From Chloroflexota bacterium (lineage in GTDB: Bacteria; Chloroflexota; Anaerolineae; Promineifilales; Promineifilaceae): a stretch of 37,269 nt of DNA. Positions 1 through 37,269 of the stretch are shown here, piece by piece. The notes under the pieces are model-generated. The model was not told the origin of the DNA. It did not search any database and saw only the letters and a program-made list of their open reading frames with translations. Both the position numbers and the translations under genes were made by a program. The stretch is from positions 1-37,269 of the forward strand of contig JAGNBF010000067.1 in the NCBI GenBank assembly GCA_018004935.1. Direction: 5' to 3'. Each line of letters begins with the position of its first letter. Position 1 is the stretch's first letter.

Positions 1-29
1 GGGGGGGGGGGGGGGGGGGGGGGGGGGGG
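1..29. repeat. Poly-G run at the window edge
   Basis: Twenty-nine consecutive G residues open the window. In the minus-strand frame they read as prolines. A homopolymer this long exactly at the edge is more likely a sequencing or assembly end artefact than genuine sequence, though the adjoining Pro codons make a shorter real C run plausible. Confidence 0.7.
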
Positions 30-276
30 TGGGTTTGTCTTTGGGGATGTATTTGGCTTTGAGGTATTCGGTGATGAAGCTGGTGAGGATGGTGGCGGGG
101 ACGCTGACGGCGATGGTGATGAGGGCGACGGCTATTTCGGGGGAGAAGATTTCGGCGGTGGGGGGCTGGGTGAGGGCCGGGCCGTATTGGGCAGAGTAGG
201 GGGAGTGGTTCCACGCGGCCGCGAACTGTTCGGCACTCAGGTCTAGTTCCGGATCAAGGGCGATTTGGGTATTCAT
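1..276 (-). CDS. Unknown small protein, 5' part only (runs off window)
   Basis: On the minus strand an ATG at 276-274 opens a frame with no stop to the window edge (92 codons). An AAAGGAA Shine-Dalgarno sequence lies just upstream (about 282-288). The N-terminus reads MNTQIALDPELDLSAEQF, then a Pro/Tyr-rich stretch, then one hydrophobic segment around residues 50-70 (EIAVALITIAVSVPATIL), then a Lys-rich stretch and a run of prolines. The proline run is encoded by the terminal poly-G and may be an assembly artefact. I do not recognise the family. One membrane helix is likely. It carries one GCGGCCGC palindrome (215-222), encoding Ala-Ala-Ala. Confidence 0.6.
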   Translation of the reverse strand, partial: MNTQIALDPELDLSAEQFAAAWNHSPYSAQYGPALTQPPTAEIFSPEIAVALITIAVSVPATILTSFITEYLKAKYIPKDKPTPPPPPPPPP

Positions 277-355
277 GGGGTTCCTTTGGCACTAAACGAT
301 GAAATAATAAAACGCCAGAGGCAAGTTGTCTGGAGTTTAGAGCGAGAGAAGAGAG

Positions 356-471
356 CTATAGCTTTCAAGAAAAAGATTTTGGGTTGGTAGTAACCGCTTT
401 AGCGGTCCCACGCTGGACGGCTAAAGCCGTTACTACCAACCAACCCCAAATGATTTTCTGAACATCTATAG
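356..471. mobile_element. MITE-like inverted-repeat element, CTATAG ends
   Basis: A 116-bp element begins CTATAGCTTTCAAGAAAAAG and ends with the approximate reverse complement, closing in CTATAG. Inside it is a second inverted repeat (GGTAGTAAC ... GTTACTACC) around a GCTTTAGCGG/CCGGCTAAAGC-like core. It is flanked by AAGAGAG and AAGAGAA, a likely target duplication. The sequence at 36430-36470 resembles the same locus without the element. It has no coding capacity, so it would be non-autonomous. Confidence 0.65.
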
Positions 472-491
472 AAGAGAATTACGCTGAAAAA

Positions 492-553
492 CCCTCTACC
501 TCTACCTCTACCTCTAGCTCTGAACTCTAGCTCTAGCTCTAGCTCTGAACTCC
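492..553. repeat. Hexanucleotide-type CTCTAC/CTCTAG repeat
   Basis: Degenerate six-base units (CTCTAC, CTCTAG, CTCTGAA) run for about 60 bases. A similar array is at about 36463-36502, preceded there by the same GAGCGAGAG...GAATTAC sequence. No gene signal is present. Confidence 0.7.
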
Positions 554-1013
554 AAAAATTGTACAATGATGTGCGTCAATGATCAGCAATTCTCAATTTA
601 GCCAACGGTTAAAACCATTGGACTCAAGAAGCACGCTCGAAAAATGGCCCAACCCGTAGAACAGCCTTTCAGGCTGTTCGCCCTCTCATGAAAACAAAAA
701 ATGGGTGTAACGATACACGTCCTCCAGGACTGAGCTTGCCGAAGCGCATCTCAGCCCGCGACAAGCTCAGGCAGAGCCGTACTCCGCCTGTACAGAGAGC
801 GCACAGCCTGGAAAGGCTGTGCTATGCTCAGTTGACCGTCGGGCTAAATACCAAGTCCTACGGGCTAAAACAGCAGGCCAACGGCCTTCGTAACCATAAC
901 CCGGCTCGTTTTACGGCCGGGCGGCCTCGGCACTGTTAGACGTTCAGGCTAAATTGAGAATCGCTGGTCAATGATACCTGATTCTGGTAGAGCGAGAAAA
1001 GAGGGCTACAATT
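554..1013. other. Repeat-rich intergenic DNA
   Basis: No credible gene. It holds CAGCAATTCTCAATTTA (related copies near 950, 21831 and 36302), a hairpin AACAGCCTTTCAGGCTGTT at about 660-678, fragments resembling CTTCGACAAGCTCAGG near 735-775, and a copy of the GGCCTTYGTAACCATARCCCGG repeat near 880-930 that recurs at about 3080 and 32770. The 83-codon frame here is made of these repeats. Confidence 0.6.
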
Positions 1014-1139
1014 CAGTGGGCAGTGAGTAGTGAGTAGTGAACAGTGAACAGTGAACAGTGAACAGTGAACAGTGAACAGTGAACAGTGAACAGTGGATAG
1101 GGGATAGGGGATAGTGGATAGTGGATAGTGGGCAGTGAG
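1014..1139. repeat. Heptanucleotide array, consensus YAGTGRR (18 units)
   Basis: Eighteen consecutive 7-base units run in perfect register: CAGTGGG, CAGTGAG, TAGTGAG, TAGTGAA, seven CAGTGAA, CAGTGGA, TAGGGGA twice, TAGTGGA twice, TAGTGGG, CAGTGAG. Period-7 arrays of this kind are known from cyanobacteria and other repeat-rich genomes. The open frames it produces on both strands are not genes. Confidence 0.9.
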
Positions 1140-1162
1140 TCGTTATTGGTTATTGGTGAGTC

Positions 1163-1273
1163 CACTGAAAAAAGGAACCGCCAAGACGCCAAGAACGCCA
1201 AGAACGGATGAACTCCAGAGAAAATCTTTGCGACCTTTGCGTCTTGGCGGTAAAAACTCCCCTTTCTTCAGTA
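1163..1273. mobile_element. Inverted-repeat element with CGCCAAGACG core
   Basis: The left part reads ACTGAAAAAAGG...ACCGCCAAGACGC and the right part is its approximate reverse complement (GCGTCTTGGCGGT...CCTTTCTTCAGT). The element sits between two short TTATTGG heptad runs (about 1143-1156 and 1279-1297), as if inserted into a heptad array. It is non-coding. It is either a MITE-like element or a dispersed hairpin. Confidence 0.6.
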
Positions 1274-1303
1274 GTCTCATTGGTTATTGGTTATTGTGTG
1301 GCG

Positions 1304-1401
1304 TTCACCATTCCCCATTTACCGTTCACCATTCCCCATTCACCATTCCCCATTTCTTTCCCTTAACCATTGACCATTGACGATTAACCATTGACCATTT
1401 T
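1304..1401. repeat. Heptanucleotide array, TTCACCA/TTCCCCA/CCATTGA
   Basis: Fourteen 7-base units in register (TTCACCA, TTCCCCA, TTTACCG, CCATTGA, CGATTAA and variants) end about 20 bases upstream of the murJ start. A third run in the same style lies just after murJ at about 2963-3004. Because it occupies the promoter-proximal region it may affect murJ expression, but no promoter can be picked out inside it. Confidence 0.85.
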
Positions 1402-1421
1402 CAGAGTTCCCACGAGTTCCT

Positions 1422-2966
1422 ATGCCTTCATCTCCCCGCACCCGCTTCCTGCTCCAGTCTAGTGTCATTGTGATGGTATTGTTTGGTTTGGATAAGCTGT
1501 TGGGGTTGGCGCGGGCGATTTTGGTGGGGGGGGCGTTTGGCACGGGCGGGGAGTTTGATGCCTTTACGGCGGCCAACCAGTTACCGGAACTGTTTGTGGC
1601 TTTGATTTCCGGGGGGGCACTCGCGGCCGCGTTCATCCCCGTCTACTCCGCCTACCGCAACAGCGAGCGGGCCAGCCAATCCGCCCACCTCGCCAGTGCC
1701 ACCCTCACCCTCGTCTTTCTGGCCCTGGCCCTCATCTCCGCCAGCGGCATCCTCTTCGCCAACGCCGTCACCCGCATCCTCGTGCCCGACTTTTCCCCCG
1801 ATCAGCAAGCCCTGACCGCCAGCCTGATGCGGATTATTTTGGTGCAAACCACCATCTTTGGCGTCAGCGGCGTGCTCAGTAGCATCCTCAACGCCCACCA
1901 ACATTTCATCTTGCCCGCCCTGGCTCCTAGCATGTTACACGCCGGGTATCTCTTTGGCCTGTACGCCCTGGTTCCTCGCTGGGGAGTGCATGGGCTGGCC
2001 TGGGGCACGGTGCTGGGCGGTCTGCTCCACGTCGCCATCCAGATACCCGGCCTCATCCGGCACGGGTTTCGTTACCGGCCGATGTTGGGGCTGAAACTGG
2101 ACGGGGTGCGCGAGATTATCCGGCTGATGGGGCCACGTATGGTGACATTGGGGGCGGTGCAACTGGCCGACTTGTTCTTGTTACGCCTGCTCTCCGGGCT
2201 GGACGCAGGCAGTACCTCGGCCTATTTTTATGGTTATTACCTGCAACAACTGCCAGAGACGCTTCTGGGCACGGCCATTGCCATCGTCATTTTTCCCACC
2301 CTGGCCGAGTTGTTCAACACGCGGGATCGGGAAGGGTTGAAGCAGACGGCTACGGCGGCACTGCGGATTATCTGGACGTTGACTGTGCCCGCGGCCGCGG
2401 CCATGATTCTTGTCGGGCAACCGGCGATCCGGCTGGTGCTGGAGCGTGGGGCGTTTGATGCCAACTCCACCCGGCTGGTGTACCAGGTGATGGTGTTTCT
2501 CAGCCTGCGCGTCGTCAGCGAGGCCACATTGGAGATTGTGGCCCGGCTGTTTTACGCCCAACACGACACCCGCACCCCCATGGTCGCCAAAATCGGCTGG
2601 CTGGTGACGAATGTGGCTCTGGCGTACCTTCTGGTAGACAGCCTGGGGCTGGGCGGGATTGCCCTGGCCAGCACCATAGCCTTTACCCTGGAGTCGTCCG
2701 TTTTGCTGGCCCTGAACCATCGGCGGCTGGGGGGATTGGGTGGGTATGGCCTGCTCCCGGCGCTGGGGCGGGCGGTGCTGGCCTCAGCGGTGATGGCGGG
2801 GGTGATTGTGGCCCTGCGGCAGGTGCTGACAGGGGATGTGGGGTTTATCGCGGCCGCGTTGCCCCTCGGCCTCGTCGTCTACTTTCTCACCAGTCGGCTC
2901 CTGGGCAGTGAAGAGATACCAACGCTCATCCGGTTGCTACGGCAGAGACGGGGGGGAACTCAATAA
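1422..2966 (+). CDS. murJ: Lipid II flippase MurJ (MviN family)
   Basis: The 514-residue product fits the usual MurJ length and is almost entirely hydrophobic, consistent with about 14 membrane helices of the MATE/MOP fold. The N-terminal MurJ signature is clear: GLARAILVGGAFGTG, then EFDAFTAANQLPELF, then SGGALAAAFIPVYSAYR, with the conserved Arg of the first helix region. The family moves lipid II across the cytoplasmic membrane for peptidoglycan synthesis. The start is the first ATG after the heptad array; there is no good Shine-Dalgarno sequence, so the start is uncertain. The gene stands alone between heptad arrays. Three GCGGCCGC palindromes (1623, 2391, 2850) all encode Ala runs in membrane helices. 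Confidence 0.92.
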   Translation: MPSSPRTRFLLQSSVIVMVLFGLDKLLGLARAILVGGAFGTGGEFDAFTAANQLPELFVALISGGALAAAFIPVYSAYRNSERASQSAHLASATLTLVFLALALISASGILFANAVTRILVPDFSPDQQALTASLMRIILVQTTIFGVSGVLSSILNAHQHFILPALAPSMLHAGYLFGLYALVPRWGVHGLAWGTVLGGLLHVAIQIPGLIRHGFRYRPMLGLKLDGVREIIRLMGPRMVTLGAVQLADLFLLRLLSGLDAGSTSAYFYGYYLQQLPETLLGTAIAIVIFPTLAELFNTRDREGLKQTATAALRIIWTLTVPAAAAMILVGQPAIRLVLERGAFDANSTRLVYQVMVFLSLRVVSEATLEIVARLFYAQHDTRTPMVAKIGWLVTNVALAYLLVDSLGLGGIALASTIAFTLESSVLLALNHRRLGGLGGYGLLPALGRAVLASAVMAGVIVALRQVLTGDVGFIAAALPLGLVVYFLTSRLLGSEEIPTLIRLLRQRRGGTQ

Positions 2967-3004
2967 TGGTTAATGGTAAATAGCCAATTGTCAATGGCTA
3001 ATAA
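2963..3004. repeat. Short heptanucleotide run after murJ
   Basis: Period-7 units (AATGGTT, AATGGTA, AATAGCC, AATTGTC, AATGGCT, AATAAGC) begin at the murJ stop codon, so the array has grown into the end of the gene or just after it. Confidence 0.65.
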
Positions 3005-3020
3005 GCCGAGGTTCACCGTT

Positions 3021-3225
3021 CTATAGCTTTCAAGAGAAAGATTTCCGCCCGTAAATTTTTTCGGTGACGTAAGGCCAGCGGCCTTTGTAACTATAGCCCG
3101 GTCGTTTACGACGGGGCGGGCCTGGCTGTTCGGTGATTACACCCGACGCGGCGACTAAGCGAGGGGGCGACAGGGCGAAAAAACCTCAGATTATGCCCGT
3201 TGCCAGTATAGTACCAATTTCGGAG
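3021..3225. repeat. Composite dispersed repeats between murJ and the SnoaL-like gene
   Basis: Three repeat pieces are joined. At 3021-3044 is a solo copy of the CTATAGCTTTCAAGARAAAG terminus of the element at 356-471. At about 3072-3122 is the GCGGCCTTTGTAAC...CCCGGTCGTTTACGAC repeat also found at about 32765-32810. At about 3155-3220 is the reverse complement of a repeat found at about 20883-20950 and 32895-32960 (core TTTTTTCGCCCTGTCG). The 106-codon frame over this region is not supported. Confidence 0.65.
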
Positions 3226-3233
3226 GTAAGAAC

Positions 3234-3557
3234 ATGTTTGATCCGGTTGAAGAGCAGTTACAAGCGTATAATACCCGTGATTTGGAGCGGTTTTTGGCCT
3301 GCTATACTGAGGATGTGCGCTTTGAAGATGGGGACAGCAACCTGTTGTATGAGGGCATGGCCAAAATGCGCGAAAATTACGGAGCCTCGTTTGCCCGGTT
3401 TCCCCAAGTGGATTGCCAGATTGCCAGCCGCGTGCGCATTGGCAACTATGTGATTGACGAGGAGCGCATCACCGGCATGGGGCCAACAGAGCGTCATGCG
3501 GTGGTGATTTACCGGGTGGATGGGGATAAGATTGACCATGTGCGTATCTTGAGTTAG
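3234..3557 (+). CDS. SnoaL/NTF2-like protein
   Basis: The 107-residue protein starts MFDPVEEQLQAYNTRDLERF and continues with ACYTEDVRFED, the typical opening of the NTF2-like/SnoaL superfamily: an N-terminal helix with a YN.RD..RF..CY..D pattern, then curved beta strands ending with DGDKIDHVRIL. This fold serves as isomerase, hydrolase or simple ligand-binding protein, so no reaction can be assigned. A strong GGAGG (3222-3226) lies seven bases before the ATG and fixes the start. It lies 141 bases before the ABC exporter operon on the same strand and may be transcribed separately. No GCGGCCGC site. Confidence 0.8.
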   Translation: MFDPVEEQLQAYNTRDLERFLACYTEDVRFEDGDSNLLYEGMAKMRENYGASFARFPQVDCQIASRVRIGNYVIDEERITGMGPTERHAVVIYRVDGDKIDHVRILS

Positions 3558-3698
3558 CGATACATACCCGCAGTTTAAGATGATTGGTTTGACCTATCTG
3601 GAGAAGTTGGTCGAGCAGGCTACGATGTTGGCAAGTAAGTGGCTAAAAGTCGAGTCAGGCCAAATATTAGAGAATTCAAACCCTTCAAAGGATGTACC

Positions 3699-4460
3699 AT
3701 GATCGAAGTTAAAAATCTAAGCAAATATTATGGCGAAAAAGATAGCATCAAAGCAGTAGACGGCGTCACATTTACCTGTTTTGATGGACAAATCACCGGC
3801 CTGCTTGGCCCCAACGGGGCGGGTAAAACCACCACCCTGCGCATGATCGCAGGCCTCATCAAACCCCTGACCGGAACCGTGATCGTGGATGGCCACGATG
3901 TCATCCGTGATCCCAAAGGGGTGCGCCGCGCTCTGGGCGTACAATCAGATATGAACGGCGTTTACCCCCGCCTTACCCCTCGCGAACAGTTTCGTTACTA
4001 TGCCGGTTTCTATGGTCTCAAAGGTAACTCCCTGGAAACACGTATCCAAACGATCATTGATGAGTTAAAAATGGGAGAAATTGCCGATCGTCGCGCCGAA
4101 GGATTCAGCCGGGGACAACGGCAGAAAATCGTCATTGGCCGCGCCCTCATTCACGACCCCCGCAACGTCATCATGGACGAACCCACCAATGGTCTAGATG
4201 TTCTGGCTGTGCGTGATACCCGCCAGACCATTCGTGACTTAAAAGACCAGGGGCGTTGTGTCCTTTTTAGTACCCATTACATGGACGAAGCCGAACGACT
4301 CTGCGACCACATTGCCATTATCGTCCAGGGCAAAATCGTTGCTTACGGCACCCCTACCGACCTTATCACCCAAACGGGCAAAGACCACCTGGAAGAGGCC
4401 TTTGTCGCTATCGCAGGCCATGAAGGGCTGGAAATCAGCGAATACGCCCGACAACGATAA
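3699..4460 (+). CDS. ABC exporter ATPase, NatA-like
   Basis: The 253-residue ATPase energises an ABC-2 type exporter. Visible motifs are Walker A GPNGAGKT (37-44), a variant signature FSRGQ (136-140, in place of LSGGQ), Walker B VIMDE (157-161), a D-loop (GLD) and the switch His in FSTHYMDEAE (about 193). The closest well-known type is NatA of the sodium exporter NatAB, and the signature and following RQKIVIGRALIHDP fit that group. The substrate is not proven. The start is the ATG at 3699 with AAAGGA just upstream, rather than an in-frame ATG 60 bases earlier that lacks a site. It is the first gene of a three-gene operon with the permeases at 4549 and 5751. Confidence 0.88.
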   Translation: MIEVKNLSKYYGEKDSIKAVDGVTFTCFDGQITGLLGPNGAGKTTTLRMIAGLIKPLTGTVIVDGHDVIRDPKGVRRALGVQSDMNGVYPRLTPREQFRYYAGFYGLKGNSLETRIQTIIDELKMGEIADRRAEGFSRGQRQKIVIGRALIHDPRNVIMDEPTNGLDVLAVRDTRQTIRDLKDQGRCVLFSTHYMDEAERLCDHIAIIVQGKIVAYGTPTDLITQTGKDHLEEAFVAIAGHEGLEISEYARQR

Positions 4461-4481
4461 CCAACCGACAGCAAGTAAACT

Positions 4482-4535
4482 CCACCACCCCACCACCCTC
4501 CACCACCCCACCAATACACCACCCCCACCCCCAAC
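4482..4535. repeat. C-rich CCACC spacer inside the ABC operon
   Basis: The gap between the ATPase and first permease genes is nearly all CCACC/CCCCA units, a pyrimidine-rich strand opposite a G-rich strand that could form a G-quadruplex. It ends just before the AAAGG ribosome site of the permease. Its effect on expression of the downstream gene is unknown. Confidence 0.7.
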
Positions 4536-4548
4536 AAAGGACTTAATC

Positions 4549-5736
4549 ATGCTTTTCTCCAACCTTATCAACATCTGGCGCAAAGAATTGATGGACACCT
4601 TCCGCGACAAGAAAGCGTTTCGCCAATCATTGCTAGTTCCCCTCATTATTGGCGTATTCTATGCTGTTTTGAATCCGGCATTGAGCCGTCTCATTCAATC
4701 ACGTGCCGACGATCCCGTTACTATCGCCACCCAGGGGCTGGAATATGCCGGGGAAGACTTTCTGGCTACCCTGGCCGAATTCGGTATCACCCTGGAACCG
4801 TTTACCGGGGATTTGGAAGCGGTCATTATGTCCGGGCAAGAAGCGGCGGGCATCATCATTCCCCCTGGTTTTAGTGATAACGTAACCACCGAAGAGCCAA
4901 CAACCATCACTTTATTGCTCAATCCTACCGCCGGAGGCATTTTTGGTGGCGGCTTTGAAGTGCAACGGGTTGAATTTGCCTTCACCACCTATAATCAAAC
5001 CATAGGTGTAAACCGATTAGTAATGCGTGATGTCGATCCTTCCCTCCTGACACCCGTCACCCTGGATGCGCGAGATCTGTCTACCCCAGCACAACGGGCC
5101 GGAGCCTTTGCTTCCCTGATGTTGCCTCTATTGGTAGGCATTATTGCGGCTCAAGGGGGGATGTTTATTGCTATTGATGTGACCGCCGGGGAAAAAGAGC
5201 GGGGCACCTTAGAAGCGTTGCTGGTGACACCTACCAGCGATGTGGAGATTTTTGTAGGCAAACTCATGGCCGTCTTTTCAATGACAACCATGCCGATTGT
5301 TTTGACGCTGATGGGCTATTGGGTAGGTACGGGTCTACTTCCTGCCGATTGGAAAAATGGTGCCGTGTTACCCTTCAGCCTCATTTTGCAGACGATTGCC
5401 TTGTCTTTGCCCCTGGCGTTGTTCTTAAATGTGGTGCTGATGGCTGTCAGTGTACGCACGAAGGCGTTTAAGGATGCTCAATCTTCGGCCGGGCCATTGA
5501 TTTTTGGCGTAACCATGGCGGCGATGGCGGCCGCGTTCGTGCCCCCGACCAATCCAGCTTTGTACCTTATTCCTGTCTACGGTACATCGGCCATTGTGGG
5601 CAAACTAGCTGTGGGGGGGCTGGTTCCAGGATTATGGATTTTACTGAGCGTGGTGGGGAGCCTCGCGGCCGCGGCCATTGGCATCGTTATTGCCTTACGC
5701 CTCTTTAATCGAGAACGTCTGCTCTATAGCATGTAA
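4549..5736 (+). CDS. ABC-2 type permease, NatB-like
   Basis: The 395-residue permease has one N-terminal membrane helix (about residues 27-44), a large extracytoplasmic domain (about 50-190), then a cluster of about five to six helices. The sequence MFIAIDVTAGEKERGTLEA and LVTPTSDVEIFVGKLMA are hallmark ABC-2/NatB regions (the EKERGTLE motif). With the upstream ATPase it should export an ion, peptide or drug. The frame is open upstream to 4258, but the ATG at 4549 with AAAGG at about 4536 is the real start because the upstream extension overlaps the ATPase gene and is not membrane-like. Two GCGGCCGC sites (5527, 5665) encode Ala runs. Confidence 0.85.
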   Translation: MLFSNLINIWRKELMDTFRDKKAFRQSLLVPLIIGVFYAVLNPALSRLIQSRADDPVTIATQGLEYAGEDFLATLAEFGITLEPFTGDLEAVIMSGQEAAGIIIPPGFSDNVTTEEPTTITLLLNPTAGGIFGGGFEVQRVEFAFTTYNQTIGVNRLVMRDVDPSLLTPVTLDARDLSTPAQRAGAFASLMLPLLVGIIAAQGGMFIAIDVTAGEKERGTLEALLVTPTSDVEIFVGKLMAVFSMTTMPIVLTLMGYWVGTGLLPADWKNGAVLPFSLILQTIALSLPLALFLNVVLMAVSVRTKAFKDAQSSAGPLIFGVTMAAMAAAFVPPTNPALYLIPVYGTSAIVGKLAVGGLVPGLWILLSVVGSLAAAAIGIVIALRLFNRERLLYSM

Positions 5737-5750
5737 ACCTGGCCCTCACC

Positions 5751-6506
5751 ATGACACGTCGTCCCCAACCCTTTCTCACCCAATTGCTTGATCTTACCCT
5801 CATCCAGCTTTCTAACTGGCGTTGGAGTTGGCGTAATGTCATCATCATTGGCATCTTCGTCCCCCTGATTTCCATGCTCGCGTTAGGATCTTTTGCCGGT
5901 AAACAGGATAAAGAAGCATTAAGTTACGTCTTCATTGGGAACCTGGTATTGTCTCTCCTGTTTTCGCACCAGGGGCGTGTGGCCAGCAACTTCGCCTTCA
6001 TGCGGGCGGCCGGAATGTTAGACTACTTTGCCACCCTACCCATCTACAACATCAGCCTGATTCTGGGGACATTGGCGGCCTTTTTTATCCTTTTTCTGCC
6101 CTCGTTGCTGGTTACGATCCTGGCCGGACAATGGCTGTTAGGGTTAACCTTGCATGTGCATGTGCTCGCCCTGCTCATTATCCCGCTGGTTTCTTTGCCT
6201 CTGGCTGGTTTGGGGGCTTACATCGGGACATTATCCCGCCGTCCAGAGGATTCAATGTCCATTAACCAACTTATTACCTTAATCTTTTTGGGCCTGGGAC
6301 CCGTGATGATGCCACCGGATCGGCTTCCGGGCTGGCTATTAAACCTGGGGTGGATCAGCCCGGCCAATTACGCGGCCTCAGCCTTGCGCCAGGTCATTCT
6401 TGGCCCCGTGACGGGCCGTTTGGGGTTGGATGTACTCATGTTAAGCCTGTTTACCGTTCTCAGTTTATGGCTGGTGGCTCGACAGATGGATTGGCGGCAA
6501 AAGTAA
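5751..6506 (+). CDS. ABC-2 type permease, second subunit
   Basis: The 251-residue protein has about six membrane helices and a topology typical of ABC-2 transporter permeases, with the conserved region HQGRVASNFAFMRAAGMLDY and, near the C-terminus, LGWISPANYAASALRQVILG. It begins 14 bases after the NatB-like gene and clearly belongs to the same operon. It is not obviously a paralogue of the first permease, so the exporter may be a heteromer, or one ATPase may serve two permeases. No GCGGCCGC site is present. Confidence 0.82.
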   Translation: MTRRPQPFLTQLLDLTLIQLSNWRWSWRNVIIIGIFVPLISMLALGSFAGKQDKEALSYVFIGNLVLSLLFSHQGRVASNFAFMRAAGMLDYFATLPIYNISLILGTLAAFFILFLPSLLVTILAGQWLLGLTLHVHVLALLIIPLVSLPLAGLGAYIGTLSRRPEDSMSINQLITLIFLGLGPVMMPPDRLPGWLLNLGWISPANYAASALRQVILGPVTGRLGLDVLMLSLFTVLSLWLVARQMDWRQK

Positions 6507-6599
6507 AACTCAGCGATAAGCGCAATTGGTCTACTCAGGTTTTCCCCAGTGAACCCAGCACCCTAACAATTCCTGGCCAGAAGGGGAAGAAACCAAGTT

Positions 6600-6681
6600 G
6601 AGCCGTTTTTCGCGGGCATTCGCCCGCGAAAAACGGCTCTTAAAAAGTTCCCCGCCCTGGGGGCGGGGTTAGGGGTGGGGG
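6600..6681 (-). repeat. Long-hairpin dispersed repeat (family A, copy 1)
   Basis: A perfect 18-bp stem (GAGCCGTTTTTCGCGGGC with its complement, four-base loop) is followed by AAAAAGTTCCCCGCC and a GC-rich arm ending GGGGTTAGGGGTGGGGG. It is the reverse-oriented counterpart of the copies at 9527, 20967, 29969 and 32989, with a different stem sequence. Lying 94 bases after the exporter operon, it may also act as its transcription end. Confidence 0.75.
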
Positions 6682-6723
6682 AAATCCAAGTACGCAACCG
6701 CCCTAAATCCAGCGATAAAAAAT

Positions 6724-6753
6724 TTGCCCAATCGTTCCCGAGTGTGCTATTAT
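6724..6753 (+). promoter_or_regulatory. Candidate sigma-70 promoter for rpsT
   Basis: TTGCCC (6724-6729) and TATTAT (6748-6753) are separated by 18 bases, and the start codon of rpsT follows about 90 bases later. This is the only promoter-like pair in the gap after repeat copy 1. It is a by-eye match without experimental support. Confidence 0.45.
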
Positions 6754-6791
6754 TCAACCCGCTCTTACGCCTGAACTCAAGAAAAGTTCGC

Positions 6792-6810
6792 CCGATAAAT
6801 TATTTATCGG
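6792..6810 (+). promoter_or_regulatory. Leader hairpin upstream of rpsT
   Basis: CCGATAAAT and ATTTATCGG form a perfect nine-base palindrome around a single T (closing to a shorter stem with a loop). It lies 20 bases before the GGAGG ribosome site. S20 is often autoregulated at translation in other bacteria, so a control role is possible, but no similarity to a known leader was recognised. Confidence 0.4.
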
Positions 6811-6842
6811 ATATTGGTTTTAAGTTTTCGGAGGACATCAAG

Positions 6843-7112
6843 TTGGCTAACACAGCATCTGCCAAAAAACGTATTCGTAGCTCTGAGCGCCGCCGGGTGC
6901 GCAATCGCCTTTTTCGCTCTACCGGGCGTACCCATGTGAAGAAAGCCCGCACCTTGATCGCCGGTGGCGATGCCAAAGCGGCGCAAGACGCGGTGCGTCA
7001 GGCCGTCAGTACCCTGGACAAAGCGGCCATCCGTGGGGTCATTCATCCCCGTAATGCCGCCCGCAGAAAAAGTCGCCTTATGCGTGCTCTCGCGGCCGCG
7101 AACAAGGCCTGA
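6843..7112 (+). CDS. rpsT: 30S ribosomal protein S20
   Basis: The 89-residue product begins LANTASAKKRIRSSERRRVR (Met at the start codon), is rich in Lys, Arg and Ala, and has the S20 pattern ASAKKRIR...RRRVRNR...KSRLMRAL. S20 binds 16S rRNA in the small subunit body. The start is a TTG at 6843, eight bases after a strong GGAGG (6830-6834); the frame is open further upstream but would add 56 non-ribosomal residues. TTG is also used for rpsT in some other bacteria. One GCGGCCGC site (7092) encodes the C-terminal Ala run, showing the palindrome occurs even in a short essential gene. It has its own promoter and terminator. Confidence 0.93.
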   Translation: MANTASAKKRIRSSERRRVRNRLFRSTGRTHVKKARTLIAGGDAKAAQDAVRQAVSTLDKAAIRGVIHPRNAARRKSRLMRALAAANKA

Positions 7113-7141
7113 TTTTTCTGCTTCTCATACCCAAAAAGAAA

Positions 7142-7160
7142 AGCGCGACTAAGTCGCGCT
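7142..7160. terminator. Bidirectional Rho-independent terminator
   Basis: AGCGCGACT and AGTCGCGCT form a perfect stem. On the plus strand it is followed by TTTTTT, ending rpsT. On the minus strand it is followed by TTTTCTTTTT, which would end the convergent regulator gene whose stop is about 100 bases away. Confidence 0.85.
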
Positions 7161-7208
7161 TTTTTGCGTTTAGCTGTAACGACAAAGTAATCGTTCGGAA
7201 ATAAGATG

Positions 7209-7236
7209 GGTGGCGCGGTCAGGAGACCGGCCACAA
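7209..7236. repeat. Dispersed palindrome GGTCAGGAGACC (copy 1)
   Basis: GGTGGCGCGGTCAGGAGACC then GGCCACA. The core GGTCAGGAGACC forms a small hairpin extended by GGTGG/CCACA-like arms. Other copies are at 9722-9748 and, reversed, 34608-34636. All lie at gene ends. Confidence 0.7.
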
Positions 7237-7258
7237 CAACCCCGTCAGTTCTAAACTC

Positions 7259-7945
7259 TCACACCCACCCTTCCAGGCGCAAAATGTAGCCTTTGCCTCG
7301 CACAGTTGTCAAATAGCGAGGGTGACTGGGATCTGCTTCAATCATCTCCCGAATCCAGCGTACATGTACATCCAGGGTGCGTGTGTCCCCCAAATAACTG
7401 GTTTGCCATACATTTTGCATTAACTGTATGCGGCTGATCAGCTCATTGGGATGGCGTAAAAACTCCTCTAACAGGCGGGTCAGCTTGGGCGTGATCCGTT
7501 TTTCCCCACGACCGTTTACTTCCAACGCACAACGATCTACATAGAGGGTAATTTCTCCGTAGCGAATCATAGATTCTTCGGTTATTTTAGGGGGTAAAAG
7601 GGTATGAATTCTGTTTAGGATTTTTCGTGCGGTAAAGGGACGCACGAGATGAACTTCGGCGATCATACCGGCATCTATGGGCTGGTTAGCCGAGCGGGCA
7701 TAGATAATAGGCACACCAGGAAGACACTGACGTAGTCGTCGGCAGTTCCTGGCCCCATTAGATCGCAAAGTGGAAGCATCGAAGATGACCAGATGGGGTG
7801 ACTGGTGTTCATTGCACACCCAATGATAGGCGGCCTGACCAGTCGTAACATGTTTTACCCAAAACCCAGCTTTTTCCAGCGCAGGTACTAAAGAAATATT
7901 GCCGGTGCTTTTCCCCTCAACAAGTAGAATGAGCGATCGTTTCAT
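7259..7945 (-). CDS. OmpR-type response regulator with degenerate receiver
   Basis: The 228-residue protein has an N-terminal CheY-like domain (about 1-120) and a C-terminal winged-helix DNA-binding domain (about 130-226; ITPKLTRLLEEF, TRTLDVHVRWIRE, TVRGKGYIL). In the receiver, the acidic pair after strand 1 is reduced (LLVEGKS), the expected phosphoacceptor Asp is kept (VIFDAST), and the conserved Lys is replaced by Arg (LVRPF). Phosphorylation may therefore be weak or absent. No histidine kinase gene is adjacent. It is convergent with rpsT and divergent from the phosphatase pseudogene. No GCGGCCGC site is present. Confidence 0.85.
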   Translation of the reverse strand: MKRSLILLVEGKSTGNISLVPALEKAGFWVKHVTTGQAAYHWVCNEHQSPHLVIFDASTLRSNGARNCRRLRQCLPGVPIIYARSANQPIDAGMIAEVHLVRPFTARKILNRIHTLLPPKITEESMIRYGEITLYVDRCALEVNGRGEKRITPKLTRLLEEFLRHPNELISRIQLMQNVWQTSYLGDTRTLDVHVRWIREMIEADPSHPRYLTTVRGKGYILRLEGWV

Positions 7946-8141
7946 AGCAACGGTTTTCCCTGTGCATGCTTTTACGCGAGCATGGGGTTGATTATAAAAG
8001 GAAACAATACAGGGACAAAAAATTTGGGTGGCAATTTAGGAATTGATCATCAGAGTGGATAATGATTGCCAATAGGGGAATTCGCGGCAACAATCTTCTT
8101 GATCCTGATGGGTTCAGGTCAGGCGAAAGGACGAAGGGAGA

Positions 8142-8881
8142 ATGAATCGGCGTCAGTTTCTTACTTATCTAACAACCGCGGCCGCGTCATGGCTATTACA
8201 TCGTTCATCTATCCGTCTCGGGGGTGAGTTTGTTTTGTTCATGTGGTCAGATGCTCTCACCAATACCTCAATCCGGGTTAAGGCGCGATTGAATCTGGAT
8301 AGTGATAGTGTGCGTCTGGTGGCCAGCACTCAACCTGATTTAAACAACCCGATATTTACCGGGTACGCGGCCGCGAACAGCACCAATAACCGGGTCGCCA
8401 GCCTCAACCTGTCTGGTCTGACCACCAATACCACCTACCATTACACCATTGAGGCTGAGGGGCAACGGAGTAGTTTACGCGGCCGCTTTCACACCCCCAC
8501 CTCTAGCCTCTTCAGTTTTAGCTTTGCCTGCGCTTCCTGCGCCCAAACTGGCAGTGATCATACCGTCTTCACCACCATTCAGCAGAATAACCCTCTCTTC
8601 TTCATCCACCTGGGCGATTTTCATTATCAAGACATTGGGAGCAACGATGTAAACCGGTTCCGGCAGGCATTTAACACGGTACTGGCATCCTCACCCAGGC
8701 CGATTTGTACCGCCATCTACCCCTGGCTTACATCTGGGATGATCATGACTATGGGCCGAATGATAGTGATGGTACATCACCCAGCCGCACCGCCGCTCGC
8801 CTCACTTACCAGGAATATGTGCCCCATTATCCTTTTGTCAGCGGCACTGGCGATGTACTCTTAGTCGTTACCCCATTTTGA
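8142..8881 (+). pseudogene. PhoD-like phosphatase, frameshifted and truncated
   Basis: The first frame starts MNRRQFLTYLTTAAASWLL, a Tat-type signal (RRQFL), followed by a fibronectin-like N-terminal domain and LGDFHYQDIG, the first metal-binding block of PhoD-family phosphatases. At about 8684 the homology moves into another frame, which reads LAYIWDDHDYGPNDSDG then RLTYQEYVPHYPF, the diagnostic WDDHD block, and ends at TGA 8879-8881. The remaining roughly 200 residues with the later His ligands are missing. A frameshift plus C-terminal deletion makes it non-functional unless the base call is wrong, and an error would restore only the N-terminal half. Three GCGGCCGC sites remain (8178, 8367, 8479). 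Confidence 0.75.
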
Positions 8882-8904
8882 CCAGAGGAGAATAAATAGG
8901 GCTT

Positions 8905-9393
8905 ATGAAACACACTGATGAACATGATCCATTGCGGCCGCATTCTCATGACCCCAACCCGGCCCCGCCTACCCCAGACCCCACCTTCATTCTCAGGGGG
9001 CCAGCGGGTCAATCTATCCATCTCACACCTGCTGATCTGACCTCTTTCCCTCATTGCCAGAGCCGACCGTTTTATATCGTCACCACCAGCCACGGGACAA
9101 CTGGCCCTTTCGTTTTCGGTGGCGTTACCTTAGTGGAATTACTCCAGAAATATGTTGTTTTACCCGAGTGGTTTCAAGTTGAAGCCGTAAGTGGTGATGG
9201 GTTTGGCACCCGTATTGAGGGAGAAGAACTGTTGCACCCGCATGGCAATGGCCCAATCATGCTTAGTACGCATCAGGATGGGCAACCCCTTACCCGGGAT
9301 AAAGGGTTAATCCGCCTTATTGTTCCCAGCGAGACGGATGACGCTTTGCGTCAGGTGAAATGGCTGGCCGAGATTCGGGTGATTGAACGCTAG
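8905..9393 (+). CDS. Small molybdopterin-binding-domain-like protein
   Basis: The 162-residue protein matches the pattern of the oxidoreductase molybdopterin-binding domain (sulfite oxidase/YedY-like fold): a segment HGTTGPFVFGGVTLVELL, then VEAVSGDGF, and near the end LIRLIVPSETDDALRQVKWL. The catalytic Cys that ligates molybdenum in true enzymes is not evident; the only Cys is in FPHCQSRP. It may therefore be a degenerate or cofactor-free member. The N-terminal 30 residues are His/Pro-rich, with no signal peptide. It starts 23 bases after the phosphatase pseudogene, preceded by AGAGGAG. One GCGGCCGC site (8934) lies near its start. Confidence 0.65.
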   Translation: MKHTDEHDPLRPHSHDPNPAPPTPDPTFILRGPAGQSIHLTPADLTSFPHCQSRPFYIVTTSHGTTGPFVFGGVTLVELLQKYVVLPEWFQVEAVSGDGFGTRIEGEELLHPHGNGPIMLSTHQDGQPLTRDKGLIRLIVPSETDDALRQVKWLAEIRVIER

Positions 9394-9404
9394 TATCGTT
9401 TTAC

Positions 9405-9860
9405 GAAAATACGACGTATCTTCTCAATGTTTTGGGGAAAACGTAGCCTGAGCTTGTCGAAGGCGGTTGGTTTTGGCAAGCTCAACCGACGGCACTCTGC
9501 TTTATTGATTGGTTTATCAGGGGGAACCCCCACCTCTGACCCCGCCCCCAGGGGCGGGGAACTTTTTTGGGCGCGGTTTTTTGGGGCCTTCGCCCCGAAA
9601 AACCGCGCCGGTATGTTCCCTCCGGGAATCGCTGGGGGGATGGGTCTTCCAACTAAACCGGCTACGCCTTGTGTAAAGCTGTACTAGTAGTGCGACAGAC
9701 AAGATTTGTCGGTTGGAAGATGGTGGCACGGTCAGGAGACCGGCCACAGCTATTCGACGGAATAAGTTTGTTGAACTACTAGCCTACTGCCACCCAGAGT
9801 GATGGCCTTCGCCCCGAAAAACCGCGCCGGTATGTTCCCTCCGGGAATCGCTGGGGGGAG
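9405..9860. repeat. Repeat-filled gap: CTTCGACAAGCTCAGG, two family-A copies, small element
   Basis: No gene. 9405-9470 is the reverse complement of part of 29634-29732 (ATCTTCTCAA...CCTGAGCTTGTCGAAG). About 9527-9660 is family-A copy 2, with the hairpin GCGCGGTTTTTTGGGGCC paired to CGCCCCGAAAAACCGCGC. 9804-9859 is an exact 56-bp duplicate of 9585-9640. The element at 9684-9782 lies between the two. The duplicate ends only 24 bases before the stop of the minus-strand gene at 9884. Confidence 0.75.
9684..9782. mobile_element. Small inverted-repeat element, CTAGTAGT ends
   Basis: The 99-bp element begins CTAGTAGTGCGACAGAC and ends with the approximate reverse complement (GTTTGTTGAACTACTAG). 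It carries the GGTCAGGAGACC palindrome in its centre. No clear target duplication is seen. It lies between the duplicated 56-bp segments and is non-coding. Confidence 0.55.
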
Positions 9861-9883
9861 TGTGTCATTTTCACAATTCGTGA

Positions 9884-12800
9884 TCAGGGCAGGGGCGCAA
9901 AACGAACAATGCGGTTGTTACCAACATCCGCGACATAGATGTTATCTGCCGCGTCAATAAATAGGCCGTTGGGGAGATTAAATTGACCATTGCCTGTGCC
10001 AAATTGACCGAAACGGGCCACGTAATTACCGTTGACATCAAAAACAATGACGCGATGACGATCTGGGTCGGTGATGTAGATGCGATTTTGGCTATCAATC
10101 GCCAGGAATGGTTTTTGTGTGTTGGTGTCGCCACGCCAGGCATTCACCCCCCAATCAAAAAAGGCGGTGAAGTTAGTGTCAAACCGCTGAATACGACCAT
10201 TCCAGGTGTCACCAAGGTATATGGTCCCATCTGGGGCTACGCTTAGCCCTACCGGTTCATACATCTGCCCCGCGGCCGCGCCAAATCCACCAAAACTTTG
10301 ACTAAATACACCCTCTTTGTCGAATATCTGAATACGGTGATTACCGGTATCAGCAATCAGAAGGCGTTCATTGTCCAAAACCACAATATTACGTGGCCCA
10401 TAGAAGATGTCATCGCCTACATCACCATTCGCCAAAGAGCCAAGTCGCCCAAATTGACTGATAAACGCACCATCAAGGCTAAATATTTGCACCCGATGGT
10501 TCCAGGTATCGGCAACATAAACATATTCTTCATCCACAGTGATACCCCAGGGATCATTAAATTGTCCCGGTTCGGCTCCTTGTGAACCCCAACTCCCCTG
10601 GTAAACCCCATCCCGATCAAAGTATTGCACCTGCGAATTACCCGCATCCAGCACATAAATTGTGCCATTGGCGGCCACGGCGACATTATGGGCATTAAAG
10701 AAACTGCCCGCCTGCGTAGAACCGGTCAGCACCAAATCTGGCTGTAACACCAGGTCATTCTCGGCATAAGGATCAATATAGGGATCAATATGGGCATTGG
10801 CCGCACCCGCACCAAAATCCCACAAACCAGCTTTCACATCATTACGGATGTAGAGGCGTAACCCGTGCCGCAGGGGCCAGTTACTCAGACGATAATCTTT
10901 GTTGAACAGTTCGCTGTAGCGAGTGTAATCACGGTAGAAGAAGATGTCCCAGAAGGCGTGTAAGACGGCGGGGCTGGTGAGACCACGCCGGGCGGGGGCA
11001 TCGGGCAGGCTAAAATCTAGTTCCTTGTTGGCCGTTCCGAATATCGCATCCCAGGAAATCTCCCGATAATCTTCGTTGGGCCACCAGATAAAGTTATAGT
11101 GGAATTCCTCATAATCGGTGCTTAAGGTATCACCAATGAGTTCTTGTACTTTATTGTAATTATTGTCGCCCACTATGATGACTGGGGCATCTAACAGATT
11201 ACGCCCTGGTTGATCGCCGTAGTACAGACGATTGGGGTAATTCCGTAAGTACCAGGTCATGGGCCAGGAAGAGTCGTTATCGAAGGCGACTTGCATACTA
11301 CGGTCGCCATAGAGCCGATAGGAGAGTTCTTCGATTTTGGTCATGACGGCCCCTTTGGTAGTGGGAGCGCCGTGGGCATAGACGAGATACTCGGTTGGGT
11401 AATCCCCATTGGGGTAGCTGGCCTGATAACTGGTGCGCAGGGTGAGCAAACTCAGGAGGATGAAGAGGGCGATAGTGCCGGTTAATGGACGAATTGTGGG
11501 TAAAACCCGCGGCCGCACCTGGAGCACCAGCCATACTAATCCCCCTACCACAATCAGGCTACCCAGAAACTGCCCTAACCGGCTCAGGTTAGCCGTAGAT
11601 TGATCGCCCAGGCTGACCTGACCAAAAAGGATGTATCGTCCGGCCAGGGCGATAGCTATCAGGAGCAAGGTCATCAATCCGGTGAGGCTGAGAGCTGGCC
11701 GGGTGAAAAACCAATCGCGCACAGCCGGTGTCAGCCGCTCATTGAAATACCACCCCACCAAGAGAGCCATCGGTGGTACAAAATGGGCGCTCAGCCAGGG
11801 CATCTTTTCCCCGGCCACGCTGTAAAAAATCCAGGAGAGGATGAGCCACCAGATGGTAAAGGGGATGAAGTCGAGTAAGGCTTCCGCATTGAAGAGATCA
11901 CGCCAGCCATTTTCCAGCCCCAATTCCGCCTTCATGCTCCGGCTAATGCTGAGGAACCAGAGCAAAACAGCCGCCAACAGAATAATCGCGGCCGCAACCA
12001 ACCCCGGCCATTTGAGCAAACCCGCCTGGTTTTCAGGAACGGTAATGGTTTGATAAGAGAGCCAGCGAATGACAAACCAAACATAGAGAAGTGTGGCTCC
12101 CCAGTTACGCCAGGTGACAAGGGTGGGATTAACCGTGCGGCCGCGCCACCACCAATCGCTTAAAATGACCAGCACCGTCAAACCCACCACCGGCAAGAAA
12201 GGTTGCCAATTGGCAAAAATCACTATCCGGCTAGAAAACCAGTTCACGAGGGTGTAAGCCAGAAGCGCCGTTAGGACAAACGCGCCCCAATAACGTGCCA
12301 GCGGCCGCAGACGGTTCTGCCCCACCCAATACCCTATGGCAACGGCAGAAAAGATAACCGATAGGTATTCATAAAGCGGTACGACAAAAAAATAGTAGAG
12401 CAATGGCTGGCTACCACGCTCCACTTCTTGTTGAGCCATCCAGTAGGCGAGGGAATCTACCATGCCGCTGGCCCAGCCGGGCAAGTTGGTAAACAGTGAG
12501 GTGTGTAAAATAGTAAAAATCGCCTGGAAAATAATTAAGGCGATCCAGAAGCGGCGTTGATGCCACCATAGGCCTAACAAAATAGCCGCGACCAGACAGA
12601 CCACCAGGAAAATGGTGATGTAAAAAGTGCCGGAAGCGAAGAAATTTCCCAGGCATTCCGGGTTAGTCAGACGATAAAGCGCCAGATTAAAAGGAGACAG
12701 TTGATCCTGGCCCACTATTTCACAGGTCAGGTTGAGCGAGTAATCACGAGGGGTCCAGCCGGTCAGGGCGGCGGGCACTGCGCCTAACATGGGCAAAATC

Positions 12801-13801
12801 AAGACCGTATAGAGAAGCACCAGATCAAATTCGCCATAATGATCCAATTGGGGGCGAATCGCTTTAGCGGTGAGGAAAACGGCATAAGCGGCCAAAGCCA
12901 ACCCGGCAAATTGCACCCAACGCATGAGGGTTTCGATTTGACTGGAAGTTGTAGAAGCATCTGCGGCCGCGGCCGCGTCTTCGGTGGGGTCAGCGGCAAA
13001 AGTTTCTGCCTGGTCTTCTCCCTCAGCGGCAGGGGTTTCGGCCTGGGCCGTGAGTTTCTGGACGGCAAAACCACCCGCCAATAAGGCCACCCCCAAACCG
13101 ATGAGAGCCAGCGGCCGCGCCAGACGGCTAATCTGCTCATGGAATACACCATCACGCCAGAGAAAAACAAACAGGCGGATGAGTAAGAAACTGCCAAAGA
13201 TGGCTGTATAAATAAAAGAGACTTCTTTGGTAGAGAAGAGAAGCGCATTCGCGGCCGCGAACCACCACAAATATTTTTCCTCACGACGACGCAAATACAT
13301 CCAGATAGCCCAAACAATGAGCAACGCCCACACCACCACAAAGGCTTCATTACGGATGTACCGGGCATAATAGACGGTATAGGGAGAAATCAGGAAAATA
13401 AAACTAACAACCAACGCCCCAGTACGTCCCAGCCAGTTACGGAAGAAGTAGGGTAACAAAATCAGCACGACCCCAAACAAAGCGGTGGGAATCCGAGCAG
13501 TGAAATCATTGGCCCCAAACAGCCAGTAACTAAGGGCGGTGATGTGGAATAAGAAGGGGCCATGCATCAACGGGGTATGGTCATACCCTTGCCCGTCATA
13601 AAACTGGAAGGAGTATTGCACATGCAGGCTTTCATCATGGCTCACCACCCGGTCGCCCAGGCTCCAGAAGCGGCTCAAAATGGCCAGGATGACGAAGGTG
13701 GTATAGAGGACTTTTTCCCAATCCAGAGCATAAAACACGGCCAGGATTTGCGGCCGCGGTTCAGGCATTATCTCGTCCGGTATCGTTGTCAGTTCACTCA
13801 T
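9884..13801 (-). CDS. GT-C glycosyltransferase/NHL-propeller protein (TIGR03663, Agl23-like), paralogue B
   Basis: The 1305-residue protein has an N-terminal polytopic GT-C domain with the luminal acidic motif SHDESLH (about 54-60), the usual catalytic or metal site in PMT/GT39-related enzymes. A soluble domain follows the motif AGEKMPWLSAHF. The C-terminal 300 residues hold NHL repeats (VADTWNHRVQIF, IADTGNHRIQIF, VADVGNNRIVRF) forming a beta-propeller. The family accompanies TIGR03662/DUF2298 proteins, which lie downstream here. The start ATG at 13801 is chosen because MSELTT aligns with MTDLTT of the paralogue; a GTG at 13810 overlaps the previous stop and is an alternative. It is the last gene of the operon. 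Ten GCGGCCGC sites. Donor and acceptor are unknown. Confidence 0.85.
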   Translation of the reverse strand: MSELTTIPDEIMPEPRPQILAVFYALDWEKVLYTTFVILAILSRFWSLGDRVVSHDESLHVQYSFQFYDGQGYDHTPLMHGPFLFHITALSYWLFGANDFTARIPTALFGVVLILLPYFFRNWLGRTGALVVSFIFLISPYTVYYARYIRNEAFVVVWALLIVWAIWMYLRRREEKYLWWFAAANALLFSTKEVSFIYTAIFGSFLLIRLFVFLWRDGVFHEQISRLARPLALIGLGVALLAGGFAVQKLTAQAETPAAEGEDQAETFAADPTEDAAAAADASTTSSQIETLMRWVQFAGLALAAYAVFLTAKAIRPQLDHYGEFDLVLLYTVLILPMLGAVPAALTGWTPRDYSLNLTCEIVGQDQLSPFNLALYRLTNPECLGNFFASGTFYITIFLVVCLVAAILLGLWWHQRRFWIALIIFQAIFTILHTSLFTNLPGWASGMVDSLAYWMAQQEVERGSQPLLYYFFVVPLYEYLSVIFSAVAIGYWVGQNRLRPLARYWGAFVLTALLAYTLVNWFSSRIVIFANWQPFLPVVGLTVLVILSDWWWRGRTVNPTLVTWRNWGATLLYVWFVIRWLSYQTITVPENQAGLLKWPGLVAAAIILLAAVLLWFLSISRSMKAELGLENGWRDLFNAEALLDFIPFTIWWLILSWIFYSVAGEKMPWLSAHFVPPMALLVGWYFNERLTPAVRDWFFTRPALSLTGLMTLLLIAIALAGRYILFGQVSLGDQSTANLSRLGQFLGSLIVVGGLVWLVLQVRPRVLPTIRPLTGTIALFILLSLLTLRTSYQASYPNGDYPTEYLVYAHGAPTTKGAVMTKIEELSYRLYGDRSMQVAFDNDSSWPMTWYLRNYPNRLYYGDQPGRNLLDAPVIIVGDNNYNKVQELIGDTLSTDYEEFHYNFIWWPNEDYREISWDAIFGTANKELDFSLPDAPARRGLTSPAVLHAFWDIFFYRDYTRYSELFNKDYRLSNWPLRHGLRLYIRNDVKAGLWDFGAGAANAHIDPYIDPYAENDLVLQPDLVLTGSTQAGSFFNAHNVAVAANGTIYVLDAGNSQVQYFDRDGVYQGSWGSQGAEPGQFNDPWGITVDEEYVYVADTWNHRVQIFSLDGAFISQFGRLGSLANGDVGDDIFYGPRNIVVLDNERLLIADTGNHRIQIFDKEGVFSQSFGGFGAAAGQMYEPVGLSVAPDGTIYLGDTWNGRIQRFDTNFTAFFDWGVNAWRGDTNTQKPFLAIDSQNRIYITDPDRHRVIVFDVNGNYVARFGQFGTGNGQFNLPNGLFIDAADNIYVADVGNNRIVRFAPLP

Positions 13802-13806
13802 AATTG

Positions 13807-16800
13807 TCACTGTGTTGGGGTAGGTTCAGGCTCATTGGTGGGTGTGATTGTGGCGGTATCACCGGTTAGCGTTACCTCATTCGTAGAGGTGGCTGTGGCT
13901 GTGGCCGTCGCGGTAGCCCGTCGGGTGGGGGTAGCTGAAGGGGTTGGTGAGGCTTCAACCGTAGCTGTCGCTTCTGGTGTGGCAGTCACTTCTGGCGTTG
14001 GCGTAGGGGTGGGGGCCAAAGTCAGCGACGCATAACGCACAATCCGATTTTGGGTCGTGTCTACCACATAAATCCGATCTTGGGCATCAATGGCAATACC
14101 CGTGGGCAGGCCCAGACGCCCACCATCCAGGCCATCCAGACTAAATGTACCGATGAAATTACCGGCGGCGTCAAAAACCAGAACCCGTGATTGTTCGGGA
14201 TCGGTCAGGAAAACCTGCCCCCGACTATCTATGGCAATATAGGGTTTATTATTGGTAGATTCGCCGCTCCAGGTCTGCACGGGCCAGGCAGTTACCGGGC
14301 GCAGATCACCACTAAAGAATTGCACCTGATGATTCCAGGTATCCACAACGGCATAAAGGCCATCTGGTGTACGGGCCAGCCCTACTGGTTCACTAAACAG
14401 ACCGGTAAACGTGCCGCGGCCGCCGATAGCCTGGAGTGGTGTGCCATTTTGATTCAATAATTGCAGGCGATGATTACCCGTATCCGTCACCAATAACAGA
14501 TCATCCGCCAACACCAGAACACTCCGAGGGCCAAAGAACAACCCTAATCCTTCCAACGGGGCACTATTCTGATCTCCCGGCTCGCCAATGGTAGACAGAT
14601 ATTCGCCGGTGAGGCTAAACTTCTGAATGCGATGATTCCAGGTATCGGCAACAAAAACGGCTTCATCATTAACCGCAATGCCCCAGGGTTCATTGAGTTG
14701 GCCCGGTTCGCTCCCATTTTCGCCCCAACTACGCAAAAAGTTTCCATCTGCGTCTAGCACCACAATACGATGATTGCCTGAGTCAGCTATGTACAGATTA
14801 CCGTCAGGGCCAATGGCCAGGTTACGCGGGGCCGCCAGCCCCCCTTCTTCGCTATTCGTTATGATTAGTTCAGGGTTTACCGCCAAGGGTTGGCCCTGGT
14901 ACACATCTTCCTGGGGCACGTCTACCGCCGGAATATCGGCAGGCACATCGGCCGCGACGGCTTCTCCTTCTTGCCACAATTGGGTTACGGCATCATTACG
15001 GATATACAGCCGGAACTCATGCCGCAGGGGCCATTGGCCAGAGGTAAATGTACCCCCAAAAACCTCGCCGTATTTGGTGTAATCGCGATAAAAAAAGATG
15101 TCCCATAAGGCCCGGCGCACATCGGCGCTGAGAATACCTCGTTGGGGCGGATCTTCAGTAACGACACCGGTGGGGTTGGGATAAACACCCAGAAAGGCAC
15201 TCCAGCCCAGGCTACGGTAATCTTCCATCGGCCACCAGAGGAAGGAAAGGGTATAGGTGCGATAATTTTGGTCCAGGGATTCCTGCAAGGTAGGATCTAT
15301 TTTGCCCCAATTACGATTGCCGATGAGGATAACGGGGGCATCCAGAATGCTGGCATTGGGGGTTGACCCATAATAATATTTGTTGGGATAGTCGCGTAAA
15401 TACCAGGTATAAGGCCAGGCTACGTCATCGTCGTAAGCCACCTTGATGCTTTTGTCGCCATACATTTGCATGGAGAGTGTTTCTAGCTGGTTGAGAACGA
15501 CATCTTTGGTAGAGGGGTTGCCGTGGGCATAGACGAGAAATTCGTTGGTGTAATCAGCATTGGGGCCATTGGCCATATAGTTAAAACGAATGGTAATAAC
15601 GGCGAGGAGAATGAAGAAGGCGAAGATGCGGGTCTGCGGCCGCAAACTTTCATCCATTCCTTCTACTTTAAAATAGAGGTAATAGATACCCAGGGCAATC
15701 AGAGCACCCCCCAGCAGAACCACCAACCCTACCAGATTATTCTCAGCGCCATTGCTCAAGCGCAACCCACCCAACAAAATAGGGCCGAGGGCGAACAAAA
15801 CGGCCAGAATAAAGGTGATCATCAGCCCCAACAGGAGCCACCAGCGACGGGTTAGCAGGGTGATGCGGTTGAGCGCGGCCGCTTTTTCGTTCATGTACCA
15901 GCCCGACAAAGCGGCCAGAGGCAAAATGAAGTGGGTACTGAGCCAGGGCATCTTCTCGCCAGCAACGGTATACAACACAAACGAAAAGATCACCCACCAG
16001 ATCAAGAACGGAACAAAATCCCCTAATACCTCGGCGGCAAAGATCGTAGACCAGTTCCGTTTGATTTTGTACTCATCTTTCAGGTGGGCCAGGTAAACCA
16101 GCGCCCAATAGATCCCCCCTGCCAATAAGATCAGACCAGCGACCAATGTCCCATTCAAACGATTGGGGCTGGCAATGGTCGCATCCAGATTAAGATTGGT
16201 ATACCAATTTACCAGACTGTAACCGATTAGCGCCAACAGAATGACACTGAACCAATAGCCGATAATTTTGTGGAGGCGGTTTTTTTGTGCCCATAACCGC
16301 GTTGCTAATAAGGCAAACGTGAGGGACAAAAATTCATAAAAAGGCAGGGCAAAGAGGTAGTAAAAATTAGGCTGACTGCCGCGCTGAACTTCTTGTTGCT
16401 CCATCCAATAAGCTAATGAGTCCAACATACCACTTTGCCACCCTTTGGGATAGGAAAAGAGGGCGGTAAATAGAGCCACAAAAATGAGGTGGAAGATACC
16501 CCCGGCAATGAGCCAGCGCCGCCGATCCCACCATAAGCCCAAAGCGACAGAAACAGCCAATAAGCCGATGAGCATGAGCATTACATGCGCTCCCCCTGAG
16601 TTGAAATAGGAGCGCCAACATTCCCCATCTACGAGGCGGCTGAAGAAAAGGGAGAAGGGGGACATGGAAGCCTGTTCGGGGAAAACACAGGTGGCGGTGT
16701 TGTAATCACGAGGTGTCCAGCCAGTCATAACGGCAAAGACGGGGGTGATAGTAGGGAGGGTGAAGGTAGTAAAGAGGATGATGAGGTCAAATTCAGCGTA

Positions 16801-17745
16801 CTCTTGTAGCCGCGGCCGCAACTCTTTTACCCCCATAAATAAACCAATCCCCACCAGCACCACCCCACCAAACTGTATCCATCCCCAGATTTTGTTCGTT
16901 TCCGCGGCCGCGATAGGGGTTGTTTGTGGAGCATTGGGATCAGCGGCAAACCCTTCATCCTCAGTTTCGGGGGTTGTTGTGGTAGCTTCCGGCTCATTTA
17001 ACTGCCGCGCCCCCACAAACCCGCCCCCCAGGACAATCAGACCGAAGGCGACAAGCATGAGTGGCGTTGTCAGGTTGCCCAGGGCTTTACGAAACCAGGA
17101 TGTTTGCCAGAGAATCAATCCCAGGCGTAACACCAGGAAGCTCCCAAAAATGGCGATGTAGATGTAACTATTTTCCTTGGTAGCAAACATGAGAGCGTTC
17201 GCGGCCGCGAACCACCACAAATATTTGTCCTTTCGTTCCCGCAGGTAATACCAGATAGCCAGGAAAATGACCGCCGCCCAGACAATGATAAACATATCCT
17301 CGCGGATATAACGGGAGTAATAGGTGATATAGGGGGAGATAAGCAACAAAAAACTGGTAAACAAAGCCCCAACCCGCCCTACCCAAGGGCGCAAAAACAG
17401 CGGCAACATCACAAAAATCACCCCGATAAGCGCCACCGGGAGTCGGGCAGACCCATCACTCACCCCAAAGAGCCAATAAAAGGTAGCGGCACTATGAAAA
17501 ACCATCGGCCCATGCATCATGGGGTTATGCTGATAACCTTCCCCCAGGTAATACTGATAGGCATATTGGGTGTGAAGGCTTTCATCATGGCTCACTACCC
17601 GATCATCTAGCCCATAAATGCGGCTAAAGAGAGCCAGAATGAGAATGATCAGGTAAAGCGCTTTCTCCCAATCCAGGGCAAAGGAAGTGCGTAGCGGCCG
17701 CGCAAGAAAAGAGGTCGGTGTGGTAGGAGTTGTCAGATCAGTCAT
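13807..17745 (-). CDS. GT-C glycosyltransferase/NHL-propeller protein (TIGR03663, Agl23-like), paralogue A
   Basis: The 1312-residue protein is collinear with the gene at 9884: SHDESLH at about 52-58, AAANALMFATKE, AGEKMPWLSTHF, then NHL repeats (IADSGNHRIVVLD, VADTWNHRIQKF, VTDTGNHRLQLL, VVDTWNHQVQFF). It differs in a roughly 70-residue C-terminal tail of Thr/Pro/Ala/Ser (TPTPTPEVTATPEATAT, then an (AT)n run), absent in the paralogue and coded by GT-rich tandem DNA. Such tails are typical exported linkers and possible O-glycosylation targets. It starts two bases after the anti-sigma stop and ends four to nine bases before the start of paralogue B, implying translational coupling. Seven GCGGCCGC sites, several at different places from the paralogue. 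Confidence 0.86.
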   Translation of the reverse strand: MTDLTTPTTPTSFLARPLRTSFALDWEKALYLIILILALFSRIYGLDDRVVSHDESLHTQYAYQYYLGEGYQHNPMMHGPMVFHSAATFYWLFGVSDGSARLPVALIGVIFVMLPLFLRPWVGRVGALFTSFLLLISPYITYYSRYIREDMFIIVWAAVIFLAIWYYLRERKDKYLWWFAAANALMFATKENSYIYIAIFGSFLVLRLGLILWQTSWFRKALGNLTTPLMLVAFGLIVLGGGFVGARQLNEPEATTTTPETEDEGFAADPNAPQTTPIAAAETNKIWGWIQFGGVVLVGIGLFMGVKELRPRLQEYAEFDLIILFTTFTLPTITPVFAVMTGWTPRDYNTATCVFPEQASMSPFSLFFSRLVDGECWRSYFNSGGAHVMLMLIGLLAVSVALGLWWDRRRWLIAGGIFHLIFVALFTALFSYPKGWQSGMLDSLAYWMEQQEVQRGSQPNFYYLFALPFYEFLSLTFALLATRLWAQKNRLHKIIGYWFSVILLALIGYSLVNWYTNLNLDATIASPNRLNGTLVAGLILLAGGIYWALVYLAHLKDEYKIKRNWSTIFAAEVLGDFVPFLIWWVIFSFVLYTVAGEKMPWLSTHFILPLAALSGWYMNEKAAALNRITLLTRRWWLLLGLMITFILAVLFALGPILLGGLRLSNGAENNLVGLVVLLGGALIALGIYYLYFKVEGMDESLRPQTRIFAFFILLAVITIRFNYMANGPNADYTNEFLVYAHGNPSTKDVVLNQLETLSMQMYGDKSIKVAYDDDVAWPYTWYLRDYPNKYYYGSTPNASILDAPVILIGNRNWGKIDPTLQESLDQNYRTYTLSFLWWPMEDYRSLGWSAFLGVYPNPTGVVTEDPPQRGILSADVRRALWDIFFYRDYTKYGEVFGGTFTSGQWPLRHEFRLYIRNDAVTQLWQEGEAVAADVPADIPAVDVPQEDVYQGQPLAVNPELIITNSEEGGLAAPRNLAIGPDGNLYIADSGNHRIVVLDADGNFLRSWGENGSEPGQLNEPWGIAVNDEAVFVADTWNHRIQKFSLTGEYLSTIGEPGDQNSAPLEGLGLFFGPRSVLVLADDLLLVTDTGNHRLQLLNQNGTPLQAIGGRGTFTGLFSEPVGLARTPDGLYAVVDTWNHQVQFFSGDLRPVTAWPVQTWSGESTNNKPYIAIDSRGQVFLTDPEQSRVLVFDAAGNFIGTFSLDGLDGGRLGLPTGIAIDAQDRIYVVDTTQNRIVRYASLTLAPTPTPTPEVTATPEATATVEASPTPSATPTRRATATATATATSTNEVTLTGDTATITPTNEPEPTPTQ

Positions 17746-17747
17746 AT

Positions 17748-18260
17748 TTACGGGTTAGGAAATAAAAAGGCGATAGGGGTAGCCTGTGTCACCGGTGTCA
17801 CCAGAAAAGGTTGGTTTTCTGGGGCTTCCGTGCTGGTAACCGGTATGGTCAATGTATGGGTGACGGTAGCCGGTACGGGCGTTATCGTTGCGGTTGCTAC
17901 CACATGGGTGGGTGAGGGATCCCCACCCCAGTCAGCGCCATAAGCCGGGCCTAAACTCAAACTGGCCACAAGTAAAAACAGGAAGACGCCCACCAGGGCC
18001 AGACTTCTCTGCCAGGAGGCGGTGGTGTACCAGGAACGATGACGCAGAGGTACGGGTGGCATCAAGTGGGCCAGGCGGGTTGGGGCAGGAGTGGAGACAA
18101 GCATCAATGTATCACGTGTGAGGTGAACAAGGTGGCGCTCGGCCTGCAACAACTGCCGACACCGCGCACACGCGGCCGCATGCTGTTCCACACGTACCTT
18201 TTCCCCCGCCGGGAGCAAATCCAACAGATAATCAGAAATAAGGTCAGTGATATGATCCAT
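17748..18260 (-). CDS. Zinc-finger anti-sigma factor
   Basis: The 170-residue protein has the anti-sigma zinc motif HxxxCxxC (His27, Cys31, Cys34 in EQHAAACARC) in an N-terminal cytoplasmic domain (about 1-45), a membrane helix (about 85-105, LALVGVFLFLLVASLSLG), and a Thr/Pro/Val-rich exported tail (about 110-170). It should bind and inhibit the adjacent ECF sigma factor. Its ATG overlaps the sigma stop by one base (TAATG), the standard arrangement for sigma/anti-sigma pairs. The exported tail resembles the TP-rich tail of the downstream Agl23-like protein and could be the sensed or glycosylated part. Confidence 0.85.
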   Translation of the reverse strand: MDHITDLISDYLLDLLPAGEKVRVEQHAAACARCRQLLQAERHLVHLTRDTLMLVSTPAPTRLAHLMPPVPLRHRSWYTTASWQRSLALVGVFLFLLVASLSLGPAYGADWGGDPSPTHVVATATITPVPATVTHTLTIPVTSTEAPENQPFLVTPVTQATPIAFLFPNP

Positions 18261-18880
18261 TAAATCTCTTCCATCAATCGTTTCTTCAATTCCTGATGCG
18301 CCAACCGCATCCGTGATTCGGCTGTTTTGGCCGGAACCCCCACAATATCCCCTATTTCGGCATAGGTCAGCCCTTCGTAATAACGCAAAAGGGCCGTTTC
18401 GCGCAATTTAGGCGAAAGTTGTTTTAACGCTTGCCACACAACCTTTTGTTCATGGGTAAGTGCTAACGTTTCATCAGGAAGTGGGGTTTCCGTATCAGTT
18501 ACATCCTGCGTGACAAGCTGACTCAGGGAAAAGGAAGGGAGCCATTTGCGACGCCGTTTGTTACGACACCGGCTCAAAGCAATCTGGTAAAGCCAGGTTT
18601 TAAAAGCCGCCTTCCGACCATCAAAACGGTGCAGGGTCCGAAAAGCATATTCAAAGCTATCCTGCAACACCTCTTCAGCATCTTCCCTATTTTGTAGCAG
18701 ACCATAAGCCAGCCGATAAATCATGCCCGACAAGCGGCTATACAGTACCCCATAAGCCGCCTCTTCTCCTGCCAGACAACAATCAATCAGGGATTGATAT
18801 TCGTCCCCAGTTTTAGCCACAATGGCCGCAGGCGTAAAGGAAAGGGTTTCACTCATAATTATAGAAATAGGTACTACCAT
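18260..18880 (-). CDS. ECF RNA polymerase sigma factor
   Basis: The 206-residue protein has sigma region 2 (about 36-110: AYGVLYSRLSGMIYRLAYGL, REDAEEVLQDSF, FKTWLYQIALSRCRNKRRR) and region 4 (about 150-205: LSPKLRETALLRYYEGL, TYAEIGDIVGVPAKTAESRM), without regions 1.1 and 3, as in ECF factors. The ATG at 18880 overlaps the stop of the upstream glycosyltransferase gene by one base; an in-frame ATG at 18856 (MSETLSF) is an alternative. It is followed directly by its anti-sigma factor. Its target promoter is not identified; autoregulation of this glycosyltransferase operon is a natural guess. Confidence 0.9.
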   Translation of the reverse strand: MVVPISIIMSETLSFTPAAIVAKTGDEYQSLIDCCLAGEEAAYGVLYSRLSGMIYRLAYGLLQNREDAEEVLQDSFEYAFRTLHRFDGRKAAFKTWLYQIALSRCRNKRRRKWLPSFSLSQLVTQDVTDTETPLPDETLALTHEQKVVWQALKQLSPKLRETALLRYYEGLTYAEIGDIVGVPAKTAESRMRLAHQELKKRLMEEI

Positions 18881-20679
18881 TATCGGGCCAGGTCTGTCCT
18901 AAGCCAGACATTGATCTTCTGTTCATTGACCGGCATGGCACTATCATGGAAAAACCACCAGCGCAAGGTGGCAAAAAGGTTGCCCTGGTACTCCGCTTCT
19001 TGAGCACCCAGCCCCTGGCGCAACAGACCAAACTCACTACCCAGATAACTCGGTGGCGCGGCCGCGCCCTCCGCCGCATCCGTGATCAGCAAATCCTGGC
19101 TGGGGTTATCTGGCAAGATGTCACCCACTTCATACAGGGCAAAATCGCGTAGCGTCCAGCGCAACACCGGACTATCCACCGTGCTAAAAATCGTGAGATC
19201 AAACTGGGAGTTCGTTGCCTGCAAAGCCAGTTCCTGACTCATTTCCGCGAAGAACTGAATATCATCATCTGTTCCCTGGCGTACCCACCGCTCTCGGGGA
19301 TCATTAGCGGCTTCATGAGTAAGCCACCAGGCCGTACCCCAGGTATAGAGCAAAAACAGAGGCAACAAACCGGCCATTACCCCCTGCCAGGTCGCCAGAG
19401 CATGAAAACGTGACAGGTAAATAAGGGCAAAGAGTGCCGTGCCGCCCAATACCAACGCCCGATAAACATTGCCATTTATCTCGGCCTCTACGGCAGTACG
19501 GCTGAACAAATGTATATTGATGTAAACCATCAAGCCCAAGACAAATAACAACGCCGCTACCAACCAGCGCCAATCGGGGGCCGGAATAAGCCAGATTTCA
19601 TTGACAAACAGGCCAATCAAGATGTAACCCGGTACAGTCAGGAGTAAAACATTGTCCAGGTTGCCCCGCTGAAGAAAGACAAGCAACAGAACAGCCGTGA
19701 ACCAATAAATGAAAAAGGTGGGAAACGGCCGTCCCTGCCAGGTAGACCAGGCAATAGCAACGGCTCCCAAAAGGAGCAAAATCAATTCATATCGTCCCAG
19801 GGCCAGAATAGGTTCCACCCATTGGATCAACTCGCCCTGGAAACTGATTTGCCCCAACCAGAGAGCGGGCAGGGTAGCCGTTAACCCCAGGCCTGGTAAA
19901 AACCAAAAGAAAAGGGTGCTTAAGCCGAATACCGCGGCCGCAAAAACAATTCCTGCCGACCGCCAATCAGCCCGCTCCGGCCAACTGGTGGGCACGGCCA
20001 CATACACTGGCCCATCCTCATCCATCTGTTCGCGGTAAAAAATGGGTGGTCCCAAACGAGCCTGAGCCAGATAAGCCAGCCCTACCGTCAGGAAAAAGCC
20101 ATAAAATAGAGGAGCACTGGTAAGGCCGAGAGCCAGAGCCATCGCGGCCGCGTGCAACCATCTTTTCTCCCCTTCTTCCTGATAACGCAACCAGGCCACC
20201 AACAGCAATCCCCCAGCCAATAACCCTAACATCGAACCATCGGCCGTGCGCGAGGCAACTCCCAGTGTAGGCGAAACAGCCAACAACAACCCGGCCACCA
20301 ACGCCCCCATAGCCCCCAACCAGCGCCGCATCAGCCACGGGAGCAAGACCAGGCCTATGCCCGCCAGAGCCGGAATCAGTCGCACCACCACCTCATCCGC
20401 ACCTAAAACAGGCATCAACAAAGCCGTCAGGCTCACATAGGCGGAACTGGTAGCCGGATAACTCACCATGGCCTGGGGTTGCCACAATTGCCAGGCCGAA
20501 AGGGCGTTAGACGCTTCGCCCGGTGCGAGAGGAATAGCACTCAGATTCGTCAACCGTAGCACCCCGGCCAGGATGAGCACAGGCACAAAAAGGCCATCCG
20601 CAACGGTCAGGCGGGAGAACCAGCCTGTGGTTTCTATTTCTGTCTTTTCATTCTCGGTTTCGTCGTAAGCAATTGTCAT
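18880..20679 (-). CDS. GT39/ArnT-like membrane glycosyltransferase
   Basis: The 599-residue protein has about 11-12 membrane helices and a soluble C-terminal domain of about 130 residues. The first external loop has PLAPGEASNALSAW, the position where GT-C enzymes keep their catalytic acidic residue, here Glu alone rather than Asp-Glu. Family members transfer a sugar from a polyprenyl-phosphate donor to protein, lipid or glycan. The start is the ATG at 20679 (MTIAYDETENEK); a TTG 81 bases upstream would add a poorly supported hydrophobic extension. It is the first gene of the run continuing through the sigma/anti-sigma pair and both Agl23-like genes. Three GCGGCCGC sites. Confidence 0.8.
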   Translation of the reverse strand: MTIAYDETENEKTEIETTGWFSRLTVADGLFVPVLILAGVLRLTNLSAIPLAPGEASNALSAWQLWQPQAMVSYPATSSAYVSLTALLMPVLGADEVVVRLIPALAGIGLVLLPWLMRRWLGAMGALVAGLLLAVSPTLGVASRTADGSMLGLLAGGLLLVAWLRYQEEGEKRWLHAAAMALALGLTSAPLFYGFFLTVGLAYLAQARLGPPIFYREQMDEDGPVYVAVPTSWPERADWRSAGIVFAAAVFGLSTLFFWFLPGLGLTATLPALWLGQISFQGELIQWVEPILALGRYELILLLLGAVAIAWSTWQGRPFPTFFIYWFTAVLLLVFLQRGNLDNVLLLTVPGYILIGLFVNEIWLIPAPDWRWLVAALLFVLGLMVYINIHLFSRTAVEAEINGNVYRALVLGGTALFALIYLSRFHALATWQGVMAGLLPLFLLYTWGTAWWLTHEAANDPRERWVRQGTDDDIQFFAEMSQELALQATNSQFDLTIFSTVDSPVLRWTLRDFALYEVGDILPDNPSQDLLITDAAEGAAAPPSYLGSEFGLLRQGLGAQEAEYQGNLFATLRWWFFHDSAMPVNEQKINVWLRTDLAR

Positions 20680-20775
20680 ATCTGGTATTACTGAAGCAAG
20701 AGAGAGTATGAGCAAAAGCAAGGATGTCTGGTTTACCCCTTGTACTCGCTCCGAACTCAAAACTCAAGGGTTATA

Positions 20776-20890
20776 CTGTAGAGCTTAAGATAATGATTTT
20801 GGGTACGGGCTGGCCTTGTGCCTGCCCTGTCACGAGAGGGCAACCACGAGGGTTGCCCGTACAGCCAAAATCTTTTTCTTGAAAACTATG
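20776..20890. mobile_element. Inverted-repeat element with CTGTAG/CTATG ends and GGCAACC core
   Basis: Ends (CTGTAGAGCTTAAGATAATG and the reverse complement of TTTTTCTTGAAAACTATG) resemble the CTATAG element at 356-471. The centre (CTGGCCTTGTGCCTGCCC and GGCAACCACGAGGGTTGCC) is shared with the 8-bp-duplication elements at 30138, 34658 and 35941. No clear target duplication is seen. It may be a chimera of two element families. Confidence 0.55.
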
Positions 20891-21170
20891 GCAACGGGCA
20901 CAATCTGCGGTTTTTTCGCCCTGTCGCCTTATCGCCCCGTCGGGTATATCCGAGGCCACCTCCATCCCTAACCCCGCCCCCAGGAGTGGGGAACTTTTCT
21001 CGGCACGGTTTGGTGGGTGTCCGCCCGCCAAACCGCACCGGTGGGTTTCTCCCCTTCCCTCTGGGAAAGAGACGGGGGATGGGTCTTCAACCTGGGCTTA
21101 CCCAATCTGTTACCGCCAATAACATGTCATTTTATGATCGTGGTAACTATATACACGGTCACAAAAAATA
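20883..21170 (+). repeat. Dispersed repeat R joined to family-A hairpin repeat (copy 4)
   Basis: About 20883-20965 matches 32895-32990 and, reversed, 3155-3220 (core TTTTTTCGCCCTGTCGCC). About 20967-21090 is a family-A unit with the hairpin around 21001-21040; its arms pair with a few mismatches or wobbles. The tail GATGGGTCTTCA...CAATCTGTTACCGCC...TTTATGATCGTGGTAAC at 21076-21155 recurs at 30087 and 33166. No gene between 20680 and 21206. Confidence 0.7.
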
Positions 21171-21206
21171 AACCGCACAACGTTCAACTTATTTAATCGT
21201 TGTCCC

Positions 21207-21674
21207 TTAACGAATCAGTGTCATTATATTACCCGCTAACGCCTCTTCAATTCGCTCAATATGATGTTCCATCACATCCAGGTTCGCCATTTCTGCCAGG
21301 GTAAAATAACCATAAGCCGTTGTTTCATCGCTTAATCCCAATTCACCCCCCACGACCTGAACGACAAAAGAGAAGGCCACGAATTGAAACTCGTTACCAT
21401 CAGCATAACGCACGATACGATGAGGAGTTGTATAGATGCCTGCTAACCTATCTACAACCACCTGCAACCCGGTTTCTTCCCTTACTTCCCGTACAATCGC
21501 TTCACTGGCACTTTCCCCAGAATCCATGCCACCACCAGGCAAACACCAACGACCATTATCAGTACGTTGAGTGAGCAAGATTCGTGTACCACTCGGGTCA
21601 AAAATGATAGCGGAACAGCCCACACGAAGTTGGGCCTGTTTGCCAATGCGTTCCCCATAAAGTAATTGTGCCAT
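21207..21674 (-). CDS. Nudix hydrolase
   Basis: The 155-residue protein carries a complete Nudix box, GGMDSGESASEA followed by IVREVREETGL (about 48-70), with all the metal-binding Glu residues of REVREE. It is preceded by RWCLPGGG, typical of MutT/ADP-ribose pyrophosphatase-like members. The substrate, a nucleoside diphosphate linked to X, cannot be specified. The C-terminal half is a typical beta/alpha ending. It stands alone on the minus strand between two repeat-filled gaps, near sugar-transfer genes. A role in nucleotide-sugar housekeeping is possible but unproven. No GCGGCCGC site. Confidence 0.9.
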   Translation of the reverse strand: MAQLLYGERIGKQAQLRVGCSAIIFDPSGTRILLTQRTDNGRWCLPGGGMDSGESASEAIVREVREETGLQVVVDRLAGIYTTPHRIVRYADGNEFQFVAFSFVVQVVGGELGLSDETTAYGYFTLAEMANLDVMEHHIERIEEALAGNIMTLIR

Positions 21675-21767
21675 GATTGAGTTGTAACTCCTGGTATGGT
21701 TCAGGTCTGCGTTAGCAGTTTGTAAGCTGATTTAACAAATGAAACACGCCCTTTACCCAATCGCCCT

Positions 21768-21842
21768 ACAAATCAGGCTATTCACCTTCTCGTGAAAACA
21801 AAAAACGGCAAACGCCAGGAGCAAACCAAATTGAGAATTGCT
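21768..21842 (+). repeat. Dispersed repeat G
   Basis: CAGGCTATTCACCTTCTCGT then GAAAACAAAAAACGGCAAAC and CAAACCAAATTGAGAATTGC. A reverse-complement copy lies at 29862-29935, and the left part recurs at about 668-700. It ends a few bases before the stop codon of the DUF2298 gene. Confidence 0.7.
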
Positions 21843-21848
21843 GACAGC

Positions 21849-24482
21849 TTACTGAGTCGGTTGCCAATGATAGATAACCACGGAGTTATTCTGATAGGCT
21901 ACTTCCATGTACTGGGCGAATTTGGCTAACCCTTCTGGAGCATAATCAGCCCGTTCGGTGTTGCCGACGTAAATATATTCAACATCATATTTAAGCAACA
22001 GATCACGGACGGTCAGCCAATCGGGGTTGTTATAAATTTGGGCAATCGCCTGTTCCCGTTCAGGCGGTTCAGAGGTGGTGCCGCGCCATTGGTATTCGTG
22101 ATTGGCCCACCCTAACACAGCAGGTATTCCAGTTTCAGCAGAGACACGGGCATATTCTGGGCGATACGCGCCCCCTACGGCTTCCACCAAAACCGGTGTG
22201 CCACTGACGTTTTCACGCAACCACATAATAGCGGCATACTCATCAGGCTGGTCATTTTGGAGATGGGCCAGACCATTTAAGGTCGCAGGGCGACGAAACT
22301 CGGCATCCGCCGCACCCCGGTATTCCATGCCGCGAGATTGGACAGCGTAATAAGGGAAGAGCAACGCGGCCGCGAGACCAACTGCATACACCAGCCCGGT
22401 TACATATCCAGCCCATTTTTCTTCTTCCAGAAGATAGTAGAGAGCCACCAGCGCGGCCGCGCCAAACATTACCCATGCCTGATAGTAAAATTTAAAAATC
22501 GTGTTGAGCCGTTGGGCAAAATTATCCTTCAGGTATACATATTCTGGTCCCAACGTCAACAACGCCCCGGTTAAGGCCAATAACAGCACAAAAGGCAAAG
22601 CCGGATAACGGGCCAACAAGGCAGGGGTAGCAGGCTTCTGCCGCTTCAGGGGAGACTCGTCCTCGGCAAACAGTTCATCACTCGCGGAAGTTGATTCAGG
22701 CTTCGCGGCCGCTGATTCACCCAATGTTTCCGCATACCACATAACCGTCAGACCGATGAGCGCCCCCAGGAGTAACGTCACACCCGGATATGCCAGTCGT
22801 GCCCCCACTACCGCCGGAATCAGGTTGGCCACGGCGCTGGCGCCCCAAGCCAGACGAGCAAAAGGGGTAGCATCGGGCAATAGGGGTACGAGCGGCCGCG
22901 CCAATTCATTGCTCAAATTAATAACCGTATTCGCCCCTTCACTACTGCTGGCGATAATCCACCCCATGAGCAACATCAGCCCCATCAGCCCCAAGACCAA
23001 CCCCCCTCCGGCAGACAAAGCCACCTTCCAGCGACGAGTTGGTTGTCTTACGACCAGAGTTACCAAGAAAATGGTAAGCACCAGTAGAGGCAGGCCAAAA
23101 ATAATAAGAAAATGGGCCATGCGGGTGGGGCGCATGAGCATGGGCAAAATAAAAGGTGCCCCCGCCTGAGAACGGAACCCCAGGTAAAAGGGCAAATAAA
23201 GCAGAATTGCCCCCAGCACCAGTGTAAAAGCCAGAATGAGTGTCTGGCTGATAAGGCGGTTATGCCAGCCATTGTCCCGCCATTGGGCCAGGGCAAAGGC
23301 CGCTACCACCACAAAAAGATGAATCAGCACATCCCAGGTGTTGAGGAAAGAAAGTCCCCCCAAAACCACTGCCGTAAACAGCCAGAAAGCCGGATCAATA
23401 TGGCGAAAAAGATATTCGATGCGGCCGCGACCATCCAGTTCATCCCATTTCTGGCCCCTCAACCCAGGGAGCAGCCACCAGGCCAGGGCCAGCGCCAGAG
23501 ACACAAAGGCAAAGGGCAGGGCCAGTACATGCGGGTGCATATCTCCCAACATGAAACTAAAACCGGGAAACTCGGCAATGGGTTCTAGCCCTTCTTCACT
23601 GCGGCCGCTGAGTGTGTACTCATGAATCACCCGCGAGGAACGCCACCACCACCAGCCAGACGTTTCATAACGGGGTGTTTCTGTAACCACCGCCGGGCCA
23701 TTGATATCACGGACATCGAGCCAGGCCCAAAACCCATCGGAGCCTACCCCACTGGCATGAAGCAGTTCCATGAGCATCTGTCCATTGCCAGCCAGGGGAA
23801 TCGCCAGGGCGGCCACCAGCGCAAAACCTACAGCCCTTTGGTACACGGCCTGTTTATGGGCCGCAATAAGGTTATACACCAGACCAAACGCCCCAATGCC
23901 CGCTCCCGCTACCAGCCAGGCTATCCCCAGGTTAAAAGCCACCGGTTCCGATACCACAGCCAACCGGGCCAGAACTGAAGTCATCACATAGCCGAAGTAG
24001 TAGTAACTAATGGAATACCCCGAAAGCCAGGGATCTAAGGGGGGAAACTGAGTGCTTCGCCCAATGGAATTCAGAAAAGCAAATTCCATCGGTTTTTCGG
24101 TGTTCAAAATAGTCGGATTTTGTGCCCGTACCCATACCCATAGGGCAAACAGCCCAAAAAACAGAAGTTCGGTAATGATAATTTGCTGACGATTAGCCAT
24201 CAACCATTGGCCTAATGGTTGTTCCAGGCGGCGGGTGGCCCAAACGGATAAGGCCACCACGATGAGCAAGGCTAACAAGATGCTCCCCAGGTTGTTGCCC
24301 ATGAACCCCAGACTACCCATGAACCAGAAAAGGTAACTGACCAGGAGCAGGCCGATCATTTTGGTAAAGGCATAGCCCCGGTCGGGTAAACGGTGGAGAA
24401 AATAAGCGGTGAGAGGGGTTGCGGCCGCGCCCATGACCCACAACACCAGCCACCAGCGTGCGGCCGCGAACAGGTCTGTCAT
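21849..24482 (-). CDS. DUF2298 (TIGR03662-like) polytopic membrane protein
   Basis: The 877-residue protein has many membrane helices and family motifs: EKPMEFAFLNSIGRST, FPPLDPWLSGYSISYYYFGY, FKFYYQAWVMFG, and a soluble C-terminal segment with EYQWRGTTSEPPERE. Family knowledge: DUF2298/Chlor_Arch_YYY proteins are rare, occur in Chloroflexi and some archaea, usually beside TIGR03663 members, and are thought to be glycosyltransferase-related, with no firm reaction. It aligns along its length with the C-terminal half of the protein encoded just upstream. Its ATG overlaps that gene's TGA by four bases. Eight GCGGCCGC sites. A cytoplasmic insert near residues 590-625 (KPESTSASDELFAEDE) is hydrophilic. 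Confidence 0.85.
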   Translation of the reverse strand: MTDLFAAARWWLVLWVMGAAATPLTAYFLHRLPDRGYAFTKMIGLLLVSYLFWFMGSLGFMGNNLGSILLALLIVVALSVWATRRLEQPLGQWLMANRQQIIITELLFFGLFALWVWVRAQNPTILNTEKPMEFAFLNSIGRSTQFPPLDPWLSGYSISYYYFGYVMTSVLARLAVVSEPVAFNLGIAWLVAGAGIGAFGLVYNLIAAHKQAVYQRAVGFALVAALAIPLAGNGQMLMELLHASGVGSDGFWAWLDVRDINGPAVVTETPRYETSGWWWWRSSRVIHEYTLSGRSEEGLEPIAEFPGFSFMLGDMHPHVLALPFAFVSLALALAWWLLPGLRGQKWDELDGRGRIEYLFRHIDPAFWLFTAVVLGGLSFLNTWDVLIHLFVVVAAFALAQWRDNGWHNRLISQTLILAFTLVLGAILLYLPFYLGFRSQAGAPFILPMLMRPTRMAHFLIIFGLPLLVLTIFLVTLVVRQPTRRWKVALSAGGGLVLGLMGLMLLMGWIIASSSEGANTVINLSNELARPLVPLLPDATPFARLAWGASAVANLIPAVVGARLAYPGVTLLLGALIGLTVMWYAETLGESAAAKPESTSASDELFAEDESPLKRQKPATPALLARYPALPFVLLLALTGALLTLGPEYVYLKDNFAQRLNTIFKFYYQAWVMFGAAALVALYYLLEEEKWAGYVTGLVYAVGLAAALLFPYYAVQSRGMEYRGAADAEFRRPATLNGLAHLQNDQPDEYAAIMWLRENVSGTPVLVEAVGGAYRPEYARVSAETGIPAVLGWANHEYQWRGTTSEPPEREQAIAQIYNNPDWLTVRDLLLKYDVEYIYVGNTERADYAPEGLAKFAQYMEVAYQNNSVVIYHWQPTQ

Positions 24483-27400
24483 TGCATAACCTCATAAATA
24501 GAAGTTCCGCCATTACGATACACTTCCGTCAGATAACCATCTTGCACCATCTGATCAAACTTCAACAGGCCATTAATATCATAGTAAACATATTCCAACT
24601 GCCCCACATAAATATATTTGACATTGTATTTTTCGAGAATACGCTGAGCTTCATCGGTACTGGTGGTTGTGTATAGGGTCTGCACATCACCAATGCGGTT
24701 GGAGATGATAGTGCCAGGCAGAACAGCCCGCTGTTGCCGTTGATGCCAATCCCACCCCACCACCGAAGGCAACCCGGTGTACATGGCTACCCGCCCGGTC
24801 ACAGAGCGATATTCAACCGCTCCCCGCCCTTCGGCGACAACAGGCGAACCGGTGATATTCCGTTGCATCCATTGCAAGGCTTCATAATCGTAGCTAAGCA
24901 GAATGTTTTGACCATTGTCACCATAACTGGTGCTTTCTAGAAACACCATACCATCTAATGTTTTGGGAGCGGTTTGGGTCATGCGGACATTCCATTTAGC
25001 CGGGATAGCGGTGAGCGGATAAAGCGCGGCCGCGGCAACCAGCACCCCCAAAACAGCCAGCCACACCTTCTTGTGCCGCACGGTTGACCAGACCCAGGCC
25101 AAAGACACACCCCCCACCACACTCAGCATCAGCCACACCTGCATGTAAAACTTAAACACCGTATTCATGCGCCCCACATCCCCTTTTAAGACAAAAATCT
25201 CGACAAACAGGGTGAGGAACAGCGAAGCAGAGATGAGAATAAGGACCACCCGTCGCTCAATTTCTACCTGAGGCCGAATGCCCATTAATCCCGACAGGAG
25301 CACCAGAGGCAGAACCACCGGCGCAATCCAGTAATCACGGGCCAATAAAATAAGGATGACCAGGACAATGCCCACAGCCACTCCCACCAGAGGCCACATC
25401 ATGGGTTCTAGTTGCGCCATGCTCTCCAGGGTCCAGGTTTTGGCCCAGCGGCGAAACTCTACGGCCAGAAAGGTCAATGCCAGGAAAAGGAACAAGCCAT
25501 AAACGGTAAGGTAGTTAAATACATAACTATATGACCCTTTCCACAGTTCCAATGAGGTATAACCGGCCCCAAAATTGGCATCATAGGGGTAAAAAGCCAG
25601 GATAAACAGTCCCACAAAGGCGGCCAGTTGTAAACCGGTCTGGCCTATGGTTGTCAGGTCTACGCGGCCGCTGACACGTATTGCCCGGTAGAGAATGGCC
25701 AGACAGGCCAGCATAAGGAAGGTGGGCCAGTCCCAGGTATTGGTAGCCTTGAGCGCCCCAATCATAATGCCCCCTACCACCCAGAGAAGCCATAATTGCC
25801 AGCCTCGCTCTCGTGTGGGGAGATTGGCCGCCATCACCAGAGAGACAGCCCAGGCCAGGGCCAGCATTGTCAGGGGCATGTCTACCATATGGGCGTGCAA
25901 GTCGCCATACAGGAAGGTAAAGAAGGGGAATTCGGTAATGGGTTGGGCTTCACCTTCGTTGTAATTGAGGGCGCGACTGGAGAGCCAGAACCAATCACCC
26001 GGATAGATGGGAGCCGTTTTATCGGGCGAAAGTAAATCCAGGCCACCATCTACGGTTTTGACCAGGGCATCTATTGCTTTCACTCCCGTATCCACCTGGC
26101 TATCACTGGCTTTTTGCCAGGTGGAAACAATCATGCCCCCTTGTGCCAGATTACCCAAAAGAACACAAATAACCGCGGCCGCGATTCCTGCCCCCACCGC
26201 CTTCATCCGCAAATTAGAGGGTTGCCCACGGTTCACTGACGACAGTTCACCATTTACGGGTGACGGTTCACGCTCCTGTCGCATCTCCCATCTTGCCACC
26301 AAATCATACGCCAGACTAAACACAGCCATGCCGGTAAAACTAAACAACATGGGCAGAATCAAGTTATAGGCCACGGTCGGCACAATCGCCAGCAGTTTGG
26401 TCAGTGCCCCCACATACACAAAACCCCAGTAGTAATAGTTGATATACCCACCCGCCAGCCATGGATCATACGGCGGGAAGGTAGTACTCTTCATCACCGC
26501 TGTGAAGTAGGTCAAATCCATCGGCTTTTCCCCACCCCAAATCACATCCCAGACATCAGGATTGCCCAGGCGGATGAGGATGAAGAGCAGATAGAGCGTA
26601 AGGGCACACAGTTCCGCTACCCCCAAAAAGGCCACATTCTCCCGCACAAAGCGGAAAATAGCCTGCCGCCAACGCACCAGAATGGCCCCATTGGCTACCA
26701 GGAGCAAGAACAACCCCAAGAGCAGTGTCCCCCGCGTGTTCGGCAAGATGTTTAGACTGGCTAAAATCCAACCGAAGTAAGCAATGAGTAATAAAACCAG
26801 GATGCGGGAGAAGAGGTATCCCCGGCCAGGCAACCCCCGGAACAGCATCCAGGAGAGGGGAAAGTTCAACCAGCCCAACAAGACAATAGCCAGCCACCAG
26901 ACGGCCGCGGCCGCGGCCGGGTTCTGGGATAAAAAGCCATCCGGGTTAAACGTCGTGGCAAAAGTACCATTTTCTACCTGCACCTCCTGCTCCTCAGGAG
27001 TGAGCATGAGACCATTCGGGGCTTCCGTCGCCTGTCCCGGCGTCATAAACATCTGGTTACTCAGGTCCACCGCACCCAATACCTCACGCACCCGCTCCGG
27101 ACTATAGGCCTCTGTTTTGGCAAAAATCCACACTGGTGGGTGATCATACACACTAAACGCCTCTTCAGCGGCCAATTCGCCCGGTGGGGGCCACCCGATT
27201 TCTGGCGGTGCGCCCCAACCCAATTCACCGCCAACATCACTGATATACAGGGGGCCAATATGGATGTCGGCATGAAACTGATTAACCAGTTCAAACCCCA
27301 ATTCACCGCTAAACAAAGCTTCATAGTAGCGGGTGGCCTGTGGAAACATCAACGGAATACGGGGTAATGACCACGAGGCCCGCTGGCTACTCAGCACCAC

Positions 27401-29455
27401 ATAATCTGCCTGCTCTAGCCAGAGGTAATATTCACCCCGCTCCTGCGCCGCCGGATCAATCGTCACCATCTGTACCCCCTCGAAATATTGCGAGTAGGGG
27501 TCACGACCATCCATACGCACCGGCAACCCATCATCCCACGATTCACTGGTGATCACACTGCTGTGGGCTTCGATGGGGTTACCTGTTCCCGCATTGATGG
27601 TTAAGAAATATTCGGTAGCGGCCGCCAGATTGGTTTCAGGCAGGGGAACGGTGACAGCCTGCCGCTGATCGGTCAGGGTGACAGTATGTTCGGTGGTAAC
27701 AGTCTCTGTACCTACAGCCAAAGCCAGGGTCAACAAACCGGTGGTTGGTTCAGTGGGTACGGATTCGATGAGGGTTCCGTCCGGGGCAGTGAGCGTCGAG
27801 GGGGTCAGGCCATTGGTCAGATAATTAAAACGGATGCCGGTCACGGTTCCTTGTTCGGGCAAGGTAAAACGTAAGGCAACAGGAGCGCCATCCGGGGTGA
27901 AAAGGTACCCCCGCAGAGGTAAATTCAGCTCACGGGCTTCGCCATTGACCGTATAGAGCAGGGTGGCGGCGCTGGGAATGTTATCGTACATCCAGGCTGA
28001 GGCGGCGACACGGGTCACAGGTTGGCGGTAAATGTTGACAAAGGCGTTGGCCCACAACAATGTGGGGACAATGATAAGAAGTACCAAACCACCGGCCAGA
28101 ATTTGTTTCCGCGGCCGCGATGCTTCACTCTTCTTTGCCCAATCCCATATCAACACCAAAAGCCATCCGGCTAACAGGAGCAAAAACGGGTACAGCGGAA
28201 GCATATAACGAATAGATTTGACCCAGCGGGTAGCGGCAAAAAAGAAATAGCCACTAATCCAGGCCACGGGTAAAGCATGAACCAACCAATCAGGATGGGC
28301 ACGAATGATGCGCCATAGGGCATAAAAAAAGGCGATCCAGGCGAGTAACCCGGCGGGTAGCCCCATCCCCCACAACACCATATTCGTCCAGGGGAAGGTA
28401 AGGGGCGCTCGATCTGTCCATTGGGTAGCGGGTGGAGCCGAGGCTTCAGGGCTTTGTTGGGCCTGGATTTGTTCCATGTTGCCCACCCATTGCGGGTTCA
28501 ATCCGACAATAGACCCCAGAATGAGCTTCAATGCCCCTGGCTCCTGCCCGGTTTCGGTGAGGGTTTGTTGGCGGATGATTTCACGATCGGCAAAGGCGTA
28601 AGGTTGGGCCAGACGAAAGGTGATGATAGAGATCGCGGCCGCAAGGCCAATGCCTAAAATCGCTCGTTGTCCATCTATACTGCCCAAGGGGGTCATCAGA
28701 TAACCCCACCCTTTGGCTCCGCCCTGTTGTTCAGCCTGACGCACCAGCCAAATCGCGGCCGCGACTACCACCATCCCGGCCAAAGGGGCCACATTAATGC
28801 GCGAGGCCACAGTCAGACCCAAACCCAGGCCGAAAAGCGCGTACCAGCGGGTTTCCCCTTTTTCGCTAACCCGGACGGCGGCATACATGGAGAGGGTAGT
28901 CAGGGCGGCGGCCCAGTTGTCCATGGTGAAAAAGTGAGATTGTTGGATAGGCAGGGTCGCGGCCGCGAGCAATAGCGCCCCGATTAACCCGGCCCGCCAA
29001 TCATACAAGCGGCGGCCAATGAGAAACGTAAACAGGATGGAAACCAAATCTACCAAAGCCGAAAGCACCCGCCCCACCAGATGAATACCATCATAAGAGA
29101 TATAAAAATGCTCACAGGTAATCCGCTGACACACCTGATCCACCCATTCAGCTACCACCCGTGTCACCGTCATGGGGAAATTGCCGTAAACGTAAAACCC
29201 CTTGTCTTTGTTATAAGGGTTTAGGGTGGAAGTCGAAGTCCGCAAATATTCCAGCGGCCCCCCTACACTCTGCAACTCAGAAGCTACAATGGTCAGGAAC
29301 CGTTCATCGGGGTGCAGATGATTACTACCATCCCAATCCAAACCGGTAAATCGAAAATACGCCCCCAGGAGCATAATCAGCACCAGAGGAATAATGGCCA
29401 GGGTTTCCCAATTACGTGGTGAAGGGGATGGAGTCGTCGGTTTTATTTCTTCCAT
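24479..29455 (-). CDS. Glycosyltransferase-DUF2298 fusion protein
   Basis: The 1658-residue protein has an N-terminal GT39-like membrane domain (about 20-500) with HLHPDERFLTIVASELQ as the catalytic acidic loop, a middle soluble region (about 500-840) rich in beta strands, and a C-terminal DUF2298 domain (about 855-1658) with EKPMDLTYFTAVMKST, FPPYDPW, INYYYWGFVY and FKFYMQVWLMLS. The C-terminal half matches the separate 877-residue protein downstream, so the pair arose by duplication plus fusion. ATG 29455 is chosen; a TTG 60 bases upstream is less likely. A period-7 DNA array lies within the gene at 26230-26278. Nine GCGGCCGC sites. It probably acts in lipid-linked sugar transfer at the membrane. 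Confidence 0.85.
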   Translation of the reverse strand: MEEIKPTTPSPSPRNWETLAIIPLVLIMLLGAYFRFTGLDWDGSNHLHPDERFLTIVASELQSVGGPLEYLRTSTSTLNPYNKDKGFYVYGNFPMTVTRVVAEWVDQVCQRITCEHFYISYDGIHLVGRVLSALVDLVSILFTFLIGRRLYDWRAGLIGALLLAAATLPIQQSHFFTMDNWAAALTTLSMYAAVRVSEKGETRWYALFGLGLGLTVASRINVAPLAGMVVVAAAIWLVRQAEQQGGAKGWGYLMTPLGSIDGQRAILGIGLAAAISIITFRLAQPYAFADREIIRQQTLTETGQEPGALKLILGSIVGLNPQWVGNMEQIQAQQSPEASAPPATQWTDRAPLTFPWTNMVLWGMGLPAGLLAWIAFFYALWRIIRAHPDWLVHALPVAWISGYFFFAATRWVKSIRYMLPLYPFLLLLAGWLLVLIWDWAKKSEASRPRKQILAGGLVLLIIVPTLLWANAFVNIYRQPVTRVAASAWMYDNIPSAATLLYTVNGEARELNLPLRGYLFTPDGAPVALRFTLPEQGTVTGIRFNYLTNGLTPSTLTAPDGTLIESVPTEPTTGLLTLALAVGTETVTTEHTVTLTDQRQAVTVPLPETNLAAATEYFLTINAGTGNPIEAHSSVITSESWDDGLPVRMDGRDPYSQYFEGVQMVTIDPAAQERGEYYLWLEQADYVVLSSQRASWSLPRIPLMFPQATRYYEALFSGELGFELVNQFHADIHIGPLYISDVGGELGWGAPPEIGWPPPGELAAEEAFSVYDHPPVWIFAKTEAYSPERVREVLGAVDLSNQMFMTPGQATEAPNGLMLTPEEQEVQVENGTFATTFNPDGFLSQNPAAAAAVWWLAIVLLGWLNFPLSWMLFRGLPGRGYLFSRILVLLLIAYFGWILASLNILPNTRGTLLLGLFLLLVANGAILVRWRQAIFRFVRENVAFLGVAELCALTLYLLFILIRLGNPDVWDVIWGGEKPMDLTYFTAVMKSTTFPPYDPWLAGGYINYYYWGFVYVGALTKLLAIVPTVAYNLILPMLFSFTGMAVFSLAYDLVARWEMRQEREPSPVNGELSSVNRGQPSNLRMKAVGAGIAAAVICVLLGNLAQGGMIVSTWQKASDSQVDTGVKAIDALVKTVDGGLDLLSPDKTAPIYPGDWFWLSSRALNYNEGEAQPITEFPFFTFLYGDLHAHMVDMPLTMLALAWAVSLVMAANLPTRERGWQLWLLWVVGGIMIGALKATNTWDWPTFLMLACLAILYRAIRVSGRVDLTTIGQTGLQLAAFVGLFILAFYPYDANFGAGYTSLELWKGSYSYVFNYLTVYGLFLFLALTFLAVEFRRWAKTWTLESMAQLEPMMWPLVGVAVGIVLVILILLARDYWIAPVVLPLVLLSGLMGIRPQVEIERRVVLILISASLFLTLFVEIFVLKGDVGRMNTVFKFYMQVWLMLSVVGGVSLAWVWSTVRHKKVWLAVLGVLVAAAALYPLTAIPAKWNVRMTQTAPKTLDGMVFLESTSYGDNGQNILLSYDYEALQWMQRNITGSPVVAEGRGAVEYRSVTGRVAMYTGLPSVVGWDWHQRQQRAVLPGTIISNRIGDVQTLYTTTSTDEAQRILEKYNVKYIYVGQLEYVYYDINGLLKFDQMVQDGYLTEVYRNGGTSIYEVMQ
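26230..26278. repeat. Heptanucleotide array inside the fusion gene
   Basis: Seven-base units (CGGTTCA, CTGACGA, CAGTTCA, CCATTTA, CGGGTGA, CGGTTCA, CGCTCCT) run within the DUF2298 part, encoding REPSPVNGELSSVNRGQP in a hydrophilic loop. The total is a multiple of three and leaves the frame intact. The units match the intergenic arrays around murJ. Confidence 0.75.
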
Positions 29456-29633
29456 AAGAATGATGTTCTGTGATTTCAGGATGTAGGCACTACCGTTTTT
29501 ACCAGGAAATGGCAACAGGAACAGCCAATTGCCTCTTACGTTTTACACCTTAGATCTTACAAAGGCGTACCGTTCAGATTAGACAGGGCTTAAAAACAGT
29601 GAATACCAGGCCATTTCAGGGGTGCTCTGACCG

Positions 29634-29732
29634 CATCTTCTCAAAAAGGTGTGGTGACGTTAGTTAAGCCTGTCGCAACCAACCGCCTTCGACAAGCTCA
29701 GGCTATGCTTCCCCCGAAATATTGAGAAGATG
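29634..29732. mobile_element. Small inverted-repeat element with CTTCGACAAGCTCAGG core
   Basis: The element begins CATCTTCTCAA and ends TTGAGAAGATG, perfect 11-bp inverted ends 99 bp apart. Inside is AACCAACCGCCTTCGACAAG then CTCAGG. Part of it is present reversed at about 9405-9470. It is non-coding. CTTCGACAAGCTCAGG-type repeats are familiar from many environmental genomes. Confidence 0.6.
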
Positions 29733-29861
29733 TCACTCACCGGTTATAAGGATCTGCCAGATCGCCCCCATTTCATGGTTATCCGCAAAAATAGCCTAAT
29801 GGTTGTTTCCGGGGCAAACAAAGGGGGGATTTTAACTGAGTCGTCCCCTTTTCCAAAACGG

Positions 29862-29935
29862 TAGCCATTCTCGATTTGGTTCGCTCCTAGGGTTCACCGT
29901 TTTTTGTTTTCATGAGAGGGTGAACAGCCTGATTG
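29862..29935 (-). repeat. Dispersed repeat G, reverse copy
   Basis: This is the reverse complement of 21768-21842 with scattered differences. No gene signal occurs in the surrounding 29456-30375 gap, which also holds the elements listed separately here. Confidence 0.65.
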
Positions 29936-29968
29936 TAGTTTAAAAAATTAATCAGGTAATGGAATCCC

Positions 29969-30300
29969 CCCCACCCCTAACCCCACCCCCAGGGGCGGGG
30001 AACTATTTTCGGCGCGGTTTGGCGAGCGGACGCTCGCCAAACCGCGCCGTTGGGTTTCCCCCCTTCCCTCTGGGATCGAAGGGGGATGGGTCTTCAGTCC
30101 AAACCTACCAATCTGTTGCCGCTAACAAAATGTCACTGGTTCTTTCGGAATTCGTGGGGTGCGGCTACATGTAGGGGCTGGCCTTGTGCCTGCCCCGCCG
30201 AGGGCAACCACAAGGGTTGCCCCTACAGATGGTGTCAACCCCCTGAAATCCCAAAGACCCATGTCACTTTATGACCGTGGTAAGTATATATCGTTACAAA
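29969..30300 (+). repeat. Family-A hairpin repeat (copy 5) interrupted by a small element
   Basis: CCCCGCCCC/GGGGCGGGG makes a first hairpin, and GGCGCGGTTTGGCGAGCG (30011-30028) pairs perfectly with 30031-30048. The tail (GATGGGTCTTCA..., from about 30087) is broken after AAAATGTCACT at 30137 and resumes at 30261 with ATGTCACTTTATGACCGTGG. The intact form is at 33166-33243. Confidence 0.8.
30138..30260. mobile_element. MITE-like element M1, copy 1, with 8-bp target duplication
   Basis: The 123-bp insert is flanked by ATGTCACT (30130-30137 and 30261-30268). Its ends, GGTTCTTTCGGAATTCG and the reverse complement of GAAATCCCAAAGACCC, form imperfect terminal inverted repeats. The core has CTGGCCTTGTGCCTGCC and GGCAACCACAAGGGTTGCC. 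The homologous site at 33215-33222 lacks the insert and has one ATGTCACT. It is non-coding. Confidence 0.85.
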
Positions 30301-30303
30301 CGG

Positions 30304-30342
30304 CCAATAGAAGGGCAGGCACAAGGCCTGCCCTTCTATTGG
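30304..30342. terminator. Perfect 17-bp hairpin downstream of the haem-protein gene
   Basis: CCAATAGAAGGGCAGGC pairs perfectly with GCCTGCCCTTCTATTGG around the loop ACAAG. It lies 34 bases beyond the stop codon of the minus-strand gene. No T run follows, so it may be a dispersed hairpin or an RNA 3'-end stabiliser rather than a classical terminator. The stem uses the GGGCAGGCACAAG words of the M1 core. Confidence 0.5.
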
Positions 30343-30375
30343 GTATCAACTACCTGAGCGCCCACAGGGCGGGGA

Positions 30376-32610
30376 TTACTTCTGCACAACAGGGACAAAA
30401 TTCCGATTGGGGGGATCGGTGTTGAGGAGCCAGTATTGGAGCAAGGTGAGGAGGGCCTGTGGGGGATTGGTAGGAATGGTGTCCCCAGCCTGATCGTACT
30501 GATTAAGGCCATGACAGGCGGCGCAAACACGAATTTCCCCAGGCTGGAATGTTACCCAATATCGTTCACGCACGACCCCTTCCCCACTGGCATCGGTTAG
30601 TTGCCAGGTCATGGCCCGTTGCGCGGGCACAAACGCGGCCATTGAACCATCCGGGGCGATGATCACGCTACCAGCAGGGCCGTTGTGGGGGGGATTATTG
30701 ACGGCCGGATCATGTAAGGGCTGGGCGAGAACGCGCCGCCCCGGGAGTGGATCATTGCTACAACAGCCGCGCCACCCTCGTAACTGATCTGCCTGGAACA
30801 GTTGCAGGAAATTGATGTCGTAAATGGTTCCCGGTTGGCCAATGGTTTGCACGCCACCCGGCACGTGCAGGTTAAATGGCTGTTGCAGGTCAAAATCGTC
30901 GCGGACGGTAACGTTGCGGCTGACGATGAGGGCCAGGTCGTTGGCGGCCAGGTAAAGTTGCATATCGGACACGGCGACACCGGCCTGGTTGAAGATTTGT
31001 TGTTCTGGGGCGGGAATGGCCGGGGAGATGGGGGTGGGAGGGGTCCGCGGCCGCACTTCAACCGGATTCAACTCCCACAATGGGCCATTGTAGGTGGTCC
31101 ACACATCAGGACTCCAATAGGTGATACTTTCTATAATACCGGTGGTTAACGGTTGGGCCGCTACCCAATACCCCCCTGACTGGGTTAGCGTCTTCAGGCG
31201 AAACTCATAATCAGAATCATGGGGGGCATTGCCATCTTCTTCGCCAACATAGGGAGAATGAACGGCAATGAGTGTGCCATCACTGAGGGGAACCGGCTCA
31301 CGATAACGCCCGGAATGGTTGGCGGTGCTGGTTGTACTGTAGGTGTCTCGATGGGTCACATAAGTCACCGTGATGTGATCCGCATCCATACCGGGTGGGG
31401 CTTGCAGGCTGACAATCTGCCCAGAAGCATGTGTCCCAAACTCTGGCGCGTCTATACCCAGGTAGGTTCCCGGCTGGGCGGGGTTTTCCTTGATCTGGAA
31501 CATATTGAAGATGCTATTGGGGTTGTAGCGACTGATCTGGCCGTAATATTCAAAGACATTGGGATCATCGTTGATAGCCGAGGGGATATAACCATGTAAT
31601 TCATGCCGCCCCAGATGGTTGAGGACTTCACCATCGGTTCCATCTTCACGAATGGCCCAGGGGAAAAAATGGTTGAAGTTATGTCCGTTTAAATTGGTTC
31701 CGGCGAGGAGATCAGTGCGGCAAGAGCGGGGTTCGGGGAAAACCTCTGTGCGGTCATTGAGAATGGTAGCACTGGCCGATTCGTTGCTGTAATTAAAGGT
31801 GCCGTAGGTAGAGCCACCATAACAATCTTGACCGGGGCCAGCATCAGCATCGGCCTGTTGATCCCGTTGCAGGTGATCCCATTGAGTAAAGATGACACGC
31901 CCATAGCTGTCAATTGTTGGGGTGAAATTGCCCGATGGGGCATGATTGAGCAGTTTCAGGTCGCCAGTTTGCGGATTCAGGCTCCATAAACCGCTGACGG
32001 TAGGAGCCAATTCATACTCATCCAATTGGGGGTAAAGATGGGATTCGCCGGTACGGGAACGATCACTGGTGAAGATGATGCGCCCGTCACTGCCATAAAG
32101 GGGGCTGATGTTGTTTACATTGGCAGGTTGGTTGGGCAGTTTAGTGATGACAGGTGTTTCGTTTTGCCCCAAGCCGGTGATTTCGTAGAGTTGCCAGTAG
32201 TAGGTATTGACCTGGTATTGTTGCGTAGGAGCACCTACCACCATACTGAAGATGGCTTTGGTGCCATTCCAATGGACAGAAGGATCCCGCACGGCAATGG
32301 CGTTGGCTCCCTGAAAACCTTCCATGCCGTATCCCGCGGCCGCGGTCAGATTCTTCAATGTACCATCGGGGAACCGTATCCACAGATCCCCACCACGGGC
32401 CACCTCATTCATCCCGGCCTTGTGGTTGCCGAAGGTGGAGCCGATGGTGGTGAAATCGGCTACCACAGGAACCTGGGTCACAAAGAGGATGGGGTATTGC
32501 AGGGTGGGGGTGGTGGGAGTAAAAGCGGGTTGGGCGTACAGGCGACCGAGCGCGGCCGCGAGTATGCCAATCATGACCATGCCCATCATAAATTGCCATT
32601 TACGAACCAT
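30376..32610 (-). CDS. Exported beta-propeller protein with C-terminal CXXCH haem site, HzsA-like
   Basis: The 744-residue protein starts with a signal peptide (MVRKWQF...ILAAALGRLYAQ). The ATG at 32610 is fixed by AAGGAG five bases upstream. The N-terminal half has PD40/TolB-like propeller blades (GRIIFTSDRSRTGESHLYP, SYGRVIFTQWDHLQRD). Near the end MTWQLTDASGEGVVRERY then VTFQPGEIRVCAACHGLN gives one c-type haem motif (CAACH, about 696-700). The arrangement resembles proteins annotated as related to the hydrazine synthase alpha subunit (propeller, middle domain, cytochrome). It should not be read as evidence for anammox, as such relatives are widespread. It stands alone. Three GCGGCCGC sites. 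Confidence 0.7.
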   Translation of the reverse strand: MVRKWQFMMGMVMIGILAAALGRLYAQPAFTPTTPTLQYPILFVTQVPVVADFTTIGSTFGNHKAGMNEVARGGDLWIRFPDGTLKNLTAAAGYGMEGFQGANAIAVRDPSVHWNGTKAIFSMVVGAPTQQYQVNTYYWQLYEITGLGQNETPVITKLPNQPANVNNISPLYGSDGRIIFTSDRSRTGESHLYPQLDEYELAPTVSGLWSLNPQTGDLKLLNHAPSGNFTPTIDSYGRVIFTQWDHLQRDQQADADAGPGQDCYGGSTYGTFNYSNESASATILNDRTEVFPEPRSCRTDLLAGTNLNGHNFNHFFPWAIREDGTDGEVLNHLGRHELHGYIPSAINDDPNVFEYYGQISRYNPNSIFNMFQIKENPAQPGTYLGIDAPEFGTHASGQIVSLQAPPGMDADHITVTYVTHRDTYSTTSTANHSGRYREPVPLSDGTLIAVHSPYVGEEDGNAPHDSDYEFRLKTLTQSGGYWVAAQPLTTGIIESITYWSPDVWTTYNGPLWELNPVEVRPRTPPTPISPAIPAPEQQIFNQAGVAVSDMQLYLAANDLALIVSRNVTVRDDFDLQQPFNLHVPGGVQTIGQPGTIYDINFLQLFQADQLRGWRGCCSNDPLPGRRVLAQPLHDPAVNNPPHNGPAGSVIIAPDGSMAAFVPAQRAMTWQLTDASGEGVVRERYWVTFQPGEIRVCAACHGLNQYDQAGDTIPTNPPQALLTLLQYWLLNTDPPNRNFVPVVQK

Positions 32611-32640
32611 AAAAACTCCTTTGAAATATATCATTACCAG

Positions 32641-32960
32641 GGTAACCGTTCAGCCCAGAGACGATTTTGTGCCATTTTGAATGACATCAACAGATTTTGA
32701 AAGGAACGAAAGTAAGCGTTCAGTTACCCCGCCCGGCGGTCAAACCGCCGGGCTAAAACCCCAGGCCAGCGGCCTTTGTAACCATAGCCCGGTTGTTTAC
32801 GACCGGGCAAAGAACCAATATTTACACTTACCAAAACAGTACGGTTTCATCGTCCGAAAAACGTCCGGTGAGAGGCCAGCTTATTATTTTTCCAGGGTAT
32901 CTATACTGTCAAAGGGCATAATCTGACATTTTTTCGCCCTGTCGCCGTCTCACTTTATCG
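32641..32960. repeat. Mosaic of dispersed repeats upstream of the haem-protein gene
   Basis: 32641-32702 (GTAACCGTTCAG...GATTTTGAAA) matches 36365-36423. 32712-32724 is GTAAGCGTTCAGT, the other end type of that element. 32733-32754 holds the perfect hairpin CCCGGCGGT-CAA-ACCGCCGGG. About 32763-32810 is the GCGGCCTTTGTAACCATAGC repeat. About 32895-32960 is repeat R (TTTTTTCGCCCTGTCGCC). No gene. Confidence 0.65.
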
Positions 32961-32988
32961 TCGTGTTGGGTTTATCCAAGGCCACCCC

Positions 32989-33245
32989 CACCCCTAACCC
33001 CGCCCCCAGGGGCGGGGAACTATTTTCGGCGCGGTTTGGCGAGCGTCCGCTCGCCAAACCGCGCCGTTAGGTTTCCCTCCTTCCCTCTTGTTCATTAAAT
33101 TTTTAATTGGGTAACGCATTCATTGACCCCATCCCCCTTGCCGATTCCCGTGGGAAGGGGAAGGGGGATGGGTCTTCAGTCCAAACCTACCAATCTGTTG
33201 CCGCTAACAAAATGTCACTTTATGACCGTGGTAAGTATATACAGG
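32989..33245 (+). repeat. Family-A hairpin repeat, copy 6 (uninterrupted tail)
   Basis: The GC-rich hairpin CCCCGCCCC/GGGGCGGGG, the 18-bp perfect stem GGCGCGGTTTGGCGAGCG (33028-33045) with 33048-33065, then the tail GATGGGTCTTCAGTCC... ending ATGTCACTTTATGACCGTGG at 33215-33234. This tail is the empty-site reference for the insertion at 30138. Confidence 0.8.
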
Positions 33246-33275
33246 TGGGTATGGCATTACCTGAGTTTATGATGT

Positions 33276-33462
33276 TGCCGGAGCTTGTCGAAGACAACAC
33301 GAGGCTTCGACAGGCTAAGCCCTGGAGGACGTGTATAGTTACCTTTCCAGGTATAATTCTGTGCCTGTCGCTACCAACAAACTGTGTCTAACAGTTGCCC
33401 CATTTATCCATAACTTCTTCGCCCATCAGCAATCGTACATCATCGAGTCCCTTTCTTAATCT
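33276..33462. other. Gap before the PLP-enzyme gene
   Basis: It contains a degenerate GAGCTTGTCGAAG/CTTCGACAGGCTAAGC inverted pair (about 33281-33322). No ribosome binding site is seen before the ATG at 33463, and no convincing promoter was found. Confidence 0.45.
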
Positions 33463-34485
33463 ATGACTCCTTCCGATCTTGCCTTTCGCTTAAACTGTTT
33501 TCCCCGACTAGCGTATGGGTTATATCCAACGCCGCTGGTGCGACTAGAACGATTGGAACGACAAACAGGGGGTCCCACATTATGGATGAAACGAGATGAC
33601 GGCATAGGCCCGGCCATGGGGGGCAACAAAGGGCGTAAGCTAGAATATCTGATGGCGGAGGTGCTAAACCTGGGGCGGCCCAAGGTGATCACCTTTGGCG
33701 GTCTACAATCGAATCATGCTCGTATGACCGCGGCCGCGTGTTCTGCCCTCGGTTTGTCCGCCCATCTCTTCTTCTTTGCCCCACGTCCCTCTCAACTTGA
33801 AGGAAATCTTCTGTTAGATGAGCTATTGGGGGCCACATTACACTTTATTCCCTTTGGTGGGGAAAGTAGTGGTTCCCTCACTTTAGAGCAAACCACTCGC
33901 CTGGTGCGTTGGATCTCCCGGTTGAGTGTAGGGCGGGGAGCCTATTTCATGCCTGTAGGCGGACATACGCCATTGGGCTGTTTGGGGTATGTCGCGGCCG
34001 CGTTAGAACTACACCAGCAAACACAGATAGCGGGTATTCCACAGGCAAAAACAACAATTATTACTGCCGCCGGGACGGGGGGTACGCTGACCGGGCTAAT
34101 GGCTGGACTAACCCTGCTAAACTCACCGCTACGGGTGTTGGGGTTGGATATTGGTAAGTTGTGGCGGGCTTTCCCCGAAAGTTTAGCCAGGCTCGCGGGC
34201 GATATTTGTCGCTTATTGGGGGAGTATGAGGTGTGGCGCGGCCGCGATGTGCCGCTTATCGAAAGCCGTTATGCCGGGCCAGGGTATAGTCAGTTAGACG
34301 ACCCTACCCGGCAAGCGATTCAGCGGGTTGCGGCCGCGGAAGGTATTTTGTTAGACCCCGTTTACAGTGGTAAGGCGTTTGCCGGTCTCTTAGACCTGAT
34401 CCAACAAGGTTATTTTGCCCCCGACCAACACCTCATCTTTCTGCACACGGGCGGCCTGCCCGGCTTATGGGCCTATCCACCCTAA
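33463..34485 (+). CDS. PLP-dependent D-cysteine desulfhydrase/ACC deaminase family enzyme
   Basis: The 340-residue protein has the full fold-type II pattern: TPLVRLERL, then LWMKRDDGIGPAMGGNKGRK with Lys56 as the likely PLP Schiff-base residue, TFGGLQSNHARMTAAA (the SNH substrate-loop motif), the phosphate-binding loop AAGTGGTLTG, and the C-terminal LDPVYSGKAFAGL and FLHTGGLPGLWAYPP. The family removes sulfide and ammonia from D-cysteine or opens 1-aminocyclopropane-1-carboxylate. The sequence does not separate the two by eye; D-cysteine desulfhydrase is more common. No Shine-Dalgarno is visible, so the message may be leaderless. Four GCGGCCGC sites (33730, 33994, 34238, 34330). It is monocistronic. 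Confidence 0.88.
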   Translation: MTPSDLAFRLNCFPRLAYGLYPTPLVRLERLERQTGGPTLWMKRDDGIGPAMGGNKGRKLEYLMAEVLNLGRPKVITFGGLQSNHARMTAAACSALGLSAHLFFFAPRPSQLEGNLLLDELLGATLHFIPFGGESSGSLTLEQTTRLVRWISRLSVGRGAYFMPVGGHTPLGCLGYVAAALELHQQTQIAGIPQAKTTIITAAGTGGTLTGLMAGLTLLNSPLRVLGLDIGKLWRAFPESLARLAGDICRLLGEYEVWRGRDVPLIESRYAGPGYSQLDDPTRQAIQRVAAAEGILLDPVYSGKAFAGLLDLIQQGYFAPDQHLIFLHTGGLPGLWAYPP

Positions 34486-34514
34486 GTGAACATCTAAAAA
34501 TAACTTCCCGATTT

Positions 34515-34548
34515 AGACCTGACAGGTTTCCGAAAACCTGTCAGGTCT
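34515..34548. terminator. Perfect 15-bp hairpin after the PLP-enzyme gene
   Basis: AGACCTGACAGGTTT and AAACCTGTCAGGTCT with loop CCGA, 30 bases after the stop. It lacks a following T run. The GACCTGACAGGTTTT hairpin is a common dispersed repeat in environmental bacteria, so termination is only one possible role. Confidence 0.6.
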
Positions 34549-34607
34549 GTGCGGAACTTATTTTTGGACGATTACTAAGTAATCATTCGTAATTAACTTA
34601 GCGATTT

Positions 34608-34636
34608 GCTGTGGCCGGTCTCCTGACCGCACCACC
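34608..34636 (-). repeat. Dispersed palindrome GGTCAGGAGACC (reverse copy)
   Basis: GCTGTGGCCGGTCTCCTGAC then CGCACCACC, the reverse complement of the copies at 7209 and 9722. Confidence 0.7.
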
Positions 34637-34657
34637 CCCAACGAACAAGTTATTTAG

Positions 34658-34768
34658 GGATCTTGGGGAATTCAAGAGGTTGACACCAGGGGTACGGGCG
34701 GGCCTTGTGCCTGCCCAGTGTGGGGCAACCACAAGGGTTGCCCGTACCCCACGAAATCCCGAAAACCC
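34658..34768. mobile_element. MITE-like element M1, copy 2, with 8-bp target duplication
   Basis: The 111-bp element is flanked by TTATTTAG at 34650-34657 and 34769-34776, an exact 8-bp duplication. Ends GGATCTTGGGGAATTC and the reverse complement of GAAATCCCGAAAACCC are imperfect inverted repeats like those of copy 1. The core GGGCCTTGTGCCTGCCC and GGCAACCACAAGGGTTGCCC is shared. It inserted 18 bases beyond the stop of the lipoprotein gene. Confidence 0.85.
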
Positions 34769-34786
34769 TTATTTAGTTCTCATTCC

Positions 34787-35920
34787 TTAGCGGCGCAAAC
34801 GAGCATAGGCCCGACCAATGATTTCCGCTCGTAGCTCTACCAATTCTGGGTACTCATAGAAAAAAAGAACCTTCTCCTCAGCAATGGTGTCCCCAGCCGG
34901 TTTGGGTTCCAAAACAAACGACATAAACGATTCAGCGATGTCTTCCGCCGGATTAGTGGCGGCGTAATCGGTCACAAACTCATCTTCGTGGTTCAGATAA
35001 AACTCATCTGACTCAGAGTCACTTTCCAACCATTCATCGTAGATGTCCGTCCAGAATGTATCAAAGAAGACGTTGATGTAAGAATCATTCAGGCTACAAC
35101 CTTCACCAGGAAAATAGTTGGGGCAAGAGGCTTCAGCTTCTTCATACAACGTTTCATCATCCGGCTCGGTGAAAATCTCATTATCAAAAGCGACCTGAGT
35201 TTCGTTGAGTGTAAGGATATGGGCATATTCATGTACCAGGGTGTAAATGAGTTCATCGGCGTTTTGGGCATCTACAATGTCTATACTCAGAACCCAACGG
35301 CTGGGATCGTCCGGGTCGGGTTCCACATAAGCCAGTACTTCATCGGGGCCATCCGTATAGAGGGCAAATTTGGAGATGTAATTACGCTGGTCGGCCGGGA
35401 TAAGGTTGGCGAATAAGACCCAAACTCGTTCGTGCGCGGCCGCGTCGTCTTGGTACGCCCGTAAATCAGCGGTAACGGCCCCTGGTTCTGGGTTGATAAT
35501 TTTGTTCCCCTGAACCTCATAGGTGATGATAGCGGCCTCACTCGTCGTGACACCTTCTTCCTCAACATCTTCGTCGCCAGAGAGATACTCTCCTAATAAA
35601 TCATCCACCAGCGTGTAAAACGCTTCATCAATCGCTTCACACTCATCCCCTTCACACTCATAAATGGGGTAACACATCTCGTCTACCGGATCATATTCTT
35701 CATCCTCATAACAATCTTCCGGGGACATGGTGTAATCTTCGTATTCCTCTTCAGCCACTGCTTCGTCACTGCCGGTGTTATTGTTGTAATCACTGCTATA
35801 GTCATTGCTATATTCATTACCATAATTGTTGTAATAATTGTCACTCTCATTACCACAAGCAAAAACGGCCAACATGGCCAACATAACCAGCGTAAACCAG
35901 AACCATCGTGTTGAGCGCAT
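34787..35920 (-). CDS. HExxH lipoprotein, probable zinc metallopeptidase-like
   Basis: The 377-residue protein has a lipoprotein signal (MRSTRWFWFTLVMLAMLAVF then AC, Cys22), followed by a low-complexity Asn/Tyr/Asp/Ser region (about 24-60) and a very acidic domain. HEYAH at 230-234 is a zinc metallopeptidase motif, and NPAEDIAESF (323-332) supplies a downstream Glu as a likely third ligand, so a gluzincin arrangement is plausible. No named family was recognised. Several Cys pairs (70, 83, 89, 94, 266, 275) may form disulfides. AGGAG eight bases upstream fixes the ATG at 35920. It stands alone. One GCGGCCGC site (35446). Confidence 0.75.
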   Translation of the reverse strand: MRSTRWFWFTLVMLAMLAVFACGNESDNYYNNYGNEYSNDYSSDYNNNTGSDEAVAEEEYEDYTMSPEDCYEDEEYDPVDEMCYPIYECEGDECEAIDEAFYTLVDDLLGEYLSGDEDVEEEGVTTSEAAIITYEVQGNKIINPEPGAVTADLRAYQDDAAAHERVWVLFANLIPADQRNYISKFALYTDGPDEVLAYVEPDPDDPSRWVLSIDIVDAQNADELIYTLVHEYAHILTLNETQVAFDNEIFTEPDDETLYEEAEASCPNYFPGEGCSLNDSYINVFFDTFWTDIYDEWLESDSESDEFYLNHEDEFVTDYAATNPAEDIAESFMSFVLEPKPAGDTIAEEKVLFFYEYPELVELRAEIIGRAYARLRR

Positions 35921-35940
35921 TCAGTATCTCCTAAAAAGTA

Positions 35941-36062
35941 GGGGCTTGGGGATTTCGTGAGGGAACACGAATGGTAAGATCTGGCCTTGTGACTCCTGGT
36001 CAAGGACAATCACAAAGGTTGCCCCTACCATTCGTGTTAAACCCCTAAATTCCCAACGAGCC
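35941..36062. mobile_element. MITE-like element M1, copy 3
   Basis: It begins GGGGCTTGGGGATTTCG and ends with AAATTCCCAACGAGCC, imperfect inverted ends. The core is a diverged CTGGCCTTGTGACTCCTGG...CAATCACAAAGGTTGCCCC. Flanks AAAAAGTA (35933-35940) and AAAAAGGG (36063-36070) match at six of eight bases, consistent with an aged target duplication. It lies just upstream of the lipoprotein ribosome site. Confidence 0.65.
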
Positions 36063-36070
36063 AAAAAGGG

Positions 36071-36364
36071 GTGCTAATTGTCCCTACGCCAGGTTAGTTT
36101 ATCACCAGAGATCCATCCCTCACCTCAGAGGTGAAGAATACGGGCGACGTTTCAGGGGGTGGGTTCCCCCCATGCCCAAAAATCTCGCTGTTTCTCTCTA
36201 CCCACGACTGGGCCAACGGCACAAACAATAACCACCTATCACCGCGATATGACAGGTCACTATTGATTTTGTCTCTTTCCCCATTAAATGACAAGAGGAG
36301 ACAGCAATTCTCAATTTAACCAACAGTTATTGAGTTTTTCCGAAATAAACCAGGCATAAAATGT
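36071..36364. other. Gap without a recognisable gene
   Basis: Frames of 62 and 66 codons exist on opposite strands, but neither has a ribosome site or a recognisable motif. The end (36302-36320) repeats CAGCAATTCTCAATTTA of the left side of the window. Confidence 0.5.
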
Positions 36365-36541
36365 AACCGTTCAGTGCACAGACGATATTAGGCCGTTTGG
36401 GATTGCTTCAGCGGATTTAGAAACTGGAGGATAGAGCGAGAGAGAATTACTCTGGAAAACCCTCTAACTCTAGCTCTCGCTCTAGCTCTGAACTCTAAAC
36501 TCAAATTCTTAATCCGTTGATATAACCCAACTGAACGCTTA
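36365..36541. mobile_element. Inverted-repeat element with GTAASCGTTCAGT ends
   Basis: The left end GTAACCGTTCAGT and right end ACTGAACGCTTAC are inverted 13-mers with one mismatch, about 177 bp apart. The interior contains the CTCTAAC/CTCTAGCTC hexad array (36463-36502) and the GAGCGAGAG...GAATTAC sequence that is the likely empty counterpart of the site at 338-480. Half copies are at 32641 and 32712. Confidence 0.5.
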
Positions 36542-36564
36542 CCACAAAATGGCTACCACGAAAA

Positions 36565-37269
36565 CCCCATTCGTGTCATTTTTCGCGGGCGTCTGCCCGC
36601 GAAAAATGACACAAGAAAAAGTTCCCCGCCTGGGCCGCCCGCGATCCCAGCGGATAGGGGAAAACATTGGGTCGCGGAATGGATCAACGCCTGGCCCCCT
36701 GCGATCCCAGGGGGAGGGGGCAAACCCCATTCGTGTCATTTTTCGCGGGCGTCTGCCCGCGAAAAATGACACAAGAAAAAGTTCCCCGCCTGGGCCGCCC
36801 GCGATCCCAGCGGATAGGGGAGAACATTGGGTCGCGGAATGGATCAACGCCTGGCCCCCTGCGATCCCAGGGGGAGGGGGCAAACCCCATTCGTGTCATT
36901 TTTCGTGGGCGTCTGCCCGCGAAAAATGACACAAGAAAAAGTTCCCCGCCTGGGCCGCCTGCGATCCCAGCGGATAGGGGAGAACATTGGGTCGCGGAAT
37001 GGATCAACGCCTGGGACCCTGCGATCCCAGGGGGAGGGGGCAAACCCCATTCGTGTCATTTTTCGCGGGCGTCTGCCCGCGAAAAATGACACAAGAAAAA
37101 GTTCCCCGCCTGGGCCGCCTGCGATCCCAGCGGATAGGGGAAAACATTGGGTCGCGGAATGGATCAACGCCTGGGACCCTGCGATCCCAGGGGGAGGGGG
37201 CAAACCCCATTCGTGTCATTTTTCGCGGGCGTCTGCCCGCGAAAAATGACACAAGAAAAAGTTCCCCGC
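36565..37269 (-). repeat. 160-bp tandem array of a family-A hairpin unit (4.4 copies, open at window end)
   Basis: Units start at 36565, 36725, 36885, 37045 and 37205 (partial) and differ at only a few positions. Each contains a perfect 17-bp stem TGTCATTTTTCGCGGGC/GCCCGCGAAAAATGACA, then AAAAAGTTCCCCGCC, as in copy 1 at 6600. Long open frames on both strands are by-products of the repeat. The window ends inside the array, so the true copy number is unknown. Confidence 0.95.

Follow-up and report, generated by a model that had tools for sequence, protein, structure and literature searches.

A highly iterated palindrome with a constant core and lineage-specific outer letters in a Chloroflexota family

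The window, i.e. the whole stretch of 37,269 nt analysed here, belongs to the genome of a Chloroflexota bacterium of the Promineifilaceae (G000, hereafter the source genome). It contains two paralogous genes, 45% identical to each other, that together hold 17 of the 57 copies of the octamer GCGGCCGC found in the window. The columns given below are those of a codon alignment of 35 near full-length sequences (the two paralogues and 33 others), from which partial matches were left out and which includes a G069 sequence with one internal stop. The octamers are listed without strand.

13807 to 17745, minus strand: paralogue 1, 1312 aa, PMT_2-type membrane glycosyltransferase fused to NHL repeats (Pfam PMT_2 6.7e-08, NHL 1e-36), 7 octamers
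9884 to 13810, minus strand: paralogue 2, 1308 aa, same architecture (Pfam PMT_2 1.4e-09, NHL 8e-37), 10 octamers
215 to 35443: span of the 57 GCGGCCGC copies, of which 40 lie beyond the paralogues

GCGGCCGC copies in paralogue 1:
17694 to 17701: column 89, Ala-Arg-Pro-Leu
17201 to 17208: column 582, Ala-Ala-Ala, common with 13251
16904 to 16911: column 900, Ala-Ala-Ala, linker
16812 to 16819: column 992, Leu-Arg-Pro-Arg
15875 to 15882: column 2175, Ala-Ala-Ala
15636 to 15643: column 2426, Leu-Arg-Pro-Gln
14416 to 14423: column 3685, Gly-Gly-Arg, across an alignment gap

GCGGCCGC copies in paralogue 2:
13750 to 13757: column 83, Pro-Arg-Pro-Gln, not homologous to 17694
13251 to 13258: column 582, Ala-Ala-Ala, common with 17201
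13111 to 13118: column 722, Ala-Arg-Pro-Leu; ACGGCCGT in G014
12969 to 12976: column 873, Ala-Ala-Ala, linker
12963 to 12970: column 879, overlapping the 12969 site; ACGGCCGT in G014
12301 to 12308: column 1550, Leu-Arg-Pro-Leu
12137 to 12144: column 1723, Arg-Gly-Arg
11988 to 11995: column 1911, Ala-Ala-Ala
11509 to 11516: column 2399, Val-Arg-Pro-Arg
10272 to 10279: column 3708, Ala-Ala-Ala

The 57 copies in the window compare with 0.96 (sd 1.06) expected from 100 shuffles. Genome-wide, the source genome contains 12,040 copies of GCGGCCGC, a density of 1,509 per Mb, and 2 copies of the reversed control. Under a dinucleotide model of 382 kb of this genome the ratio of observed to expected copies (O/E) was 58.8, the highest among 256 palindromic octamers. 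The enrichment is equal within and beyond open reading frames (ORFs), with 548 copies versus 9.6 expected in ORFs of at least 80 codons (O/E 57) and 35 versus 0.63 outside of them (O/E 56). These counts show that GCGGCCGC is a genome-wide highly iterated palindrome. Its spacing in the source genome is near random (CV 1.04 versus 1.01 simulated), without the evenness that local saturation would produce, and occupancy stayed at 0.84-0.93 at distances of 50-800 bases from the next site. Outer one-letter variants of GCGGCCGC were not enriched in this genome.

Across 52 genomes of the family, we found the core CGGCCG flanked by outer letters that define dialects: A (ACGGCCGT), G (GCGGCCGC), T (TCGGCCGA) or unspecified. 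All three octamers are perfect palindromes. The A dialect occurs in 28 genomes with 2,887-15,176 copies (controls 40-459), corresponding to 437 (G030) to 2,102 per Mb as calculated from counts and rounded genome sizes, and its spacing is slightly even (CV 1.01 versus 1.10, sd 0.035). The T dialect occurs in two genomes (9,414 copies in G031 and 7,668 in G007), the G dialect in the source genome, and mixed flanks surround CGGCCG in six. These 37 genomes are the carriers; the remaining 15 have no saturated form. They are not wholly free of CGGCCG excess, which reached 2.4-3.8-fold and 2.1-4.1-fold in samples of two such genera (g4 and g20, respectively) and 2.3-5.2-fold in three sister-family genomes. 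GCGGCCGC was counted over the whole genome in 35 of the 52 and in samples of 16 more, with nothing for G075; the samples of relatives comprise 3-87 kb each, and G075, G035 and G045 had no readable bases. In 399 further genomes taken from the phylum, GCGGCCGC reached at most 2,136 copies, against 1,950 copies of the control in the same genome. In a one-gene tree whose base is unresolved, 22 A-dialect rows form a single clade (SH-aLRT 90). A constant core with lineage-specific outer letters is thus shown for this Chloroflexota family.

The octamers nearly saturate the coding places whose peptide permits them. In the source genome GCGGCCGC is present at 476 of 578 permissive places (82%), where codon usage expects 8% (47.6); this is the highest occupancy of 254 palindromes, the runner-up reaching 0.33. 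Pooled samples of the 28 A-dialect genomes gave 887 of 1,029 permissive places for ACGGCCGT, and the two T-dialect genomes gave 37/54 and 25/33 for TCGGCCGA. In samples of the 15 genomes without a saturated form, the three octamers occupied 10/167, 13/113 and 30/268. The DNA dialect goes with altered tripeptide use: AAA is raised 4.4-fold in the source genome, TAV 6.3-10.3-fold in the five A-dialect genomes examined and SA[D/E] 3.0-3.5-fold in the two T-dialect genomes. AAA is also raised 3.0-fold in G023 and G072, which have no dialect. The palindrome accompanies protein change, in that tripeptide use tracks the DNA dialect.

The original prediction had named nine coordinates in the paralogues, all of which are exactly GCGGCCGC, and had suggested that the palindrome was gained locally and repeatedly instead of being simply inherited. 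Sites 13251 and 17201, described as shared within an AAANAL peptide, do lie on the same column (582), the only site column common to both paralogues when their 7 and 10 sites are compared. The second pair thought to be shared, 13750 and 17694 near the N-terminus, is separated by two codons, on column 83 and column 89 respectively; since Arg-Pro-Leu occupies the place of 17694 in 22 of 34 other sequences and 13750 lies upstream of that place, homology of this pair was not confirmed. Sites 14416 and 10272 (columns 3685 and 3708) are, as predicted, close together, in different frames and not homologous, and 16904 and 12963/12969 (columns 900 and 879/873) indeed fall within one gappy divergent linker. 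Nor do the orthologues in the codon alignment carry all sites at identical places, as ancient inheritance would have it.

At the aligned places, the other paralogue permits the octamer in 2 of 16 directed comparisons, which are one shared column viewed from both sides (the gap-spanning site of the 17 being excluded), and there the octamer is present in both. Turnover therefore tracks protein divergence while occupancy stays close to saturation: as the peptides encoded by distant genes change, sites are lost and gained. In addition, 4 of the 17 sites coincide in column with an octamer of a different dialect in orthologues (0.18 expected, P 0.00015), so some places are retained while the outer letters switch. 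Nine A-dialect orthologues have ACGGCCGT at column 89 (the 17694 site), and seven have ACGGCCGT encoding Thr-Ala-Val at column 873 (the 12969 site). Turnover between the paralogues is therefore real, but repeated local gain is not supported as a general rule: the pattern is protein divergence close to saturation with some in-place exchange of outer letters, not local hot spots.

Between congeners the octamer is inherited and kept in the A-dialect genera, as measured for ACGGCCGT. In syntenic stretches of congeneric genomes from three A-dialect genera, 812 of 930 directed comparisons (87%) showed an identical octamer, compared to 29,663 of 80,921 (37%) for 8-mers matched in G+C and 76 of 317 for other palindromes matched likewise.

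We also examined DNA of presumably foreign origin and phage-like DNA. A phage-like stretch of the source genome contains 20 octamer copies versus 0.53 expected, and a viral contig stretch (L285) contains 48 copies of ACGGCCGT versus 0.55 expected. Two restriction-modification-type stretches of the source genome, presumably acquired, have no octamer in 5.35 kb, where 8.1 are expected. A second phage-like protein had no relative in the viral contigs, and part of paralogue 1 had no match in the phage collection. The dialects could assist the assignment of phages to hosts.

We propose, with about an even chance of being right, that a putative intracellular factor, specific to the lineage, recognises the octamer as its site and maintains it. 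Such a factor would be a homodimeric DNA-binding protein acting in the cell on any resident DNA. Selection or biased repair would favour sequences with the exact site, at a log-odds strength near 4. A shift in the factor's outer base-pair preference would create a new dialect, which the genome would then follow, and cytosine methylation of the core may participate in some lineages. A further-reaching version, which we hold to be rather unlikely, has the dialect serve as a self mark across the genome, which a putative dimeric protein reads independently of DNA methylation; temperate viruses would acquire the dialect of their host, and a preference shift at one base pair would rewrite about ten thousand sites along with thousands of tripeptides.

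Possible but doubtful is the methylation-driven origin proposed for highly iterated palindromes (HIPs) in Elhai's model. A cytosine methyltransferase would mark CGGCCG, methyl-directed mismatch repair would preserve octamer-completing mutations, and a new methyltransferase specificity would give a new dialect. C5 methyltransferases (PF00145) are indeed found in 22 of 37 carriers and 2 of 15 other genomes, with a Fisher P of 0.0047 that ignores kinship and genome size. Where congeners differ from the octamer by one letter, the change is most often C/T at position 2 (13 of 49 directed differences, which are neither independent nor polarised). Among 16 C5 proteins compared, the three from mixed-flank genomes G016, G073 and G074 are 69-76% identical; however, a relative of this enzyme is also present in G023, which lacks a dialect. 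Furthermore, no PF00145 match was obtained in 15 of the 37 carriers, and four of them, G062, G030, G005 and G002 (97, 95, 94 and 78% complete, respectively), also lack a PF01555 match over the cut-off. PF01555 exceeds the cut-off in 41 of 52 genomes, and the four are among the 11 with a best E-value of at least 6.2e-5 or no match. Since these four carriers have no match above the cut-offs to the two cytosine-methyltransferase families searched, methylation appears dispensable, despite the higher frequency of such genes among carriers. The GmeC rule requires a G before the methylated first C, a position taken by A or T in dialects A and T, and saturation near one site per kb was not seen. Vsr repair was rejected as a general cause because PF03852 is found in only 8 of 52 genomes and is absent from the source genome.

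We judge it quite unlikely that the octamer is a DNA uptake signal, with competent cells favouring dialect DNA and molecular drive spreading the octamer. The model here is the Neisseriaceae uptake sequence, for which an extract of PMC3630211 describes a constant core, dialects, thousands of copies and a match to phylogeny. The octamer-free, presumably acquired stretches of the source genome fit this idea. Known uptake sequences, however, are not palindromes according to part of PMC1939737, and the three octamers are. The phage-like stretch and the viral contig carry the octamer at host density. The competence protein ComEC (PF03772) is present in 47 of 52 family genomes, but it occurs in carriers and in genera without the palindrome alike, and was therefore set aside as non-discriminating.

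GCGGCCGC corresponds to the recognition sequence of NotI and CGGCCG to that of EagI; in a host, sites of this type would be expected to be rare or neutral rather than saturated. A restriction-modification system that cuts GCGGCCGC, protects itself and selects for its own sites is a very improbable cause. The candidate, at G000:C180, is a C5 methyltransferase with a putative restriction enzyme as partner, proposed to be NotI-like; the partner's Cys-Pro-Phe and Val-Cys-Pro-Arg-Arg motifs are reminiscent of NotI. A REase_II match was weak (2.9e-6), and NotI appeared in a profile search at E 1.3. The partner has no Pfam match, though, the structure model is poor (mean pLDDT 46.6) and unfit for structure search, and the plasmid collection held no match to it; matches of the methyltransferase to plasmid records were all below 60% identity. 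We rejected the system because its genes hold no octamer and homologues (46-50%) occur in genomes where GCGGCCGC is unenriched: G013 (465 copies, control 785), G015 (99, control 128) and G069 (O/E 0.9 in a sample). Chance, ordinary base composition, codon bias and poly-alanine were rejected as accounts of GCGGCCGC, their probability being practically negligible, since, although 297 of the 476 occupied places are in frame 0 and alanine-rich stretches hold many, the shuffles, the dinucleotide model, the codon-usage expectation and the reversed control all lie far below the counts, and O/E is unchanged outside ORFs.

The family offers a clear natural experiment: it has three exact dialects and a flank-indifferent state, with carriers beside non-carriers. 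Phylogenetic profiling, together with covariation between a DNA-contact residue and the outer letter, should for this reason be able to reveal the responsible gene. A HIP-like pattern known from cyanobacteria here has an independent case in another phylum, with several dialects, which makes its cause testable.

The Neisseriaceae DNA uptake sequence (DUS) dialects affect the proteome. Their likeness to the Chloroflexota octamers lies in the constant core, lineage dialects and thousands of exact copies, as far as described in the extract of PMC3630211; unlike DUS, the octamers are palindromic and occur in phage-like DNA. In density, exactness and strength they resemble cyanobacterial HIP1 (GCGATCGC). 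HIP1 was first described in 1995 (cited in PMC4390886), and in 2015 the relationship of HIP sequences to methyltransferases was still termed a mystery there. HIP1 and the alternate HIPs are likewise palindromic, strongly overrepresented and dispersed, with lineage variants, at around 500-2,500 per Mb according to the same paper (PMC4390886); the source genome lies inside this range and G030 just below. The differences are that HIP1 has the core CGATCG and belongs to cyanobacteria, whereas the core here is CGGCCG in Chloroflexota, the named loci that encode relatives being from Chloroflexota/Anaerolineae bins; that the A dialect covers a whole clade of genera; that one-letter outer variants are unenriched in the source genome, which has GCGATCGC at 0 of 171 permissive places in a sample; and that a cognate methyltransferase is not evident in each carrier. 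In stretches of two cyanobacterial plasmids HIP1 occupied 78/127 and 50/82 permissive places, giving ln odds of 4.3 and 3.3 compared to 3.95-4.2 for the Chloroflexota dialects. The similar ln odds of about 4 for all dialects and for HIP1 on the two plasmids suggest one kind of process.

The window holds 57 copies of GCGGCCGC, against 0.96 in shuffles, and all nine palindrome positions named in the original prediction are exact copies of this octamer. Many of the copies lie in two adjacent genes:

9884-13810, minus strand: paralogue 2, a fusion of a PMT_2-type membrane glycosyltransferase with NHL repeats; 10 copies of GCGGCCGC
13807-17745, minus strand: paralogue 1, a fusion of the same type; 7 copies of GCGGCCGC

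The two paralogues, which are 45% identical, were aligned by codon together with 33 sequences of related genomes. The proposed sharing of 13251 and 17201 was borne out, and this is the sole site column common to both genes. The N-terminal sites at 13750 and 17694, also proposed as shared, lie two codons apart, and the remaining sites occupy different columns, often in different frames, as predicted. Of 16 directed comparisons, only 2 had a peptide in the other paralogue that permits the octamer at the aligned place; both represent the single shared column, counted from each side. Elsewhere in the window, two large DUF2298 membrane proteins lie side by side (21849-29515), the second also with a PMT_2 domain, and a 752-aa protein (30376-32634) matches the hydrazine synthase alpha middle domain (8.3e-10) and a PD40 repeat.

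The source genome of the window (G000, 7.98 Mb) contains 12,040 copies of GCGGCCGC and two of the reversed control word; the top count among 399 other genomes of the phylum is 2,136, with 1,950 for the control. We measured occupancy as the share of coding places with an GCGGCCGC-compatible peptide that carry GCGGCCGC, using 382 kb of G000 (the window and 20 stretches) in which genes were the longest non-overlapping ORFs of at least 200 codons. The octamer occupied 476 of 578 places (82%), where codon usage predicts 47.6, and the next-best palindromic octamer reached at most 33% (254 octamers with at least 20 permissive places). In this sample occupancy did not drop with a neighbouring site 50–800 bases away (0.84–0.93); it was 0.80 at 800–1,600 bases, 2/5 beyond, and 0.46 (43/93) below 50 bases, where overlapping alanine runs are partly mutually exclusive. 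Enrichment over dinucleotide expectation was 57-fold in ORFs of at least 80 codons and 56-fold outside them, which indicates that the cause works on DNA and not on protein. The octamer lies in the context YGCGGCCGCR: a pyrimidine precedes it in 1,034 of 1,166 cases on both strands, and a purine closes the last alanine codon at 292/297 frame-0 sites, compared with 3,113/8,832 alanine codons overall. Many palindromic hexamers are strongly avoided in the same sample (L121-L140 and the window), among them GAGCTC (0 observed, 51.7 expected), CTGCAG (1, 83.9), GGGCCC (5, 262.6) and GCCGGC (5, 162).

In samples of relatives the core CGGCCG is common and the outer pair varies. Among the 52 family genomes, 28 use ACGGCCGT (A dialect; 2,887–15,176 copies, controls 40–459), two use TCGGCCGA (T dialect; 9,414 and 7,668 copies), and six have CGGCCG with mixed flanks, G075 being classed from whole counts alone. 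GCGGCCGC is the main form in G000 only (35 genomes counted whole, 16 sampled). Fifteen genomes, eight of them of genus g4, have no saturated form; samples of g4 and g20 still show a 2.1–4.1-fold excess of CGGCCG. Taken together, the samples of all 28 A genomes had ACGGCCGT at 887/1,029 permissive places, G030 being lowest with 8/15; the T genomes had TCGGCCGA at 37/54 and 25/33. Occupancy was intermediate in three mixed-flank genomes (0.09–0.66 per octamer), and samples of the 15 non-carriers gave 13/113 for ACGGCCGT, 30/268 for GCGGCCGC and 10/167 for TCGGCCGA. Since A or T precedes TCGGCCGA in 180 of 186 cases in the T genomes (G031, G007), the dialects may be 10-mers. A quick one-gene tree of 38 rows united the 22 A-dialect rows in one clade (SH-aLRT 90) with G000 outside, its base being unresolved. 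Outside the family, the named loci L024-L080 of at least 8 kb showed no comparable dialect-octamer excess save L028 and L029, which are members of the family too (L028 is taken to be one); bare CGGCCG was 5.1-fold in excess in L026 and 2.3–5.2-fold in three genomes sampled from sister family f2. TGCCGGCA, used as control word when counting ACGGCCGT, reaches 3,665 copies in 4.0 Mb of G011 (genus g12, 62% complete) and at most 886 in other family genomes. It is about 16-fold in excess in a 14-kb G011 sample (L215) where CGGCCG is depleted, perhaps as another dialect with a different core.

The original prediction of repeated local gain stands in part: sites differ between the paralogues, but those of A-dialect congeners are inherited and kept. 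Within three A genera, syntenic stretches had an identical octamer in 812 of the 930 directed comparisons made, pairs within one genus being mutually dependent, whereas identity was 37% for 8-mers and 24% for other palindromes of the same G+C. Four of the 17 paralogue sites of G000 share a column with ACGGCCGT in an A-dialect orthologue (0.18 expected from in-frame circular shifts, P 0.00015); at 12969, Ala-Ala-Ala in G000 corresponds to Thr-Ala-Val with ACGGCCGT. Part of the turnover thus consists of outer letters being swapped at a fixed position, or of the same permissive places being used again. In congeneric alignments of g22, g5 and g2, C/T at position 2 is the commonest one-letter departure from ACGGCCGT (13/49; the other cytosines give 3), possibly a trace of methylation or T-to-C repair.

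Protein composition is affected as well. The tripeptide TAV occurs at 6.3–10.3 times expectation in five A genomes and at most 2.6 times in ten others examined, and SA[D/E] at 3.0–3.5 times in both T genomes. AAA stands at 4.4 times in G000, a figure that is weak on its own because two dialect-free genomes reach up to 3.0 times.

Restriction-modification-type genes on two G000 contigs contain no octamer in 5.35 kb (8.1 expected, P 0.0003), which suggests that newly acquired DNA lacks the octamer. The phage-like stretch L123 carries 20 octamers in 11.3 kb. PHROGs matches were obtained for seven of its nine scanned proteins (three methyltransferases, MazG, a repressor and others), with no clear structural phage gene among the nine. 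In its phage-like genes (L123:4191-15237, G000:C62), 13 of the 18 permissive places carry the host octamer. The largest L123 methyltransferase matched 37 viral loci, the first-listed at 50% identity:

IMGVR_UViG_3300033417_000002 (L285), 36411-58458: viral contig stretch with the A dialect at host density

This stretch holds 48 copies in 22 kb (0.55 expected), and seven of ten scanned proteins match PHROGs, with a topoisomerase at 3.6e-95; its host may be a member of this family. The other 36 loci have at most nine copies of any one dialect octamer.

An exact and symmetric octamer suggests a homodimeric reader. We place most weight on a putative intracellular reader that would act on any DNA resident in the cell and for which methylation would be optional, because some carriers gave no match to the methyltransferase families searched, the presence of ComEC does not distinguish carriers, and the palindrome occurs in phage-like DNA. 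Elhai's methylation model (PMC4390886) explains much. C5 methyltransferase genes were matched in 22 of 37 carriers (genomes with a dialect or mixed-flank palindrome) and 2 of 15 others (P 0.0047, uncorrected). However, 15 carriers have no C5 match, four of these also lack a PF01555 match over the cut-off, and Elhai's GmeC rule misfits dialects A and T; bin incompleteness or other methyltransferase families could possibly account for the missing genes. A DNA uptake signal would explain dialects, which have a precedent in the uptake sequences of Neisseriaceae (PMC3630211), but the ComEC distribution and the phage-like copies speak against it.

Related C5 methyltransferases (66–76% identical) occur in G016:C405, G073:C6, G074:C250 and G023:C2; three of these genomes have the mixed-flank palindrome, and in dialect-free G023 a Vsr gene adjoins the C5 gene. 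At L121:7213-9421 (G000:C180) a C5 methyltransferase precedes a putative restriction enzyme, unrecognised by Pfam, that has Cys-Pro-Phe and Cys-Pro-Arg-Arg motifs; in G013 and G069, homologues have C5 and Vsr genes nearby.

Among the open-access matches listed, together with passages of PMC4390886, PMC1939737 and PMC3497702, we recognised no report of highly iterated palindromes from Chloroflexota or built on CGGCCG. Ln odds strength is 3.3–4.3, alike in all dialects and in the cyanobacterial highly iterated palindrome HIP1 (stretches of two cyanobacterial plasmids). The CGGCCG-core palindromes share HIP's broad features of overrepresentation, copy density and dispersal but differ from HIP1 proper in sequence and phylum.
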